From: Actinokineospora auranticolor
GTDB lineage: Bacteria; Actinomycetota; Actinomycetes; Mycobacteriales; Pseudonocardiaceae
Direction: 5' to 3'
Assembly: GCF_002934265.1 (NCBI RefSeq)
Contig: NZ_PTIX01000009.1
Coordinates: 1 to 64,000, forward strand
DNA: 64,000 nucleotides
Shown: positions 1 to 64,000 of the stretch, piece by piece
Layout of the letters: each line of letters opens with the position of its first letter
Position numbering within the stretch: position 1 is the first letter of the stretch
Position numbers and translations under genes: made by a program
Notes under the pieces: generated by a model
What the model saw: only the letters and a program-made list of their open reading frames with translations
Told to the model about the DNA's origin: nothing
Database searches by the model: none

Positions 1-285
1 GCGATCCAAGCCCGCCATCACATAATCGCGTAGTCGGCCCGATTGTTCCAACTTTCGCGGTTTCGGTCGTTTCCGCATGACCGCGGCACGCGTGCACGAC
101 TTCAACGCTCGATAGGCCAATCTCCCGCCATTACGGGCGACCTCACGAGCGACCACCGAATGATGCCGACCCAACACCCTGCCGATAAACCGGAACGACC
201 GCCTCGCCCGCAACTCCCGCAAGATCGTCTCCCGCTCCTCGGCACTCAATATCACCCGACACACCACGACATGATCTCCGATCAC
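1..285 (-). CDS. IS30-type HTH protein / transposase N-terminus, partial
   Basis: Translating the minus strand from a GTG at 285 gives 95 codons open to the window edge. It reads VVVCRVILSAEERETILREL, then a helix-turn-helix stretch with FIGRVLGRHHSVVAREVARN, followed by a basic segment rich in Arg and Lys. The 'HHSVVAREVxRNGG' pattern is typical of the N-terminal DNA-binding HTH of IS30-family transposases. The reading frame is closed upstream by a TGA near 330, so the start lies between there and 285. The catalytic DDE part would be outside the window, so I cannot tell whether the element is intact. Local GC content is lower than in the neighbouring genes, which suits a mobile gene. Confidence 0.55.
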   Translation of the reverse strand, partial: MIGDHVVVCRVILSAEERETILRELRARRSFRFIGRVLGRHHSVVAREVARNGGRLAYRALKSCTRAAVMRKRPKPRKLEQSGRLRDYVMAGLDR

Positions 286-740
286 CCACCCACGAAGATC
301 ATCCCATGCCGGCGCATCGACCAGTTGAGGTCAAGATTCCCCTATTTGCGGGGGACCCCTCGCGGGCGCTGAGGAGCGCGGACACGGGGCGAGTGGCCCC
401 TGGTGGCGGCGGATTTCTCGGCTGGGTTGGGCTTGTCAGGATGGTCGGCGCGCGGCCGGGTTCAGGCCGGGTCGGCGCGGTCGGTCGAGATCGGGCGATG
501 CTTCGTCGAGTGACCGGATGGACATGGCGCGTCTGATCGGAGTTCGGGCGCGAGGCAATTGTCGGCTGAAACCGGAAAATCACTGCCCGACGAGACCGGT
601 GCACCCGTATGAGATCGGAGAGTTCTCCGCGCGGGCCAAGATGGCGTGACCGAAGGGCCGGGTGCGGGGGCTCACCGTCGAAGCCGGCGGGCTCTTGCTC
701 GAGCGGGCTGCGGGACACGTGGCACTGATGAGAGGGGTGT
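286..740. other. non-coding stretch beside the IS30-like gene
   Basis: I see no convincing gene here: the frames present have no recognisable domains and contradict each other in composition. A short C-rich/G-rich dyad lies at about 338-355, just outside the HTH gene. It could be part of the element end, but without the other end this cannot be tested. The remainder looks like ordinary intergenic or decayed sequence. Confidence 0.4.
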
Positions 741-788
741 TCCTGGTTGGGACCGGGCGCGAGTCGATGCGCCCGGTCCCAACCAGGA
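741..788. terminator. strong bidirectional hairpin terminator
   Basis: A perfect 20-bp inverted repeat (741-760 and 769-788, left arm TCCTGGTTGGGACCGGGCGC) surrounds an 8-nt loop. It lies 36 bp past the stop codon of the lipoprotein gene that reads leftward. There is no U-tract, which is usual for actinomycete intrinsic terminators. Confidence 0.8.
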
Positions 789-823
789 AGCGGTGTTCCC
801 CATCGGGGCCGGTGTGTGGTGGG

Positions 824-1732
824 TCAGCCGGTGAAGTGGCCCAGGGTCACGGCGGCGGGGACCTGGTCGATCTTGGGGGCGCCCGGGTACCAGCGGAACT
901 GGTTGGTGGGGGCGCCGGTCTGGTCGACGATCAGGGAGATCGCCGCGGTGCCTATGCCGTGGCCGTCGACGTTCTTCGGGTTGTTGTTCCGGCTGTCGGC
1001 GGGACCGTGGCGGCTTTCGGTGGAGTCGGCGATGGGGACCTGCCACTCGGCGGGGTTGGTGGCGTCCTGGGTGGGGGTGCCTGCCGCGAACATGACGTGG
1101 CCGGTGTCCGAGGCGCCCGGGCCCAGGGCGTAGGTGACGACGTCGCCCGGCACCACGTCGGCCACCTTCGCCACCCGGGTCCAGTGGCCGTTGCTCTCGC
1201 CGGGTTGGAGCTTGCCCAGCATCTGCGCCCAGTCGACGGCGTAGGGGCCGTGTTCGACCGCGCCGGTCGGCAGGTCGCACGACGTGGCGAAGGACGTCGA
1301 GCGGGTCGCGTTGGCCGCGCGGACCAGGTCGCCGTACGCGTCGCAGGCGGCGATGCGCAGGAGCACGTTGCCCCAGCCCGAGCAGTCCACGACGTAGTTG
1401 CCCGCGGCGCGGTCGAGCGTGGTGGTGTGCTGGTAGTCCGACTTCTGGTACGTGGCCAGCTCGTGCTCGATCTCGGCCCACACCGCCGGGCTGCCGGGGT
1501 CCGCGGCCGGGGCCTCGGCGGCCCGCTTCCAGCCCGGGGTCGCGCGGAAGGACTGCGGGGTCGGGGGCACGGTCGTGGCGCCCCCGGTGGTGAGGCAGCC
1601 GATCTGCTCGTCCTCCGCGGCCGTGGGCGCGCCGATCGTCGGCGCGTTCGCGGTGGTCGACGGGCTCGAGCAGGCGACCAGGGCGAGCAGCAGCGCCGCC
1701 GCGGGCGCGGCCCGGTGGACACGGGTGTGCAT
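824..1732 (-). CDS. NlpC/P60- or CHAP-like lipoprotein
   Basis: The 302-residue product starts with a lipoprotein signal peptide: basic N-region, hydrophobic core and a lipobox ending in Cys21 (LVAC, followed by SSPS). A Ser/Thr/Pro-poor linker leads to a domain with a Cys in 'VDCSGWGN', a His in 'DTGHVMFAAG' and an acidic 'VPIADSTES' motif. This Cys-His-Asp order is that of papain-fold NlpC/P60 or CHAP amidases that cut peptidoglycan stem peptides. The C-terminal 'FRWYPG' segment fits the end of this fold. The protein is probably anchored to the outer face of the membrane. It is monocistronic, with a strong terminator just past its stop. The fold assignment is from motif spacing only. Confidence 0.7.
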   Translation of the reverse strand: MHTRVHRAAPAAALLLALVACSSPSTTANAPTIGAPTAAEDEQIGCLTTGGATTVPPTPQSFRATPGWKRAAEAPAADPGSPAVWAEIEHELATYQKSDYQHTTTLDRAAGNYVVDCSGWGNVLLRIAACDAYGDLVRAANATRSTSFATSCDLPTGAVEHGPYAVDWAQMLGKLQPGESNGHWTRVAKVADVVPGDVVTYALGPGASDTGHVMFAAGTPTQDATNPAEWQVPIADSTESRHGPADSRNNNPKNVDGHGIGTAAISLIVDQTGAPTNQFRWYPGAPKIDQVPAAVTLGHFTG

Positions 1733-1824
1733 GGCACCAACCCTAGGGCCGGGGCCGGTCGCGGCCGTCGCGATCGGCGCTGGGCCGGTCGCACCTTAAC
1801 CATGTGGGTGACAAAGTGGACGGC

Positions 1825-1830
1825 CCTAGC
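1825..1830. repeat. target-site duplication CCTAGC, left copy
   Basis: CCTAGC directly borders the left end of the IS481-like element and is repeated exactly at 2903-2908. IS481 elements are known to insert into NCTAGN and duplicate it, so the match is diagnostic. The TAG inside this copy also serves as the transposase stop codon. Confidence 0.85.
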
Positions 1831-2798
1831 TGTACTTGGTCATGAGGTTGGTGATTGAACGCGGCTGATGGGTGGGTGCCCGGTTGAGTGTGTGGTGACC
1901 GTGTTCAGTGTTGTGGTGATCGAGCCGGGGCGCCGGCGCGGTGGCGCGGGCGTCGTTGTCCAGGAAGATCTCGCGGTGGGCCCACCCGGTGTACGGGGTG
2001 CGGTTCAGGCGCTCGACGTTGCCGTTCTGCCAGGGGGCAGTGCGGCTTGATGGTCTTGTGGCGGGCGCCGATCGTGGCGAGGGCCGCGGCGAAGTCACGG
2101 GAGATCAGGTAGTTCGTGGCGTTGGCGGTCAAGACCCGGTGAACACCGGGGATGCCCTGCTCGGCGAACCAGGCCGCAGCGCGCAGCAGGAACCCCGCGC
2201 AGGTGGTGCCGCGCTCGTCGGTAAAGGACTTCGGCGTAGGCGGGCCCGGAGTGGTCGTCGATGGCGGCGTGGACGTAGTCATAGCCCAAGCCTCGGCGGG
2301 ACGCGGCCCGCGGCCGTGGGCGCGCCGGCCGCCCCCCGGGCGGGATCTTGCCGATCTTCTTGACGTCGAGGTGGATCAGGTCGCCGGGGTGCGGGTGTTC
2401 GCAGCGGCGGGTGGTGTGGCGGGTGGCGCGGACGCGGTGCCCGGTCAGCGGATCACACTCGGCCGGCCCCGGCACGCCATACCGGGCCGGCACCCGCGAC
2501 ACGGTGCGAGCGGGCACACCGGTACGGGCACTGATCCGAGCCGGTCCGCACCGCGGCTCGCCGCGTGCTGTCACGACCTGCCGCTCTGTCCCAGCCAACG
2601 TCCGCGACGGCATGTGATGCGGTTGGCTGGACCGATCGACCAGGCCGGCGGCGCCTTCATCACGGAACCGGCGGGCCCAGCGGTGCGCGCACCGCCGTGA
2701 CACACCGAGTTCCTTGGCCCCGTGAGCGACCGACCTGCCCGCGGCGACCCGGGAAACCAGCGTCCGCGCACAGTCAAGCGGGCGTTGGCGTATCCCAT
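1826..2798 (-). pseudogene. IS481-family transposase, multiply frameshifted
   Basis: The N-terminus MGYANARLTVRGRW begins at 2798. It continues in a second frame (RSVAHGAKELGVSRRCAHRW, an HTH, then 'GDLIHLDVKKIGKIPPGG', 'LGYDYVHAAIDDHSG' with the first catalytic Asp residues). A third frame holds 'GIPGVHRVLTANATNYLISR' and the last frame holds 'NGNVERLNRT' with the catalytic Glu and a 'LDHHNTEHGHH' tail. At least three frame changes are therefore needed to read a full IS481 transposase of about 320 residues. 'VLTANA' also replaces the usual 'VLTDNA', which removes a DDE Asp. The element is probably dead in cis. Confidence 0.85.
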
Positions 2799-2902
2799 CG
2801 AGGCCTCCGGTCGCGGTGACTGACGTCGCGATCACCACCACACCCGGAGGCCTCACCCATGATCAAGCCGACACACCGTCACCAACGTAGTGGCCCGGTA
2901 CA
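1831..2902 (-). mobile_element. IS481-family insertion sequence, 1072 bp
   Basis: The element runs between imperfect terminal inverted repeats starting TGTAC (1831 onward, and reverse complement ending 2902). It is flanked by the 6-bp direct repeat CCTAGC. It carries one transposase gene on the minus strand that is now broken into several frames. Family assignment rests on the transposase (HTH plus DDE integrase core) and on the CTAG target. The clean duplication shows it arrived as a simple insertion; it sits exactly at the stop codon of the downstream hydrolase gene. Confidence 0.85.
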
Positions 2903-2908
2903 CCTAGC
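2903..2908. repeat. target-site duplication CCTAGC, right copy
   Basis: This is the exact partner of 1825-1830. The CTA at 2904-2906 is the complement of the TAG stop codon of the 3-hydroxyisobutyryl-CoA hydrolase-like gene, so duplication of the target preserved that gene's end. Confidence 0.85.
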
Positions 2909-3920
2909 GCAGGGTGAACGGCACCTCGGGTTCGTCGAAGTGCGCGGCGACCGCCTCGTCGGTCACGTCGGTTAGGGTGGCGGGCGACCAGCGCGGTTTC
3001 CGGTCCTTGTCCACCACCTGGGCGCGGATGCCCTCGACGAGGTCGTGGCCGCGCAGGCACGCGGTGGACACCCGGTAGTCCTGCTCCAGCACGGATTCCA
3101 GGTCCGGCAACCGCTTGGCGCGGCGGGTCGCTTCGAGCGCGACCTTGACCGCGGTCGGCGAGCGGGTGCCGATCTCGGCGATGACGTCGTGCTGCCCGCT
3201 CGCGGCGAGCCCGACGAGGATCTCCTCGACGGTGTCCGCGGTGAAAGCCGGGTCGATCCACTCGGCTTCCTTGGCCAGTCCGGACGGCGGGGGCTCGACG
3301 GCGAAGCGGGCGACGACGTCCTCGCCCGCGGCCTCGATCTCCGCGATCAGCTCGGGCAGCCGGTCGCTGGGCGCGAACCAGTCGGCGAGTCCACAGTGGA
3401 CGGCGTCGGCGCCGGACATCGAGGTGCCGGTGACGGCCGCGTACGTGCCGAGTTCGCCGGGCGCGCGGGAGAGCAGGTACGTGCCGCCGACGTCGGGCGC
3501 GAGGCCGATGCCGACCTCCGGCATGGCCAGCCGGGTCCGTTCGGTGACCACGCGGACCGAGCCGTGCGCCGAGACGCCGACCCCGCCGCCCATGACGATG
3601 CCGTCCATGAGCGCGACGTACGGCTTGGGGAAACCGCCGATCCGCGCGTTCATCCGGTACTCGTCGGCCCAGAACGCGGTCGACTCGCCGCCGCCCGCCA
3701 CGGCGTCGGCGTGGATGGCGCGGATGTCGCCGCCCGCGCAGAGGCCGCGTTCACCGGCGCCGTCGACGAGGACGAGCCGGACCCGGTCATCGTGTTCCCA
3801 CTCGTCGAGGGCCGCGCGGATGGCGACGACCATGGGGTGGGTGAGGGCGTTGATGGCGCGGGGCCGGTTCAGCGTGATCCGCCCCACCCCGTTCACCACC
3901 CGGATGAGCACGTCGGACAT
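2904..3920 (-). CDS. 3-hydroxyisobutyryl-CoA hydrolase-like crotonase
   Basis: The 338-residue product is a crotonase-fold protein. Oxyanion-hole motifs 'GLCAGGDIRAIH' and 'GIVMGGGVGVSAHG' and the segment 'MPEVGIGLAPDVGGTYLLSR' closely match 3-hydroxyisobutyryl-CoA hydrolases (valine breakdown), which carry Glu/Asp residues there. The length also fits that group rather than the ~260-residue enoyl-CoA hydratases. The start at 3920 is supported by a GGAGGAG ribosome-binding site; a longer upstream frame lacks family similarity. The stop codon lies in the IS481 target duplication. A related acyl-CoA function, such as enoyl-CoA hydratase, cannot be excluded from sequence alone. Confidence 0.85.
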   Translation of the reverse strand: MSDVLIRVVNGVGRITLNRPRAINALTHPMVVAIRAALDEWEHDDRVRLVLVDGAGERGLCAGGDIRAIHADAVAGGGESTAFWADEYRMNARIGGFPKPYVALMDGIVMGGGVGVSAHGSVRVVTERTRLAMPEVGIGLAPDVGGTYLLSRAPGELGTYAAVTGTSMSGADAVHCGLADWFAPSDRLPELIAEIEAAGEDVVARFAVEPPPSGLAKEAEWIDPAFTADTVEEILVGLAASGQHDVIAEIGTRSPTAVKVALEATRRAKRLPDLESVLEQDYRVSTACLRGHDLVEGIRAQVVDKDRKPRWSPATLTDVTDEAVAAHFDEPEVPFTLR

Positions 3921-3972
3921 CCACTCTCCTCCAGAAGTCGGCTCCGGAGTCCACAATGCCACACCGGCGCGG

Positions 3973-4941
3973 TCAGGACTCCATGACCAGGAGCGCTTGG
4001 CCGGTGAGTGTGCCGCTCGCGGCGGTCTCGATGGCGTTCGCGGCTTCTGGTAATGGGAACGTCCGCGCCACGACGGGTCGCACGGCCTCGGTCTCGACCA
4101 GCTCGCGGAGGACTTCGAGGTCGGCCAAGCGGTCCTTGTGCACCAGGGGGCGGACGCGGATCCCGAGGAACGGCGCGGCAAGCAGGCCACGCAGCCAGCG
4201 GTCGGTGCCCATGAACCAGCGCCCGCCCGTGCCGCCGACGAGGACCAGGGTGCCGCCCCGGTGGAGCACGCGCTTGCAGGTGCGCAGGGGCGGGTTTCCG
4301 TACACGTCGATGAAGACGTCGAAGGGACCGAGGTCGTCGAGTGGTGTGGACCGGTAGTCCACGACGTCGTCCGCGCCCAGTTCCCGTACGAGGTCGGCCT
4401 TTTCGGCGCTGCAGGTCGCGGTCACGTGGGCGCCGAGGTGCTTGGCGATCTGCACCGCGTAGGTGCCGACGCAGCCGGAGGCGCCGGTGATGAGCACTCT
4501 CTGTCCTGATGAGACTTTCCCGGCGTCGCGGACCGCTTGCAGGGCAGCGAATCCCGAGATCGGAACGGCGGCGGCGTGCATCAGGGACAGGTTCTTGGGT
4601 TTGCTCGCCAGGTTGCCTTCGGGGACGGTGGCGTACTCGGCGAAGGCGCCCTTGCACCAGCCGAAGACCTCGTCTCCGACGACGAGGGTCCGAACGTCCG
4701 CGCCGACGGCTTCCACCGTGCCCGCGACCTCCAGTCCCGGGACCGGGTGCGGGCGGCGCAGGCCGGTTGTCGGCCTTGCCAGGTAGGGCAATCCGCGGAT
4801 CAGGTGCCAGTCGGAGCCGACGACCGGCGAGGCCGCCACGCGGAGCAGCACTTCTCCCGGGCCCGGCTCAGGCTTGGGGATTTCCTTGAGGTGGAACACT
4901 TCTTGGGGCGCTCCATAGCGTTCCTGCACGATCGCTCTCAT
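3973..4941 (-). CDS. MDR-family NAD(P)-dependent alcohol dehydrogenase/quinone reductase
   Basis: The 322-residue product is a zinc-independent medium-chain reductase. Its N-terminal GroES-like half has 'PGPGEVLLRVAASPVVGSDWHL' and 'PGLEVAGTVEAVG'. The Rossmann half has 'GQRVLITGASGCVGTYAVQIAKHLGAHVTATCS' around residue 145 and 'GADDVVDYRS'. The structural Cys cluster and the usual catalytic zinc Cys are missing, as in quinone oxidoreductases of this superfamily. It probably reduces quinones or enones with NADPH in the cytoplasm. Its ATG lies 3 bp beyond the stop of the upstream XRE gene, so it is very likely co-transcribed with the XRE/membrane pair. Confidence 0.85.
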   Translation of the reverse strand: MRAIVQERYGAPQEVFHLKEIPKPEPGPGEVLLRVAASPVVGSDWHLIRGLPYLARPTTGLRRPHPVPGLEVAGTVEAVGADVRTLVVGDEVFGWCKGAFAEYATVPEGNLASKPKNLSLMHAAAVPISGFAALQAVRDAGKVSSGQRVLITGASGCVGTYAVQIAKHLGAHVTATCSAEKADLVRELGADDVVDYRSTPLDDLGPFDVFIDVYGNPPLRTCKRVLHRGGTLVLVGGTGGRWFMGTDRWLRGLLAAPFLGIRVRPLVHKDRLADLEVLRELVETEAVRPVVARTFPLPEAANAIETAASGTLTGQALLVMES

Positions 4942-4944
4942 GAC

Positions 4945-5166
4945 CTACTCCTCGTCCGGGTACTGGAAGACATCGTCGATGGGAACGCCGAAGACGCGCG
5001 CGATGCGGAACGCGACCTCCAGCGAGGGCGAGTAGCGCCCCTGCTCGATGGCGATGACCGTCTGCCGGGTGACGTCGACCCGGGCGGCCAGGTCCGCCTG
5101 CGTCATCTCGCCGGTGGCGAAGCGCAGCGCCCGGATCGAGTTGGTGATCCTGGTCGGCTTCCCCAC
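4945..5166 (-). CDS. small XRE-family transcriptional regulator
   Basis: A 73-residue protein consists of little more than one helix-turn-helix: 'MTQADLAARVDVTRQTVIAIEQGRYSPSLEVAFRIARVFG', ending 'IDDVFQYPDEE'. This matches the compact YozG-type XRE regulators. The start is a GTG at 5166 that overlaps the TAG of the upstream membrane-protein gene by one base (TAGTG), so translation is coupled. Such regulators commonly sit with a small multi-pass membrane protein. Two near-identical 19-bp direct repeats in the shared promoter are candidate binding sites. Confidence 0.85.
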   Translation of the reverse strand: MGKPTRITNSIRALRFATGEMTQADLAARVDVTRQTVIAIEQGRYSPSLEVAFRIARVFGVPIDDVFQYPDEE

Positions 5167-5585
5167 TAGAACCCCCGCCGGTAGGCGATGACCTTCGCCG
5201 TCGCCCCGACCGCGGCGGACAGCACGAAGACCGCGTAGATCGCGTTGGCGATCCAGAAGTGCCGCGCCTCGGCCATGGTCAGCGCCAAGGGCAGGACCAT
5301 GCCGACGCCGAGCACGATGCCCGCGAGGTACTCCCCGTGCCGGTCGATCTCGCGGTCCCGCACGTCCGCGCGGTGACGTTCGCCCGGCTTGGCAATGCCG
5401 AGCCCGATGCCGACGACGATGGCGGCGACGATCGAGGCGCCGATCGCCCAGAGCATGGGGGCGACGTAGTCGACGTCCGACCAGGGGCCCGCGCCCGCCT
5501 TGGCGATGATCACGGCCAGGTAGCCGAGGAAGGCGACGGCGCTGATCACCAGATATGCCCAGGTCTGCTTCTCCTGGTACGACAT
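5166..5585 (-). CDS. four-helix membrane protein paired with XRE regulator
   Basis: The 139-residue protein has four hydrophobic segments: about residues 10-29, 43-64, 87-105 and 109-132. A charged loop of the type GERHRADVRDREIDRHGEY lies between helices 2 and 3. No enzymatic motif is visible. Paired small XRE and DUF2178-like membrane genes are frequent in Gram-positive bacteria, and this is the likeliest class. It is the first gene of a three-gene operon (membrane protein, XRE, MDR reductase) read from the promoter at about 5620-5650. Its function is unknown. Confidence 0.7.
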   Translation of the reverse strand: MSYQEKQTWAYLVISAVAFLGYLAVIIAKAGAGPWSDVDYVAPMLWAIGASIVAAIVVGIGLGIAKPGERHRADVRDREIDRHGEYLAGIVLGVGMVLPLALTMAEARHFWIANAIYAVFVLSAAVGATAKVIAYRRGF

Positions 5586-5596
5586 GCGCGCTCCCG

Positions 5597-5649
5597 ATGT
5601 AAAGCAAGTTTGACATCACCAAGGTAAGCAATGTTCGACAGTATGTCAA
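5597..5649 (-). promoter_or_regulatory. promoter with two direct-repeat operators
   Basis: On the minus strand TTGACA (5649-5644), a 17-nt spacer and TACCTT (5626-5621) form a good sigma-70-type promoter. Two related 19-mers, TGTCGAACATTGCTTACCT (5640-5622) and TGTCAAACTTGCTTTACAT (5615-5597), overlap and follow it with a 25-bp period. This is a plausible autoregulatory site for the XRE protein; the binding is inference. Confidence 0.6.
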
Positions 5650-5688
5650 GAATCTTTGACTCGCGATGCCGCGGGGTGGCCGGACCGA

Positions 5689-6573
5689 TCACTCGGGTCG
5701 GTCGACCGGGATCGCGAGGATGTCGAGGAACGCGGAGGCGGCGGGGCTGCGGCCCGCGCGGTTCCAGACCAGGTACTCGACCCGTCCGGGGGCGTCGGGG
5801 ACGGGGATCGTGGTGACGTCGGTCAAGCGGGGGACGTAGTTCGACGCGAACATCGAGACGCCCAGGTTCTGCTGGACGAGGCGGGCCATGAGGTCGGCGT
5901 TGGTCACCTCGAAGGCCACGTCCCGGGTGAGGCCCGCGGCGGCGAAGGCCTGGTCGGTTTGGGCTCGACCGGCGGTGCCTGCGGGGAGGTCGACGAAGAC
6001 CTCCTCCGCGAGCCGGGCGAGGGTGACCGACGGTTCGCCCGCCAAGGGGTGCGCCGGGGCGACCACCGCCACCAGGCGGTCGCGGGCCAGGATGTGGGCG
6101 GCGACGCCCTGCGGGTGGGCGGTGGTCGGCAGCCCGAGGAACGCCACGTCGATCGCGCCCACGCGGACCTGCTCGACCAGGTCGTCACTCGCGCCCACCC
6201 CCAGGCTCACCCGGACGTGGGGGTAGCGCTCGCGGAAGTCGCGCAGGGCGGCGGGCAGGTCGACGGCGGCGACGGTGGGGATGAGACCGACCGCCAGCCT
6301 GCCGCGCACCTCCCCCACGGCGGCGGCGACCTCGGCCGCCGCCCGCTCGGCCGCGTCCAGGCACTGGCGGGCGGCGGGCAGGAACGCCGCCCCGGCCTGC
6401 GTCAGGCGGACGCGGCGGCTGGTGCGCTCGAAGAGCTTCGCGCCCAGTTCGCGTTCCAGGCGGGCGATCTGGTGGCTGAGCGCGGACTGCACGACCAGGC
6501 ACCGCTCGGCGGCGCGGGTGAAGCTGTTCGTCTCGGCGACCGCCACGACGTAGCGCAGCTGCTGGAGTTCCAC
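5689..6573 (-). CDS. LysR-family transcriptional regulator
   Basis: The 294-residue protein starts with VELQQLRYVVAVAE. The winged HTH follows ('SFTRAAERCLVVQSALSHQIARLERELGAKLFER'), then a co-inducer-binding domain from about residue 90 ('LAVGLIPTVAAVDLPAALRDF' ... 'GVSMFASNYVPRL'). I chose the GTG at 6573 because the family normally begins within a few residues of 'LxxLRYFVAVAE'; an upstream ATG at 6612 would add 13 unrelated residues. It is transcribed away from an EamA exporter gene, the usual arrangement for a regulator and its target. A short perfect dyad, GATCCA-TCT-TGGATC (6575-6589), lies at its start codon. The ligand is unknown. Confidence 0.88.
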   Translation of the reverse strand: MELQQLRYVVAVAETNSFTRAAERCLVVQSALSHQIARLERELGAKLFERTSRRVRLTQAGAAFLPAARQCLDAAERAAAEVAAAVGEVRGRLAVGLIPTVAAVDLPAALRDFRERYPHVRVSLGVGASDDLVEQVRVGAIDVAFLGLPTTAHPQGVAAHILARDRLVAVVAPAHPLAGEPSVTLARLAEEVFVDLPAGTAGRAQTDQAFAAAGLTRDVAFEVTNADLMARLVQQNLGVSMFASNYVPRLTDVTTIPVPDAPGRVEYLVWNRAGRSPAASAFLDILAIPVDRPE

Positions 6574-6643
6574 GGATCCATCTTGGATCGCGATTGATGC
6601 CGTGACAAACATGTGTTGGACTCATGGATCGCCCGGCGGTGTG

Positions 6644-7552
6644 ATGGTCCACGTGACGACTTCAACGGCGACCGGGACGGCCACGGCGGGGAGCGCGCTG
6701 CCCCGCACGCTGCTGACCGCGCTCCCGACCCTGGCCTGGGGCTCGACCTACGTAGTCACCACCGAACTGCTGCCGCCCGGCCACCCGCTGTTCGCCGGGC
6801 TCCTGCGCGCGCTGCCCGCCGGGCTGATCGCGCTGGCGCTGACCCGCGCGCTGCCGACCGGCGCGTGGTGGGGCAAGGCCGCCGTGCTGGGCGTGTTGAA
6901 CATCGGGCTGTTCTTCCCGCTGCTGTTCATCGCCGCCGAGCGGCTGCCGGGTGGGGTCGCGGCGACGCTGGCCGCCGCCCAGCCGTTGATCGTCGCGGTG
7001 CTGGCGGTGGCGGTGCTGGGTGAGCGGTTGTCGGTGTGGCGGCTGCTCTGGGGTGTCGTCGGGGTGCTCGGGGTCGGGCTGGTGGTGATCGGCCCGAACG
7101 CGGCGCTCGACCCGGTGGGGGTCGTGGCGGGTCTGGCGTGCGCGGCGACGATGGGCCTCGGGTTGACGCTGACGAAGCGCTGGGGGCGACCCTCGGGGGT
7201 CGGGCCGATGGCGTTCGCGGGGTGGCAGCTCACCACCGGCGGGCTGGTGCTGCTGCCGGTGACGTTCCTGGTCGAGGGGGCGCCGCCGTCGATCGACCTG
7301 CCCGCCGCGGCGGGGTACCTGTGGTTGGGGATCTTCGGCGGGTTGATCGCGTACGTGCTGTGGTTCCGCGGCATCACGGCGCTGCCCACGACGTCCGTCG
7401 CGGTGCTGGTGCTGCTGTCGCCCCTGGTCGCGGCGGTGCTGGGGGCCGTCGTGCTCGGCCAGACGCTGGGGGCCGTGCAATTGCTGGGTTTCGGGCTCGC
7501 GCTCGCGGCGATCGTGGCGGGGCAGCTCCCGGCACCGCGCCGCGTCGGCTGA
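6644..7552 (+). CDS. EamA-family drug/metabolite transporter
   Basis: The 302-residue membrane protein has ten predicted helices arranged as two EamA repeats. The first begins 'LLTALPTLAWGSTYVVTTELLP'; the second is around 'GVVAGLACAATMGLGLTLTKRWG'. The terminal helix ends 'LALAAIVAGQLPAPRRVG'. EamA (DMT) proteins export small metabolites or amino acids. Several ATG/GTG codons are available; 6644 leaves a short polar N-terminus before helix 1. It is divergent from the LysR gene and is followed 18 bp later by the NmrA-like gene, probably in the same transcript. Confidence 0.85.
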   Translation: MVHVTTSTATGTATAGSALPRTLLTALPTLAWGSTYVVTTELLPPGHPLFAGLLRALPAGLIALALTRALPTGAWWGKAAVLGVLNIGLFFPLLFIAAERLPGGVAATLAAAQPLIVAVLAVAVLGERLSVWRLLWGVVGVLGVGLVVIGPNAALDPVGVVAGLACAATMGLGLTLTKRWGRPSGVGPMAFAGWQLTTGGLVLLPVTFLVEGAPPSIDLPAAAGYLWLGIFGGLIAYVLWFRGITALPTTSVAVLVLLSPLVAAVLGAVVLGQTLGAVQLLGFGLALAAIVAGQLPAPRRVG

Positions 7553-7570
7553 ATCGGGAGGGGTTTCGCG

Positions 7571-8422
7571 GTGGCGGACAACGGAAGTGTGCTGGTGACG
7601 GGCGCGACCGGCGGGCAGGGCGGTGCGGTGGCCCGCGCGCTGCTGGCGGCCGAGTGGGGTGTGCGGGCGCTCGTGCGCGATCCGCGGGGGCGCGGGGCGG
7701 AGGTGTTGCGGGCGCTGGGTGCGGAGTTGGTCGTCGGCGACCTCGACGACCGGGAGTCGTTGGTCGAGGCCGCGAGCGGCGCGCACGGGGTGTTCAGCGT
7801 GCAGCCGTCGGACATGTTCGACCCGCGGCCGGATGTCGAGGTGCGGCAGGGGAAGAACGTCACCGACGCGGCCGAGGCGGCGGGGGTGGCGCACCTGGTC
7901 TACAGCTCGGTCGGGGGCGCCGAGCGCCGGTCGGGGGTGTCGCACTTCGAGACCAAGGCGGAGATCGAGGCGTACGTCGGCGCGGCGGGGGTGCCGTCGA
8001 CGGTGCTGCGCCCGGTGTTCTTCATGGAGAACTGGCGCTACATGCTTCCCTCAGCGCACAACGGATCCCGGGTCGGCGCGGTGGCTCTGGACGCTGGTAC
8101 CCGCCTACAGATGATCGCCTTGGCCGACATCGGCCGGATCGCGGCCGACGCGTTCACAGATCGCGACTTCCTGGGCCGGTCAATCGAGATCGCGGGCGAC
8201 GAGTTGACGGTTCGCGAGATCGCGGCGGCCTTCACCGCCGCCGACGGCGTGCCGACCCGGTTCGAGCGGCAGCCGACCGAGGAACTCCGGGCCCAGGGCG
8301 CGGAAGCGGCCAACATGTTCGACTGGATCGGCGCGTTCGGCTTCGAGGCGGACATCCCGGCCCTGCGTGGCCGGTACCCGGGGTTGCTGACGTTGGAGTC
8401 GTGGCTGCGCGGGGACAGCTAG
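7571..8422 (+). CDS. NmrA-family NAD(P)-binding protein
   Basis: The 283-residue product is an atypical short-chain dehydrogenase of the NmrA/HSCARG type. It has a dinucleotide-binding 'VLVTGATGGQGGAVARALLAAEWGVRALVR' at residues 7-36 and the characteristic 'HLVYSSVGGAERRSGVSHFETKAEIEAYV' segment, but no YxxxK catalytic pair. Such proteins act as NADPH sensors or quinone/azo reductases. It starts with GTG at 7571 after GGGAGGGG. Its TAG stop and the stop of the opposing SnoaL-like gene share the palindrome CTAG (8419-8422), so the two genes overlap tail to tail. Confidence 0.85.
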   Translation: MADNGSVLVTGATGGQGGAVARALLAAEWGVRALVRDPRGRGAEVLRALGAELVVGDLDDRESLVEAASGAHGVFSVQPSDMFDPRPDVEVRQGKNVTDAAEAAGVAHLVYSSVGGAERRSGVSHFETKAEIEAYVGAAGVPSTVLRPVFFMENWRYMLPSAHNGSRVGAVALDAGTRLQMIALADIGRIAADAFTDRDFLGRSIEIAGDELTVREIAAAFTAADGVPTRFERQPTEELRAQGAEAANMFDWIGAFGFEADIPALRGRYPGLLTLESWLRGDS

Positions 8423-8847
8423 TCCTGCCAGCCGAGCGGGTCCTGGGCGTCGAGAGTCTCGTCGTGGTCGGCAAACGCGGCCATGGTGGTGCTTATGGTG
8501 TTGTGGAAAGCCAGGATCTCGCCGTCGCGCAGCAGCATCGTCTGCACGGAACGGGTTTCGCCCGCGCGCGGGCCATCGGGGACGCGCAGGGTCGACGAGG
8601 TGCGGACCAGGTGGAGTCCCTCGGCGAGGGGCCGGGCCCAGTGCAGGCGGAGGTCGACCTGGCTGCCCCGGTAGATGCTGGTGAAGACCTTGCGGTGCTC
8701 GTCGGCGATGACCGCGCGGCCGCGCTGCACCCGGCCGAGCACGTCGACGAACTCGGCCTCCTCGGCGAAGGCGGCGGCCCAGCCGTCGGCGTCACCGTCG
8801 TTCCACGACCGCTGGAGCCCAGCGACGATGTCCTGTGCTGTTCCCAT
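8419..8847 (-). CDS. SgcJ/EcaC-type SnoaL-like (NTF2-fold) protein
   Basis: The 142-residue product is a single NTF2-like cone: 'IVAGLQRSWNDGDADGWAAAFAEEAEFVDVLGRVQRGRAVIADEHRKVF', then beta strands ending 'ISTTMAAF'. This pattern is that of SgcJ/EcaC proteins, small cytoplasmic proteins of uncertain function often annotated as DUF4440 and found both in biosynthetic loci and alone. No catalytic residues can be assigned. It stands alone, convergent with the NmrA gene; the ATG at 8847 is the family-typical start. Confidence 0.8.
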   Translation of the reverse strand: MGTAQDIVAGLQRSWNDGDADGWAAAFAEEAEFVDVLGRVQRGRAVIADEHRKVFTSIYRGSQVDLRLHWARPLAEGLHLVRTSSTLRVPDGPRAGETRSVQTMLLRDGEILAFHNTISTTMAAFADHDETLDAQDPLGWQD

Positions 8848-8889
8848 GATCGCCAGTGTGCTGGTCCGAGCGCGCCGGAGGTCGGGGTT

Positions 8890-9390
8890 TCACCGGGTGG
8901 CGAAGACGTCCAGGGTCAGCCGCAGGATTCGGCCGGTCATGCCGGGGGCCGCGGTGATCCCGAAGTCGTAGCGGTCGATGGTGGTGGTCGCGCGGGTGGT
9001 GAGGTCAGCGCCGTCCACCGCGACGGACTCGACTGCGAGGGTGACGGGTTTGGTGACCTCCTTGACGGTCAGGTCGCCGCGCAGGGTGCCGCCAGTAGCG
9101 GTCTGCTCGAACGCGGTGCCGGTGAAGACGATCTCGGGGTGGCGGGGCGCGTCGAGGTAGGTCGACGACCGGACCTTGGCGTCGCGGGTCGGGTTGCCGG
9201 TGGTGAAGCCCGCGGCGGTGATCCGCGCGGTGGCGGTGGACGCCCCGGGCTCGGCGGCGACGGTGATCGTGCCGGCGGCGATCGGGAAGCCGCCGGTGAC
9301 TGGTAAGAGGCCGAAGACGTGGCGGGTGTCGAACCGGACCGTGGAGCGGGCCGGGTCGATGGCGTAGGTGCCGGGCTGGACGGTGGTCAT
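8890..9390 (-). CDS. YceI-family lipid-binding protein
   Basis: The 166-residue protein shows the YceI lipocalin-like pattern: 'YAIDPARSTVRFDTRHVFGLLPVTGGFPIAAGTITV' near the N-terminus, 'TRDAKVRSSTYLDAPRHPEIVFTGTAFE' in the middle and 'LTVKEVTKPVTLAVE' later. YceI proteins bind isoprenoid or amide lipids in an eight-stranded barrel. There is no signal peptide, so this is a cytoplasmic version, as often seen in actinobacteria. The start at 9390 has a strong AGGGGGAG site. A longer upstream frame does not match the family. Confidence 0.88.
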   Translation of the reverse strand: MTTVQPGTYAIDPARSTVRFDTRHVFGLLPVTGGFPIAAGTITVAAEPGASTATARITAAGFTTGNPTRDAKVRSSTYLDAPRHPEIVFTGTAFEQTATGGTLRGDLTVKEVTKPVTLAVESVAVDGADLTTRATTTIDRYDFGITAAPGMTGRILRLTLDVFATR

Positions 9391-9437
9391 GGCTCCCCCT
9401 GGGCTCGGTTCGCCGCCGATCCTAGGGGCGGGCGGGC

Positions 9438-9968
9438 TCACGGGGCGGGCAGGTCGGAGCCGACGGACATGCTCAGGTACCAGCGCTCCTCGGCGTGGCC
9501 GTGGCGGCTGGTGGTGACCCGGTCCGCGGCCAGACCGCTGCCGTCGTCGCCCTCGGTGGAGACGAGGACGTCGCGGCCCTGGTAGTCGGCGATGACCACG
9601 GCGGCGCCGTCCTCCGCGATCCGCCAGTACGCGGCGGCGGTGGCCGCGCACGGTTCGAGGTCGACCTCGTGGTCGGCGACGCGGGTCAGGCACTGGTCGA
9701 TGCCCGCGAGGGGGCTGATCAGGTAGAGGTCGTCCGCCCCGTCGCGCAGGAAGTACCAGAACGTGGGCAGCGGGTCGCAGCCGCGGGTGGTGACCAGGTC
9801 GGTGGCGGTGAACGGGTCGGCGTGCAGGCACTCGCCGTCGATCGACGACGAGACCTGGTAGGGCCCGTCGAGCACGGGGACGTCGGCGGTCGCCGTGCCC
9901 GACGGGGCGAGGACGGTGGCGAGCACCAGGGCGGCGGCGACGCGGCGCCCGGATCTGCGGTACGGCAT
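9438..9968 (-). CDS. secreted protein, possibly beta-trefoil (ricin-like)
   Basis: The 176-residue protein opens with a clear Sec signal peptide (MPYRRSGRRVAAALVLATVL), probably cleaved after TATA. The mature part has pairs of Cys (GECLHADP..TTRGCDP and QCLTRVAD..LEPCAATA) and aromatic 'FWYFLRDG' and 'YWRIAED' segments spaced about 45 residues apart. This recalls a ricin-type beta-trefoil, but the classical QxW motifs are not clear, so the fold is tentative. It is a lone gene, 47 bp upstream of the YceI gene and on the same strand. Confidence 0.65.
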   Translation of the reverse strand: MPYRRSGRRVAAALVLATVLAPSGTATADVPVLDGPYQVSSSIDGECLHADPFTATDLVTTRGCDPLPTFWYFLRDGADDLYLISPLAGIDQCLTRVADHEVDLEPCAATAAAYWRIAEDGAAVVIADYQGRDVLVSTEGDDGSGLAADRVTTSRHGHAEERWYLSMSVGSDLPAP

Positions 9969-10041
9969 GGGTCGAATGTGCCCGGCGGCCGTGGCCGCGC
10001 GGCCGATTCCACCTGGTCGTGCGTCCTCCGGTCGGATGTCG

Positions 10042-10794
10042 TTACGCCCAGGTACCGGTCGCGCTACCGGCGGTGGCGAGCTGCGACTGCTGGTAGAGGG
10101 CGCTGAGGGCGGCTTGGCTGATCGAGCCTGCGGACTGGGTCCGGGCGCTCATCGCCAGGTCGAAGGCCTGGCGCGGGGTGGTGTCGTCCGGCTTCGGCGG
10201 CCCCTCGATGATCTTGTCGGCGAGCGCGTCGACCTGGTCGTCGGATAGCGAGTCGTCGCCCGCTTTGAGGGCGTCGGTGATGGTGGTCTTGAGGGTCGCC
10301 GCGTCCATGCCGTTGGCGGCGGCGACGTCGGTCAGGCTCGTGCCGGACCGGAGTTCGTCCTGGAGCTCCTCGGAGCTGAGGCCGAGCGCGTCGGCGACGG
10401 AGTCGAGGGCGTCGTCCACCTTCTGGTCGTGACCGCCGCCACCCGGGGGCGGGCCGGCGGGGCGGGCGCCACCGGGTCCACCGGGCCCGCCGCCGTGCCC
10501 CGGCCCGGCGACGACCTTCTGCGCGACCTCCTTGGCCTTGGTCGCGGAGAGGGTGCTGTCCGCGCTGGTCAGCGCGTCGCTGATGGCGGTGGTGAGGGTG
10601 TCGGTGCTGACGCCCTTGCTCTGCGCCAGCGTGGACATGCTCTGCCCGCTGCCGAGCGCGCCGCGCAGGTCGTCGGTGCTCATGCCCAACGCCTTGGCGG
10701 CGGCGTCGAAGGCCTTGCGCATCGACGACTGGCCGTTGTCGGCCCGCTGCGCGTACGCCAGGCTCTGGCTACCGGAGATGGAACTGACAGTCAT
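10042..10794 (-). CDS. two-repeat alpha-helical protein of unknown function
   Basis: The 250-residue protein contains two copies of a ~60-residue helical unit. The first has 'ALGMSTDDLRGALGSGQSMSTLAQSKGVS'; the second has 'ALGLSSEELQDELRSGTSLTDVAAANGMD'. Each ends in a 'Lsxxxxxxlaxxiixgp' helix. A flexible Gly/Pro-rich linker (GHGGGPGGPGGARPAGPPPG) joins them, and an Ala/Gln-rich tail follows. This 'GxSLxxxAxxxGV' unit occurs in many secreted or wall-linked proteins of Gram-positive bacteria, but no signal peptide is visible here. The start at 10794 follows an AGGTTAGGT site. The function is unknown. Confidence 0.75.
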   Translation of the reverse strand: MTVSSISGSQSLAYAQRADNGQSSMRKAFDAAAKALGMSTDDLRGALGSGQSMSTLAQSKGVSTDTLTTAISDALTSADSTLSATKAKEVAQKVVAGPGHGGGPGGPGGARPAGPPPGGGGHDQKVDDALDSVADALGLSSEELQDELRSGTSLTDVAAANGMDAATLKTTITDALKAGDDSLSDDQVDALADKIIEGPPKPDDTTPRQAFDLAMSARTQSAGSISQAALSALYQQSQLATAGSATGTWA

Positions 10795-11142
10795 ACCTAA
10801 CCTGCCTCGCGGTGGGGTTTCGCTTGCACCGGGACAGTCGGCACGGCGGTTCACCCGGTGGAGGGATCTCGGCCGTCCCACAGGCAACTCATACCGGCGC
10901 ACAGCTCAGCCCCAGGTTTCCCGCGCACGGCGGCGAACGCCGGGCAGGCGGAGCGGCCGACTCCGCACGGGGGCGGAAATCCCCCTGGCCGCCGGGCACG
11001 ACACGGCTATGGACGAAAGCTTGTCATTCGGGACAAGGGCGGCGCGTTGCGGATAGCGTTGATCCCCGCACGTCTCGTGGCGTGCCACAGGTCAGGTTCC
11101 GCGCCGCCGCGGCGGGCGGCACCGCGCACCCGAGGGAGGCCC
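10795..11142. other. divergent intergenic region before the TIR gene
   Basis: This 348-bp region separates the leftward repeat-protein gene from the rightward cyclase-CNB-TIR gene. It holds a small dyad, CTTGTC-ATTCGG-GACAAG (11020-11037), about 110 bp before the TIR start, and a good Shine-Dalgarno (GAGGGAGG) just before the GTG at 11143. I cannot assign -35/-10 boxes with confidence. Confidence 0.35.
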
Positions 11143-13161
11143 GTGGAGCGGGTGGCAGCGGCGGAGTTCCAGGACGTCGCCGTGGTGTCCTGCGACATCA
11201 TCGGCCACTCGGCCGCGAACGAGGCGGAGCAGGTGCGGCGGGTGGCCGCGATCAACGACATCGTGGCCGCGGCGATCCGCCGTGACGCCCGGCACATCGT
11301 CTGGTCCTCGGGCGGCGACGGCGGCCACGTGGTGTTCTTCGGCGACGAGTGGCAGGCGGACGCCGTGCGGCTCGTCGCGGACCTGTCCGGCTGGGCCCGC
11401 GACGAACGGCTCACCTTGCGCGTCACCGGCCACGTCGGCCGGGTCGCGACCCTGGTCGGCGCGGACGGTCGCGTCCAGGCGGTGGGCACCGGGATCAACT
11501 TCGCGGGCTGGTTGATCCGCCAGGCCACGGGGCACGGGATCCTCGTCTCCGACCGCTTCCGGCAGGAGGTCGCGGCGGCGCCGTCCACCGAGGACGTCGT
11601 GTTCCACGAGGAGCGCCTGCTCGTCGACCGCAACTCCCACCCCCAGCTGCTGTTCCTGATGTCCCTCGACCGGGTGCGGTCGCGGTGGGCCGAGGCCGAG
11701 CAGGACGACTACGCCTCGCTCCGGCAGAGCCTGGCCGAGCAGAACGGGTGGGAGGCGCTCTACTACTCGAAGCGGATCTCCCAGATCAACGCCAGGGACC
11801 AGGACGTCACCCGGACCCTCGAACTGGTCACCGGGATCCTGAAGTCCGGGACCCCGGGGAACCGGAGCTTCCTCGAGTCGTTGCGGGCCAACGAACTCAC
11901 CGAGATGCTGAAGCTCGGCCACCTCGTCGAGCGCGGCCCCGGCGAGGTGATCTGCCGCGTCGGGGACCCCGGTGAGTCGATGTTCGTGATCCTGCGCGGC
12001 GAGGTCGGTGTCTACAACCTGGAGGGCAAGGGCTACGGCGGCACCGCGAAACCCAAGCACGTGCAGCGGGCGGGTGAGGTCGTCGGCGAGCTCGCGACCG
12101 CGTTGAAACGCCCCCGGACGGCCGACCTCGTCGCCATATCGGACGTGGCGCTGCTGTCGTTCATCAGCGAGGAGATCAAACACAAGCTGGCGGGCACCGA
12201 CGCGGGCAAGGACGCGGCGCGCCAGTACGAGCTGTTCATCACCGACCGCGTGCTCCAGCACACGATCCAGGCCGCGCCGTACCTGCTGGGCCCGAGCCGC
12301 CTCGGGCCGCTCAGCGTCGCCCCCACGCACAGCACCTCGCGCGTCGGCGCGCAGGAAGCGTGGGAGGCCACGGTGCGCGACCTGCTCCCCCACACCGAGT
12401 TGGTCGAGGTGGCCGCGGAGGGCTTCACGCTCGACGTCGGCCAAGTGGCGCGGGAGGTGTCCAAGGACCGCCCGCGGCACGGTCTGTTCATCCTCGTGTC
12501 GGGCACCGTCATGGCGCCCACGGCGGCGAGGTTGTCGGGCGCCCAATGCCCCCTGCTGTGGGTGGACGTGCCCAACCTCCTCGTCCAGTCGCCGCACACC
12601 TACCGGCGGGAGCAGGAGCCCATCCTGGTGCTCTGGATCGGCGCCAGCGGTATCGACCGACTCGAGCTGCAGCAACGCGTGGAACTGCTGCGGGCGCTGA
12701 AGGACACCGTCGGCGGGGTGCCGTCCCACTTCGAGTACGACGTCTTCCTCTGCCACTCCAGCAAGGACAAGGACGTCGTCCTGGACGTCAAGGAGCGGCT
12801 GTGGAACGAGTTCGGCATCCGCTCCTGGTACGACGACGTGGAACTGACCCCTTCCGTCTCGACGCGCCGGACCATCGAGAACGGGTTGCGGACCAGTCGG
12901 TTCTTCCTGGTGTGCGCGAGCGCGAACGTCAACGCCTCCGCGTGGGCGAACCGGGAGATCGACTCGGTCATCTCGAGCGACGTGAAGCGGCAGGGCAACG
13001 GCCCGACGGTGCTGGTGCTCAAGCTCTACGAGGAGGAGAGCAACGACGAGGCGATCCCCCTGATCTTCCGGGGGTCCAAGCGGTTGAACCTGAGACGCGC
13101 GGGTGACTTCGAGAAGCTGGCGCACCACATCCTGTCCGCCAAGGGCGCCGGGAATGGGTGA
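11143..13161 (+). CDS. nucleotide cyclase-like / cNMP-binding / TIR fusion protein (Pycsar-like)
   Basis: The 672-residue protein joins three signalling modules. Residues ~10-145 resemble a class III nucleotide cyclase: 'VSCDIIGHSA' (Asp18) and 'GGDGGHVVFF' (Asp59) give the two metal-binding Asp, and 'GTGINFAG' keeps the conserved Asn119. The position normally held by the transition-state Arg is Trp123. Residues ~260-345 form a cyclic-nucleotide-binding domain ('RVGDPGESMFVILRGEVGVY', 'AGEVVGELATALKRPRTADLVA'). Residues ~530-670 are a TIR domain ('YDVFLCHSSKDKDVV', 'SAWANREID' with the catalytic-type Glu605). In Pycsar defence the cyclase and the CNB-TIR NADase are separate proteins; here they are fused. 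The start GTG has an ideal GAGGGAGG site. The gene overlaps the downstream STAND gene by 8 nt. Confidence 0.82.
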   Translation: MERVAAAEFQDVAVVSCDIIGHSAANEAEQVRRVAAINDIVAAAIRRDARHIVWSSGGDGGHVVFFGDEWQADAVRLVADLSGWARDERLTLRVTGHVGRVATLVGADGRVQAVGTGINFAGWLIRQATGHGILVSDRFRQEVAAAPSTEDVVFHEERLLVDRNSHPQLLFLMSLDRVRSRWAEAEQDDYASLRQSLAEQNGWEALYYSKRISQINARDQDVTRTLELVTGILKSGTPGNRSFLESLRANELTEMLKLGHLVERGPGEVICRVGDPGESMFVILRGEVGVYNLEGKGYGGTAKPKHVQRAGEVVGELATALKRPRTADLVAISDVALLSFISEEIKHKLAGTDAGKDAARQYELFITDRVLQHTIQAAPYLLGPSRLGPLSVAPTHSTSRVGAQEAWEATVRDLLPHTELVEVAAEGFTLDVGQVAREVSKDRPRHGLFILVSGTVMAPTAARLSGAQCPLLWVDVPNLLVQSPHTYRREQEPILVLWIGASGIDRLELQQRVELLRALKDTVGGVPSHFEYDVFLCHSSKDKDVVLDVKERLWNEFGIRSWYDDVELTPSVSTRRTIENGLRTSRFFLVCASANVNASAWANREIDSVISSDVKRQGNGPTVLVLKLYEEESNDEAIPLIFRGSKRLNLRRAGDFEKLAHHILSAKGAGNG

Positions 13162-15256
13162 CACCGACCGCAACACGGTGGCGGCGCCCACCGCGGTGGC
13201 GGTGCAGGCGGGTCGCGTCGACGGGTCGGTCCACGTCCACACGGTGTACTCGGCCGCCCGCGAACCGTCGCGGGTCGTTCCCCACCAGTTGCCGAGCCAC
13301 GCGCGGGGGTTGGTCGGTCGCGACGCGGAGTTCGCCTGGTTGGACGCACGGCTCGGCGACGGGCGGCCGGGGACCGCGGTGGTGACCGGTCCCGGCGGCG
13401 TGGGCAAGACCGCGCTCGTCGTGGGCTGGGCCGCCACCCGGCTGGACGAGTTCCCGGACGGGCAGTTGTACGTCGACCTCCGGGGGCACGGGCCGGACAC
13501 GCCGCTGGACCCCCATGACGTCCTCGGCGGGTTCTTGCGCGATCTCGGCGTGGCGGACCGTGAGGTGCCGCGGAGTCGGCACGAGCGGGTGGGCCGGTAC
13601 CGCAGTGTCACGCACCGGCGCAGGCTGCTGGTGGTACTGGACAACGCGGTGGACGAGGACCAGGTGCGTCCGCTGCTGCCCGGGCCGGGCGCGGTGGTGG
13701 TGACCAGCCGGGCGGTGCTGTCCGGGCTGGCGGTCCGCCACGAGGCCGAGATCCTGGAACTGGACCTGCTGGACGCGCGGCACGGGCTGGAGTTGTTGCG
13801 CGCGGCGGTGGGCGCGCGGGCGGTGCGGGAACCCGCCGTCGCCGAACTCGTCGAGTACTGCGGGGGCCTGCCGCTGGCGCTGCGGATCGTCGCGGAGCTC
13901 GCGCGGTCCCGCCCCGGCGCGCCGTTGGCCGGGTTGGCGGAGGAGCTGCGGCACGAACAGCACCGGTTGGACGTGCTGGAGGTGGTGGGCGACGCGCGGT
14001 CGTCGATCCGCCCGGTGCTGTCCTGGTCGCTGGACCGGGTGCCCGTCGAGGTCAACCGGGCGTTCCGGCTGATCGGGGCGCACCCCACGGGCGAGGTGGA
14101 CGTGCCCGCGGTCGCGGCGCTCTGCGCCGTCCCGCTCAGCCGGGCCGGACGGCTGCTGCGGGCCCTGGTCGGCGCGCACCTGATCGGCGAGCCGCGCCCC
14201 GGCCGGTTCGCGGCCCACGACCTGTCGCGCCTCCACGCGGTCGAGTTGGCGACCGCCGATCCCGACGGCACCGCCGCCGCCCGCGTGCGGCTGTTCGACC
14301 ACGTGCTGCACACCGCGGACCGGGCCGACCGGCTGGTCACCCCGAACCGCTACCGCGTTCCCCTGGACGGCGACGCGACGGGCGCGGTGGGGTTCGCGGA
14401 CTACGACGCGGCCCTGACCTGGCTGCACTCGCACTGGCGGGACGCGGTCGCCCTGTGCGCGCTCGACGGCACCGGGCTCGACGCGCGGCGGTGGCAACTC
14501 GCGTACACCTGGCGGGGCTACTTCTTCCTCACCAAGCGGTGGGACGCCTGGATCGCCAGCCACCGCCACGCCCTGGCCGCCTGCCTCCGCCTCGACGACC
14601 GCCACGCCGAGGCGCGGACCCGCAACAACCTGGGCCGCGCGCTGCTCGAGACGGGGCGGACCGAGCAGGCGACAGCGCACTTCGAGGCCGCCCAGCGGCT
14701 GTTCGAGACCGTGGGCGACCGACACGGGTGGAGCAACGCGGTCGCCAACCAGGCGGTCCTGCGGCGGAGGGCGGGCGACCTGGCGGAGGCGTTGCGGCTC
14801 AACCAGCTCGCGCTGGACTACTACCTGGCGGTGGGCGCGCGCCGCAACACCGCGATCACCTGGCGCAGTCGGGCGAAGACGCGGATCGAGGCGGGAGCGT
14901 TGGACGAGGCCGCGGCGGACCTGGACCGCGCGGTCGAGATCTTCGCGCGGCTGGGTCTCGCCATCGACCTGGCGGAGGCGCACAACCTGCGCGGCACGAT
15001 CGCCGCCCGCCGCGGCGACCCGGAGCGCGCGAAGCAGGAACACCTCGCGGCACTGGACGCCTGCCGCGCGTGCGGGAGCCGCTTCGAGGAGGCCAAGGCG
15101 CTCCGGTACCTCGGACACCTGGCCGCGAACGAGGGCGCCATGGCGACCGCGGTCGCCTACCTCACCTCCGCCGCCTCCCTCCACCAGGACATGGGATCAC
15201 CGGAGGCAGCGGTACTCGCAGAGGAGATCCGCGCACTGGTCGACCACCACACCTGA
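13154..15256 (+). CDS. STAND NTPase with NB-ARC and TPR domains
   Basis: The 700-residue product has a short N-terminal 'AVQAGRVDGSVHVHTVY' segment common in actinobacterial STAND proteins. An NB-ARC ATPase follows: Walker A 'TGPGGVGKTAL' (Lys85), Walker B 'RRLLVVLDNAVD' near 160, and 'CGGLPLALRIVAEL' near 240. A winged-helix region and a C-terminal array of tetratricopeptide repeats (from about residue 470, e.g. 'ARTRNNLGRALLETGRTEQATAHFEAA') complete it. There is no N-terminal SARP or effector domain, so the effector is probably supplied by the TIR protein whose gene it overlaps by 8 nt (ATGGGTGA). It is probably the sensing partner of the TIR protein; an ordinary AfsR-like regulatory role is the alternative. 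Confidence 0.85.
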   Translation: MGDTDRNTVAAPTAVAVQAGRVDGSVHVHTVYSAAREPSRVVPHQLPSHARGLVGRDAEFAWLDARLGDGRPGTAVVTGPGGVGKTALVVGWAATRLDEFPDGQLYVDLRGHGPDTPLDPHDVLGGFLRDLGVADREVPRSRHERVGRYRSVTHRRRLLVVLDNAVDEDQVRPLLPGPGAVVVTSRAVLSGLAVRHEAEILELDLLDARHGLELLRAAVGARAVREPAVAELVEYCGGLPLALRIVAELARSRPGAPLAGLAEELRHEQHRLDVLEVVGDARSSIRPVLSWSLDRVPVEVNRAFRLIGAHPTGEVDVPAVAALCAVPLSRAGRLLRALVGAHLIGEPRPGRFAAHDLSRLHAVELATADPDGTAAARVRLFDHVLHTADRADRLVTPNRYRVPLDGDATGAVGFADYDAALTWLHSHWRDAVALCALDGTGLDARRWQLAYTWRGYFFLTKRWDAWIASHRHALAACLRLDDRHAEARTRNNLGRALLETGRTEQATAHFEAAQRLFETVGDRHGWSNAVANQAVLRRRAGDLAEALRLNQLALDYYLAVGARRNTAITWRSRAKTRIEAGALDEAAADLDRAVEIFARLGLAIDLAEAHNLRGTIAARRGDPERAKQEHLAALDACRACGSRFEEAKALRYLGHLAANEGAMATAVAYLTSAASLHQDMGSPEAAVLAEEIRALVDHHT

Positions 15257-15385
15257 ACGCGCCGTGCCCGACACCGACGAGGCGCGCCGCGAAGTCCACT
15301 GTGGATATTCGACCGGGTCCGGGCGGCGGTCTCGACGGCGGGTCGGGCGCGCGGGGTTGCTCGACGGATCGAGGCCCGACTCGCC

Positions 15386-16084
15386 GTGCGCGCCGGGCAC
15401 GAACTGGTCCGGGACGGGCTGGTGGCGCGCGTGCTGTTCGTGAACCTGCGCGGATTCGATCCCGACCCGGCCGCGGTGCTGGACGGGTTCCTGCGCCTGC
15501 TCGGGATGCCCGGTCGGCGGATCCCGCACGACCTGTCCCCCCGGATCGCCGCCTACCGGGCCCGGCTGGCGGGCATCGGCACCCTGATCGTGTTGGACGA
15601 CGCCGCCACCGCCGAGCAGGTCCGCCCGCTGCTGCCCGGCGTCGCGGGCTGCCCGGTCCTGATCACCACCGGGCGCAGCCTCACCACCCTGGCGGGCGCC
15701 ACGCACCTGACGGTGACCGCGTTCCCCCCGGGGGACGCCATGGACGTCCGCTACCCGGACGAAACCCATCGACGTCCCCGGATACCCCCACCGCCAACGC
15801 CCATTCCCGCCCTGGCCGACGAGACCGGTGCCCGCGCCTGGCTGGACACCGAACGCCCCACCCTGGTCGCGGTCACCGCCCACACCGCCACCCGCGGCCA
15901 GCCCGCCCACACCATCCGGTTCGCCGCCACCCCGCACCGCTACCTCATCGGCGGGCACCCCACCGACCCCCTGGCGGTCCACGCGCACGCCGCGCGCGCC
16001 GCCCGCCACACCGGTCTCGGCGCACCGGAAGCCGACACGATCCGCGACCACCTCACCACCCTCGACCACCCTTCGACCCGGTGA
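15386..16084 (+). pseudogene. NB-ARC/AfsR-like remnant without P-loop
   Basis: The frame encodes the middle of an NB-ARC ATPase ('ARVLFVNLRGFDPDPAAVLDGFLRLLG', Walker B-like 'GTLIVLDDAATAEQVRPLLPG', 'CPVLITTGRSL'). It jumps after 'PPGDA' straight to a TPR-lead segment ('GARAWLDTERPTLVAVTAHTA', 'YLIGGHPTDPLAVHAHAARAAR'). The Walker A loop, the GLPLAL region and most TPRs are missing. The natural reading is a decayed paralogue of the upstream STAND gene type with a large internal deletion. It could still be expressed, but it cannot hydrolyse ATP. It ends 6 bp from the end of narI, tail to tail. Confidence 0.65.
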
Positions 16085-16090
16085 AGCCGG

Positions 16091-16855
16091 TCAGGGGGTG
16101 CGTTCCCAGCCGCGGTGCGGGGTGCGGGTGCCGGGGGCCGTGTCGCGGGTGCGGTAGACGATGTAGGGGCGGGTCAGGTAGCCGATGGGCAGCGAGAAGA
16201 CGTGGACCAGGCGGCTGAAGGGCCAGAAGGCGAACAGCGACCAGGCGGCCAGGGCGTGCAGGCGGAAGCCCAGCGGGGCGACGACCATCAGGGCCGGGTC
16301 GGGATGGAGGGTGAAGATGGAGCGGAACCAGGGGGACACGGTCTGGCGGTAGTCGTGGGGGCTGTCGGTCAGGTTGCCGAGGACGGTGGTGCCCAGGCCC
16401 AGGAGGATCGTGGCGATGAGTAGGACGTACATGACCTTGTCGTTGCGGGTGGTGGCGGAGAACACCGGGCCGACGGTGCGGCGCCGGTAGATGAGGATGG
16501 CGGCGCCCGCCAGCGTGCAGACGCCCGCGAGGACACCGAGGGAGACGGCCACGGCGTGGTACAGGTGGTCGCTGACGCCGAGGGTCTCGGTCCAGTTCCG
16601 GGGGATCAGCAGTCCGCCGACGTGTCCCACGGCGACCAGCAGGATTCCGAAGTGGAACAGCGGGCTTCCCAGTCGCAGCAGGCGGTTCTCGTAGAGCTGG
16701 GAGGATCGGGTGGTCCACCCGAACTTGTCGTAGCGGTAGCGCCAGACGTGGCCGACGACGAACGTGGCGATCGCCGCGTAAGGGACGGCGACCCACAGCA
16801 GGGTGCCCAAGGCGCCGACCTCGACGCCGGTCGTGGAGACGGGTTCCGCGCTCAT
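16091..16855 (-). CDS. narI: respiratory nitrate reductase gamma subunit NarI
   Basis: The 254-residue integral membrane protein has five hydrophobic helices and the NarI signature: 'LWVAVPYAAIATFVVGHVWRYRYDKFGWTTRSSQLYE', 'SPLFHFGILLVAVGHVGGLLIP', and the distal 'RLHALAAWSLFAFWPFSRLVHVFSLPIGYLTRPYIVYR'. NarI anchors the NarGH catalytic dimer on the cytoplasmic face and passes quinol electrons through two b hemes held by His residues in these helices. The ATG overlaps the narJ stop as ATGA, confirming translational coupling. It is the last gene of the narKGHJI transcript. Confidence 0.95.
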   Translation of the reverse strand: MSAEPVSTTGVEVGALGTLLWVAVPYAAIATFVVGHVWRYRYDKFGWTTRSSQLYENRLLRLGSPLFHFGILLVAVGHVGGLLIPRNWTETLGVSDHLYHAVAVSLGVLAGVCTLAGAAILIYRRRTVGPVFSATTRNDKVMYVLLIATILLGLGTTVLGNLTDSPHDYRQTVSPWFRSIFTLHPDPALMVVAPLGFRLHALAAWSLFAFWPFSRLVHVFSLPIGYLTRPYIVYRTRDTAPGTRTPHRGWERTP

Positions 16856-17484
16856 CGGGTGCCTCCGGTGGGCATGTACTCGGGTGGGGCGAAGGGCGCC
16901 AGGCCGACCTCTTCCTCCGGTGGGCCCTCGGCGACGAGCCTGGCCAGCTTCTCGCGGTCGTGGCCGCCCAGGGGCGGCAGGGTGGCGGAGACGGATTCCA
17001 GGACGTGGCGCCACGGCGACGCCGAGTCGGTGAGGGCGATGCGCATCAACTCGAGGCCCGCGCGGTGCTCGACCATGAGCCGGACGCCCGTCCGGGGATC
17101 ACCGCAGGCGGCGAACTCGAGGACGACGGCCAGGTGGTCCGGGAGTTCGCTGTCGTCGAGTTCCAGTCCGGCGGCGCGGTAGGCGTGTTTGAAGCGGAGC
17201 AGGGCCATGCCGCGCTTGCGGGTGTCGCCGTAGGCGAAGTAGGTCAGGTACGGGCTGAACTTGCGGCGGTGGTCGAAGGTCGCCACGTACTCCTCGGCCA
17301 GGGCGAGCAACGGCACGGCCGAGGCGTGGTCGAGAAAGGCCGCCAGCGGTCCGCCGACCGACGACGGCAGGGTCGCGGTCGCGGCGCGCAGCAGCGGGAT
17401 CCGTTCCACAAGGGACTCGTCCGGGTAGCACATCAGGACCGACTGGACCTGCCACGCGGTGAGCAGGCACGGGTCGACGGTCAC
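16852..17484 (-). CDS. narJ: nitrate reductase assembly chaperone NarJ
   Basis: The 210-residue protein matches NarJ (TorD/DmsD-like, all-helical): 'VQSVLMCYPDESLVERIPLLRAA' at the N-terminus, 'YVATFDHRRKFSPYLTYFAYGDTRKRGMALLRFKHAYRAAGLELDDSELPDHLAVVLEFAA' in the middle. It binds apo-NarG during molybdenum cofactor insertion and is not part of the final enzyme. It starts with GTG at 17484, overlapping the narH stop by 4 nt (GTGA), and ends overlapping narI. The reading frame is intact. Confidence 0.95.
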   Translation of the reverse strand: MTVDPCLLTAWQVQSVLMCYPDESLVERIPLLRAATATLPSSVGGPLAAFLDHASAVPLLALAEEYVATFDHRRKFSPYLTYFAYGDTRKRGMALLRFKHAYRAAGLELDDSELPDHLAVVLEFAACGDPRTGVRLMVEHRAGLELMRIALTDSASPWRHVLESVSATLPPLGGHDREKLARLVAEGPPEEEVGLAPFAPPEYMPTGGTR

Positions 17485-19136
17485 GATTCCTCCTTCGGCG
17501 GGAACAGGCCGTCCGGGGTTCCCTTCCCGTCCCAGTTCAGGAGGTTCACGCGGCTGCCCTTGTCGACGGGGGCGGCGTAGGTGTCGGAGGTCTGGCGGTC
17601 GCGGAGCATGCGGAAGTTCTCCACCGCGATCGGTGACGCGCCACCGGAACTCTCACCGAACGGACCCGACCCGCCCATCCCCGGACCGCCCTCGTAGTCC
17701 AGGCTGCACTCGGTCGCCAGCTCCTCCAGCCCGTGCGCCTGCTCGGCGTGGGCGGGCGGGATCACGTACCGCTCGTCGTACTTGGCCAGCGCCAGCAACC
17801 GGTACATGTCGTACACCTGCTCGCCGGTCATCCCCACCGACTCCGGGATGGACTCCCGGGGCTCGCGTCCGAGGTTGATGTCGCGCAGGTAGCTGCGCAT
17901 CGCCGCCAGCTTGCGCAGCACGGCGTCCACCGGCGCGGGATCGCCTGCCGTGAACAGGTTCGCCAGGTATTCCACCGGGATGCGCAGCGCGTCGACGGCC
18001 GCGAACAGGTTGCCGTGGTCCTCCGCGTCGTGGCCGGTGTCGCGCACGATGTCCACGACCGGCGACAGCGGCGGGATGTACCAGACCATCGGCATGGTGC
18101 GGTACTCCGGGTGCAGCGGCAAAGCGACGCGGTACTTGTTGATGAGCGCGTACACCGGCGACCGCTGCGCCGCCTCGATCCAGTCGCGCGGGATCCCGAC
18201 CCGCTCCGCCTCGGCGACCACCGCCGGGTCGTTCGGGTCGAGGAACACCTCGCGCTGCGCCTCGTACAGGTCTTTGTCGTCCGGGGTGGACGCGGCGGCG
18301 AGCACGCGGTCGGCGTCGTAGAGCACCAGCCCGATGTACCGGAGCCGTCCGACGCAGGTCTCCGCGCACACCGTCGGGATCCCGACCTCGACGCGCGGGA
18401 AGCAGAACGTGCACTTCTCGGCCTTGCCCGTGCGGTGGTTGAAGTACACCTTCTTGTACGGGCAACCGGAAACACACATCCGCCACCCACGGCACTTGTC
18501 CTGGTCGACCAGGACGATCCCGTCCTCGGACCGCTTGTAGATCGCCCCCGAGGGGCACGAGGCCGCGCAGGACGGGTTGAGGCAGTGCTCGCAGATGCGC
18601 GGCAGGTAGAACATGAAGGTCTTCTCGAACTCCAGTCGGACCTTGTCCTCGATGCCCTTGATCATCGGGTCGCGGTGCAGGTGGTCCGGCGCGCCGCCGA
18701 GGTTGTCGTCCCAGTTGGCCGACCAGGTGATCTTGGTGGGTTGGCCGCTGATGAGCGACCGCGGTTGGGCGACCGGCGTGTGCTCCTGGAGCGGCGCGGT
18801 AGTGAGGGTGTCGTAGTCGTAGGTCCAAGGCTCGTAGTAATCGTCGATGCTGGGCAATTTCGGGTTGCTGAAGATGGTGAACAGCTTGCGCAGCCGTCCG
18901 CCGCCCTTGAGCCTGAGCCGCCCGCGCCGGTTCAGCTCCCAGCCGCCGCGCCAGCGCTCCTGGTCCTCGTACGCGCGCGGATACCCTTGCCCGGGGCGGG
19001 TTTCCACGTTGTTGAACCACACGTACTCGACGCCGGAGCAGTTGCTCCACGCCTGCTTGCAGGTGACCGAGCAGGTGTGGCAGCCGATGCACTTGTCGAG
19101 GTTCATCACCATCGCCATCTGGGCCATGACGCGCAT
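17481..19136 (-). CDS. narH: respiratory nitrate reductase beta subunit NarH
   Basis: The 551-residue iron-sulfur protein carries four Cys clusters: 'CIGCHTCSVTC' near residue 16, 'CEHCLNPSCAASCP', 'CRGWRMCVSGCPY' (Trp replacing one Cys, as in the 3Fe-4S site of NarH) and 'CTFC...CAETC'. It wires electrons from NarI heme to NarG. The start ATG overlaps the narG stop by one base (TGATG), so MRVMAQMAMVMNLDK is the N-terminus. Length and motifs are those of a complete NarH, unlike its frameshifted neighbours. Confidence 0.96.
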   Translation of the reverse strand: MRVMAQMAMVMNLDKCIGCHTCSVTCKQAWSNCSGVEYVWFNNVETRPGQGYPRAYEDQERWRGGWELNRRGRLRLKGGGRLRKLFTIFSNPKLPSIDDYYEPWTYDYDTLTTAPLQEHTPVAQPRSLISGQPTKITWSANWDDNLGGAPDHLHRDPMIKGIEDKVRLEFEKTFMFYLPRICEHCLNPSCAASCPSGAIYKRSEDGIVLVDQDKCRGWRMCVSGCPYKKVYFNHRTGKAEKCTFCFPRVEVGIPTVCAETCVGRLRYIGLVLYDADRVLAAASTPDDKDLYEAQREVFLDPNDPAVVAEAERVGIPRDWIEAAQRSPVYALINKYRVALPLHPEYRTMPMVWYIPPLSPVVDIVRDTGHDAEDHGNLFAAVDALRIPVEYLANLFTAGDPAPVDAVLRKLAAMRSYLRDINLGREPRESIPESVGMTGEQVYDMYRLLALAKYDERYVIPPAHAEQAHGLEELATECSLDYEGGPGMGGSGPFGESSGGASPIAVENFRMLRDRQTSDTYAAPVDKGSRVNLLNWDGKGTPDGLFPPKEES

Positions 19137-22100
19137 CAGTAGACAACCTCCTGCGAGCGGCGGCGGATCACGGTGACCTCGTCGCGCTGGTTGCCGGTCG
19201 GGCCGAGGTAGTTGAACGCGAAGGACAGCTGCGCGTAGCCGCCGATCAGGTGCGACGGCTTGATGAGCAGCCGGGTCAGCGAGTTGTGGATACCGCCGCG
19301 CCTGCCGGAGGTCTCGGCGCGCGGGACCTCGATGAGGCGGTCCTGCGCGTGGTGCATGTAGACGGTGCCCTCCGGCATCCGGTGGGACACGATGGCGCGG
19401 GCGACGACGACGCCGTTGCGGTTGACGGCCTCGATCCAGTCGTTGTCCGCGACGCCGATCTTCACCGCGTCCTTCTCCGACATCCAGATCGTCTGGCCGC
19501 CGCGGGAGAGGCTGAGCATGAACAGGTTGTCCTGGTACTCGGAGTGGATGGACCACTTCGAGTGCGGTGTCAGGTACCGCACGGTGATTCCGGCCGGGCC
19601 GAGGTCGCCGATGCCCGGTTCGGCGAACAGCGCCGTCATGTCCAGCGGCGGCCGGAACACGGGGAGTTGCTCGCCGAGGTCGGCCATCCAGTCGTGGTCG
19701 AGGAAGAAGTGCTGGCGGCCGGTGAGGGTGTGCCAGGGTTTGCGGCGTTCGACGTTGATGGTGAACGGCGAGTAGCGGCGTCCGCCGGTCTCCGAGCCGG
19801 ACCACTCCGGTGAGGTGATCACGGGGACGGGCGCGGCCTGGGTGTCGGCGAAGGCGATCCGCTTGCCCTCGTGCTCGGCGGCCAGATCGGCCAACCGCGT
19901 GCCGGTCCGCTGCTCCAGAGTGCGGAACCCCTGTGTGGCGAGGTGTCCGTTGGTGGTGCCGGACAGCGCCAGGATGGTCTCGCAGGCGTGGATGTCCCGG
20001 ACCAGCGACGGACGCCCGTCGGCGGGACCACCGCGGATCGCGCCGTTCTTGCCCTTCAGGTACTCGACTTCGCGCTCGACCCGGTAGGTCAGGCCCTTGG
20101 TCGTCACGCCGAGCTCGTCCACCAACGGTCCCAACGCCCCCATCTTCGCCGCGATGGCCGGGTAGTCGCGCTCCACGACCGTGATGCGCGGCATGGTCAC
20201 GCCCGGAACGGGTTCGCACTCCCCCGCCCGCCAGTCGAGGACGCGGCCGTGCGGGGTGGCCAGCTCGTCCGGGGTGTCGTGCCGAGCGGTGTCGCCACGA
20301 TGTCCTTGCGCACGCCCAGGTGCTTCTCCGCGAGCCCGCTGAACGCCTCGGCGATGGCCCGGAAGGCGGCCCAGTCGGTGCGGGTCTGCCAGGGCGGGGC
20401 GATGGCCGGGTTGAACGAGTGCACGAAGGGGTGCATGTCGGTGGTGTTGAGGTCGTGCTTCTCGTACCAGGTCGCGGCGGGCAGCACGACATCGGAGAAC
20501 AGGGTGGTGCTCGTCATCCGGAAGTCCAGTGACAGCAACAGGTCGAGCTTGCCGACCGGCGCCTCGTCGTGCCACCGCACGTCGACCGGGCGCACGCCCT
20601 CCGGGGCCTGCTCCGCCCGCAGCGAGGAGTCCGTGCCCAGGAGGTGCTTGAGGAAGTACTCGTTGCCCTTGGCCGACGAGCCCAGCAGGTTGGCCCGCCA
20701 GATGCTGAGCACGCGCGGGAAGTTCTCGGGCGAGTCCGGGTCCTCGCAGGCGAATCCCAGCCTGCCCGCCTTCAGCTCGCCGACGACGTGCTCCGGCGCC
20801 GGGACGCCGGCCGCTTCGGCCTCGTCGGCCAGGTCGAGGGGGTTGCGGTCGAAGGTCGGGTACGAGGGCATCCAGCCGAGCCGGGTGGCCTGGGCGATGA
20901 TGTCCGCGGTGGTCTTGCCCGCGAAGTGGCTGCCGGATCCGGCGGCGGCGAGGGTGTCGGCGCCGAAGGGGTCGTAGCGGAACTGGTCGGTGTGCAGGTA
21001 CCAGAACGCGGTCTGGATCATCTGGCGCGGCGGGCGGGACCAGTCGAGGCCGAAGGCGAGCTGCGACCAGCCGGTGACCGGGCGGCACTTCTCCTGGCCG
21101 ACGTAGTGCCCCCAACCACCGCCGTTGACGCCTTGGCAGCCCGTCAGCGTGGTGAGGGCGAGGAAGGTGCGGTAGATCGTGTCGGAGTGGAACCAGTGGT
21201 TGGTGCCCGCGCCCATGATGATCATCGACCGGCCCCGGGACTCCTCGGCGTTGGCCGCGAACTCCCGGCCGATGCGCGCGGCGGCCTGGGCGGGTACGCC
21301 GGTGATCGCCTCCTGCCAGGCGGGCGTGTACGGCTGCGTGGCGTCGTCGTAGTCGCGGGGCCAGGCGCCGGGCAGGCCGGGGCGGTGCACGCCGTATTGG
21401 GCCAGCAGCAGGTCGAACACGGTCGTGACCAGGTGCCCGCCGACCCGCCGGACCGGAACACCCCGGCGCAGCGTGCCCGGGGACCCACCGGCCGCGTCGA
21501 AGCGCGGCAACTCGACCTCGACCGCGTCTCCCCCGTGCACGGTGAGCATCGGATCGACGTCGCCGAGGTCGAGGTTCCAGCGGCCCACGCCTTGCTCGCC
21601 GTAGCGGAAACCGAGGGAGCCTTGCGGCACAACGGGTTCCCCGGCCGCGTCGAGCAGCACCGTCTTGAAAGCCGGATTATCCACTTCGGACTGGTCGGGG
21701 AGGTCGGCGGCGGTGAGGAATTTGCCTGGCCGGTGCACGCCGTCGACTTCGTCCAGGCGGACCAGGAACGGCAGGTCGGTGTAGTGCTTGACGTAGTTCG
21801 TGAAGTAGTCGACCCGCCGGTCCACGAAGAACTCGCGCAGGATGACGTGTCCCATCGCCATGGCCAGCGCGCCATCGGTGCCGGGGCGGGCGGCCAGCCA
21901 CTCGTCGGCGAACTTGACGTTGTCGGCGTAGTCCGGGGCGACTGCCACGACCTTCTGGCCCCGGTACCGCGCCTCCGCCATCCAGTGCGCGTCCGGGGTC
22001 CGGGTGACCGGCAGGTTCGAGCCCCACATGATCAGGTAGCCCGCGTCCCACCAGTCCCCCGACTCCGGCACGTCGGTCTGGTCGCCGAACACCTGCGGCG

Positions 22101-22821
22101 AGGCGACCGGCAGGTCGGCGTACCAGTCGTAGAACGACAGCATGGTGCCGCCGAGCAGGGAGACGAACCGGGCGCCGGACGCGTGGGACACCATCGACAT
22201 CGCCGGGATCGGGGAGAACCCGGCGACCCGGTCGGGTCCGTAGCGCTTGATGGTGTGCACGTGCGCGGCGGCGACCATCTCCGCGGCCTCGTCCCACGTG
22301 GCGCGAACGAGTCCGCCCTTGCCGCGCGCGGACTTGTACCGCCGCGCCCGCTCGGGGTTCTCCACGACGTCCGCCCACGCGAGGACGGGGTCACCGGTGC
22401 GGGCCTTGGCCTCGCGGTAGAGCTGGAGCAGGACGCCGCGCACGTACGGGTAGCGCACCCGCGTCGGCGAGTAGGTGTACCAGGAGAACGCGGCACCCCG
22501 GGGGCAGCCGCGCGGCTCGTACTCGGGGCGGTCGGCGCCCGCGGACGGGTAGTCCGTCTGCTGCGTCTCCCAGGTGATGATGCCGTCCTTGACGTACACC
22601 TTCCACGAGCACGACCCGGTGCAGTTGACCCCGTGGGTGGAGCGCACGACCTTGTCGTGGCTCCACCGGTCGCGGTAGAACTCGTCGGCCTGCCGCCCGC
22701 CGATCTTGTGCAGGGTGCGCAGGTCCGGGGAGACCTCGGCGCGCGTGAAGAAGCGGCGGCCGCGCACCAGGGCCGCGCTCACCTCCGAGTCGAGGCCGGG
22801 CGGGTCGGCGGTGGTGCTCAC
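19136..22821 (-). pseudogene. narG: respiratory nitrate reductase alpha subunit NarG, one frameshift
   Basis: The catalytic molybdenum subunit is recognisable along its whole length (about 1228 residues, the family norm). The N-terminal 4Fe-4S region has 'HGVNCTGSCSWKVYVKDG', the middle holds 'YLIMWGSNLPVTRTPDAH', and the C-terminal molybdopterin domain runs to 'GPTGNQRDEVTVIRRRSQ'. The frame breaks near 20282: 'RKDIVATPLG' runs into a wrong frame, while 'HDTPDELATPHGRVLDW' continues in the other. Adding one base (GGCAC to GGGCAC on the coding strand) restores everything. The gene is therefore either inactivated by a 1-bp deletion or carries a sequencing error. It starts with GTG at 22821, 20 bp after narK. 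Confidence 0.9.
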
Positions 22822-22841
22822 GTCGGTGCCTTCCGTGGAAC

Positions 22842-24103
22842 CTAGTCGGTGCGCTGTGCCGGGATGAACCGGCGCACGGCGGTCAGGGTGAACAGCAGGG
22901 TGAGCGCCGCCACGACGGCCAGAGCGGCGAGTCCGACGGCGTACGAGCTGAAGGCGCCGTAGAGCGCGCCCATGACCAGGGGCGGCACGAACCCGCCGAG
23001 ACCGCCTGCGGCGCCGACCACACCGGTGACCGAGCCGACCTTGTCGGCCGGGGTCACCAGCGCGACCAGGGCGAACACCGCGCCGCTACCCGCACCGAGC
23101 GCGGCGGCCATGGTCAGGAAGGCGATCGTGGCGCCGGGCATCAGGCCCGGGGTGAACGCCTGCGCCGCCGCGCCCGCCGTGACCACCGCGAACGCGGTGG
23201 CGAGCACGCGGATCGGGCCGACGCGGTCCGACAGCCAGCCGCCGACCGGGCGCATCACGACGGCGAGCAGCACGAACCCGGCCATCCGGTTGGCCGCGTC
23301 GGACTGGGTGAGGCCGTACGAGGTCTTGAGGTAGGCGGGCAGGTAGACCGAGAAGGCGACGTACCCGCCGAACGCGACGGCGTAGAGCAGGGACGCCTGC
23401 CAGGTCGCGGCCAGCCTGGCGGTCGCGGCGAGGCGCTGGGCCAGCGGCGCGGTGGGCACGGCGCGGCCGGGGGCGTCGCGGAGGACGGCGGCGGCGAGCA
23501 GGGCGTAGGCGAGCAGCACGACGGCGGTCACCAGGAACGGGGTCTGGATGTCACCCGCGTCGACCAGGGGCACTGTGGTGAGCGCGCTGATGGCGGTACC
23601 GCCCATGCCCGCGCCGAACACGCCGATCGCGAAGCCGCGGCGGGCGGGCGGGAACCAGGCGTTGACGAACGGCACGCCGACGGCGAACGCCGTGCCGCCG
23701 TGCCGAGGAAGAAGCCGCCGACCAGCAGGGCCGCCAGGGAACCGTGGCCCCACCAGCCGAGGAACAGCACGGGCACGATGGTGGCGGCGGACACGATCGG
23801 GAACATGACCCGGCCGCCGAAGCGGTCGGTCAGCGCGCCCACCGGGATGCGCCCCAGCGAGCCGACCACGACCGGCACCGCGACGAGCAGCGCCTGCTGG
23901 AAGGCCGAGAGCCCGAGGGAGTCCTTGAACCGGGGGCCGAGCGGGCTCAGCAGCGCCCACGCCCAGAAGTTGACGGCGAACCCGAGGGTCGCCACAGTCA
24001 ACATGGCCGCGCGCCTGCCCGCCGTCGGCTCACCCGCCCGCGGCTCGACCGGGTGCTTTCCCCCGGTGCCGCACTTCCCCTTCGTACCGTGCGTCGAGGT
24101 CAT
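22842..24103 (-). pseudogene. narK: nitrate/nitrite transporter NarK, one frameshift
   Basis: This is a major-facilitator nitrate/nitrite transporter of about 420 residues. It begins MTSTHGTKGKCG; the first helix is 'LTVATLGFAVNFWAWALLSPLGPRFKD', the NarK family start. The signature 'GGTAFAVGVPFVNAWFPPARRGFAIGVFGAGMGGTA' and 'GGLGGFVPPLVMGALYG' near the C-terminus (NarK nitrate-signature type loops) are present. After 'LLVGGFFLG' the frame is lost near 23697 and resumes one base out of register; adding one G repairs it. It heads the nar operon, upstream of narG. As with narG, deletion and sequence error cannot be told apart here. Confidence 0.9.
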
Positions 24104-24423
24104 CGTCCCCGCCTGTCGTCCACGTCCTGCCGTCCCACCCGCCCGGGCGGACTCGCTCCGATCCCATCCGAACAAACCCGATGGGCCGCGCCGCCGCCAC
24201 AGCAGAACCGGGTGAGGTTCCCGATCCGGTGAACCGGAACGGCCGTTGGCGTGGCGAACACCCTGTCGGGGTGAATCCGTCCCACGGCGCCCGGGATGGG
24301 TTTGTCGGCGCGCCGTGGTCACGCGCCAGCGATCGACCCCGCGCGGGTCGGGGTCGAGAGGACCAAGGGCGCGACGACCGTGGACCTAGGTCGGCTGCCT
24401 CCACTCTCGACAGCCCCTGGGGC
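24104..24423. other. intergenic region upstream of narK
   Basis: This 320-bp region separates narK from the preceding Nudix-like gene on the same strand and should hold the nar promoter. I see an imperfect dyad CCGGTGAACCGG (about 24227-24238) but no clear FNR-like or NarL-like box and no reliable -10/-35 pair. Confidence 0.35.
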
Positions 24424-25455
24424 TCAGGCGAGCAGGGTGTCCCGGTGCGCCCAGGCGAGGGCGAGGAGGGCGGCGCCCGCGGCCTGGGTGGGTTCGTGGT
24501 GGACGAACCGGGTGATGGTGTCCTCGGTGAAGGGTTGGGCGTCGAGGACGCGGCCCTCGTCGTTGGTGTCGACGGGGGTGCCGAACAGGTCGTCGAAGAC
24601 CTCGGCGTCGATGGCGGCGACGGTGAGCAGGTCGGTGGCCAGGGTCAGGGGGTCGACGCCCATACCGAGGCAGGTGACGCGGACCCGGGTGCCGAGTTCG
24701 CCGGTCAGGCGGGCGGCGAAGGGCCACCGGTCGTAGTCGGTGGGGGCGGTCTCGGGGGTGCCGAGCAGCTCCTCGGAGAACTCGCGGACCACGCAGCGCC
24801 ACAGGGAGAAGTCGGCGCGGTCGTCGGCGGCGGGTTGGAAGACGCCGACGGGGACGACCTGGTAGAGCCCACCCGCGTGCCCGACGCGCTTCGGGTCGCG
24901 CCAGTGCAGGTAGAGGTCGGCGGTCCCGGCGTGCCGGTCGACGCGGAGGGTGAGGGTGCTGATGGCGACGTTGGTGGGGCGCCGGGTCGGGTCGCAGGGT
25001 GCGCCGATGGCGTCGCGGAGGTCGAGGGCGTCGACGAGGCCGAGGCGGCGGGCGGCGTACTCGTGGGCGCAGGCCTCACCGAAGTCGATGCCGTCGAAGT
25101 AGGTGCCCGCGCCGAAGTCCACGCGGGGGACGCTGAGGTCGGCGTCGAGGAGGCGGTAGGTGGCGCGGTTCTGGAAGACGGCCGGGGCGGCGAGGGCGGC
25201 CATGGCGGACGAGTAGGTCCGGTGTGGTTCGGGGAGGGCGGCCGGTGGGGCGGCGAACCGGGTGGACCCGCCTCGGTGGAGGGTGATGGCGGTGAGCTGC
25301 ACGGGCTCGGGCGGGAGCCAGGACGGGGTCGTGAGCAGCGGCGTTCCGGCGACCGTCGGTGTGTCCGGGTACTCGGCGACGGCGTCGACGGCCAGGGTGT
25401 GGCGGTGCTCGGCGAGGTAGGCGCGGACGGCGAGCCAGTCGTCGGCGGTCGGCAT
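24424..25455 (-). CDS. Nudix-like protein of unknown function in nitrate cluster
   Basis: The 343-residue protein is not one I can name. Its centre, 'GGLYQVVPVGVFQPA' followed some 15 residues later by 'LWRCVVREFSEELLG', resembles the REXXEE core of a Nudix box. The upstream G-x5-E part is not canonical, so hydrolase activity is uncertain. The N-terminal 150 residues show no known domain. It sits 31 bp after the small membrane protein gene and on the same strand as the nitrate genes, so a link to them is by position only. The start ATG follows GGGGGAG. Confidence 0.65.
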   Translation of the reverse strand: MPTADDWLAVRAYLAEHRHTLAVDAVAEYPDTPTVAGTPLLTTPSWLPPEPVQLTAITLHRGGSTRFAAPPAALPEPHRTYSSAMAALAAPAVFQNRATYRLLDADLSVPRVDFGAGTYFDGIDFGEACAHEYAARRLGLVDALDLRDAIGAPCDPTRRPTNVAISTLTLRVDRHAGTADLYLHWRDPKRVGHAGGLYQVVPVGVFQPAADDRADFSLWRCVVREFSEELLGTPETAPTDYDRWPFAARLTGELGTRVRVTCLGMGVDPLTLATDLLTVAAIDAEVFDDLFGTPVDTNDEGRVLDAQPFTEDTITRFVHHEPTQAAGAALLALAWAHRDTLLA

Positions 25456-25486
25456 GGCACTCCCCCGGTCGGTTCCCGTGGGGAGG

Positions 25487-25678
25487 CTACTTGCCGCCGC
25501 CGTGCGCCGCCCAGAGGTGCAGGACGATGACGATCGTGAGGGCCGCGCACCAGAGCGCCACGCACCAGGGGGCGCGGTGGGTGGCGACCGCGACGACGCC
25601 GAGGACCAGGAAGGCCGTCAAGCCCACCGCGGTGAGGAACGAGACCGCGCTGGGCGGGTGCTCGCGCGTCGTGGGCAT
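25487..25678 (-). CDS. 63-residue two-helix membrane protein
   Basis: A short protein with two hydrophobic segments: 'AVSFLTAVGLTAFLVLGVVAVA' and 'PWCVALWCAALTIVIVLHLWAA'. It starts with ATG at 25678, overlapping the NasA-like stop by one base (TGATG), so it is almost certainly translated with that gene. No family is recognised. The coupling suggests a small membrane partner or anchor for the reductase. Confidence 0.65.
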   Translation of the reverse strand: MPTTREHPPSAVSFLTAVGLTAFLVLGVVAVATHRAPWCVALWCAALTIVIVLHLWAAHGGGK

Positions 25679-27788
25679 CAGCGGGCCGACCGGTCGGGTG
25701 CGGCTCGGCACCGCGCGAGGGCGGCGGCGGATGCCTTGAAAAGTGGCTGTTTGGACACCGGGTCCCAGTCGGTGCGGGTCAGTTCGTTGCCCGCCCGGTG
25801 GCCGTTGCCGTCCGGGTCGTCCCAGTACCCGTAGTGGAACGGGACGAACAGGACACCCTGGCGGATCCCGCCGATGCGGGCCTTGGCTCGGATCGCCCCG
25901 CGCGGAGAGCGGATCTCGACCAGGTCGCCCTCGGCGAGGTCGTGCTCCCGGGCGTCCCCGACGGCCACCTCGACCCACATCTCGGGTGCGGCGGCGTTCA
26001 ACTCGGGGGCGCGACCGGTCTTGGTGCGGGTGTGGAACTGGTAGACGGTCCGACCGGTGATCAGGGCAAACGGGTAGTCGGGGGCTCGGGTGCGGTTGTG
26101 TAGTCGGCGGATTTGATGAGGGCCCGACCGGCGGGGTCGTTCGCGCGGTAAGCAGCTTCGTCGACCGGGTCACCGGTCATGAGGTCGTGGCCGTATGTCT
26201 CGCAGTAGTCCGGTTCGGTGGGGAACCGGCCGTCGCGGTAGAGGCGCTCGGTGCCGTCGGGGTTGTCGGTGTCGCGGGGCCACTGTACGCCACCGCGCTC
26301 TTCGAGCAGGTCGTAGCTCAGGCCGGTGTAGTCACAGGGCCGTCCGGCGCTAGCCGCTTGCCAGGCCCGGTACGCGGACTCCCCGTCGCGCCAGGGCGGG
26401 AACGGGGCACCCGATCGGTCGCGCAGGTCCATCCGCCTGGCGTAATCGAGGAAGATGTCCACATCGGAGCGTGCCTGTCCCGGCGGCTCGACGGCCTTGC
26501 GGGACAGGTGCACGGTGCGGTCGGCGTTGGTGAAGACCCCGGTCTTCTCGCCCCACGCCGCGGCGGGGAGGACCACGTCCGCCAGTTCCGCGGTCTCGGT
26601 GCGGAAGATGTCCTGGACGACCGGGAAAAGGCTTTCCCGGCGGAGGATTCCCCGCACCCGGGCGAGGTCCGGCAGCGAAACGGCCGGGTTGGTGGCGCTG
26701 ACCCACAGCATCCGCAACTCGCCTTCCTCGGCGAGGTCGAGCATCTTCATGGCGTGCGTCGGCGGACCGCCGTGCGGGATGTGCCGGACGTCGAGGTTCC
26801 ACAGCCGGGCGAGGTCGGCCACGTGTTCCTCGTTGGCCCATTCGGCCGAGAGACCGCAGATCCGCGCCGTTGTGTCCGGTGTGTACGGTTCAACGCGGTT
26901 GACCAGGTCGTCGAATCCCCTGGTGTGGCCGGTGATGTAGGCGCGATCGATCCAGTCGTTCGCGATGACCTCGCGCAGGAGACCGTTCATCAGGGCCACG
27001 TTCGTCCCCGGCAGCGGGGCGAGGTGGACCGTCGCCGCGCGGGCCACCGGGGTTTCCCTCGGGTCGACGCACACGATGGCGGGCGGGTTGGGACCCGCGA
27101 GCCGGTCGAGCATCCTGGTCCACAGCACGACCTGTGTCTCGGCCACGTTGTGTCCGAACAGGGCGATCACGTCGGCGTGGTCGACGTCGGAGTAGCTGCC
27201 CGGCTGGCCGTCCGCGCCGAAGGACTCCTTCAGCGCGGCCGCGGCGGTGGCGGTGCACAGCCGGGTGTTGCCGTCGAGGTGGTTGGTGCCGATGGCGCCG
27301 TGGACGATCGCGGCGAGGGTGTAGTAGGCCTCGCAGAACAGCTGCCCGCTGGTGTAGAAGCCCAGCGCGTCGGGGCCGTGGTCGGCGACCAACCGCTTGC
27401 TGTGGGCGGCGACGCGGCCCATGGCCTCGTCCCAGCCGCACTCGACCAAGCGGCCGTCGACGCGGACGGGCGGGGTGGTCAGCCGGTCGGGCGAGTTGTT
27501 CGCCTGCCAGCCGTAGAGGTCTTTGGGGTCGAGCCTGCCGTGGTTGACGCGATCGTCAGCCCGCCCTCGGACACCGACGATCGCCCCGTCCTTGACAGCG
27601 ATGTCCAGTCCGTCCCCGTTCGAGTGCAGCACGGCCGCGCTCGGCACCCACGCCTCGACGTCCGCCACCGCCACCCCGTCGGCCAGGTGGTGGTCGACCC
27701 TGACAGGCCAGGGCTGTCCGGGGCCGTACGGGGTTCGCGCACCCCAGGGGTTGCTGATCCGACCGGGAAAGTGCCTGGTGGCGTTCAC
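25678..27788 (-). pseudogene. NasA-like molybdopterin oxidoreductase, one frameshift
   Basis: The gene encodes a ~700-residue molybdopterin oxidoreductase of the assimilatory nitrate reductase type: 'GRLDPKDLYGWQANNSPDRLT', 'GFYTSGQLFCEAYYTLAAIVHGAIGTNHLDGNTRLC', 'PRETPVARAATVHLAPLPGTNVALMNGLLREV', and a C-terminal dinucleotide-binding domain 'ALITGRTVYQFHTRTKTGRAPEL'. Near 26090 the frame changes ('PEPP' then 'DYPFALITG' in the other frame); one missing base explains it. The expected N-terminal CxxCxxxC iron-sulfur ligands are replaced ('SAAVLHSNGDG'), a feature I recall from an actinobacterial subfamily, so it may be normal. The start GTG at 27788 is inferred from the family N-terminus. It is divergent from a PfkB kinase. 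Confidence 0.8.
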
Positions 27789-27897
27789 CCGCGCTCGCGT
27801 ACCCACCCGCGCGCGCCCGCAAACGACTCTGCGGAGGTGGACGCCCGCGAGTCGATCACGTGGTGTACCCGGTGGTGCGCGCGGGTATGGCGTTGGT

Positions 27898-28710
27898 GTG
27901 GAGAACATCGCGGTTGTGGGGCAGGTGGCGAGGGACCTGGTGTTGCTGGTCCCCCACCTGCCGGAGGAGGGTTCGTCGGTGCCGGTGCGCGAGCGCCGGG
28001 AACTGCCCGGTGGGCAGGGGTTCGGCGTCGCCTCGGCGGCCGGGCGGCTCGGTGCCCGGGCGACGCTGGTCGGGGTCGTCGGCGGCGACACCGTGGGCGA
28101 TTGGCTGGTCGAAAAGGCCAGATCCGATGGTATCCGCGTCGATCACGTGGTGCGCCGGGAGGACAGTCTGAGCGCGCTCGTCGTCAACGTGGTCGACGAC
28201 GACGAGCGGTGGCGGTGTCTGGAGGACGTGCCGGACGGGACGCTGGTGACGCCTGGTGACGTGAGCGCGGCGGGTGACGCGCTATCCCGGGCCGACGCCG
28301 TTGTCGTGCAGCTGCGGCAACCTGCCGAGACCGCGTTGGCGGCCGCCGGGTGCGCGAACGGGCTCGTGGTGCTCGACGGCGCCCCCAGCGGGTACCGGGA
28401 CCGGATCCTGGCCGCGGCCGACGTGGTGCGGCTGAACCGGCACGACGCCGAGTCGCTCGGCGGACGAACCGTCGACAGCGTCGCGGCGGCGGCTCGGGTG
28501 GCGGGCGAGGTACTGGCTCGGGGACCGCGGTTGGTCGCGGTGACGGCTCCCGAGGCGACCGTGTTCGCACACCCGGATGGTGCCGTCGTTGCGCCGCTGC
28601 ACGGTGACGAGAGCGAGTTCCTCGCCGCGCTGACGCTTACCACGCTTCGTGGTCTGCCCGTGGAGGAAGCCGCGCACGTGGCGGTCCGGGCGGGTGCGCG
28701 CGCGGCCTGA
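27898..28710 (+). CDS. PfkB/ribokinase-family sugar kinase
   Basis: The 270-residue protein has the PfkB fold: N-terminal 'IAVVGQVARDLVLLVPHLPEEGSSVPV', the substrate-binding 'ELPGGQGFGVASAAGRLGARATLVGVVGGDTVGDWL', and 'AADVVRLNRHDAESLGG'. The usual C-terminal DTxGAGD motif is weakened to 'APLHGDESEF', keeping the catalytic-type Asp but not the GAG anion hole. Catalysis may be reduced or the substrate unusual. The GTG at 27898 fits the family start. It is divergent from the NasA-like gene across about 110 bp. Confidence 0.78.
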   Translation: MENIAVVGQVARDLVLLVPHLPEEGSSVPVRERRELPGGQGFGVASAAGRLGARATLVGVVGGDTVGDWLVEKARSDGIRVDHVVRREDSLSALVVNVVDDDERWRCLEDVPDGTLVTPGDVSAAGDALSRADAVVVQLRQPAETALAAAGCANGLVVLDGAPSGYRDRILAAADVVRLNRHDAESLGGRTVDSVAAAARVAGEVLARGPRLVAVTAPEATVFAHPDGAVVAPLHGDESEFLAALTLTTLRGLPVEEAAHVAVRAGARAA

Positions 28711-28764
28711 TGCTCGGACTGGCGCTTCGACGGCCGAGGCGCACGGGCGCGTCGTCGGTGGCGG

Positions 28765-29991
28765 GTGGATAGGCTGCGCGACGTGCCCCAGACCTCCGGT
28801 CCGACCGACCGCGTGCGCGTGTTGGAAGCGATCACCGACGTCGAGCTGCGCCACCTGGAACCGGAGGAGTCGCTGCGGGTCCTGCTGGGGCGGGTGCGTG
28901 ATCTGTTCGAGGTGGACACCGCCACGATCCTGTTGTACGACGCGGACACCGAGCGGTTGACGGTGCGCGCGGCGGTGGGTGTCGAGGAGGAGATCCGGCA
29001 CGGGGTGACGGTCAACCTCGGCGCGGGCTTCTCCGGTCGGGTCGCGGCCACACGGCTGCCGGTGGTGCTGGACCGGGTCGACGCGACGACCGTGGTCAGC
29101 CCGTTCCTGTGGCGCAAGGGGCTGAAGGCCCTGTTGGGCGTGCCGATCCTGGCGCGGGACGAGCTGATCGGCGTGCTGCACATCGGTTCCCTGTCCGCGC
29201 GGCGGTTCACCGAGGCGGACACGCGGCTGCTGGTGCTGGTCGCCGACCGGATCGCGCTGGCCATCCAGGCGGAGCGCAGCGGCGCCGAGCGCGCCGCGAC
29301 GACGGCGTTGCAGCGCAGCCTGCTGCCCGGCCGGTTCCCGGCGGTGCCCGGTCTGCGCTTCGCGGCCCGCTACGTGCCCGGCGCCGCGACCGGGCTGGGC
29401 GGCGACTGGTACGACGTCTTCGAACTCCGCGACGGGCGGGTCGGGATCGTCATCGGCGACGTGGCCGGGCACGGGCTCGCCGCGGCGGTCGTGATGGGCC
29501 GCCTGCGGAGCGCGCTGCGGGCGTACGCCCTGGAGTACGACGCGCCCGGGGAGGTGCTGGCCAAGCTGCACGGCAAGGTGTCGCACTTCGAGAAGCGCAG
29601 CCTGGCCACGGTGACCTACGGCATCATCGACGTCCCGCGCCTGCGCATCACCCTGTCGTCGGCGGGCCACCCGCCGCCGGTCTTGGCGCTGCCGGGCCGG
29701 GAGTCGGCGCTGGTCCCGCTGCCCCCGGACATCCCGGTCGGCCTCGGTCTGCGCGGCGCGCGCCGCGACACGGTGGTCGACCTCGTCCCGGGCGCGGTGC
29801 TCGCCTTCTACACCGACGGCCTCGTCGAGCGCCGCGACCGCGCCATCGACCCGGCCCTCACCCGCCTCGCCGCCGCCGTCACCCCCGACGACCCCGCCGC
29901 GGTGTGCGCCCAGGTCATGGACGCGCTGCTCGACAACGCCCCCGGCCGCGACGACATCGCGCTGCTGGTCGCCCAGGTCACGGCAGACTAG
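28765..29991 (+). CDS. GAF domain-SpoIIE (PP2C) phosphatase
   Basis: The 408-residue cytoplasmic protein has an N-terminal GAF sensor (about residues 25-175: 'LFEVDTATILLYDADTERLTVRAAVGVEEEIR' ... 'GVPILARDELIGVLHIG'). A SpoIIE-type PP2C phosphatase follows, with metal-binding 'GLGGDWYDVFEL', 'IGDVAGHGLAAA', 'YTDGLVERRD' and 'GRDDIALLVAQV'. Proteins of this design usually dephosphorylate anti-anti-sigma factors and so control stress sigma factors. No anti-sigma or STAS gene is nearby, so its partner is elsewhere. The start GTG at 28765 is one choice; another GTG at 28783 is possible. Confidence 0.88.
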   Translation: MDRLRDVPQTSGPTDRVRVLEAITDVELRHLEPEESLRVLLGRVRDLFEVDTATILLYDADTERLTVRAAVGVEEEIRHGVTVNLGAGFSGRVAATRLPVVLDRVDATTVVSPFLWRKGLKALLGVPILARDELIGVLHIGSLSARRFTEADTRLLVLVADRIALAIQAERSGAERAATTALQRSLLPGRFPAVPGLRFAARYVPGAATGLGGDWYDVFELRDGRVGIVIGDVAGHGLAAAVVMGRLRSALRAYALEYDAPGEVLAKLHGKVSHFEKRSLATVTYGIIDVPRLRITLSSAGHPPPVLALPGRESALVPLPPDIPVGLGLRGARRDTVVDLVPGAVLAFYTDGLVERRDRAIDPALTRLAAAVTPDDPAAVCAQVMDALLDNAPGRDDIALLVAQVTAD

Positions 29992-29996
29992 GCGGC

Positions 29997-30626
29997 CTAC
30001 CAGACCCTCGGGCCGGGCGCGGTGCGCATCCGCGCCCACTCGGCCGCGCGGAACGGGACGTACCGGGGTGTCGACGCGGGCTCGCGCGCGGGAAGCGCGT
30101 CCGGTTCGTCGTAGTTGGGCGCGAGGAGCCTGCTCCAGATGTCGCCGGTGACGTACCCGGCCAGGAACTCGAGCGTGCCGACGGCGAAGCGCTCCAGGAC
30201 CGGGTCGTCGTCGTGGACGCGCCAGACGCTGGCGTTGGACACGACCACGGTCCACCCGCCGGGCTCCTGCGACCACAGCACCACGGGCCGGACCGCCCAG
30301 GCCCACGGGATCAGCCCGCCCGGTTCGGGGAACACCGGGTCGGGGACGTCGTCGGGGTGGTCGTCGCGCCACTCGCGCAGCTCGTCCATCTCCAGTGCGA
30401 ACTGGTTCCCGTAGTCCGGTATGCCGTAGACCAGCTGGGGCGGGTGGACGGCGATGCCCTCGCCGTACGGGCTCAGGAACTTGCCGGGCGGGAACACCCG
30501 GAGCAGGTGCTTGTACTCCTCCGGTAGCGCGACCCCCATCAGCTGCTCGACCGCGTCCCATTCGGTGGTCTCGGGGGACGCGCCGCGCCACCCGCACAGC
30601 TTCGCCAACTCGTCCACGTCGCGCAC
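29997..30626 (-). CDS. SMI1/KNR4 (SUKH) family protein
   Basis: The 209-residue protein matches the SUKH fold: 'WDAVEQLMGVALPEEYKHLLRVFPPGKF' at residues 23-50 and an aspartate/tryptophan-rich body with 'WAWAVRPVVLWSQEPGGWTVVVSN'. SUKH proteins often neutralise polymorphic or contact-dependent toxins, but no toxin gene is adjacent. It starts with GTG at 30626, 19 bp after the LysR stop, so the two probably share a transcript. It is convergent with the phosphatase gene, 5 bp apart. Confidence 0.8.
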   Translation of the reverse strand: MRDVDELAKLCGWRGASPETTEWDAVEQLMGVALPEEYKHLLRVFPPGKFLSPYGEGIAVHPPQLVYGIPDYGNQFALEMDELREWRDDHPDDVPDPVFPEPGGLIPWAWAVRPVVLWSQEPGGWTVVVSNASVWRVHDDDPVLERFAVGTLEFLAGYVTGDIWSRLLAPNYDEPDALPAREPASTPRYVPFRAAEWARMRTAPGPRVW

Positions 30627-30645
30627 CCGGCCATGGTCGCGCGGG

Positions 30646-31506
30646 TCAGGCGCCGCGGGCCAAGGGGGTGGCCAAGAGGTCGCGGAGGCTGGTGGTGGCG
30701 TGCCAGGTGACGGCGGGGTCGAGGTCTTGGCGGCGCCAGAGGGTGAGGGGCAGCGGAGGCGGTGGCGGGAGGTCGCCGCGGTGGACCAGACCTTCGGGGG
30801 TGGTGCCGAGAGTGGCGAGCGCGGCGACGCCGAGACCCGCGGCGGTAGCGGCGTGCACTCCCGCGAGCTGGTTGGCCTCGGCGCCCATCTCGGCCGGGAT
30901 CCGGTGCCGCGCCAGGGTTTCCAGCGCGGCGGTGCGCAGCGCGCACGGGCTGTCGAAGGCGACGACGGGAACCGGGCCCGCGGGGCGCGACCACCCCTCG
31001 GCCGCGTACCAGGTCAGTTCCAGCTCGCCGACCGGTGTCGCGCGCGGGTCGTCGGCGGCGCCGAGCAGCAGGGCCAGATCGATGCGGCCGGTGCTCAGCG
31101 CCTCCCGCAGCGCCGTGCCGCGGTCGAGCCGGTAGCGGACGCGGTGGTCCGGGAGCGACCGCTCCAGCGCAGCGGTGAGCAGCGGCAGCAGCTGCGCGGC
31201 GGCGTGCTCGGTCGAGCCGATGACGATCACCTCGCCCGCCTCGACGCCGAAGGTGCGCAGGGACTCGTCGTGCAGGGCGAGGATGCGGCGGGCGTAGCCG
31301 AGCAGGTGGGTGCCGTCGGTGGTGAAGCGGGAGCGGCGGCCGTCGCGCTCGACGAGGCGGCGGCCGGTGGCGGCCTCCAGCCTGCGCACGTGCTGGCTGA
31401 CCGCGGCCTGGCTGAGGTGCAGGTGCGTGGCGGCCCGCTGGAAGCCACCGCGGTCGGCGACCGCGACCAGGCTGCGCAACGGCACGATGTCCAGAACCTT
31501 CTCCAT
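30646..31506 (-). CDS. LysR-family regulator, likely controller of the LLM operon
   Basis: The 286-residue LysR protein has its HTH at 'SLVAVADRGGFQRAATHLHLSQAAVSQHVRRLEAATGRRLVERD', followed by a periplasmic-binding-like effector domain ('VIVIGSTEHAAAQLLPLLTAALERSLPDHRVRYRLDRGTALREAL'). The ATG at 31506 gives the family-typical N-terminus MEKVLDIVPLRSL. It is transcribed away from the long LLM/ABC operon, and a perfect T-N11-A dyad sits in its promoter at 31531-31547, so it probably controls both itself and that operon. Confidence 0.88.
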   Translation of the reverse strand: MEKVLDIVPLRSLVAVADRGGFQRAATHLHLSQAAVSQHVRRLEAATGRRLVERDGRRSRFTTDGTHLLGYARRILALHDESLRTFGVEAGEVIVIGSTEHAAAQLLPLLTAALERSLPDHRVRYRLDRGTALREALSTGRIDLALLLGAADDPRATPVGELELTWYAAEGWSRPAGPVPVVAFDSPCALRTAALETLARHRIPAEMGAEANQLAGVHAATAAGLGVAALATLGTTPEGLVHRGDLPPPPPLPLTLWRRQDLDPAVTWHATTSLRDLLATPLARGA

Positions 31507-31530
31507 GGCACCGGAAGCTACCCGAGCACC

Positions 31531-31547
31531 CATCACGAACCGTGATG
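31531..31547. promoter_or_regulatory. LysR-type T-N11-A box
   Basis: CATCACG-AAC-CGTGATG is a perfect 7-bp-arm palindrome containing T-N11-A, the general recognition pattern of LysR regulators. It lies 25 bp upstream of the LysR ATG and faces the LLM operon. Ownership by this LysR is inference. Confidence 0.6.
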
Positions 31548-31606
31548 TATCCGCATCATGAAACGTCGTTGGACAACCCCAGCTCAGAGGGGTCATGCTC
31601 GGGTCC

Positions 31607-31759
31607 ATGAACCAGACCCCCGACGAGATGGGCGCACCGCTCACCTGCCGTCGCTGGCTGGTCTGTAACACCTCTCCCACCACCCACCCCCTCTTCCCCA
31701 CCCGGCACCGTCCCCGACCTGGCGCGCCAATCGCCGCGATCGTGCACACGAACTGTTAG
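31607..31759 (+). CDS. 50-residue upstream ORF, possible leader peptide
   Basis: A short frame (MNQTPDEMGAPLTCRRWLVC, then a Pro/His-rich stretch, ending VHTNC) starts 276 bp before the first LLM monooxygenase gene and ends 123 bp before it. It contains three Cys and an 'LTxRRW' segment that recalls cysteine-responsive leader peptides found before sulfur-metabolism operons in actinobacteria. The likeness is loose and no attenuator hairpin is obvious, so this is a candidate only. Confidence 0.3.
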   Translation: MNQTPDEMGAPLTCRRWLVCNTSPTTHPLFPTRHRPRPGAPIAAIVHTNC

Positions 31760-31882
31760 GCGCGATTCACCTCAGCCTGGTTCGCAGCACCATCGCCGCC
31801 GCCCACACGGGTTTCGGTACTCCGGCAACACGCCTGTCTCCACGGCGCGCATTCCACCTATTCCTATCGAGAATGGATCACC

Positions 31883-33238
31883 ATGTCCCGTCGCACCCTG
31901 AAACTGGGCGCCGTCCTCCTCGGGGTCGGCGGGCCGGGCCAGCACCGGACCTGGCTCGACCCCGAGATCCCCGCCGACGCCAGCGTCGACATCGACTGGT
32001 ACCTCGCCCGCGCCGAGGAGGCGGAGGCGGCGAAGTTCGACCTGGTGTTCATCGTGGACAGCCAGTTCATCACCGAGAACTCCCCCAACCACTACCTGAG
32101 CAGGCTCGAACCGCTCACGCTGTTGTCCGCGCTCGCCGTCCACACCAGACACATCGGTCTAGTCGGTACGGCCACCACGTCGTACAACGAGCCGTTCAAC
32201 CTGGCCCGCCGCCTCTACTCGCTCGACCACATCAGCGGCGGTCGTGCGGGGTGGAACGTGGTGACCAGCGGCGACGCGGGCACGGCGGGCAACTACAGCC
32301 GCGACGAGCACTACGACTACGCCACCCGCTACGGCCGCGCGCTCGAACACGTCCGGGTCGCCCAGGGCCTCTGGGATTCCTACGAGGCCGACGCGTTCCC
32401 CCGCGACCGCGCCACCGAGGTCTTCCTCGACCCCGCCAAGCAGCACGCCTTGAACCACAAGGGCGAGCACTTCTCCGTCGTCGGACCGCTCAACCTCGAA
32501 CGCTCGCCGCAGGGCCAACCGGTCATCTTCCAGGCCGGGGACTCCGAGGAGGGCCGGGACCTCGGGGCGAGCATCGCCGAGGTCATCTTCACCCACGCCC
32601 AGACCCTCGAACAGGCCAAGGCGTTCCGCACCGAACTGCGTGAGCGGGCCGCCGCGAAGGGCCGCGACCCGGAGCACGTGCTGATCCTGCCCGGTATCCG
32701 GTTGGTCATCGCCGACACGGACGAGGAGGCACGGGCCAAAGAGGACGCGTTGCTCGGTGGCCGCAGCTTCGACCGCGCGCTCAAGGAACTCGGCCGTCCG
32801 TTCGGCTGGCACGACTTCACCCAGTACGAACTCGACGCGCCGTTCCCGGACGTCGCCTCGCTCGGCGAGCGCAGCTTCCGCACCCAGGCCGAGGGCATCA
32901 CCAAGTTGGCCAAGGACAACGGTTTCACGCTCCGCCAACTGGTCGAGCACCTGAGCGAGTCCGCCCGTTCGCCGTTCGTCGGCTCGCCGACCACCGTGGC
33001 CGACACCATCCAGCACTGGTTCGAGGAAGGCGGGTTCGACGGGATCAACGTGACCGTCAACGCGCCCAGCGAGTTCGCCCGCTTCACCGACCAGGTCCTC
33101 CCGATCCTGCGCGAACGCGGAGTCGTGCGCAGCGAATACGAGTCCACCACCCTCCGGGGCAACCTCGGCCTGCCGATCCCCGAGAACCGCCACACCGCAG
33201 CCAGACGCCCGCAGCCAGAGCCCGCGCTCGTCCCGTGA
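31883..33238 (+). CDS. LLM-class FMN-dependent monooxygenase, NtaA/SnaA/DszA type
   Basis: The 451-residue protein is a bacterial-luciferase-fold monooxygenase of the NtaA/SnaA/DszA/SoxA group: 'YLARAEEAEAAKFDLVFIVDSQF', 'RLEPLTLLSALAVHTRHIGLVGTATTSYNEPFNLARRLYSLDHISGGRAGWNVVTS' and 'QGQPVIFQAGDSEEGRDLGASIAEVIFT'. These enzymes use reduced FMN supplied by a separate reductase to oxygenate nitrilotriacetate, aminocarboxylates, sulfides or sulfonates. It is the first full gene of a long operon with an ABC importer and is paralogous to the gene at 38321. The substrate is unknown. Confidence 0.9.
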   Translation: MSRRTLKLGAVLLGVGGPGQHRTWLDPEIPADASVDIDWYLARAEEAEAAKFDLVFIVDSQFITENSPNHYLSRLEPLTLLSALAVHTRHIGLVGTATTSYNEPFNLARRLYSLDHISGGRAGWNVVTSGDAGTAGNYSRDEHYDYATRYGRALEHVRVAQGLWDSYEADAFPRDRATEVFLDPAKQHALNHKGEHFSVVGPLNLERSPQGQPVIFQAGDSEEGRDLGASIAEVIFTHAQTLEQAKAFRTELRERAAAKGRDPEHVLILPGIRLVIADTDEEARAKEDALLGGRSFDRALKELGRPFGWHDFTQYELDAPFPDVASLGERSFRTQAEGITKLAKDNGFTLRQLVEHLSESARSPFVGSPTTVADTIQHWFEEGGFDGINVTVNAPSEFARFTDQVLPILRERGVVRSEYESTTLRGNLGLPIPENRHTAARRPQPEPALVP

Positions 33239-33270
33239 CCGCGGCGACCACACCGAAGGAAAGACAGCAC

Positions 33271-34800
33271 ATGCGTTCGCACCGCACCGCCCGCCACCGC
33301 CTCGCCGCCGCGGGGTTCGCCGTCCTGTTCGCCGCCACCCTCACCGCGTGCGGGAGCAGCGGGGCGTCCACCGGGTCCACCGGCCCCGCCGCGCTGAAGT
33401 GGGCGTCGTCGTACTTCCCCACGCACTGGGACCCGGTGGTCAGCGGCAGCGGCGCGCAGTTCCGCGAGCTCGCCCTGGTCTACGCGTCGCTGACCCGCAC
33501 CGACGAGACCGGCAAGGCCGTACCGGACCTGGCCGCGAGCTGGGAGTACAACACCGCGGGCGACCAGGTCACCTTCCACCTGCGGCCCGGGTTGAAGTTC
33601 TCCGACGGCGAGCCGGTGGACGCCGCGGCGGTCAAGGCCGCGATCGAGCGCGCCAAGACGCAGAAGAACTCGGCGCTGTTCGGCGACCTCACCTCGATCA
33701 AGGAGGTCACCGCGACCGGCCTCGACGTGGTGGTGGCGCTGTCGCAGGTGGACCACCAGATCCCGCAGCTGCTGGGCCAGCGCGTGCTGCAGGTGGCCAG
33801 CCCGAAGGCCGCGGCAGACCCGGCGAAGCTGGACCAGAACCCGATCGGCGCAGGCCCGTTCACCATCACCCAACTGGTCCCGGGCACGAAGGCGGTGCTG
33901 AAGAAGAACCCGGACTACTGGGACGCGGCGAACATCCACATCGACACCGTGGAACTCGTCTCGGCGCCGGATTCCTCCACGGTCGTCTCCGGTTTGCAGA
34001 CCGGGGTCTACAACTTCGCCGACATCGTGCCCGCGCAGGCGGACGCGGCGAAGAAGGCCGGGCTCGACGTGTTCGTGCAGCCGGGCTTCAACGCCGCCAA
34101 CATCAGCCTGAACGTGAACAAGGCGCCGTTCGACAACCCGAAGGTCGTCGACGCGGTGCGGCACGCGGTCAACCGCGAGGAGTTCGTGGACAAGCTGTCC
34201 TTCGGCTACGGCGAGGCGACCGACCAGCCGTTCCCGGAGGGCTACATCGCCTACGACAAGCAGTCGAAGGACAAGTACCCGTACGACCCGGAGAAGGCCA
34301 GGCGGCTGCTGGCCGAGGCGGGCGTCAAGGCCGGTGACATCAAGCTGGACCTGGTGATCCCGGACGCGCAGCCCGCCGCCGAGATCGTGCAGTCGCAGCT
34401 CGCCGCGGTCGGCATCACGCTGAACATCAAGGTGGACAAGAACTGGTCGAAGCCGTTCTTCGCCAAGCAGCTCACCCTCTCCCTCTACGGCACCACCGGC
34501 CGCGACTCCGCGGTGCAGACGTTGACCGCCCACTTCGGACCGAACGGGCCGCTGAACCTCAGTTCCCCCTACGAGCCCGAGGGCTTCGAGGCCGCGGTGA
34601 AGAAGGTGCGTGAGACTCCGCTGGAAGCGCCGGGGTACCCGGAGGTCCTGCGGGCCGCCACGCGCGCCGGGCTGGAGAGCCGGGCGCTGGTGTTCACCTA
34701 CGCCGCGCCGAACCTGATCGCCAAGAGCAAGACGATCTCGGCGCTGCCGAAGAACCCCGCGCACATCGACTGGACGGGGGTGACGATCAGTGGCCGGTGA
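33271..34800 (+). CDS. ABC transporter substrate-binding lipoprotein (SBP_bac_5)
   Basis: The 509-residue protein has a lipoprotein signal peptide with lipobox LTAC (Cys27) and the family-5 binding-protein fold: 'LVYASLTRTDETGKAVPDLAASWEYN', 'VTFHLRPGLKFSDGEPVDAAAVKAAIERA', 'NPIGAGPFTITQLVPG' and 'LKKNPDYWD'. It is the extracytoplasmic receptor of the dipeptide/oligopeptide/nickel-type importer encoded just downstream. The ATG at 33271 puts the charged N-region of the signal peptide in the right place. The permease gene begins inside its last codons. Confidence 0.92.
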   Translation: MRSHRTARHRLAAAGFAVLFAATLTACGSSGASTGSTGPAALKWASSYFPTHWDPVVSGSGAQFRELALVYASLTRTDETGKAVPDLAASWEYNTAGDQVTFHLRPGLKFSDGEPVDAAAVKAAIERAKTQKNSALFGDLTSIKEVTATGLDVVVALSQVDHQIPQLLGQRVLQVASPKAAADPAKLDQNPIGAGPFTITQLVPGTKAVLKKNPDYWDAANIHIDTVELVSAPDSSTVVSGLQTGVYNFADIVPAQADAAKKAGLDVFVQPGFNAANISLNVNKAPFDNPKVVDAVRHAVNREEFVDKLSFGYGEATDQPFPEGYIAYDKQSKDKYPYDPEKARRLLAEAGVKAGDIKLDLVIPDAQPAAEIVQSQLAAVGITLNIKVDKNWSKPFFAKQLTLSLYGTTGRDSAVQTLTAHFGPNGPLNLSSPYEPEGFEAAVKKVRETPLEAPGYPEVLRAATRAGLESRALVFTYAAPNLIAKSKTISALPKNPAHIDWTGVTISGR

Positions 34801-35779
34801 CCTGGCCCGCGGTCGGGCCGGGGTGGGCGGGCTGCTGTCCGCCCTGGGCCGCTCCGTCGCCATCTTCGTCCCCGTGTTCTTCGTGGCGACCTTCGTGACG
34901 TTCGCGTTGCGCGCGATGAGCGGCCTGTCCCCCGCGCGGCTGCAACTGGGCGAGGACGCGACCCCGGAGGCGATCGCGAACATCGAGAGCCAGTGGGGTC
35001 TGGACCGGCCGTTCCTCACGCAGTACTGGGACTGGTTCACCGACGTGCTGCACGGGCAGTTCGGGACGAGCTGGGTCAACGGCGCGGACGTGGCCACGCT
35101 GATCGGCCTCGGGCTCGGGGTGAGCCTGTCGATCGCGCTCGTCGCGCTCGTGCTGGGCACGCTGATCGGGTTCACGCTCGGCACGGTCGCCGCGCTGCGC
35201 CGCACGACGTGGGTGGACCGGGCGATCACCGGGTTCGTCACGGTTGTGTCGGTGATGCCCGCGTTCGTGGTCGGCATCGTGCTGGTGGAGATCTTCGCCG
35301 TCGGGCTGGATCTGTTGCCTTCCGGCGGGTACGTCCCCGCGACCGAGGGCTTCGGCCTCTGGCTGGCGCACATCATCCTGCCCGCGCTGGCGTTGAGCTT
35401 CGACGTGGTGGCCGACGTGGCCCGGCAACTGCGCACCGGGCTGGTGTCGGCGTACCGGGAGAACTACGTGGTGGGGGCGGTGGTGCGGGGGCTGAGCCCG
35501 CGGCGGGTCTTCTTCCGGCACGTGCTGCGCAACGGCATCGGACCGGCGCTGGCGACGCTGGGGATCAAGTTCCCGTCGCTGGTCGGCGCGTCCGTGGTCA
35601 CCGAGTGGATCTTCGGGTTGCAGGGCTTCGGCCGGTTCGCCAACGACTCCGCGCAAGCGGGTGACGTCCCCGCGGTGCAGGGGGTGCTGGTGGTGTCGGT
35701 GGCGCTGGTCGTGACGTTCAACCTGATCGTCAACGTGGTGCTGGGCCGGGTCGCGCCCGCGTCGCTGAGGGGGGTGTGA
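34790..35779 (+). CDS. ABC transporter permease, DppB-like
   Basis: The 329-residue membrane protein has the DppB/OppB pattern: N-terminal helix 'GRSVAIFVPVFFVATFVTFALRAM', an extracytoplasmic 'LGLDRPFLTQYWDWFTDVLHG'-like segment, and the cytoplasmic EAA loop 'AYRENYVVGAVVRGLSPRRVFFRHVLRNG'. About six helices are visible. It starts with GTG overlapping the end of the binding-protein gene by 11 nt and forms the heterodimeric channel with the next gene. Confidence 0.92.
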   Translation: MAGDLARGRAGVGGLLSALGRSVAIFVPVFFVATFVTFALRAMSGLSPARLQLGEDATPEAIANIESQWGLDRPFLTQYWDWFTDVLHGQFGTSWVNGADVATLIGLGLGVSLSIALVALVLGTLIGFTLGTVAALRRTTWVDRAITGFVTVVSVMPAFVVGIVLVEIFAVGLDLLPSGGYVPATEGFGLWLAHIILPALALSFDVVADVARQLRTGLVSAYRENYVVGAVVRGLSPRRVFFRHVLRNGIGPALATLGIKFPSLVGASVVTEWIFGLQGFGRFANDSAQAGDVPAVQGVLVVSVALVVTFNLIVNVVLGRVAPASLRGV

Positions 35780-35782
35780 CCC

Positions 35783-36646
35783 GTGGTGCGCCGTGTGCTC
35801 TCCCTCGCCTCGGGCCGGATCTCGGTCGTGATCCTGGCCGCGATCGCGCTGCTGGCGATCTTCGGCCCACTGCTCGCGCCGCAGGACCCGTTGGCCACCA
35901 GCTCGGACACGCTCGCCGGGGTGTCCGGTTCGCACTGGCTCGGCACGGACTACCTGGGGCGTGACGTGTTCAGTCGACTCCTGGACGGTTCGCGGGCCAG
36001 CGTTGTCGGAGCGCTGGAGGTGGCGCTGATGGCGTTGGTCGTCGGTGCGATTCCCGGTATCCTGTCCGTATACCTGGGACGGGTGTTCGAGTGGGTGACG
36101 CTGCGGTTGGCGGACACGCTGATCGCGTTGCCGTTCCTGCTTTTTGCGGTCGCGGTGACCGCGTTGCTGGGCAACGGCATCACACAAGCCATGTTCGTGA
36201 CCGGCGCGCTCGTGTCGCCGCTGTTCTACCGGGTCGCACGAGCCGCGACGCTGGCGGTGGCGCGGTCGCAGTACGTGGAGGCGGCACTGATCTCGGGCGC
36301 GTCGCTGGGCTGGGTCATCCGGCGGCACGTGTGGGTCAAGGTGCTGCCGCCGATCGCGGTCGCGCTGGCGCAAACGCTTGGCACCGGGTTCATCATCGTG
36401 TCGAGCCTGTCGTTCCTCGGGATCGGAGTGCAGCCGCCCGCGCCGACCTGGGGTGGCTTGCTGGCCTCGGACCTGGGCTACCTCAGCTACCAGCCGTGGG
36501 CGCCGTTCGCGCCCGCGCTGCTGATCATGGCGACCGTATGGGCCAGCAACCTGTTGGCCGACGCGATCCGGGACGTCTCGGGTGAGGCCGGGCGGGCGTT
36601 GTTCGCGGACCGGAAGACCAGGCAACCGGTGGGAGGTGCGGTGTGA
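35783..36646 (+). CDS. ABC transporter permease, DppC-like
   Basis: The 287-residue permease shows the DppC signature: an N-terminal helix, then 'SGSHWLGTDYLGRDVFSRLLDGSRASVVGALEVALMALVVGAIPGILSVYLG', and the EAA loop 'ARSQYVEAALISGASLGWVIRRHVWVKVLPP', ending 'LSFLGIGVQPPAPTWGGLLASD'. It pairs with the DppB-like protein. It starts with GTG 3 bp after the previous stop and ends overlapping the first ATPase gene by 4 nt (GTGA). Confidence 0.92.
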   Translation: MVRRVLSLASGRISVVILAAIALLAIFGPLLAPQDPLATSSDTLAGVSGSHWLGTDYLGRDVFSRLLDGSRASVVGALEVALMALVVGAIPGILSVYLGRVFEWVTLRLADTLIALPFLLFAVAVTALLGNGITQAMFVTGALVSPLFYRVARAATLAVARSQYVEAALISGASLGWVIRRHVWVKVLPPIAVALAQTLGTGFIIVSSLSFLGIGVQPPAPTWGGLLASDLGYLSYQPWAPFAPALLIMATVWASNLLADAIRDVSGEAGRALFADRKTRQPVGGAV

Positions 36647-37491
36647 CGGCGTTGACCGAGATCCCGGTGGAGACCACAGTGGACCCGGTGCTCGCGGTCC
36701 GTGATGTCCGGATCCGCGGGCAGGTGGACGGGCGGGAGATCGTCAAGGGGGTGAGTTTCACGCTCGCGCCCGGGAAGGTCGTCGGCATCGTCGGCGAGTC
36801 CGGCAGCGGCAAGACCATGACGTGCCGGGCCGTGCTGGGCATCCTGCCGCCCCGGTTCGAGGTGGCCGACGGGGCGATCCACGTGGCGGGCCAGGACGTG
36901 TCGGCGTTGAGCCAGGCGGAGCTGACGGAGCTGCGCGGGTCGACGATCAGCGCCGTGTTCCAAGACCCGGCGTCGTACCTGAACCCGTCGATCCCGGTGG
37001 GCAAGCAGGTCGCCGAGGTCGTCAAGGTGAAGAAGGGGTTCGGGCGGCGGGCGGCCCGGCAGCGGGCGCTGGAGCTGCTGGCGGCGGTGCGCCTGCGCGA
37101 CCCGGAACTGGTGTACGGGCAGTACGCCCACGAGCTGTCCGGCGGGATGCTGCAACGGGTCCTGATCGCGGCGGCCATCGCGGCCGACCCCCGGGTGCTC
37201 ATCGCCGACGAGGCGACGACCGCGCTGGACGTGACCGTGCAGGCGGAGATCCTCGACCTGCTGGCGGATCTGCGGGACGACTCCGGGCTGGCGCTCGTCG
37301 TGGTGTCGCACGACCTGGCCGTGGTCGCGCAGCTGTGCGACGAGGTGCTGGTGATGCGCGACGGCGAGGTCGTCGAGCAGGGGCCGACCTCGCGGGTGCT
37401 CTACCAGCCCGAGCACGAGTACACGCGGCTGCTCATCAGCGAGCACGAGCAGTACGGGCTCGACAGGTTCCTCGCGCGGGAGGGTTCGTGA
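36643..37491 (+). CDS. ABC transporter ATP-binding protein, DppD-like
   Basis: The 282-residue ATPase has Walker A 'GIVGESGSGKTMTCRAVLG', Q-loop 'VFQDPASYLNPSIPVGKQ', signature 'LSGGMLQRVLIAAAIA', Walker B 'VLIADEATTALD' and the switch His in 'VVVSHDLAVVAQ'. 'EQGPTSRVLYQPEHEYTRLL' is the C-terminal tail typical of oligopeptide importer ATPases. It energises the DppBC-like channel together with the next protein. GTG start, 4-nt overlaps on both sides. Confidence 0.93.
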   Translation: MTALTEIPVETTVDPVLAVRDVRIRGQVDGREIVKGVSFTLAPGKVVGIVGESGSGKTMTCRAVLGILPPRFEVADGAIHVAGQDVSALSQAELTELRGSTISAVFQDPASYLNPSIPVGKQVAEVVKVKKGFGRRAARQRALELLAAVRLRDPELVYGQYAHELSGGMLQRVLIAAAIAADPRVLIADEATTALDVTVQAEILDLLADLRDDSGLALVVVSHDLAVVAQLCDEVLVMRDGEVVEQGPTSRVLYQPEHEYTRLLISEHEQYGLDRFLAREGS

Positions 37492-38306
37492 GCGTCCTTG
37501 AGGTGACCGGCCTCGATGTCCACTACGGACTCCGGAGGCACCGTCGGCAAGCGCTTGCGGGCGCCTCGCTGACCGTCGAACCCGGCGAGATCGTCGGCCT
37601 GATCGGGGAAACCGGCTCGGGGAAGTCGACGTTCGCCCGGGCCGTGCTGGGCCTGGTGCGGCCGTCCGCCGGGCGGATCGTGGTCGACGGAGAGGACGTC
37701 AGCGGCCACCGCGACCGCCAGTGGCGCGCGCTGCGGCGGCGCGGCGTGCTCCAGTACGTGTTCCAGGACCCGCTGCGCAGCCTCGATCCCGATCTCACCA
37801 TCGCCGACTCGTTGCTGGAACCACTGCTGCTCAAGGGGATTCCGCGGGTGGAGGCGGTGGAGCGCGCCCGCGGGTACCTGCCCCGGGTGCGCCTCGACGA
37901 GGAGTTGTTGCCCCGCTTGCCGGGTGAGTTGTCCGGCGGGCAGCGGCAGCGCGTGGCGGTGGCCCGGGCGCTGATCACCGAGCCCAAGCTGGTGATCCTC
38001 GACGAGCCGGTCAGCGCGCTGGACGCGGCCAACCGCGTGCAGGTACTGGAGATCCTCAAGGACCTGCGCGATACCGGCATCGCGCTCGTGTTCATCTCCC
38101 ACGACCTCGGCTCGGTCGCCGGGATCGCCGACCGCGTCGCCGTGCTCTACCAGGGCTCGGTCGTCGAGGTCGGCCCGGCGCGCGACGTGATCGCCGCCCC
38201 CGAGCACCCCTACACCAAGCTGCTCGTCGGTTCCGCGCCGACGCTGCGCATGGCCGCCGCCGGGCGAGCCGAGCGCGAGGCGCTGCGCGCGCTGCTCAAC
38301 GCCTGA
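37488..38306 (+). CDS. ABC transporter ATP-binding protein, DppF-like
   Basis: The 272-residue second ATPase has Walker A 'GLIGETGSGKSTFARAVLG', Q-loop 'VFQDPLRSLDPDLTI', signature 'LSGGQRQRVAVARALI', Walker B 'LVILDEPVSALD' and 'VFISHDLGSVAGIAD'. The 'APEHPYTKLL' tail is the oligopeptide-importer hallmark. The GTG at 37488 overlaps the previous stop (GTGA); a longer frame exists upstream but it lies inside the first ATPase gene and is a shadow. Confidence 0.93.
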   Translation: MSVLEVTGLDVHYGLRRHRRQALAGASLTVEPGEIVGLIGETGSGKSTFARAVLGLVRPSAGRIVVDGEDVSGHRDRQWRALRRRGVLQYVFQDPLRSLDPDLTIADSLLEPLLLKGIPRVEAVERARGYLPRVRLDEELLPRLPGELSGGQRQRVAVARALITEPKLVILDEPVSALDAANRVQVLEILKDLRDTGIALVFISHDLGSVAGIADRVAVLYQGSVVEVGPARDVIAAPEHPYTKLLVGSAPTLRMAAAGRAEREALRALLNA

Positions 38307-38320
38307 AAGGGTAACCCCAC

Positions 38321-39649
38321 ATGACCCGCAAGATCCACCTCGCGCTGCACCCGTACGGAGTGGGCGGCCCCGGCCAGCACGGGCTCTGGAAGGACCCGAG
38401 CGTCGCCAAGAACGCCAGCATCGACATCAACTACTACATCCAGCAGGCGCGAGCGGCCGAGCACGCGCTGTTCGACGCGCTGTTCATCGTGGACAGCCAG
38501 TTCATCAACGCCACCTACCCGGCGCACTACCTCAACCGGCTGGAGCCGCTGACGCTGCTGTCCGCGGTCGCCACGCACACCCGGCACATCGGGTTGGTCG
38601 GCACCGCGAGTTCCACCTACAACTCGCCGTTCAACCTGGCCCGCCGGTTCGGCTCGCTCGACCACATCAGCGGCGGCCGGGCGGGCTGGAACGTGGTGAC
38701 CAGCTTCGACACCGGAACCAGCCGCAACTACGGCCTGGAGGAGCACCTGGACTACACGACCCGCTACGGCCGGGCGCTGGAGTCGGTGCGGGTCGTGCGG
38801 GGCCTGTGGGACTCCTACGAGGACGACGCGTTCCCGGCCGACGTCGAGCGCGGGGTGTTCCTCGACCCGTCGAAGCTGCACGCGCTCAACCACGAGGGCG
38901 AGCACTTCCGGGTCGACGGCCCGCTGAACCTGTCCCGGTCGCCGCAGGGGCAGCCGGTGATCTTCCAGGCCGGGGTCTCCGAGGAGGGCCGCGACCTCGC
39001 CGCCCAGGTGGCCGAGGGCATCTACGCGCCGGGCGGTTCGCTGGCGGACGCCCACGCGTACTACACCGACATCAAGACCCGCACCGCGGCGGCGGGCCGC
39101 GACCCCGAGCACATCAAGATCTTCATCCACGGCGGCCCGGTCGTGCGCGGCACCGACGAGGCGGCGCGGCGGCGGGCGGCCGAGATCCTCGACGAGGACA
39201 ACGACTTCGACCGCAACGTGGGCCTGCTCGGGCGCGCGTTCGGTGCGCACGACTTCAGCCGGTACGACCTCGACGCGCCGTTCCCGGACGTGGCCCACCT
39301 GGCGGAGAAGGGCGGCCGGACCGGCGCGGCGAAGATCATCGACAGGGCGCGGGCGGAGAACCTGACGCTGCGGCAGGTGGTGGAGTCGTTCAGCGAACGC
39401 CGGACCTCGCCGTTCGTCGGCGCGCCGGGCACGGTCGCGGACACGATCGCGGACTGGTTCGCCGCCGGGACCTTCGACGGGATCAACCTGGCGTTCCGCA
39501 ACAACGAGGACCTGAACTGGTTCGTCGACGGCGTGGTGCCGCTGTTGCAGGAGCGGGGCCTGTTCCGCACCGAGTACGAGTCGGACACGCTGCGCGGCAA
39601 CCTCGGTCTGCCGATCCCGGCCAACCGCAACTCGCTGGTGCGCGCGTGA
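38321..39649 (+). CDS. second NtaA/SnaA/DszA-type LLM monooxygenase
   Basis: The 442-residue protein is a close paralogue of the first LLM enzyme (31883), sharing 'GGPGQH', 'FIVDSQFI', 'RLEPLTLLSA', 'DHISGGRAGWNVVTS', 'YEDDAFPADVERGVFLD', 'SPQGQPVIFQAG' and the terminal 'RTEYESDTLRGNLGLPIP'. The two copies flank the ABC importer, which suggests duplication within the operon and possibly two successive oxygenations or two related substrates. ATG at 38321, 14 bp after the ATPase gene. Confidence 0.9.
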   Translation: MTRKIHLALHPYGVGGPGQHGLWKDPSVAKNASIDINYYIQQARAAEHALFDALFIVDSQFINATYPAHYLNRLEPLTLLSAVATHTRHIGLVGTASSTYNSPFNLARRFGSLDHISGGRAGWNVVTSFDTGTSRNYGLEEHLDYTTRYGRALESVRVVRGLWDSYEDDAFPADVERGVFLDPSKLHALNHEGEHFRVDGPLNLSRSPQGQPVIFQAGVSEEGRDLAAQVAEGIYAPGGSLADAHAYYTDIKTRTAAAGRDPEHIKIFIHGGPVVRGTDEAARRRAAEILDEDNDFDRNVGLLGRAFGAHDFSRYDLDAPFPDVAHLAEKGGRTGAAKIIDRARAENLTLRQVVESFSERRTSPFVGAPGTVADTIADWFAAGTFDGINLAFRNNEDLNWFVDGVVPLLQERGLFRTEYESDTLRGNLGLPIPANRNSLVRA

Positions 39650-41328
39650 CCTCGGCGACGGGTGGGCGAGATGTCCACAACGTACGGTTCCCGGTCGGTA
39701 CGCCGCCGGAGCGGGTCGACGTGCTGGTCGTCGGCGCCGGTCCGGTGGGGCTGTCGGCGGCGCTGGAGCTGAGCGGTCGCGGCGTCGAGGTGGCCGTGGT
39801 CGACCGGGCCGAGGGCGCGACGCTGGTGCGGGCCGGGGCGATGGGGCACACGCCGCGCGTGGTCGAGCACTTCCGGCGGTGGGGCGTGCTGCAGTCGGTC
39901 CGCCGGGAGTGGACCTTCCCGCCGGAGTGGAACCAGGGGATCCGCCTGGTGACGTCCCTGGTGGGGCACGAGTTGGCGCCGAACCGGCGGCCGTCGTTCA
40001 CCGGTGCCCGGGTCTCGTCCGAGGAGGCGCTGCGCAGGCCGCAGAGCGCGGTGCAGCAGGTGTTCCTGCGCCACCTCGACCAGCGCGGGGTGCGGGTCGT
40101 GGGCGGGTGGCGGCTGACCGGGCTGCGGCAGGACGCCGACGGCGTCGACGCGGTGTTCGAGGACGGCCGGGTGGTCCGGGCGCGGTACGTGATCGGCGCG
40201 GACGGCGGGCGCAGCGCGGTCCGCGAACTCGTGGGGATCGCCAGGGAAGGCGAGCGGGCGCGGGAGAAGCGGCTGCGGTTGATCGTGCGCACCGGCGACA
40301 TCGCCGACCGCGTCGGCCCGGCGCCGAGCGGCACGAACATCGTCTTCAACGAGCGGGCGGACGGGTTCCTGGCGGCGGTCAGCACGCGTGACTGGCGGGT
40401 GTACGCGGGTCCGTTCCCGCTCCACCACGAGCCGTCGGAAGCAGAACTGCTGGCGACGGCCCAGGCCGCGTTCGGGTTCGACCTGGACCTGGAACTGGTG
40501 TCCGCCACGACCTTCTACCACGCCACCCGCATCGCCGAGACCTTCCGGGCGGGCCGGGTGCTGCTCGCGGGCGACGCCGCGCACGTGCGGACTCCCGGCG
40601 GGAACCTGGGTGAGGGCTTCGGGGACGTGGTCAACCTCGGCTGGAAACTCGCCGCGGTGCTCGCGGACCAGGCTCCGGAGTCCCTTTTGGACTCGTACGA
40701 CCAGGAGCGGCGCAGGCACAACTGGCGGGTCGCCGACTACGCGCTGGCGCGGTCGCGGCGGTCCCAGGCGACGCTGTCGGCGATCCGCGCGCTCGGCGTC
40801 CCCGACGACGCGGACCTCGGCTCGGACGCCGAACGCAGGCGCGCCGAGATCCGCGCGCTGATCGGCGCGAACCGCACCGGGTCCGACGGCGTCACCTTCG
40901 ACGAGCGCTACGACGAGTCGTCGGCGATCTGGTACGACGACGACCCGGGCGCCCCGTGGCGCGCCGACCGCTACGTGGACGACCCGCGTCCCGGGCACCG
41001 GGCGCCCAACGGTCTGGTGGACCCCTACGGCGACACCCTCTACGACCGCGTCGGCGACGACTTCGCGCTGCTCGTGCTCACCGAGGACCGCGCGGTCGAG
41101 CACGACTTCGCCGCCGCGGCCGCCGCCCGGTCGCTGCCGCTCACGGTCATCCACCTGACCGACCCGTCGGCCCGGGACCTCTACGGCACGGGCAACTTCT
41201 TGATCCGCCCGGACCAGCACGTCGCCTGGCGCGGCACGGTCCTGCCGGACGGCGGCGCGGCCGCGGTCCTCGACCGGGTCGTCGGTGCGCGGCGGGCAGC
41301 CCTGGCCGCGGCGGGAGGCGAGCGATGA
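39646..41328 (+). CDS. FAD-dependent aromatic-ring-type monooxygenase
   Basis: The 560-residue class A flavoprotein monooxygenase has the GxGxxG motif 'DVLVVGAGPVGLSAALELSGRGVEVAVVDR', the DG motif 'RARYVIGADGGRSAVRELVG' and the FAD/GD motif 'RVLLAGDAAHVRTPGGNLGEGFGDVVNLGWKLAAVLA'. A C-terminal thioredoxin-like extension (from about residue 450) is present, as in PheA/MhpA-type enzymes. GTG at 39646 overlaps the previous stop (GTGA). It probably hydroxylates an intermediate in the same pathway. Confidence 0.88.
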   Translation: MTSATGGRDVHNVRFPVGTPPERVDVLVVGAGPVGLSAALELSGRGVEVAVVDRAEGATLVRAGAMGHTPRVVEHFRRWGVLQSVRREWTFPPEWNQGIRLVTSLVGHELAPNRRPSFTGARVSSEEALRRPQSAVQQVFLRHLDQRGVRVVGGWRLTGLRQDADGVDAVFEDGRVVRARYVIGADGGRSAVRELVGIAREGERAREKRLRLIVRTGDIADRVGPAPSGTNIVFNERADGFLAAVSTRDWRVYAGPFPLHHEPSEAELLATAQAAFGFDLDLELVSATTFYHATRIAETFRAGRVLLAGDAAHVRTPGGNLGEGFGDVVNLGWKLAAVLADQAPESLLDSYDQERRRHNWRVADYALARSRRSQATLSAIRALGVPDDADLGSDAERRRAEIRALIGANRTGSDGVTFDERYDESSAIWYDDDPGAPWRADRYVDDPRPGHRAPNGLVDPYGDTLYDRVGDDFALLVLTEDRAVEHDFAAAAAARSLPLTVIHLTDPSARDLYGTGNFLIRPDQHVAWRGTVLPDGGAAAVLDRVVGARRAALAAAGGER

Positions 41329-42335
41329 GCCCGCGGTTCCGGCTGGGGTTCCTGTCGCACGTGCAGGGCCGCGGCGAGGACCCGAAGCAGGCCTACCGCG
41401 ACGCGCAGGAGTTGTTCGTGGTGGCCGACGAACTCGGGTTCGACGTCGGCTGGGTGGCCCAGCACCACGTGCCGCTCGCCGGTGGCGGGTTGCCGTCGCC
41501 GTGGCCGTTCCTAACGCACGCGGCGGCCCGCACCCGGCGGATCCGGCTCGGCACGGCGATCACCGTCCTCCCACTGGAGGACCCGGTCCGGTTGGCGGAG
41601 GACATCTCCGTGGTCGACGCGCTCAGCGGTGGGCGGGTCGAGGTCGGGGTCGGCAGCGGCGGCAGCGACGTGGAGTACGCGGCGTTCGGCCGGGACGTCG
41701 CGCGCAGGCGCGAGCTGACGACCGAGGGCCTGGCGGTCCTGCGCGCGGCGCTGTCCAACCAGGAGGTCGGCGCGGCGGGCTTCACCATCCAGCCGCCCGC
41801 CGACGACTTCACCGACCGGATCTGGCAGGGCGTGTTCAGCGGCACCGGCGCGGCGCACGCGGCGGCGGCCGGGTCGAACCTGCTGCTCAACCGCGCCGCG
41901 TACGGCTACGACGAGCCCACCGACGAAGTGCAGCGACCGTGGGCCGACGCGTACCTCGCCGCCTGGCGCGAACCCCGGACACCCCGGATCGGCCTGTCGC
42001 GGTTCGTGTTCCCCGCCAAGGACAGGCGGACCGCGCTCGCGCAGATCGGCGACGACGTGCACCGGGCCGCCCTCCGCTTCGGCGAGCGCGGCGGGTTCCC
42101 GGCCGGGCTGGGCGTCGACGAGGCGCTGCGCCGGTTCCACTCGTTCTACGGCCACCCCGACGAGATCGTCTCCGCCCTGCGCGCGGAGCGGGTGCTGCCC
42201 GTGGCCACCGACCTGATCACCCAGTTCAACCCCGCCATCCCGGACCAGGACGCCGCGGTCCGGGCACTCGAACTCATCGCGACCGAGGTCGCCCCCGCGC
42301 TGGGCTGGAAGCCCCGGGAAGGAGCCGTGACATGA
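41325..42335 (+). CDS. third LLM-class flavin-dependent oxidoreductase
   Basis: The 336-residue luciferase-like protein belongs to a different branch from the other two: 'RFRLGFLSHVQG', 'ELFVVADELGFDVGWVAQHHVP', 'RIRLGTAITVLPLEDPVRLAEDISVVDALSGGRVEVGVGSGGSD' and 'PVATDLITQFNPAIP'. This matches putative FMN-dependent luciferase-like monooxygenases. ATG overlaps the FAD-monooxygenase stop (ATGA), as does its own stop with the hydrolase start, so it belongs to the operon. Confidence 0.88.
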   Translation: MSPRFRLGFLSHVQGRGEDPKQAYRDAQELFVVADELGFDVGWVAQHHVPLAGGGLPSPWPFLTHAAARTRRIRLGTAITVLPLEDPVRLAEDISVVDALSGGRVEVGVGSGGSDVEYAAFGRDVARRRELTTEGLAVLRAALSNQEVGAAGFTIQPPADDFTDRIWQGVFSGTGAAHAAAAGSNLLLNRAAYGYDEPTDEVQRPWADAYLAAWREPRTPRIGLSRFVFPAKDRRTALAQIGDDVHRAALRFGERGGFPAGLGVDEALRRFHSFYGHPDEIVSALRAERVLPVATDLITQFNPAIPDQDAAVRALELIATEVAPALGWKPREGAVT

Positions 42336-43042
42336 GCCGTCACACCGATTTCGCCGCCCCGGAGGGGGTCCGCGTCCGCGGCGCGGTTGTCGTCGTCCCC
42401 GGTCGCGGTGAGACGCAGGCAACCTACGCCCGCCTCGGCAGGCGCCTGGCCGCCGACGCCTACCAGGTCCGGGTGATCGACCCGGCGTCCCTCGACGACG
42501 CGGTGGCCGACGCGGCCGACCTCCCCCGCCCGCTGGTCCTGCTCGGCGCGGACTCCGGTGCCGCCGCGATCGCGGCGCTACTGGAAGCGCACGACTCGAC
42601 CGCCCCGTGGTGGCCGGAGGCGGTGGTCCTCGCCGGGCTCCCCGGTCGCGCGGCCGGCCTGGAAGGCGGCTGGGACACGGAGTTGGACGCCCGCACGTCC
42701 TGCCCGGTCCACCGCGAGACGCTCACGAGCGACCCGGCCGTCGAGCGGGGTGCACTCGGCACCGCACTGCCGGACGACCTCGTCGCCCCCGCGTACCACC
42801 CCACCACCGACATCCCGCGCCTGGTGCTGGTCGGCGACGCCGACCCGCTCGCCGACCGGGCCGCGTTGGCCACCGCTGTCAAGGCCCTCCCGAGGGCGCG
42901 CCTGTCGGTGGTCCACGGCGCGCACCACGACGTCCTCAACGACCGCCAGCACCGCTCGGTGGCCGCGGAGATCGTGGCGTTCCTGGAGACCGTGGGCAAC
43001 GACCTGGTCCCGGTGATCACCGTGGCGGCGGGCACCTGGTGA
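42332..43042 (+). CDS. alpha/beta hydrolase
   Basis: The 236-residue protein has an alpha/beta-hydrolase layout: 'RGAVVVVPGRGETQATYARLGRRLAADAYQVRVIDPAS', the nucleophile elbow 'VLLGADSGAAA', acid strand 'PRLVLVGDADPLADRAAL' and catalytic His in 'LSVVHGAHHDVLND'. If the elbow is read strictly as G-x-Nuc-x-G, the nucleophile is Asp rather than Ser, as in dehalogenases and epoxide hydrolases; the Ser beside it is the other option. It is the last gene of the operon before the palindrome at 43051, and translation is coupled by ATGA. Confidence 0.75.
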   Translation: MSRHTDFAAPEGVRVRGAVVVVPGRGETQATYARLGRRLAADAYQVRVIDPASLDDAVADAADLPRPLVLLGADSGAAAIAALLEAHDSTAPWWPEAVVLAGLPGRAAGLEGGWDTELDARTSCPVHRETLTSDPAVERGALGTALPDDLVAPAYHPTTDIPRLVLVGDADPLADRAALATAVKALPRARLSVVHGAHHDVLNDRQHRSVAAEIVAFLETVGNDLVPVITVAAGTW

Positions 43043-43050
43043 CGACCGAC

Positions 43051-43096
43051 GCCAAACTTTCCGAGCCGGCAACTTTGCAAGCTCGGAAAGTTTGGC
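43051..43096. promoter_or_regulatory. perfect 16-bp-arm palindrome: TetR operator and/or terminator
   Basis: GCCAAACTTTCCGAGC (43051-43066) is repeated exactly inverted at 43081-43096 around a 14-nt centre. It covers the -35 region of the TetR gene (TTGCAA at 43075, 16-nt spacer, TACATT at 43097-43102), so bound repressor would block transcription. As RNA the hairpin could also end the upstream operon, which stops 9 bp earlier. Confidence 0.75.
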
Positions 43097-43108
43097 TACA
43101 TTGAGGGC

Positions 43109-43705
43109 ATGGCCGATGAGGGGTTGCGGGAGCGCAAGAAGCGGGAGACGCGGCTGGCGCTGAGCCACGCGACGATCCAGCTGGCGCTGGCCAACGGGCT
43201 CGAAGCGGTGACGGTGTCGGAGATTGCCGCCGCCGTCGACGTGTCCGAGCGGACGTTCCGCAACTACTTCGGCAGCAAGGCCGAGGCGGTGGTCGCCGCG
43301 CACGTGGAGCGCGGGTGGCGGATCGCCGAGGCGGTGCTGGCGCGGCCCGCAGGCGAACCGCTGTGGGACGCGGTGACCCACGCGGTCGTCGCGCAGTTCG
43401 AGCCATCCGGCGAACCCACCGGTGACGGGCGGCCCGAGGGCTTGCAACGGCTGCTCGCGGAACCGTCCGTGCAGCACGAGGTGTTCCGCGCCCACGCGCA
43501 GGCGCAGGACCGGTTGACCGCCGCCATCGCCGAGCGAACCGGGACCGCCGCCGAGGACCTGTACCCGCGCACGGTGGCGGCCGTGGTCAGCGCCGGACTC
43601 GGCGTGGCGATGGCGCAGTGGACGCAAGACCCCGCCCGGTCGCTCGTCTCGCTGCTGCGCGAGGTCTTCGACGGCATCCGCGCGGGCCTGCCCGACCCCC
43701 GGTAG
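43109..43705 (+). CDS. TetR-family transcriptional repressor
   Basis: The 198-residue protein has an N-terminal TetR HTH ('RERKKRETRLALSHATIQLALANGLEAVTVSEIAAAVDVSERTFRNYFGSKAEAVVAAHVER') and an all-helical ligand domain. The predicted -10 (43097-43102) lies only 6 bp before the ATG, so the mRNA would be leaderless. The palindrome that overlaps its promoter suggests autorepression. Its neighbours are the operon's last gene upstream and an FAD monooxygenase 64 bp downstream, the probable regulated target. Confidence 0.92.
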   Translation: MADEGLRERKKRETRLALSHATIQLALANGLEAVTVSEIAAAVDVSERTFRNYFGSKAEAVVAAHVERGWRIAEAVLARPAGEPLWDAVTHAVVAQFEPSGEPTGDGRPEGLQRLLAEPSVQHEVFRAHAQAQDRLTAAIAERTGTAAEDLYPRTVAAVVSAGLGVAMAQWTQDPARSLVSLLREVFDGIRAGLPDPR

Positions 43706-43769
43706 CCCCAGCACCCGACCGCGCCCGCTCGACGGGGCCGTTCGGCGTGCCCGAAAACGGAGGAACACC

Positions 43770-45284
43770 ATGGACGTCATCGTCGTCGGCGCCGGGCCCA
43801 ACGGTCTCACGCTCGCCTGCGAACTGGCGCTCGGCGGAGTGCGACCGGTGGTGCTGGACCGCCTGGCCGAGCCCAGCCGCGAGCCCCGGTCGAACGGGCT
43901 GGTGGGGCAGGTGGTGCGCATGGTCGACCGGCGGGGGCTGTTCGAGCGGCTCAGCGGGCAACCGGGTCCACCGCGGCCCAACAACGGCTACTTCATGTTC
44001 GGCGCGATGCCGCTCAACCTGGGTCTCCTCGCGGACAGCCCGCTGTTCACCCTCCCGATCCCCGAGCTGGAAACCGTGCGGGTGTTGGAAGAACGCGCAC
44101 GGGAACTCGGCGCCGACATCCGGCGCGAGCACGAGGTCACCGGCCTGACTCAAGACGAAGACGGCGTCACCCTGACCGTCAATTGTCCGAAAGGGACACA
44201 CGAGCTGCGGGCCCGGTACGTGGTCGGCGCCGACAGCGCGCACAGCCCGGTCCGCAAGGCGGCGGGCATCGGCTTTCCCGGCGTCACCCATGACCGCACC
44301 AGCAACCGAACCGCGCACGTCAGCCTGCCACCCGACTGGATCGACCCGACCACCGGCGCGCTGATCGTCCCAGGCCACTCCCCCGTCCAACCATTCCTCC
44401 CCATTCGCACCCCACACGGCGGCTTCTCGTACGCGCCCCTGCCCGGCAAGCCGCCGCTGGTCTCGACCGTCGAGTGGGACGAACCGCCGACCGACGCGCC
44501 GATGTCCCTCGACGAACTGCGCGCCAGCGCCGGCCGGGTGCTGGGCGTCGAGGTCCACCTGGGCCCACCCGACGGCGACGGCCCCCACGTCCTGCGGCGG
44601 ATCAACGGCGGCAACACGCGGATCGCCGAGCGGTACCGGGACGGACGGGTGTTCCTGGTCGGCGACGCGGCGCACGTCTTCGGCGCGGGCGGCACGGGAC
44701 TCAACCTCGGCATGCAGGACGCGATCAACCTCGGCTGGAAGCTCGCCGCCACCCTGCGCGGTGGCGCCGACATCCTCGACACGTACGAGTCCGAGCGCCG
44801 CCCGTGCGCGGACCGGACCGTCACCCACTCGCGGACCGTGGCCGCCCTGATGTCCCCCGGAGACGACGTCACCGGCCTGCGAGGCGTGTTCGGGGAGCTG
44901 CTGACCCAGCCGTCGGTCGTCGAGACCCTGGCGAACCTGGTCGCGGGCTCGGACGTCCGCTACCCCGTCCCCGACAACGCGCACCCGCTCGCGGGGTGGC
45001 CCGCCCCGGACCTGACCCTGAACACTCCACAAGGGACTGTCACGACCACCGAACTGGCTCGCGAAGCGCGCCCCGTTCTCCTCGATCTCACCGGAACCCT
45101 GGACGCGAAGGGCATCGACACCATCCACGCCACCGCGAACACCGACATCACCGCCCTGCTGCTGCGCCCCGATTCCTACGTGGCCTGGGCGTCAACCGAT
45201 CCCGAGCCCGACCAAGCGGCTCTGACGGAGGTCGTCGAACGGTGGTTCGGCGTCACGCCGACCCGCCCTCAAGGTGACACGTGA
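43770..45284 (+). CDS. FAD-dependent monooxygenase, rifampicin/aromatic hydroxylase type
   Basis: The 504-residue class A flavin monooxygenase has 'DVIVVGAGPNGLTLACELALGGVRPVVLDR', DG motif 'RARYVVGADSAHSPVRKAAG' and 'RVFLVGDAAHVFGAGGTGLNLGMQDAINLGWKLAATLRG', the canonical form of the third motif. This motif is unlike that of the operon's other FAD enzyme. The C-terminal domain is thioredoxin-like. Related enzymes hydroxylate polyketides, phenols or rifamycins. A GGAGGA site precedes the ATG. It is probably controlled by the adjacent TetR. Its end overlaps the next, opposing gene by about 30 bp. Confidence 0.9.
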   Translation: MDVIVVGAGPNGLTLACELALGGVRPVVLDRLAEPSREPRSNGLVGQVVRMVDRRGLFERLSGQPGPPRPNNGYFMFGAMPLNLGLLADSPLFTLPIPELETVRVLEERARELGADIRREHEVTGLTQDEDGVTLTVNCPKGTHELRARYVVGADSAHSPVRKAAGIGFPGVTHDRTSNRTAHVSLPPDWIDPTTGALIVPGHSPVQPFLPIRTPHGGFSYAPLPGKPPLVSTVEWDEPPTDAPMSLDELRASAGRVLGVEVHLGPPDGDGPHVLRRINGGNTRIAERYRDGRVFLVGDAAHVFGAGGTGLNLGMQDAINLGWKLAATLRGGADILDTYESERRPCADRTVTHSRTVAALMSPGDDVTGLRGVFGELLTQPSVVETLANLVAGSDVRYPVPDNAHPLAGWPAPDLTLNTPQGTVTTTELAREARPVLLDLTGTLDAKGIDTIHATANTDITALLLRPDSYVAWASTDPEPDQAALTEVVERWFGVTPTRPQGDT

Positions 45285-45813
45285 GCCTGGCAACCTCCAC
45301 GCGGAGCCCAGACGGAACGCGCTTGGCCAGGCGGGTGAGCCAGCGGAGGGCGTCTTCGAGTCGGGCCGTCTGTCCCGCCTCGGCGTACGCGCGAGCGAGG
45401 TGAACCAGCGCCTCCGCCCAGTCGGCCATGGGTTTGCCCGCCACCGAGCGCAACGCGCGCACCTCCAGCCCGAGTGCGATGGCAACGGCACCCCCGGATT
45501 CCCTCTGGCGCACCAACAGTTCCTTGACCGTCGCCGCCTCGAACTCCCCGTTGTCGAACTCGAACAACCCCAACCGCGCGTAGGCGGCGGCAAGCCTGGC
45601 GAAGTCGGCGTGCGCGGCGTTGAACCGGGCCTCCAGCATCGCGTTGCCGACCGCCGCCCACCTCCCGAAGCGTGTCAGCGACGCTGACCGGCCCACATCG
45701 CGCTCCGCCCGCAACTCGTCCAACAAGGCGCGGTGCTCACCGCAGTAGTGCGCCACAACCACGCCTCCCACCAGCGCGTCGGTACGACCGCCCGCGATCC
45801 ACGACCTTGGCAC
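45253..45813 (-). CDS. helical TPR-like protein, unknown function
   Basis: The 186-residue frame is Ala/Leu-rich and helical, with weak TPR-like units ('ADFARLAAAYARLGLFEFDNGEFEAATVKELLV', 'ADWAEALVHLARAYAEAGQTARLEDALRWLTRLAKR'). No full-length family member is recognised; it may be the C-terminal fragment of a larger regulator. Its tail overlaps the FAD monooxygenase gene. It lies downstream of the RHS gene on the same strand, but 330 bp and a strong hairpin separate them, so a role as RHS immunity protein is not supported. Confidence 0.45.
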   Translation of the reverse strand: MPRSWIAGGRTDALVGGVVVAHYCGEHRALLDELRAERDVGRSASLTRFGRWAAVGNAMLEARFNAAHADFARLAAAYARLGLFEFDNGEFEAATVKELLVRQRESGGAVAIALGLEVRALRSVAGKPMADWAEALVHLARAYAEAGQTARLEDALRWLTRLAKRVPSGLRVEVARLTCHLEGGSA

Positions 45814-45869
45814 CGACCACGCCCATTACGCCGAACTCGCGACACCAGCGCACACCCAGCACGAACAGA

Positions 45870-45904
45870 GTGGTGCCGTGCCCACGACGTGGGCACGGCA
45901 CCAC
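45870..45904. terminator. hairpin terminator downstream of the RHS gene
   Basis: A 35-bp nearly perfect palindrome has 17-nt arms (GTGGTGCCGTGCCCACG and its complement) around a single A. It lies about 240 bp past the RHS stop codon and before the TPR-like gene. Confidence 0.7.
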
Positions 45905-46143
45905 TCCCGACGGATCGAACCGCCTATCGCCACCTCACCTCAGCGAGCCCTGCGTTCGGCAACGAACGCTTCGAAACCCCGATCGAACGCGAAGTACGAT
46001 GGCGACTCCATCTGGCAGGGGATTTTCATCGCTACGATTGACGCTGGTCCGCCCGCTTCTCGAATTTCGGAAAATGCGTACTTTCGAGCCGAACGCCACC
46101 GGCGCAGGGGCCCATCTGTCCGGTGGGTGTTCGGCGCTCGACG
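45905..46143. other. low-GC gap after RHS stop
   Basis: This stretch is visibly less GC-rich than its surroundings. It holds only a 29-residue minus-strand frame (46029-45940, MKIPCQMESPSYFAFDRGFE, then a basic end) that may be the stump of a lost immunity or other gene. I see no complete gene. Confidence 0.35.
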
Positions 46144-49100
46144 TCAGCAAACTCGCTGGGTGCCGATGTAGTAGGTCATCGAGTTGTCCGGTGCGTACAT
46201 CTCCTCGGCCGCGCAGGGGATCTGCATGGTGGTTTCGATGAACTGGTAGTGGTCCGCCTGGTGATCCATCTTGGGTAGCCCCACGGCGTCGAGACCACCG
46301 TTGATGATGCCGGCGAAACCTCCCTGTTCGCCGGTGATCGGGTTGCGTGTGGCGGACGCGAACGAGACCTTGTTGCTGGCGATCACCTTGACCGTGGCGT
46401 GGTCGTCCTTCACGTCCATCACCTGGTAGTCGACGGTGAAGGAACCCATGAAGTGCTCGATGTCGTCCGCACTCTCCCACCCGTCGACCGCGGTGGCGAT
46501 GGACCAGCCGTCCGCACCCATCCTGAGGAAGTTGAAGAATGGGTCGGTCTCGACGGTGTGTCGCAGCGATTTGTAGGGTTGGTACTCGTTGCCTCCCGGT
46601 CCGTAGACCCCGAACTTCATCTCATCCCGGATCATGTCCTGGACGTGCTTGGCCGCCGAGGTCTGCTTCCAGTCCTCGGTGATCCGGTCGCCGTCCTGGT
46701 GCAGGTACACCCGCGGGGTGTTGATTTTCTGATCGCTGAGGTACCAGTCCAGGAACATGTCGCGGACGCCGTAGTCCTTGCGGTGCCACGTCTCGGCGTT
46801 GGCGGGGATGTCGAAGTGGCTCCTCGCCTTCTCCCGCAGCGCCAGGGTCCGGACGATGTTCACCACGCGGCTGTACAGGGTCATGAAGAAGTTGACCAGA
46901 CCGAAGAACTCCCCGGACGGGTCGCTGTTGGTGAGTGGGTTGTCACCGCCATAGGAATACCCGGTCATCTGCTGCGGGTTCCCGCTGTCGAGCACCGGGT
47001 CCACGCTGAGGAACCGCCCGAGGACCGGGTCGTACTCGCGGGCTCCGACATCCACCAGCCCGGTCGTGGAACTCACCGGCATGTTGAGGAAGCCGCGCTG
47101 GTGGGGCCACGTCCCCTGGCCCGACCCGATCTCGTTGCCGTACGGGTCCAGGTCACGGCGGGTCACGGCGAAGCCGGTCATCGCCAAGGTGACCGTCGCG
47201 GTGGCGTGCGGATCCGACACCACGTACTTCGGGTCGGCGTTGGCCACTCGGAGAGCCACCGTGACCTCACCGAAGGTGTAGTACCGGGTACCGGTCACGA
47301 TGCCGGTGGCGTTGTCCCGCTTGAGTTCCTGCCCCGGCAGGTACAACGTCGCCGATGTCGGGTCGCGGCGCAGCAACTGCTTTCCGTCGGCGTCGTACAC
47401 GTAACTCGTGGTCCCGGCGGAACCCACCACTGTGGACAACTTGTTCTCTTCGTTCCAGGTAAGGGTCTCCTGTCCCGAACCGCTGGTGCGCTGGGTGGTG
47501 TTGCCAGACCCGTCATAGGCGTAGCTCGTCGACGCGGAGCCGGTCGTGGTCCCGCTCAGCGAGTGCGGCTTCGCCGCGCCCGCGGCCGGGTAGGCGTAGT
47601 TGGTGACCTTGTTCGCCGCACCGCCGACGCCGTGCTCGGTCTGGTTGTCCCGCGAACCGCCGACCAGGAACGACCACGACTTCCAATACGGGTTCGGGCC
47701 GCCCACCGTCGCCGACGACGGCGCCGCCGCACAGTCATCGGTCGCGGTCCACGCGTCGGACAGGCGGTCGAGCTGGTCGTAGCGGTAGCACTCGGTCCGC
47801 ACCGGCGAACCGGCAGGACCCCTGGTGTTGACCGTGCGCGTTCGGTTGCCCGCGGCGTCGTAGTAGTACCGCACGTCGTCGACCTGCTGCGCACTCGCCT
47901 GCTGCGCGGAGAGGTTCACGTTGGTGAGCCTCCGTGTCTGCGCGTCGTATCCGTAGCTGAGCCAAGCCTTGTTGTTCGACGGGCCCAGGGTCAACTGCGA
48001 AGCCTCGTCATACGGCGTGTAGGTCGACGCCGAGACGTAGGCGTTGTAGCCCGTCATGGTCCTGGGCTTGCTGAACTTGTCATAGCCGATGACGATCGCC
48101 TCCCCGGGGAGGCCACCTGCCGCGTGCGGCTGCATCATCGTGGTCAGACCGGTGGAGCTGTAGGCGTACTGGGTCGTGTAGGTGCTGCCCAGCGTGCCCT
48201 GGCTCGCGGGGATCTTGGTCACGATCTTGTTCGGGTTGCCCGAGGTGTCGTACGCCGTGTAGGCCGACTCGAACTTGCCGTCCGCCGTGTACCTGGTGGA
48301 TGTGTACGGCTTGCCGACGCCGTTGGTGGCCCCGTCGAACGTCCACGACGCCAGCGGCGCTCGCGTCGGTCCCGCCCCCGCGTACGCGGCCGTCTTGCGG
48401 CCGAGGGCGTCGTAGTCGTAGGTGAGCACCTGCCCGCGACCATCGGTGGTCGAGGTGACCTGCCCCGCCAGGTCGTAGGTGGTGGTGGTCTGACCGGAGT
48501 CGGGGTCCACCTGCTTGGTCAGCTGACCGATCGGGTCGTACTCGAAGGTCCAGACGACCCCGGCCGGGTCGGTCACCTTGTTCTGCTTGCCCGCGGCGTT
48601 GAACTCGTACTTGGTGGCCTGGAAGGTACCGCCGGACACCACGTCGCCGGTGATCGTCGGCGCGGCGGTGTACTGCCGCGCTTCGACGTTGTTGCCCCGC
48701 ACGTCGGTCAGCGCGGTGCTGGTCACGCCACCGGTCGGTGGGACGACCGTCTTCCGGTCACCGCCGTAGATCGTCGAGGTGAACCAGGTCTGCTGGTCTC
48801 CCTTGTACGCGGCCTCTCGCACAACCCGACCGGTGCCGTCGTAGTCGGTCAGCGTCCGGTCGTCGACCTCGGACGACGCGACACCGACCAGGTTGGTCGA
48901 TGGCGCGCCCTGGATCAGGTAGCGGTTGTTGGTCAACCGCTTCCAGCCGTGGGAATCGTAGAACGCCTCGTTGACGACACGCAGCCCGTCGCGAGCCTCC
49001 ACTTGCGACTGGCGCAGCTGCCCGAACGCGTCGAACAGCTTCACCTCGGTCACGTACTCCTGCGCGGTTCCGGTGTCCACCAGCCGCTTGTTGGTGACCG

Positions 49101-52100
49101 CGAGCGGCCCGTCGGTGCGTACCAGGTACTCGTAGACGAGAGTCGCCTGGTTCGACGCCTTCGGCTGCTGCCCGGGTTTCCACACCGCGGTCAACCTCCC
49201 CACGGCGTCGTACTCGAGGTCGGCCCGTCTGCCACCCTCGTCGACGGCCACGACGCGCTTGCCCCGGCTGGGCTCGAACTCCTCGGTCGACTTCTGGTTC
49301 TTGCCGTTCGTCTTGACCGTCTTGGTGTGCAGACCACCGTCCGCCGGAGTGTACTCCAGTGCCACAGTGCGATTCAGACCGTCCGTGGTCGACAGGGTGC
49401 GCCCCGAGGCGTCGTAGGTCGCGGTGCTCGTCGTGGCGAACACGGGCACCCCCGCGTTGACCGAGGTCACGGTGTCGCTCCTGGTGGCGTTACCCGCACC
49501 GGGCACCGCGCCGAGGCTCAATTGCCCGTCGTAGTACGTGCGACTGCCCTTGAACACGCCCGTCTGCGCGACCCCGGATGGTGGGCACACTTGTTCCGAG
49601 GAAAGGATTTCCCTCGGCTTGTCGCGGATCCACGACACCGTGTTGTCCGCGTACTTGGTCGTGGTGCACACATCCACGACGCCGGTCCCGGACTCGGTGG
49701 TGGCCTCCACCCGACCGGTCGTGTCGTACCGGTTTGTCGTGGTGAGCGTCTTGGTACCGCCCGCGGCGAGGTTGGTGACCGTCCGCGTGCGGTTCTCCTT
49801 GACGATGGTGGCGACGAGCGGGTTCAGGCCCGGCCGGGCGCGCGACCCGGTCGTGGCGACGAGCACGGGTTCGGTGACCTTGGTCGTGGTCCACGGCCCC
49901 GACTCCCCGTCGAAGGTCCGGACCTCGTACTCGGTGTCCACGAACAGCGGGTTGTCCGGCACGGTCTCGCCGAGGCTGTTCGACACGGTCATCGTCCTGG
50001 TGCCGCCGTTGGGCAGCCGGTCGCCATCCATACCCCGGTAGTAGGTCGTGCGGACGAGTGTGCGCCGGTCCACGGGGAGGCTGTCGATCCGGTTCGCCAC
50101 GTCACCGGTGCGGACCTCGACTTGCTGGAAGCCGCGGAACTGGCCGTAAGTGCGGTTTTCCGGTTTGACCAACTCGTTGTCGTCGTAGTGCCAGGCGGGT
50201 GCGCCGAGGTAGGCGTACTCGGTCAGCTGCCCGGGAGACAGCTCGTTGCGGTCGTCGACGCGCACGGATTCCACGACGTACTTGTGGAAATAGTCCAAGA
50301 CCGGGTTCTGCACGCCTTCCGGTGTCCAGTACACCGGATAGCACAGCTTGGTGTTGTTCGCCGGGTCGCTCGGCACATCGGTCGCGGTGCACCCCGTGCG
50401 GTAGGTGACGACCACGGCCGACCCGGCGTCGGTGTTGATGTTGGTGAGGCGCCAGTGCGCGAGGGTGGGCATGTTGTTGTAGCCCTGCACGCGGTTGGGC
50501 ATCAGCTGACCCGCGAAACTGATCGGCGGCGCGGTGATCTGCGTGCCGCTGCCGTACGCGGTGTGGGTTATGCCGCGCAGCTGGAGCGAGCGGTCACCCA
50601 CGGTGGGGTAGTCGAAGGTCGGCTCGTACCGGTCGACCGGAACCGGTCCCGCGCCCTTGTCGATCCGGGTGGTGATGGCCGACAACCGTTTCGTGGACCA
50701 GAATGACGGGCCGTGGTTGTTGCAGACCGCGCCCTGCTTGCACTCCTGGTCGGTGGGCACGTCCGGCCAGGACGTCGCGGTCGCTGTCGTGCGCTGCGCG
50801 GGATCGCAGGTGATCGCCCCGCCGGGGACGCACCGTTCGGCCACGTCGAAGGCAACGCTGTTGGGCGGTGTCGCGCTGTAGATCGAACCACCGATCTCGC
50901 GCAGGCCGTAGTCGACTCGCCTCAGCGATCCCGCTCGGGTGTAGCGCACGCCGGTGGTTTGCTTGTCGGCGCCGTAGTAGTTGTATTCGGGTGAGTAGTA
51001 GTACGCGCTCGCGTTGCCGTGCGGATCCTTGACGTAGTCCAGGTTCCACCGCCACGCCATGTCGCACTTGCCCGCGGCCTGGCACGGGTCTCCGCTCTTG
51101 CGGTGGTAGACCGGCACCGTCCAGGTCGAGTCGGTCACCTCCTGGGAAGTCCGGCCGGGCAGCGAGTGCAGGCCGAAGTAGTAAGCGACGCCGTCGGTGT
51201 TGGTGATCTTCCAGTACTCGCCGTTGTAGGCGCCGTTGGTGGCTCCCGTGAGCAACTCGACACGCGCGCCGTTGTCGTTGGACGCGTGCCAGGTGCCGGT
51301 GGCGTCGTCGCGGACGAGTTCGGCGGACATCTCGCCCAGGTTCAACGACACCACGTGGCCCGCCCAGCAGTAGTCGCCGGTTTGCTGGGCCGCGGGCAGC
51401 GTCTTGTCATCGGCGCAGGCCCGGTAGACGCGTTCGATGGAACCGGGCGAGTAGCCCCACCCGGAACCGGCCCACGACGCCTGGTTGTTCGTCGCGGCGG
51501 TGAGACCGTCGACCGCCGCCGAGTTGTACCCGAGGCTGATCTTGGGAGCCAGCTCACCCGCCGCGACCGGCGGGACCTCGATGGGGTAGTCCCAGGTGAA
51601 CGCGCCGGTGCTGCCGGTCACCGACCACCGGCCGGATGGTTTGAGGGAACTGGCCTCGTAGTCACCCGACGGCCCGGCCGCGTCGGCGACGACCGCGAGC
51701 ACGACCGGGGCGCCGCGGGTGGGCGCGCGCAGTCCCACGACCTCCTCGACCTGGTCGGTCGACAGCGCGACTGTGGCGCCGACGACCTGCCCTGTCGCGT
51801 CGTTCGACGACGGCAACGGCGTCTGGACCTGGCACCGCGGCTGTTCCGGGGTGTCGAGCACGCACGCCGGGAGAGCGGCAAGGCGCAGGCGGGAGCCGTA
51901 ATCGCCGCCGATGGCCTCGTGGAAGCCGGAGTAGTCCATCCCCACCGCCACCTCGCCGCCGGTGGAGGTGTCGGGCGTGACCGACACGACCACGCCCGCG
52001 ACCCCGGCGCGCGTGCTCAACTCCTGGTCGGCGACCTGCACGTGGAACGAGCCCGCGACGGTGCCCCGCGCCGACAGCGTGACCGGCAGGCCGGGAACGC

Positions 52101-52395
52101 GCCCCCGGGCGGAGGCGGCCACGGTGGCCTCCCCCGCGACGGGCCACGCCGTGGCGAGTGGCCGTTCCGGCGCGGGCGCGGTGGGTGGCTCGACGTTTCG
52201 CTTCGGCGGCTGGTACTCGGTGTGCGGGAGGACCTTCTCCGCGGTCGCCGACGGCGGCCCGGCGTCAACGCCGGTAGACACAACAGCGTCTACGAGACCC
52301 GCCGCCAGGACGACCGCGCACGACAGGGCAAGCAGTCGTCCGCGGCGGTCGGGTGGGTGCTCCGCCAGGAAGGGCGGAAGGGGTTCTGTTCGCAT
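46144..52395 (-). CDS. giant RHS/YD-repeat secreted protein with distinct C-terminal domain
   Basis: The 2083-residue protein begins MRTEPLPPFLAEHPPDRRGRL followed by a hydrophobic segment (ALSCAVVLAAGLVDAVV), an export signal. A long beta-rich shell follows with many YD repeats (e.g. 'YDTTGRVEATTESG', 'YDAVGRLTAVWKPGQ', 'YDYDALGRKTAAYAG', 'YDGSGNTTQRTSG'). It ends in the RHS core boundary 'YDPVLGRFLSVDPVLDSGNPQQMTGYSYGGDNPLTNSDPSG'. Beyond this lie 255 residues unlike the repeats (residues ~1829-2083; 'EKARSHFDIPANAETWHRKDYGVRDMFLDWYLSD', 'MGSFTVDYQVMDVKDDHATVKVIASNKVSFASATRNP'), the position of polymorphic toxin tips. Its activity is not recognisable. It is divergent from the LamG gene. Confidence 0.9.
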   Translation of the reverse strand: MRTEPLPPFLAEHPPDRRGRLLALSCAVVLAAGLVDAVVSTGVDAGPPSATAEKVLPHTEYQPPKRNVEPPTAPAPERPLATAWPVAGEATVAASARGRVPGLPVTLSARGTVAGSFHVQVADQELSTRAGVAGVVVSVTPDTSTGGEVAVGMDYSGFHEAIGGDYGSRLRLAALPACVLDTPEQPRCQVQTPLPSSNDATGQVVGATVALSTDQVEEVVGLRAPTRGAPVVLAVVADAAGPSGDYEASSLKPSGRWSVTGSTGAFTWDYPIEVPPVAAGELAPKISLGYNSAAVDGLTAATNNQASWAGSGWGYSPGSIERVYRACADDKTLPAAQQTGDYCWAGHVVSLNLGEMSAELVRDDATGTWHASNDNGARVELLTGATNGAYNGEYWKITNTDGVAYYFGLHSLPGRTSQEVTDSTWTVPVYHRKSGDPCQAAGKCDMAWRWNLDYVKDPHGNASAYYYSPEYNYYGADKQTTGVRYTRAGSLRRVDYGLREIGGSIYSATPPNSVAFDVAERCVPGGAITCDPAQRTTATATSWPDVPTDQECKQGAVCNNHGPSFWSTKRLSAITTRIDKGAGPVPVDRYEPTFDYPTVGDRSLQLRGITHTAYGSGTQITAPPISFAGQLMPNRVQGYNNMPTLAHWRLTNINTDAGSAVVVTYRTGCTATDVPSDPANNTKLCYPVYWTPEGVQNPVLDYFHKYVVESVRVDDRNELSPGQLTEYAYLGAPAWHYDDNELVKPENRTYGQFRGFQQVEVRTGDVANRIDSLPVDRRTLVRTTYYRGMDGDRLPNGGTRTMTVSNSLGETVPDNPLFVDTEYEVRTFDGESGPWTTTKVTEPVLVATTGSRARPGLNPLVATIVKENRTRTVTNLAAGGTKTLTTTNRYDTTGRVEATTESGTGVVDVCTTTKYADNTVSWIRDKPREILSSEQVCPPSGVAQTGVFKGSRTYYDGQLSLGAVPGAGNATRSDTVTSVNAGVPVFATTSTATYDASGRTLSTTDGLNRTVALEYTPADGGLHTKTVKTNGKNQKSTEEFEPSRGKRVVAVDEGGRRADLEYDAVGRLTAVWKPGQQPKASNQATLVYEYLVRTDGPLAVTNKRLVDTGTAQEYVTEVKLFDAFGQLRQSQVEARDGLRVVNEAFYDSHGWKRLTNNRYLIQGAPSTNLVGVASSEVDDRTLTDYDGTGRVVREAAYKGDQQTWFTSTIYGGDRKTVVPPTGGVTSTALTDVRGNNVEARQYTAAPTITGDVVSGGTFQATKYEFNAAGKQNKVTDPAGVVWTFEYDPIGQLTKQVDPDSGQTTTTYDLAGQVTSTTDGRGQVLTYDYDALGRKTAAYAGAGPTRAPLASWTFDGATNGVGKPYTSTRYTADGKFESAYTAYDTSGNPNKIVTKIPASQGTLGSTYTTQYAYSSTGLTTMMQPHAAGGLPGEAIVIGYDKFSKPRTMTGYNAYVSASTYTPYDEASQLTLGPSNNKAWLSYGYDAQTRRLTNVNLSAQQASAQQVDDVRYYYDAAGNRTRTVNTRGPAGSPVRTECYRYDQLDRLSDAWTATDDCAAAPSSATVGGPNPYWKSWSFLVGGSRDNQTEHGVGGAANKVTNYAYPAAGAAKPHSLSGTTTGSASTSYAYDGSGNTTQRTSGSGQETLTWNEENKLSTVVGSAGTTSYVYDADGKQLLRRDPTSATLYLPGQELKRDNATGIVTGTRYYTFGEVTVALRVANADPKYVVSDPHATATVTLAMTGFAVTRRDLDPYGNEIGSGQGTWPHQRGFLNMPVSSTTGLVDVGAREYDPVLGRFLSVDPVLDSGNPQQMTGYSYGGDNPLTNSDPSGEFFGLVNFFMTLYSRVVNIVRTLALREKARSHFDIPANAETWHRKDYGVRDMFLDWYLSDQKINTPRVYLHQDGDRITEDWKQTSAAKHVQDMIRDEMKFGVYGPGGNEYQPYKSLRHTVETDPFFNFLRMGADGWSIATAVDGWESADDIEHFMGSFTVDYQVMDVKDDHATVKVIASNKVSFASATRNPITGEQGGFAGIINGGLDAVGLPKMDHQADHYQFIETTMQIPCAAEEMYAPDNSMTYYIGTQRVC

Positions 52396-52997
52396 GGTCT
52401 CCGTCCAGGGGGTGAGTGGGCACACCGAGGACGCGGTCGAGCCACCGCACGGCGAGAGCGCGCAGCAGCGGCGTCGCGCCACGCGCGACGCTAATGATCT
52501 TGACCAGCCCCAGTGTCGCGTGCTGATGACGCGCCGCGTTCGAGATTAGCGAAGCGCAACGGCTTCGTGAAGGGTGAACACGGTCCGGACTAATGGCGGG
52601 TCAGGAAAGACCTCGGCGCGCGCAGGCAATTTTCGGTGAACAGATTCCGGACACTCGGCCCGCGCACTCGGAGTCGGTGGGAGATCAACGAGATGTTTCG
52701 GCGCCGCGTTGTCTGGCGTCGGTTCGCGGCGCCGCCGCCGCACCCACCAGGCCGTGCGGGTTGCGGCCGTTCAGCCTAGTAGCAATCCAAGCGGGGAGAC
52801 AGTCGCCCGCATCGTAGACACGCGTCCGCGGCTCGCGCGAGCGGCCAAATGGGCGCATTGAAGCGTCAAACATTCTTTTGACGCTTTGTCGATGTCCGAT
52901 ATGGCCCGGATTGCTCAATCGCCACTGTTGGTGTTGCCGGGCTTCCGCTAATGTCACGCCCGTTTACTATTGTCGCCGTGCGCCACTGGGGGCCATC
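52396..52997. other. divergent control region between RHS and LamG genes
   Basis: A 602-bp region of lower GC lies between the two giant divergent genes, with no gene I can support. Besides the hairpin/promoter at 52861-52905 it contains scattered AT-rich patches. The minus-strand promoter for the RHS gene is not clear to me. Confidence 0.45.
52861..52905 (+). promoter_or_regulatory. dyad and possible promoter for the LamG gene
   Basis: AAGCGTCAAA (52861-52870) is exactly inverted at 52877-52886 around 6 nt. The right arm contains TTGACG, followed 16 nt later by TATGGC, a weak sigma-70-like pair. A regulator or silencing protein could bind the dyad over the -35 box. Confidence 0.4.
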
Positions 52998-55900
52998 ATG
53001 CGATTTAGTGGGATTCGGTCTGCCTCGGGGAGGCCCGTCAAGGGCGCCCTCGGCAGACGGGTGTTGATCGCCTGCCTCGCGGCGGGCGCGGTGCTCGGGG
53101 TGGTCGAGCCCGCGGCGGCCGAGAAGGCGCCGGGCACCCCGGCGGTCGCCGCCCCGGACGCGGACCTGGCGGCCAAGGCCCGCCGCACGGGCAAGGCGCA
53201 GGAGGTGCCGGACCGCACCAACGAGACCTCCCAGGTGTTCGTCGAGCCGGATGGCTCGTACCGCCTGCACAAGACCGCCTTGCCCACCAGGGTGCGCAAG
53301 GGAAACACCTGGCGCGACATCGACACCACGCTCGCCGTCCGTCCCGATGGGATGGTCGCGCCCGCGGCGTCGACCGCCGACGTCGCGTTCTCCGGTGGTG
53401 GTGACGGTCCCGCGATCACCTTCACCGACGGGGACAAGCAGCTCGCCCTGCACTGGAAGGGCACCCTGCCCAAGCCCGCGCTGGACGGCGCCCGGGCCAC
53501 CTACCGCGACGTGCTGCCGGGTGTGGACCTGCGGTTGACCGCTGAGTCGACCAACTTCTCGCAGGTGCTGGTCGTGCACAGCGCGGAAGCGGCGAAGCAG
53601 CCCGGGTTGGCGGAGCTGCGGTTCACCGCGGTCGGCTCCGGCGTCACGGTCCGCAGCACGGACGACGGCGCGTTCACCGCCGTCGGGGCCGACGGCGCGA
53701 CGGTGTTCCAGGGGTCCACCCCGGTGATGTGGGACTCGACCACCGACCAGCAGGCGGGACCGGCGCGGATCGCCGACGGCTTCGGCGCCGGGCGGGTCGC
53801 GAAGGTGCGCGCGCGCACCGAACCCGCCGCGGCCAAGCGGGCCGTGCCCGGCAAGTCCACATTGGACATGGTGATCACCCCCGACCAGCAGGCGCTGACC
53901 GGCCCGGAGGTGCGCTACCCGGTCTACATCGACCCGATCTACTCCAAGTCCAAGGCCAACTTCGCCGGGTTCACCAGCAACGGCTGGTACTACTTCGACG
54001 TCAACATGCTCGCCCAGGTGGGCTACTGCAACTGGGGAGCCGAGTGCGGGGCGGTGTTCGTCGCCCGGTCGTTCTTCCGGTTCACCACCCCCGAACTTCA
54101 GGCGCGCAACGGGCGCCAAGCGGTGCTGCACAAGTCGTTCTTCTACGCCTGGCAGGCGCACGGCACCAGCTGCACCGATGAGCAGGTCGCGCTCTACCAC
54201 ACCGGCGAGTACTCCGGTGCCACCCGCTGGCCCGGCCCCTCCGGCTACCAGGTCAGCACAGCGGTCTCGCACGCGGGCGACCAGTGCGGGGGTACGGCCT
54301 CCGTGGCGTTCAACGCCAACGCCGCGGTGCAGACCACGATCAACACCAACGCCTCGACCATGGTGCTCGCCCTGATGTCGCCGAACGAGGGCAACAAGTA
54401 CCAGTGGAAGAAGTTCATCAACAACCCCGCGCTCGACATCTACTTCTCCTTCCCGCCGCAGATGCCGACCGGTCTCGGGTTGCAGAACGGCGTCCTCTGC
54501 GACAACCGGCTGATCTCGCCGACCTCGACCCCGACGGTCCTGGCGTCCGCTGTGGACAACAACGACCCGCCGCTGAACATCAGCCTCGGTTACCAGCTGT
54601 TCAACTACCCCGGCAACCAGGTGGTGCACTCCGGGTCGACCACCATCGCCTCCGGGGCCACGGGTGCCTGGACGGCGCCCGCACCGGTCGGGGACGGCGC
54701 CTACTACGCGCGGGTCTCCTCGACGAACATCTTCCCCGGTGAACCCGGCTACGGCCTGGGTTCCGGGGCCACCCAGGACCTCTGGTTCGACGTGATGGCC
54801 GCGCCGCTGACCAAGACCCCGGTGGTGCGGGAGAGCCCGGACTACCCGCGCGGCCAGTGGGGTGCGCAAGCGGGCTCCCCCGGGGACTTCCGCGTGTCCT
54901 ACGAGGGCGGTGGGATCGTCGGTTTCGCCTACACCTTCAACGGTTCCGGAACGCAAGCCGTGCCCGCCACGACCGACTGCGACTACGACCGCGCCTTCGG
55001 CACCAGCGGCGGCTGGGTGTCCTCCGCCGGTGAGGCGACCATCCCGGTGCCGAAGAACCTCAGCCCGGGCAGGCACACCCTGCACGTGAAGGCGTTCGAC
55101 ATGGCGCACAAGATGTCCGCCGAGTCGCAGGTCTACGAGTTCTGGGTCGCGCCGAACCTCTCCGGCGCGGGCCAGGTGTGGCTGGAGGCGGAGAACCTCG
55201 TGTCCTCCCAGCCCCCCGGGCAGAACCGGCCGCTGACGCCGCAGAACAACTGCTGCTCCACCGTCTGGTCGGGCGGCGCGCAGCTGATGTTCCAGGGCAA
55301 CGCGGCGGGCCAGTCGTTCACCATGGACGTGCCGGTGGCGACCGCGGGCGACTACCTGGTCGGCACCGGTCTCACCACCGCGCTCGACTACGGCACCACC
55401 ACGTTCAAGCTCGACGGCGTCGCCGTCGGCCAGACCGGTGAGTCGTCTCCCCTCGGCACACCGGTCGACAACTTCGACCCCACCCGGGTCCGGCACCGGC
55501 ACGTGACGCTCGGCGCGCACCGCCTCACCGCGGGCACGCACAAGATCACCGTCACCGTCGCGGGCACCAACCCGGGCTCGGTCGGCGCCCGCTACTTCGC
55601 GGGCGTGGACTACGTCTCCCTCGGGTCCACGACCCGGCTCGAGGCGGAGAACGACGTCCAGGTCCCGGTGACCCAGCCCGCGGGGCAGAACCTCGCGGTG
55701 ACCGTGTCGCCGACCGACCCGACCTCGGGTGGCAAGTGGTCGCAGGGCGCCGCGCGCGGTGTCGTGTTCACCGCCGCGGGCCAGCAGCTGCGCGCGCAGT
55801 TCACCGCCCCGATCGCCGCCGACTACAGCATCGGGCTGGGCGCGCTCAGCGACCGCTCCGCCGCGAAGTTCACCTACCGGGTGGACGACGTGGTCCTCAA

Positions 55901-58478
55901 CCGGACCGACACCCAGCCCTGGGGTCGCGGTACGCCGAACCCGGACACCGTGGAGCACGTGGCGCTGGGCGGGCTGCACCTGGCCGCGGGGACCCACACG
56001 CTGTCGGTCACGCTGGCCACCGGCGACCCGGCGGCCGACGAGGCGTTCTGGCTCGACTACCTGCGGATCACGCCGATCACCGGCGCGACCGCGGCCGACT
56101 TCGCCTCGGCCATGAACAACAAGGGCACCGCGGTGGGCGGGTCCGTCGCCGACCTCGACTTCCAGGGCTACGGGATGACCCCGCAGTCGCTGGCCGACAT
56201 CGGGTTGGCGCCCGGTTCGGCGAAGACCGTCGACGGCGCGACGTTCGTACTGCCCGCCGCGACCGCCGCGGGCGACAACGTGGTGGCGCTGGGGCAGAAG
56301 ATCCCGTTCCCGGCCGCGCAGCAGGTCAAGGCCAACGCCGTCGGCCTGCTCGCGCTGAGCACCTGCGGCAACTCGCGGGCGACGACCGCGACCCTCACCT
56401 ACACCGACGGCACCACGCAGAACCCGGTGGTGCCCGCGGTTCCCGACTGGCTGGAGAGCACCGCCGCGTCGCCGCTGCCCGCGCTGGCGAACCTGAACGC
56501 CAACGGGTACGTGCAGACCGCCATGCGTCCTCGGGTCCACGCGGTCTTCATGCCCGCGGACCCGTCGAAGACGTTGCAGTCCATCACGCTGCCCAACTAC
56601 GGGACCTCGATGGCGGGTAGCTGCGGCGAGCCCGCGCTGCACGTGCTGGCCATGGCGCCGCGCAACGCCGCCCAGGGTTGGGTGGGGACGTGGGGTGCCC
56701 CCGCCGACGCGGTCACGGCCCCGCCCGGCGGCGCCGGGTTCGCCAACCAGACCCTGCGCACGATCGTCCGCCCGACGGTGACCGGCCCCCGGGTGCGCGT
56801 CCGCCTGTCGAACCCGTTCACCAAGCAGGCCGTCACGATCGGCGCGGCCACGCTCGGCGCGCAGACCGGGGCGACACCGGCCACGCTGGCGACCCCGGTC
56901 GCGCTGACCTTCGGCGGCGCCGCCGCGGTGACCATCCCGGCGGGTGGTGAGGTCGTCAGCGACGACGTCGCCTACCCGAGCACGACCGGCGGCAGCGGTG
57001 CGCTCGTGGTCAGCACGCACATCACCGGCGCGGTCGCCTACGCACCGGTGCACGCGCTCACCACGTCGCCGAGCTACCTGGCGTCGGGCAACCAGGCCGC
57101 GCAGTCGGCCGCGACGACCTTCTCGACCCTGCTCACCGGCACGCACTACCTGTCCGGTGTGGAGGTGTCGACGTCGACACCGGGTGACGCGAGCAAGGGC
57201 ACCGTGGTGGTCGTCGGCGACCAGTTCACCGGGAGCACCCCGAACAACTGGGTCGACCGGCTGCCCGCCGCCCTGGCCGCGCAGGGCGAGTCCGTGCCCG
57301 GCGGCCTGGTCGACGCCACCAGGCGCGGTGTGCCGCTCGCGGGCGCGTGGCGGCTGAACGAGGGGTCGGGCACCACCGCGGCGGACTCGTCGGGCGCGGG
57401 GGCGACCGGCACGCTCAGCGGTCCCGTCGGGTGGAGCGCCGAGCACGGCGGCGCGGCGGTGTTCAACGGCAGCAGCACGGTGATCCAGACCTCCGGTCCG
57501 CTGCTGGACACCATGGCCCCGTACACGGTGTCGGCGTGGGCGAAGGTGACGTCCGCGACGCACTTCTCCGCGGTGGTCAGCCAGAGCCAGACCTGGGAGC
57601 CGACGTTCGTCCTGGAGTACAACTCCGCCGTCGGCGCCTGGTCGCTGACGGCACCCAACCAGGACACCTCGGCGCCGTCGGCCTACCCGGCCGCGCGGTC
57701 GGGTCCCGCGCCGCTCAACACCTGGACGCACCTGGTGGGGACCGTCGACCCGGCCACCGGTGACATGGCGCTCTACGTCAACGGCGTGCTGGCGGGCACG
57801 GCCAAGAACCCCACGCCGTTCGCCACCTCGGGTCCGCTGACCATCGGCGGGGTCAAGAACCTGCAGGGCCGGATGGTGAGCATGTTCGAGGGGCAGATCT
57901 CGGACGTGCGGGTGTACCGCCACCTCGCCTCCGCCGAGGACGCGGGCATCCTGTACGCGGGCGGCGCGCCGACCGGGCCGACGGCGGGCGTGGGCGCCGC
58001 GACGCTGGTGTCCGCGGCGTCGCGGATGAACGACACGGTGTTCGCCCGGCCGTCGCTGCGGACGGCGGTCGTGTCCGTCGGCGCGAACGACATCCTGGCC
58101 GGGGCGAGTAAGGCCACGCTGCTGTCCCGGGTGGGCGCGCTGACCAAGGCGGCGAACACGACCTCGGCGCGCTCCGCCCGGCGCGTCGACGGGTCGCTGG
58201 TGCACGTGATCGTCACGACGATCGCCCCGATGGGGTTGGCGGCGAACGACCCGCGTGAACTGGTGCGCCGCGAGTACAACGCCGAGTTGCTCGCCAACTA
58301 CGGCAACTTGGAGGCGGACGGGGTGATCGATGTGGCAGCCGCGGTCCAGGACCCCGGCAACATCCAGTCGGTGGCACCCGCCTTCCTCACCAGCGGAGCG
58401 CCCAACGGCGGCTACCACCAGGCGGTGGCCGACGTGGTGGCGGCGGCGGTCGCCACCTTCCCGCCGGTGGAGCTGTAA
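52998..58478 (+). CDS. giant secreted protein: DNRLRE-like, carbohydrate-binding, degenerate SGNH with inserted LamG
   Basis: The 1826-residue protein has a Sec signal peptide (MRFSGIRSAS...VLIACLAAGAVLGVVEPAAA). The first 400 residues match proteins that partner RHS genes ('TWRDIDTTLAV', 'ARATYRDVLPGVDLRLTAES', 'YPVYIDPIYS'). Two CBM-like units follow ('VWLEAENLVSSQ', 'TRLEAENDVQVPV'). From about residue 1230 an SGNH-hydrolase scaffold starts ('GWVGTWGAPADAV'), is interrupted by a LamG domain ('GAWRLNEGSGTTAADSSG' ... 'QISDVRVYRHLAS') and resumes ('VSVGANDILAG', Asn1697; 'GGYHQAVADVV', His1807). The nucleophile Ser is replaced (GDQ, Gln1409) and the Asp three before His1807 is Gly, so hydrolase activity is probably lost. 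Confidence 0.85.
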   Translation: MRFSGIRSASGRPVKGALGRRVLIACLAAGAVLGVVEPAAAEKAPGTPAVAAPDADLAAKARRTGKAQEVPDRTNETSQVFVEPDGSYRLHKTALPTRVRKGNTWRDIDTTLAVRPDGMVAPAASTADVAFSGGGDGPAITFTDGDKQLALHWKGTLPKPALDGARATYRDVLPGVDLRLTAESTNFSQVLVVHSAEAAKQPGLAELRFTAVGSGVTVRSTDDGAFTAVGADGATVFQGSTPVMWDSTTDQQAGPARIADGFGAGRVAKVRARTEPAAAKRAVPGKSTLDMVITPDQQALTGPEVRYPVYIDPIYSKSKANFAGFTSNGWYYFDVNMLAQVGYCNWGAECGAVFVARSFFRFTTPELQARNGRQAVLHKSFFYAWQAHGTSCTDEQVALYHTGEYSGATRWPGPSGYQVSTAVSHAGDQCGGTASVAFNANAAVQTTINTNASTMVLALMSPNEGNKYQWKKFINNPALDIYFSFPPQMPTGLGLQNGVLCDNRLISPTSTPTVLASAVDNNDPPLNISLGYQLFNYPGNQVVHSGSTTIASGATGAWTAPAPVGDGAYYARVSSTNIFPGEPGYGLGSGATQDLWFDVMAAPLTKTPVVRESPDYPRGQWGAQAGSPGDFRVSYEGGGIVGFAYTFNGSGTQAVPATTDCDYDRAFGTSGGWVSSAGEATIPVPKNLSPGRHTLHVKAFDMAHKMSAESQVYEFWVAPNLSGAGQVWLEAENLVSSQPPGQNRPLTPQNNCCSTVWSGGAQLMFQGNAAGQSFTMDVPVATAGDYLVGTGLTTALDYGTTTFKLDGVAVGQTGESSPLGTPVDNFDPTRVRHRHVTLGAHRLTAGTHKITVTVAGTNPGSVGARYFAGVDYVSLGSTTRLEAENDVQVPVTQPAGQNLAVTVSPTDPTSGGKWSQGAARGVVFTAAGQQLRAQFTAPIAADYSIGLGALSDRSAAKFTYRVDDVVLNRTDTQPWGRGTPNPDTVEHVALGGLHLAAGTHTLSVTLATGDPAADEAFWLDYLRITPITGATAADFASAMNNKGTAVGGSVADLDFQGYGMTPQSLADIGLAPGSAKTVDGATFVLPAATAAGDNVVALGQKIPFPAAQQVKANAVGLLALSTCGNSRATTATLTYTDGTTQNPVVPAVPDWLESTAASPLPALANLNANGYVQTAMRPRVHAVFMPADPSKTLQSITLPNYGTSMAGSCGEPALHVLAMAPRNAAQGWVGTWGAPADAVTAPPGGAGFANQTLRTIVRPTVTGPRVRVRLSNPFTKQAVTIGAATLGAQTGATPATLATPVALTFGGAAAVTIPAGGEVVSDDVAYPSTTGGSGALVVSTHITGAVAYAPVHALTTSPSYLASGNQAAQSAATTFSTLLTGTHYLSGVEVSTSTPGDASKGTVVVVGDQFTGSTPNNWVDRLPAALAAQGESVPGGLVDATRRGVPLAGAWRLNEGSGTTAADSSGAGATGTLSGPVGWSAEHGGAAVFNGSSTVIQTSGPLLDTMAPYTVSAWAKVTSATHFSAVVSQSQTWEPTFVLEYNSAVGAWSLTAPNQDTSAPSAYPAARSGPAPLNTWTHLVGTVDPATGDMALYVNGVLAGTAKNPTPFATSGPLTIGGVKNLQGRMVSMFEGQISDVRVYRHLASAEDAGILYAGGAPTGPTAGVGAATLVSAASRMNDTVFARPSLRTAVVSVGANDILAGASKATLLSRVGALTKAANTTSARSARRVDGSLVHVIVTTIAPMGLAANDPRELVRREYNAELLANYGNLEADGVIDVAAAVQDPGNIQSVAPAFLTSGAPNGGYHQAVADVVAAAVATFPPVEL

Positions 58479-58483
58479 GCGGC

Positions 58484-58525
58484 GCCGATCGCGCCCGGGG
58501 CTCCCCAGTCCCGGGCGCGATCGGC
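58484..58525. terminator. hairpin terminator after the LamG gene
   Basis: GCCGATCGCGCCCGGG (58484-58499) and its exact complement (58510-58525) flank a 10-nt loop. It starts 6 bp past the LamG stop and lies 15 bp before the end of the opposing AhpD-like gene, so it probably serves both. Confidence 0.85.
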
Positions 58526-58539
58526 GTTCCCCCGCGTGG

Positions 58540-59025
58540 TCAGTCGGCGAACTCGGCGAACATGCCCGGTTCGTAGGCGCCCGCCGGGGTGCGAGCGATG
58601 ACGTTGATCCGGTTGGCCGCGTTGATCAGGGCGACCTGGCAGATCAGGGCAGCGACCTGGTCGTCGTCGTGGTGCTTGGTGACCTCGGCCCAGGTCTCGT
58701 CGGTGACGCCGCGGTGGTGGTCGGCCAAGCGGGTGCCCTCCTCGGTGAAGGCGAGGGCGGCGCGTTCGGCGTCGGTGAAGACGGTCGCCTCCCGCCAGAC
58801 GGCGACGAGGTTGAGGCGGGTCTGGGTCTCGCCCGCCGCGGTCGCGTCCTTGGTGTGCATGTCGGTGCAGAAGCCGCAGCCGTTGATCTGGCTGGCGCGC
58901 AACGAGACCAGCTCCTGGGTGGCCTTGGGCAGCGGCGACTGGGCGATGACCATCGCGGCGTTGGCGAACCGCTTGCCGAACTTGGCGGCGATGGCGTTGT
59001 CGAACAGGTTGACGCGGGCGCTCAT
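58540..59025 (-). CDS. AhpD-like carboxymuconolactone decarboxylase family protein
   Basis: The 161-residue protein has the AhpD-type redox centre 'SQINGCGFCTDMHTKDA' (Cys50, Cys53, His57) and helical ends 'LVSLRASQI' and 'AALICQVALINAANRINVIAR'. Members act in peroxide or alkyl-hydroperoxide reduction, or as decarboxylases, and are the standard target genes of ECF41 sigma factors. It is divergent from such a sigma gene, and an ECF41-like promoter reads into it. The ATG at 59025 lies next to that promoter region. Confidence 0.9.
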   Translation of the reverse strand: MSARVNLFDNAIAAKFGKRFANAAMVIAQSPLPKATQELVSLRASQINGCGFCTDMHTKDATAAGETQTRLNLVAVWREATVFTDAERAALAFTEEGTRLADHHRGVTDETWAEVTKHHDDDQVAALICQVALINAANRINVIARTPAGAYEPGMFAEFAD

Positions 59026-59066
59026 GGGGTCGTCCTCACTCGTTGTCGTGCCGTGGACGAACACCA

Positions 59067-59145
59067 GATGCTCGCGCTGCCCGGTCTGTGACGGTGACGT
59101 GGGCCACCGGGGCCCACGTGTCACACCGCGGCGGCGGGCGGTGTC
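59067..59145. promoter_or_regulatory. paired divergent ECF41-like promoters
   Basis: Toward the sigma gene: TGTCACA (59119-59125), 16 nt, TGTC (59142-59145). Toward the AhpD-like gene: CGTCACA (59093-59087), 16 nt, CATC (59070-59067). The ECF41 consensus is TGTCACA near -35 and CGTC near -10. Identical spacing on both strands supports control of both genes by the sigma factor. Confidence 0.55.
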
Positions 59146-59175
59146 TGATGGACGCTGTCGAGGGAAGGAGCACCC

Positions 59176-60057
59176 GTGTCCGCGGATCCCGCCACCCAGG
59201 CGTTCGTCACGCACCGGAACCTGCTGTTCACCGTCGCCTACGAACTGCTGGGTTCGGCGGCCGACGCGGAGGACGTGCTGCAGGAGACCTGGCTGCGGTG
59301 GTCGTCGGTCGACCTCGGCACCGTGCGCGACCAGCGCGCCTACCTGGTGCGGATCGCCACCCGGCAGGGCCTCAACCGGCTGCGCGCGCTGGGCAGGCGC
59401 AAGGAGAGCTACGTCGGGCAGTGGCTGCCGGAGCCGCTGCTGACCGCGCCGGACGTGGCCGAGGACGTCGAGCTGGCCGACAGCGTGTCGATGGCGATGC
59501 TGCTGGTGCTGGAAACGCTCACCCCGACCGAACGCGCGGTGTTCGTCCTGCGCGAGGTGTTCGACTTCGGCTACAACGAGATCGCCGACGCCGTCGACAA
59601 GACCCCGGCGGCGGTCCGGCAGATCGCGCACCGGGCGCGCTCGCACGTCACGGCCCGCCGCCCGCGCGGCACCTCGTCACCCGCCGAGACCCGTGACGTG
59701 CTCACCGCGTTCCAGCGCGCCGTCGAGACCGGCGACGTGCGGGGCCTGGTGGACATCCTGGCCCCGGACGTGGTCATGATCGGCGACGGCGGCGGGATCA
59801 AGCAGGCGGTGCTCAACCCGATCTTCGGCGCGGACAAGGTGGCCCGCCTGCTGGTCGGCGGCACGTCCCGGGTGCCCGAGGCGACCATGCGCCCCATGGA
59901 CGTCAACGGCTTCCCCGGCCTGGCGATCCACCTGGGCGCAGAGCTGGACTCCGTGGTGGCCGTCCAGCTGGACAACGGCCGGATCACCAGCCTGTACGCG
60001 GTGCGCAACCCGGAGAAGCTGTCCCACATGGACCGGGAGACGGCCCTGCGCCGGTGA
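59176..60057 (+). CDS. sigJ: ECF41-family RNA polymerase sigma factor (SigJ-like)
   Basis: The 293-residue protein has sigma region 2 ('NLLFTVAYELLGSAADAEDVLQETWLRWSSVD') and region 4 ('LTPTERAVFVLREVFDFGYNEIADAVDKTPAAVRQIAHRARSHV'), followed by a SnoaL-like C-terminal domain with the ECF41 'GDGGGIKQAVLNPIFGADKVARLL' signature and the terminal 'YAVRNPEKL' segment. In ECF41 this C-terminal domain sets activity in place of an anti-sigma factor. Start GTG at 59176 after GGAAGGAG. It is divergent from the AhpD-like gene that such sigma factors control. Confidence 0.93.
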   Translation: MSADPATQAFVTHRNLLFTVAYELLGSAADAEDVLQETWLRWSSVDLGTVRDQRAYLVRIATRQGLNRLRALGRRKESYVGQWLPEPLLTAPDVAEDVELADSVSMAMLLVLETLTPTERAVFVLREVFDFGYNEIADAVDKTPAAVRQIAHRARSHVTARRPRGTSSPAETRDVLTAFQRAVETGDVRGLVDILAPDVVMIGDGGGIKQAVLNPIFGADKVARLLVGGTSRVPEATMRPMDVNGFPGLAIHLGAELDSVVAVQLDNGRITSLYAVRNPEKLSHMDRETALRR

Positions 60058-60067
60058 GGCCGACCGG

Positions 60068-60540
60068 TCAGCTGTCGAGGAGGCGCCAGGTGGTGAGGGC
60101 CAGGGTGGCTCTCGTGGCGCCTGTCTGGGTGGTCAGGTCGAGGTCGAGGGTCCTGGCGATCTGCTCCAGCCTGCGGGAGACGGTGCTGTGGTGCAGGTGG
60201 AGCAGGTCGGCGGCCTGGCGCAGGGAACCGGTGGCGCAGTAGGCGTCGAGGGTTTCTCGGTGTTCCGGGGACATGGTGGTGATCGCGGTGACGTCGGGGT
60301 TGGCGCGGGCGGTCGCTTCCGGGACGTCGGCCAGCAGGGTCAGGGCGCCGAGGTCGGTGTGGTGGACGACCGCCAGCCAGGCGGCGCCGATCTCCTCGTC
60401 GTCGAGGGTGATCGGCAGCGAGGTCGACGGCGCGGCGTCGCCCGGCGCGTCCCGGCCGTCGGGGGACACGCGCACGACGCGGCCGGTGCCGTGCAGGCGG
60501 ATGCCCGCGACGCGCGCCGCGACCTGGCGGGCCAGCCGCT
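60068..60540 (-). pseudogene. PucR-type regulator C-terminal fragment
   Basis: The minus strand encodes the end of a PucR/CdaR-type regulator: a GGDEF-like central remnant ('LARQVAARVAGIRLHGTGRVVRV', 'ITLDDEEIGAAWLAVVHHTDLGALTLLADVP') and the C-terminal HTH ('HRETLDAYCATGSLRQAADLLHLHHSTVSRRLEQIARTLDLDL'). The N-terminal sensory part is missing: beyond about 60540 the sequence belongs to an unrelated gene on the other strand. It is likely truncated by rearrangement; the HTH part may still be translated. Confidence 0.7.
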
Positions 60541-61822
60541 GCTCCTGCTCATGCTCGCCCTCTACTACGCCGACCCGGAAGTGGAGTTCGACGCTGGGCT
60601 CTCCACCGCCGACCTCTACGCGGGACTGCTCGACACCTACGCCCGCCGGGAGGCGACCAAGTCCGCGGGGTGCGCGTTGGACGAGGACACCGTGCGCCGG
60701 AAGGCGGCGGACCAGCTCCACCGGCTCGCCGTGGCGGCGCTCGGCATGTTCAACCGGGGCCGCCAGCACATCTCCGAAGACGAGCTGTCCGCCGACCTGC
60801 GGGCGCTGGAGATCGACGGCACCGGCGACCAGCTCATCGGGGAGTTCTTCTTCGTCCACATCAACCAGGCGCACACCACGAGAACCCAACGGGTGTACGA
60901 GTTCCTGCACGCCACCTTCGCCGAGTACCTGGTCGCGGTCCGCGCGTGCGAGGTCCTGCTCGTCGCGGTGGCGACCATGCGGGCCGGTGCCCGCAAGTCC
61001 GTCGACGACGAGCTGTGCACCCTGCTGTCGCACCAACCGCTGTCCACCCAGGCACCGGTCCTGGAGTTCGCGGCCGAGTGGATGGCCAACCGGGACGTGG
61101 CCGAACGCGCCGAGCTGGCGGGCGCGCTGGACCGGCTGATCGCCGAGCACCGCAGCCGACCGCCGTCCCCCCGCTACACGACCTACCAACCCCTGGAACC
61201 GGACCGGATCCGAGCCACCGCCGCCTACTGCGCGAACCTGGTCCTGCTCCGCGCGCTCGCCCTGGGCGAGGAGAACCCCTCGTTCGACGGCGCCCGGTGG
61301 CCGCGGTGCGTCGCGCTGTTCGAAGCGGGTCTCGACCACAGCGCCTACACGTCCGTCCTTTAGCGATTTACCAGGACAGACCGGAACATCCTGTGGTTCC
61401 ACCTCGGCGGAACCGCGGAAACCACCGCCGTCCAACGCGCCCTGGCACAGGACGACAAAACCCTCGCCGAGGACATCCGCGTCGGCGCCGCGCTCCGCAG
61501 CCCGAAGCCCTTGCACCAGGACACCCATCCGTCGCTGTCGCCGCACGAGTTCGCGACACTCGTCCTCCGCGTCCTGCAGGCACTGCCGTACGCGGGCGAC
61601 TGGCCGAGGTTCGAGTTGCCCGAGCTCGAGAACGAGACGAGACTCGCGCAGATCGCCTGGGACCTGGTGGAGTACCGGCTGGGACCCTGGCAACCGAAGG
61701 TCGCGGGCGATCTCGCCGCTTGGGCGCTGCGCACCTCGCCGCTGCGCCCGTCACCGGCCAGCATCGGCGAGATCACCCGGCGGCACCCCGAGGTCAGGCA
61801 CGCGCTCCGACAGGCGCCTTAG
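60530..61822 (+). pseudogene. NACHT-type STAND NTPase C-terminal fragment with in-frame stop
   Basis: From about 60530 the plus strand reads 'QPLLLLMLALYYADPEVEF', 'YEFLHATFAEYLVAVRACEVL' and further helical sequence typical of the part after the NTPase core in NACHT/STAND proteins. The P-loop is absent because the fragment begins at the junction with the PucR remnant. A TAG at 61361-61363 interrupts it; the same frame then continues to 61822 ('HLGGTAETTAVQRALAQDD', 'LSPHEFATLVLRVLQALPY'). It is a decayed defence or signalling gene. Its last 29 bp overlap the opposing membrane-protein gene. Confidence 0.7.
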
Positions 61823-62201
61823 CGCGGGTGAGGACGACGCAGAGGGCGGTCTGGACCAAGCCGAACACGGACCAACCGAAGCGCTCCCACGGGCTCGGCG
61901 ACGCGGCGTTCATCAGGGCGCCGATGGCCATCAGGACGACGAGCGCCCAGGTCAGACGCCGGATCAGCCGGGGCGAGCCGGGTCTGGCCAGCACCTCGCC
62001 GCGGCGGAGCACGACCACGGCCGCGCAGGCCCAGACGACGACCGCGACCGCGCTGGCGACGCGCAGGCCCGCGGGGAGGTCCGGTCGGGTCCCGCCCCAG
62101 GCGGCGCGGCCGAGCGGGGCGCCCAGGGCCAGGGCCAGTTGGAAGGCGGACAGGCCGGTGAAGAGGGTGGCCGCGGCGATGGCGGTGCGGCGGAGGGTCA
62201 T
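61794..62201 (-). CDS. four-helix membrane protein, PadR-linked
   Basis: The 135-residue protein has four hydrophobic helices ('AIAAATLFTGLSAFQLALALG', 'VASAVAVVVWACAAVVVL', 'LTWALVVLMAIGALMNAAS', 'FGWSVFGLVQTALCVVLT'), resembling small DUF3995-like membrane proteins. The ATG at 62201 overlaps the PadR stop (ATGA), so it is co-translated with, and probably controlled by, that regulator. Function unknown. Confidence 0.72.
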   Translation of the reverse strand: MTLRRTAIAAATLFTGLSAFQLALALGAPLGRAAWGGTRPDLPAGLRVASAVAVVVWACAAVVVLRRGEVLARPGSPRLIRRLTWALVVLMAIGALMNAASPSPWERFGWSVFGLVQTALCVVLTRAKAPVGARA

Positions 62202-62725
62202 CGAGGGTCTTCCAATCGATTGAGGGCGGTGAGGGACTCGTCTGCCCAGGCGAGGGTGGCGCGGGCGGCGTGTTCGCCCGCCGAGATGGTGAGCAGCGAG
62301 TACGGGGTGTCGGGGCTGTCCTCCGCCGCGACCTCCGCGCGGAGGAACGCGTAGCGGGACAACGACTCCTCGGCCTCGGTCCGAGCGGCCAGGATCAGGT
62401 CCCGGCACGCCTCCGGGCCCAGTTGGCGGCCGAAGAACAACCGCAGGAGCAGGCCGTTGCGGGGTGGGGTGCGCTGAGCCGGTTCGGCCAGCAGTTCCCG
62501 GAGGCGGGTGCGGCCGGAGTCGGTCAGTTCGTACGCCATCGACTCCTGCCTGCGGATGTGCCCGACCCGCTCCAACTCGGCGAGGGTGGGGTAGATCTGG
62601 CCGAAGCTCTCGCTCCAGAAGTGGCCCAGCACGTCGCGGATAGCCTCCCGGGCGGCGTAGCCGGTCATGGGCGCCACGCTCAGCGCGCCCAGCACGGCGA
62701 CCTCGGTTTGACTGCGTCGGACCAC
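62198..62725 (-). CDS. PadR-family transcriptional regulator
   Basis: The 175-residue protein is a PadR regulator with winged HTH 'VAVLGALSVAPMTGYAAREAIRDVLGHFWSESFGQIYPTLAELERVGHIRRQE', a 'YELTDSGRTRLRELLAEP' wing region and a helical C-terminal dimer domain ('VirR-like'). It starts with GTG at 62725 and precedes the membrane-protein gene in a two-gene operon. A perfect palindrome, AGATATATCT, sits 20 bp upstream and is the likely autoregulatory site. Confidence 0.9.
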   Translation of the reverse strand: MVRRSQTEVAVLGALSVAPMTGYAAREAIRDVLGHFWSESFGQIYPTLAELERVGHIRRQESMAYELTDSGRTRLRELLAEPAQRTPPRNGLLLRLFFGRQLGPEACRDLILAARTEAEESLSRYAFLRAEVAAEDSPDTPYSLLTISAGEHAARATLAWADESLTALNRLEDPR

Positions 62726-62744
62726 GGCGGCCGTCCTCTCTGCC

Positions 62745-62766
62745 AGATATATCTAACAGATAGCAC
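62745..62766. promoter_or_regulatory. PadR operator candidate
   Basis: AGATATATCT (62745-62754) is a perfect palindrome in otherwise GC-rich DNA and is followed by AACAGATAG, a half-site repeat. AT-rich palindromes of this kind are typical PadR targets. Confidence 0.55.
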
Positions 62767-62827
62767 AGGTCAGAGCCGTCCCGAAAGGACGAGAAGTGTG
62801 CCGGGGTCCGCTACTAGAGTCGCGGGC

Positions 62828-63292
62828 GTGCCGAGGGTGCTGGTGACCGGGATGTCCGGAACGGGGAAGTCGACGGTGCTGGCCGCGCTGGGCGAGCGCG
62901 GCCACCTCGTGGTCGACACCGACACCGACGAGTGGAGCCGCTGGGTCACCCTGGACGACGGGTCCCCCGACTGGATCTGGCGCGAGGACGCGATCGGCGC
63001 CCTGCTCGACGCGCACCCCACGCTCTTCGTCGCGGGCTGCAAGTCGAACCAGGGCGCCTTCTACGACCGGTTCGAGCACGTGGTCCTGCTGAGCGCGCCC
63101 GTCGAGGTGATGCTCGACCGGATCGCGACCCGCGTCACCAACCCCTACGGGAAGACCGCGGCGGAACGCGCGGAGATCCTGCGGAACCACGCCGTGGTCG
63201 AACCGTTGCTGCGCAAGCGGGCCACGCTCGAGATCGACACCTCGGCGCCCCTCGACGACGTGGTGGCCAGACTGCTCGGCCTCCTGTCCTGA
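62828..63292 (+). CDS. P-loop kinase-like protein (shikimate/adenylate kinase fold)
   Basis: The 154-residue protein starts 'VPRVLVTGMSGTGKSTVLAALGERGHLVVDTDTDEWSRW', a Walker A motif at residues 8-16 and an acidic acceptor segment, and has 'DRFEHVVLLSAPVEVMLDRIATRVTNPYGKTAAERAEIL', the lid-like region. This fits small nucleotide-monophosphate or shikimate-type kinases, but the shikimate-binding residues are not evident, so the substrate is open. GTG start. Its end forms half of a terminator shared with the opposing gene. Confidence 0.82.
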   Translation: MPRVLVTGMSGTGKSTVLAALGERGHLVVDTDTDEWSRWVTLDDGSPDWIWREDAIGALLDAHPTLFVAGCKSNQGAFYDRFEHVVLLSAPVEVMLDRIATRVTNPYGKTAAERAEILRNHAVVEPLLRKRATLEIDTSAPLDDVVARLLGLLS

Positions 63293-63309
63293 GTGGACAG
63301 GAGGCCGAG
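63275..63309. terminator. bidirectional terminator
   Basis: CTCGGCCTCCTGTCC (63275-63289) and its exact complement (63295-63309) enclose a 5-nt loop. It overlaps the stop codon of the kinase-like gene and lies just before the end of the opposing dehydrogenase gene. Confidence 0.85.
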
Positions 63310-63313
63310 TGGC

Positions 63314-64000
63314 TCAGTACTGGTAGAAGCCCCGGCCGCTCTTCTTGCCGAGCAGGCCCGCGTCGACCATGCGCAGCAGCAGCGGCGGCGCGGAGTAGAG
63401 CTGCTCCTTGAACTCCGCGTAGAGCGAGTCCGCGATGGCCTTGGTGGTGTCCAGGCCGATCAGGTCGGTCAGCCGCAGCGGGCCCATCGGGTGCGCGCAG
63501 CCCAGCACCATGCCGTTGTCGATGTCCTCGGCGGAGGCGAAGCCGGACTCCAGCATCCGGATCGCCGAGAGCAGGTACGGGATCAGCAGCGCGTTGACCA
63601 CGAACCCGGCCCGGTCCTGGGACAGGATGACCTGCTTGCCCAGCCGCGCCTCGACGAACGCCTTCGCCCGGTCGCGGGTGTCCTCGCCGGTGAGCAGCGA
63701 CGGCACCAGCTCGACCAGCTTGAGCACCGGCACCGGGTTGAAGAAGTGCACCCCGATGACCGACTGCGGCCTGCCGGTCGCCATGCCCAGCTTCATGATC
63801 GGGATGGACGAGGTGTTCGACGCGAAGACCGCGTCCGGGTCCTCGACCACCTTGTCCAGCGTGGCGAACACCTCGGTCTTGACCTGCTCGTTCTCCGCGA
63901 CCGCCTCGACGGTGAGCTGGCGGTCGGCGAAATCACCCAGGTCGGTGGTGAAGCGGGTGCGGGCCAGTGCCGCGTCGCGCTCCTCCTCGGCCAGCTTGCC
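63314..64000 (-). CDS. 3-hydroxyacyl-CoA dehydrogenase (FadB2-like), N-terminus outside window
   Basis: The visible 228 residues include 'DAVFASNTSSIPIMKLGMATGRPQSVIGVHFFNPVPVLKLVELVPS' (catalytic His in HFFNPVP), 'VILSQDRAGFVVNALLIPYLLSAIRMLESGFASAEDIDNGMVLG' and 'HPMGPLRLTDLIGLDTTKAIADSLYAEF', the C-terminal domain of short 3-hydroxybutyryl-CoA dehydrogenases. The frame is open to the right edge, where the NAD-binding Rossmann part continues. It oxidises or reduces 3-hydroxyacyl-CoA in beta-oxidation or butanoate metabolism. Confidence 0.93.
   Translation of the reverse strand, partial: GKLAEEERDAALARTRFTTDLGDFADRQLTVEAVAENEQVKTEVFATLDKVVEDPDAVFASNTSSIPIMKLGMATGRPQSVIGVHFFNPVPVLKLVELVPSLLTGEDTRDRAKAFVEARLGKQVILSQDRAGFVVNALLIPYLLSAIRMLESGFASAEDIDNGMVLGCAHPMGPLRLTDLIGLDTTKAIADSLYAEFKEQLYSAPPLLLRMVDAGLLGKKSGRGFYQY

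Follow-up and report, generated by a model that had tools for sequence, protein, structure and literature searches.

The window (the whole 64,000-nucleotide stretch of Actinokineospora auranticolor DNA that was analysed) carries a gene in which a divergent class III cyclase homology domain (CHD), a cyclic-nucleotide-binding domain (CNB), a middle domain and a TIR domain are joined in one protein. This gene overlaps the gene of an NB-ARC-TPR protein, that is, an NLR-type STAND protein (Table 1). Judged from their sequences, the fusion and the NLR look like an unusual nucleotide-controlled death switch. The reading preferred here, held with evenly balanced confidence, is a two-gene NLR-TIR conflict unit composed of an NLR trigger and a TIR effector with an internal cyclic-nucleotide checkpoint; its role would probably be anti-phage or altruistic death. 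The NB-ARC-TPR protein would act as the trigger, sensing a cue, oligomerising and gathering the TIR proteins, and the fusion protein would be the effector, whose clustered TIR domains would cleave NAD+. The checkpoint would lie within the effector, the CNB having to bind, or to lose, a cyclic nucleotide before the TIR fires. The CHD is expected to bind metal-NTP and could either produce the CNB ligand in cis, at a slow rate or with an unusual NTP as substrate, or report the nucleotide state non-catalytically. Within the NLR-TIR reading, catalysis in cis is given slightly less than an even chance.

Table 1. Features of the fusion gene and its partner in the window
Feature	Position	Strand	Remarks
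Fusion gene CHD - linker - CNB - middle domain - TIR, 672 aa	11143..13161	+	Open reading frame as described in the sequence-only reading
Divergent class III cyclase homology domain (CHD), residues 8-172	11164..11658	+	D18, D59, N119; W123 at the Arg position
CNB, residues 266-345, intact phosphate-binding cassette G315, E316, A318, R325, T326	11938..12177	+	
Middle domain, residues 380-529, without Pfam match	12280..12729	+	
TIR domain, residues 534-657, with Glu605	12742..13113	+	
Partner NB-ARC-TPR (NLR-type STAND) protein, 700 aa, 8-base overlap with the fusion gene	13154..15256	+	
RHIM/BASS3-like tail of the NLR, VAVQAGRVDGSVHVH	13196..13240	+	Named by eye; the motif name is a lead
NB-ARC domain of the partner	13367..13912	+	
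Probable NB-ARC fragment without P-loop, downstream of the partner	15386..16084	+	By eye; no Pfam match

In the Pfam scan of the 672-aa fusion protein, TIR_2 and cNMP_binding were recognised with strong E-values and no cyclase was called. The top PADLOC matches were TIR models from defence proteins, candidate or known (PDC-S66, 6e-18; ThsB, 9e-11). When 200 genomes of this family were searched first, 80 of them in all had matches, many being CNB-only or TIR-only, with four further near-full-length matches (65, 40, 45 and 44% identity). An N-terminal profile of these five proteins was used to search 390 genomes of the family, and 11 members were found, in 11 genomes and 4 of the 46 genera, all within one family. 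The order sample (397 genomes) yielded five genomes of the own family and the cyclase L032, the phylum sample (396 genomes) the own genome and the cyclase L033 only, and the class sample (394 genomes, stricter cut-off) the own genome only; these samples overlap, and since only 5 to 9 first-look candidates were scored per genome, relatives that are rarer or more distant may have escaped detection. No relative of the fusion appeared in the viral contigs searched. The plasmid search gave one TIR-only match, and a single-sequence search of genome contigs one CNB-only match.

The sequence-only reading had described a cyclase-like domain, a CNB and a TIR fused in one protein and had proposed looking for the same order in other genomes. 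The fusion is confirmed and the order does occur elsewhere: CHD-CNB-TIR is kept in nine of the 11 members, and CHD-CNB-middle in all of them. The further remark that no described fusion of this type was known to that reading agrees with the open-licence literature, where titles and abstract starts, with partial coverage, gave no description of a CHD-CNB-TIR fusion.

CHD identity to the window is 59-67% for six members and 44-48% for four, and the lowest pairwise value among the 11 rows is 43.6%. Over the 11 members, mean pairwise identities are 61% (CNB region), 55% (CHD), 41% (middle domain) and 39% (linker); for the TIR the value is 51%, taken over the nine TIR-bearing members. In each of five pairs, dN/dS was higher in the CHD (0.30-0.57) than in the CNB (0.06-0.33); the CHD is therefore the less constrained of the two. 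Only 11 copies were found, an NB-ARC gene fragment lies downstream and one member is without the TIR Glu, which together might be taken as signs of a rare, fortuitous or decaying fusion without coordinated function. This explanation is extremely improbable, however, given that CHD-CNB-middle is preserved in 11 of 11 copies at CHD identities to the window down to 44-48%, and that all 24 per-domain dN/dS estimates, covering all domains in the five pairs, are below 0.7. The fragment, which directly follows the partner gene, is likely a decayed relative or copy of the NLR.

The output end of the protein is less uniform. TIR_2 matches nine of the 11 members, and in loci L025 and L026 an amyloid-like tail (IQAG..LHVH and VQID..LHVH) placed after the middle domain replaces the TIR. 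The Glu605 equivalent is present in eight of the nine TIR domains, bearing out the TIR with Glu605 of the sequence-only reading, and is Gly in L043. The fusion of L043, alone among the 11 members, also matches the death-like domain bDLD3 (6e-21), which was placed in an N-terminal extension unique to this locus; the upstream gene, which overlaps the fusion gene (L043, 7616-8650, plus strand), encodes a PNP_UDP phosphorylase with a C-terminal bDLD3 (5e-24). Passages of PMC8195603 describe bDLD3 with TIR and PNP effectors and link bDLD3 effectors to STAND ATPases. The PNP-bDLD3 gene beside the Glu-less TIR is an apparent hand-over of the effector role. Since the output end varies among the members, CHD-CNB-middle is the constant part and the output end is exchangeable. 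Of the signs that the CHD-CNB cassette may be the regulated core, this exchange is the strongest.

On profile evidence, the N-terminal domain belongs to the class III cyclase superfamily, as its cyclase-like appearance had suggested. In a profile-profile comparison run with controls, the family CHD profile matched a class III cyclase profile at E 2.5e-9; the latter consisted of 21 rows (L032 as the first row, L033, L001 and 18 of the 29 loci L046-L074), among which L032 and L033 had themselves been found with the fusion-family profile. Against PDB sequences, the 11-member CHD profile gave the Ma1120 cyclase as its top match (E 7.7e-5), and a 5-row profile gave Rv1264 only (E 0.8). A Foldseek search with a weak, single-sequence model of the CHD likewise placed it with the class III cyclases: all 50 matches listed were cyclases, and the Anabaena uridylate cyclase 8jsz stood at rank 21. 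VIA-align 2 on the CHD did not tell cyclases apart from other ferredoxin-like folds.

Both metal Asp (D18 and D59) and Asn119, already pointed out for the window protein, are kept in all 11 members. The observation of Trp123 at the position of the transition-state Arg also stands, but not as a copy-specific defect: this Arg is found in none of the 11 members, the position being W in nine, N in one and A in one, so that its loss is a trait of the family. Among the positions tested, S16, D18, W54, G57, D59, H62, R93, H97, Q112, N119, A121 and R140 are invariant in the 11 members, and position 55 is S or A. The base-selecting positions of the window CHD are Q112 and W54/S55, and none of the 11 CHDs has the Lys/Asp pair that selects the base. 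In the alignment with Ma1120 (residue numbers from passages of PMC4215837), R168 corresponds to W123, A164 to N119 and D157 to Q112, counted from N119; K101 aligns to W54 or S55, hinging on one gap. The fusion family resembles the class III nucleotidyl cyclases Ma1120, Rv1900c and Rv1625c in fold and profile, and has the two metal Asp and the Asn in place. It differs from them in reading N-x3-W/N/A for N-x3-R, in having W54 or S/A55 and Q112 for the purine-selecting Lys and Asp, and in its private motif W-S/A-S-G-G-D-G-G-H.

Departures of this kind have parallels. Ma1120 is without the Asn yet active, its Arg being kept (passages of PMC4215837). The phosphate-binding Arg position is Gln, His, Tyr or Cys in predicted Bacteroidetes cyclases (passages of PMC4886424), and catalytically inactive cNMP cyclase domains have been reported in actinobacterial and other conflict systems (passages of PMC7159879); as far as these sources go, both catalytic outcomes thus have precedents. 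That no member has the Arg speaks against a cyclase of the standard kind but leaves room for a slow or unusual one. The private pocket, fully conserved and lacking the usual Arg, points either to a cyclase chemistry that is new or to a conserved nucleotide-sensing pseudocyclase.

The pseudocyclase could be taken further, the CHD serving for dimerisation or NTP sensing and the CNB reading cellular cAMP, in a stress or development switch without phage specificity. The missing Arg and Lys/Asp pair, the inactive cyclase domains known from conflict systems (passages of PMC7159879) and the faster evolution of the CHD relative to the CNB would agree with such a switch, as would L001, the one class III cyclase domain above the Pfam cut-off in the window's genome, where K, D, N and R are all present. 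It is nevertheless decidedly unlikely: the metal Asp, Asn119 and the private pocket residues are invariant over deep divergence, suggesting a working nucleotide site, and a patchy distribution (11 of 390 genomes, 4 of 46 genera) with differing neighbourhoods is more what one would expect of an accessory conflict gene than of a core regulator.

The CNB reported in the sequence-only reading has its phosphate-binding cassette preserved, with R325 in 11 of 11 members and E316 in 10, Asp standing in its place in L045; PF00027 (cNMP_binding) matches all 11. The window CNB has the Glu/Arg cassette described for PycTIR, where it consists of G86, E87 and R97 (passages of PMC11224242), and both the PADLOC PycTIR model (8e-7) and the PDB chain 8jsj (PycTIR, 7e-4) match the CNB region. 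For the middle domain, a PDB profile search gave non-significant matches alone (best E 0.071), and an AlphaFold model of residues 231-529 was unusable (pLDDT 35). A second CNB in this domain was considered and rejected, the hhalign probability of the middle domain against the CNB being 2.9.

These resemblances raise the question of a self-contained Pycsar acting in cis, in which infection would cause the CHD to make a nucleotide, the CNB of the same protein or of its oligomer would perceive it, the TIR would follow, and the NLR would be a mere neighbour. The invariant metal Asp and Asn, the CNB-TIR order, which is that of PycTIR, together with the PycTIR and 8jsj matches, the uridylate cyclase in the fold search and the six of 11 members without an adjacent NLR are consistent with it. 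It is unlikely all the same, because the Arg is absent in all members, the partner-type NLR recurs, two members retain CHD and CNB without a TIR, and the Phe that stands two before the first metal Asp in EaPycC and AnPycC (passages of PMC11224242) is Ser16 here. According to the same passages of PMC11224242, the first metal Asp is D102 in EaPycC and D62 in AnPycC, and the base-selecting residues are F100, R142 and Q144 in EaPycC and F60, K104 and F109 in AnPycC. The residues at these offsets from the metal Asp in the fusion family (S16, S/A55, G57 and H62) do not match them, which is weak evidence, as the comparison goes by offset and not by structure and the residues vary between PycC clades.

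All 15 PADLOC matches listed for the fusion protein start at residue 251 or later and none lies in the CHD; the PycC model PDLC00734 matches residues 251-349 only, that is, the CNB region. Judging by match positions in loci L075-L094, this model seems to span a CNB and then a cyclase domain. It matches 32 of 60 genomes, where many of the hits look like ordinary class III cyclases, and alone it therefore neither singles out Pycsar nor serves for the PycC residue comparison; our own motif pattern fits 12 of its 20 loci (L075-L094). CNB and TIR share one reading frame in the window, and L045 is the only locus where the neighbours scanned include a separate TIR gene of the CAP12/Pycsar type.

In comparison with Pycsar (PycC and PycTIR), the window unit shares a class III cyclase-type domain, the G-E...R cassette of the CNB and a TIR after the CNB. 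It differs in being one gene and not two, in having Ser for Phe two before the first metal Asp and no transition-state Arg, in the additional middle domain (about 150 aa) that separates CNB from TIR, and in its NLR partner. The designation as a one-polypeptide Pycsar-like candidate is retained as to the fusion, but it overlooked the overlapping NB-ARC-TPR gene and the NLRs of the same subgroup at the fusion in five of 11 members; membership of Pycsar itself was not borne out by the sequence, the CHD having no PADLOC model match and the PycC base-selecting residues not being found at the same offsets. By the sequence comparisons, the unit is not filed as Pycsar, as no PADLOC profile reaches the cyclase part and there is no separate effector. 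It may still work partly like Pycsar, from cyclic nucleotide to CNB to TIR, and partly like the NLR-TIR operons, whose gene context it has.

For the partner protein, Pfam gave NB-ARC (1.8e-10) and TPR_12 (8.7e-15), and PADLOC one weak TPR match. An NLR of this type directly follows the fusion in the window, L023, L040 and L041, and in L045 it comes after one other gene, hence in five of the 11 members, which speaks for a two-gene unit; the intervening gene of L045 encodes the CAP12/Pycsar-type TIR protein (PF10137, 1e-23). Among themselves, the five fusion-linked NLRs show 45-85% identity. No other NB-ARC protein of the window's genome exceeds 38.6% (286 bits) against any of them, in a comparison covering 16 other readable proteins with the best nine matches per query listed (17 of 30 fetched NB-ARC loci passed the P-loop pattern, one of them being the partner NLR). 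The fusion-linked NLRs form, by these identities, a distinct subgroup. With 38 NB-ARC matches in the 8.43 Mb of the window's genome, chance adjacency of an NLR is about 0.5% per neighbouring gene, assuming about 1 gene per kb and treating related loci as separate, so that L023 and L041 are counted separately although they share one site.

Against a two-gene unit, no partner-type NLR stands beside the fusion in the other six members (L024, L025, L026, L042, L043 and L044). The NB-ARC gene of L043, at a distance of about 4.5 kb, is a different one that resembles other NB-ARC proteins more closely, and in L042 the position that holds the NLR in its close relative L040 is empty. The NLR is consequently either dispensable or acting from elsewhere. 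The tree of the fusion proteins, in which deep support is weak (70/74), separates the NLR-bearing L045 from the remaining members with an NLR, which means that the association was ancestral and then lost, or was regained. Ancestral association with loss is the favoured reading, aided by the comparison of L042 with L040.

The NLR was also sought in 46 picked genomes, 11 with the fusion and 35 without. Every one of them had some NB-ARC-type match to the partner at E 1e-60 or better, and the top matches were the five fusion loci and G195, G007, G179, G184 and G083 (41-46%). Members of the NLR subgroup (at least 43% identity over at least 660 residues) were present in four of the 35 picked fusion-less genomes. 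Among seven loci opened with subgroup NLRs elsewhere, three have a TIR. It is fused to the NLR in L146. In L149, which belongs to the genome of the TIR-less member L025, it is the gene next to the NLR (TIR_2, 5e-16), and in L144 it lies in a divergent neighbour with a weak score of 22.7 bits, below Pfam's cut-off. In L147, L148, L150 and L151 no TIR was seen by eye within about 1.5 kb of the NLR.

The partner NLR starts with a VQAG..VHVH tail (VAVQAGRVDGSVHVH), tentatively named RHIM/BASS3-like. BASS3 is described as a RHIM-related amyloid signalling motif of multicellular bacteria (passages of PMC7885112). Similar tails were seen by eye before other NB-ARC proteins of the same genome (L117, L128, L134 and L136 among the examples), and the tail is therefore not specific to the fusion-NLR unit; a strict tail pattern fits the partner alone among 17 NB-ARC proteins. 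The window fusion has no recognised tail matching that of the NLR, and the tailed fusions of L025 and L026 have no adjacent NLR. The NLR/STAND-TIR conflict operons, whose signalling tails are effector-associated or amyloid (Kaur et al. 2020, 2021; BASS systems), resemble the unit in the overlap of an NB-ARC-TPR gene with a TIR effector gene, in the RHIM/BASS3-like or bDLD3 parts found in the fusion family and in the PNP effector at one locus. They differ from it in that the fusion effector has CHD and CNB upstream of the TIR and that the window TIR protein itself is without a recognised tail.

The neighbours of the unit in the window look ordinary by eye, with LysR, transporter and YceI-like types upstream and a nitrate reductase operon downstream. 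The proposed search for a defence island gave a mixed context in the family, but no recognisable island in the window, where six neighbouring proteins other than the NLR had no PADLOC match at E 0.001. Neither these neighbours nor the viral contigs gave a link to phages, which counts against a role in phage defence. In G903, the sole further genome in the genus to contain both flanking genes, the flanks are on different contigs, and in L096-L098 the narI-like gene has other genes after it; the unit thus lies at a synteny break and is not a simple insertion. By eye, sites are shared by L023, L041 and L024, by L025 and L026, and by L040 and L042.

Several further genes were noted at these loci. 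The small protein encoded at 10042-10794 (minus strand) of the window has weak HTH-type Pfam matches in a longer frame, and its gene has a patchy distribution in the genus, occurring in 7 of 16 genomes when the own genome is counted. Farther along the window are a 2045-aa RHS-repeat protein (46144-52281, minus strand) and, near it, an 1805-aa protein with a laminin-G-like domain (53061-58478, plus strand). In L041, the gene after the NLR encodes a TROVE-domain protein (4933-6552, minus strand). The genes beside the distant fusion member L045 (7470-8786, minus strand; 11088-14981, plus strand) include the CAP12/Pycsar-type TIR protein and, divergently, a kinase-like protein (Pfam score below the cut-off) with a similar N-terminal tail, followed by an AAA_11/AAA_12 helicase-type protein.

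Beyond the two-gene NLR-TIR unit, it is conceivable though doubtful that messenger maker, receptor and NAD+-destroying effector are combined in one molecule, the nucleotide staying in the complex and the NLR deciding the firing. In its boldest form, the cyclase would silence the TIR and the unit would sense phage enzymes that destroy cyclic mononucleotides, as a cis, NLR-coupled counterpart of Panoptes (OptS-OptE). The possible likeness lies in a restraining nucleotide made by the unit itself. Panoptes differs in having an mCpol domain and a transmembrane effector in separate genes; homology is not expected. A Panoptes-like guard could also be imagined as one protein, its CHD making or retaining a cyclic mononucleotide that holds the TIR off until phage destruction of the ligand releases it. 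The OptS nucleotide represses OptE, and the authors speculate on systems guarding Pycsar pools (passages of PMC12657218); an Arg-less cyclase of low activity would suit a low, constant ligand level, and a cis fusion would give stoichiometric self-restraint. Such a guard is very unlikely, as nothing in the sequences points to it directly, OptS belongs to the mCpol domains rather than the class III cyclases, and the NLR is left unexplained.

If the preferred reading of a two-gene NLR-TIR unit with a nucleotide checkpoint is true, cyclic-nucleotide signalling and NLR-type receptors, branches of bacterial immunity that have been separate until now, would come together in a single pair of genes. 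The question whether a second messenger can act in cis as an internal checkpoint would then become directly testable. Either outcome for the CHD, new cyclase chemistry or a conserved nucleotide-sensing pseudocyclase, would be informative.
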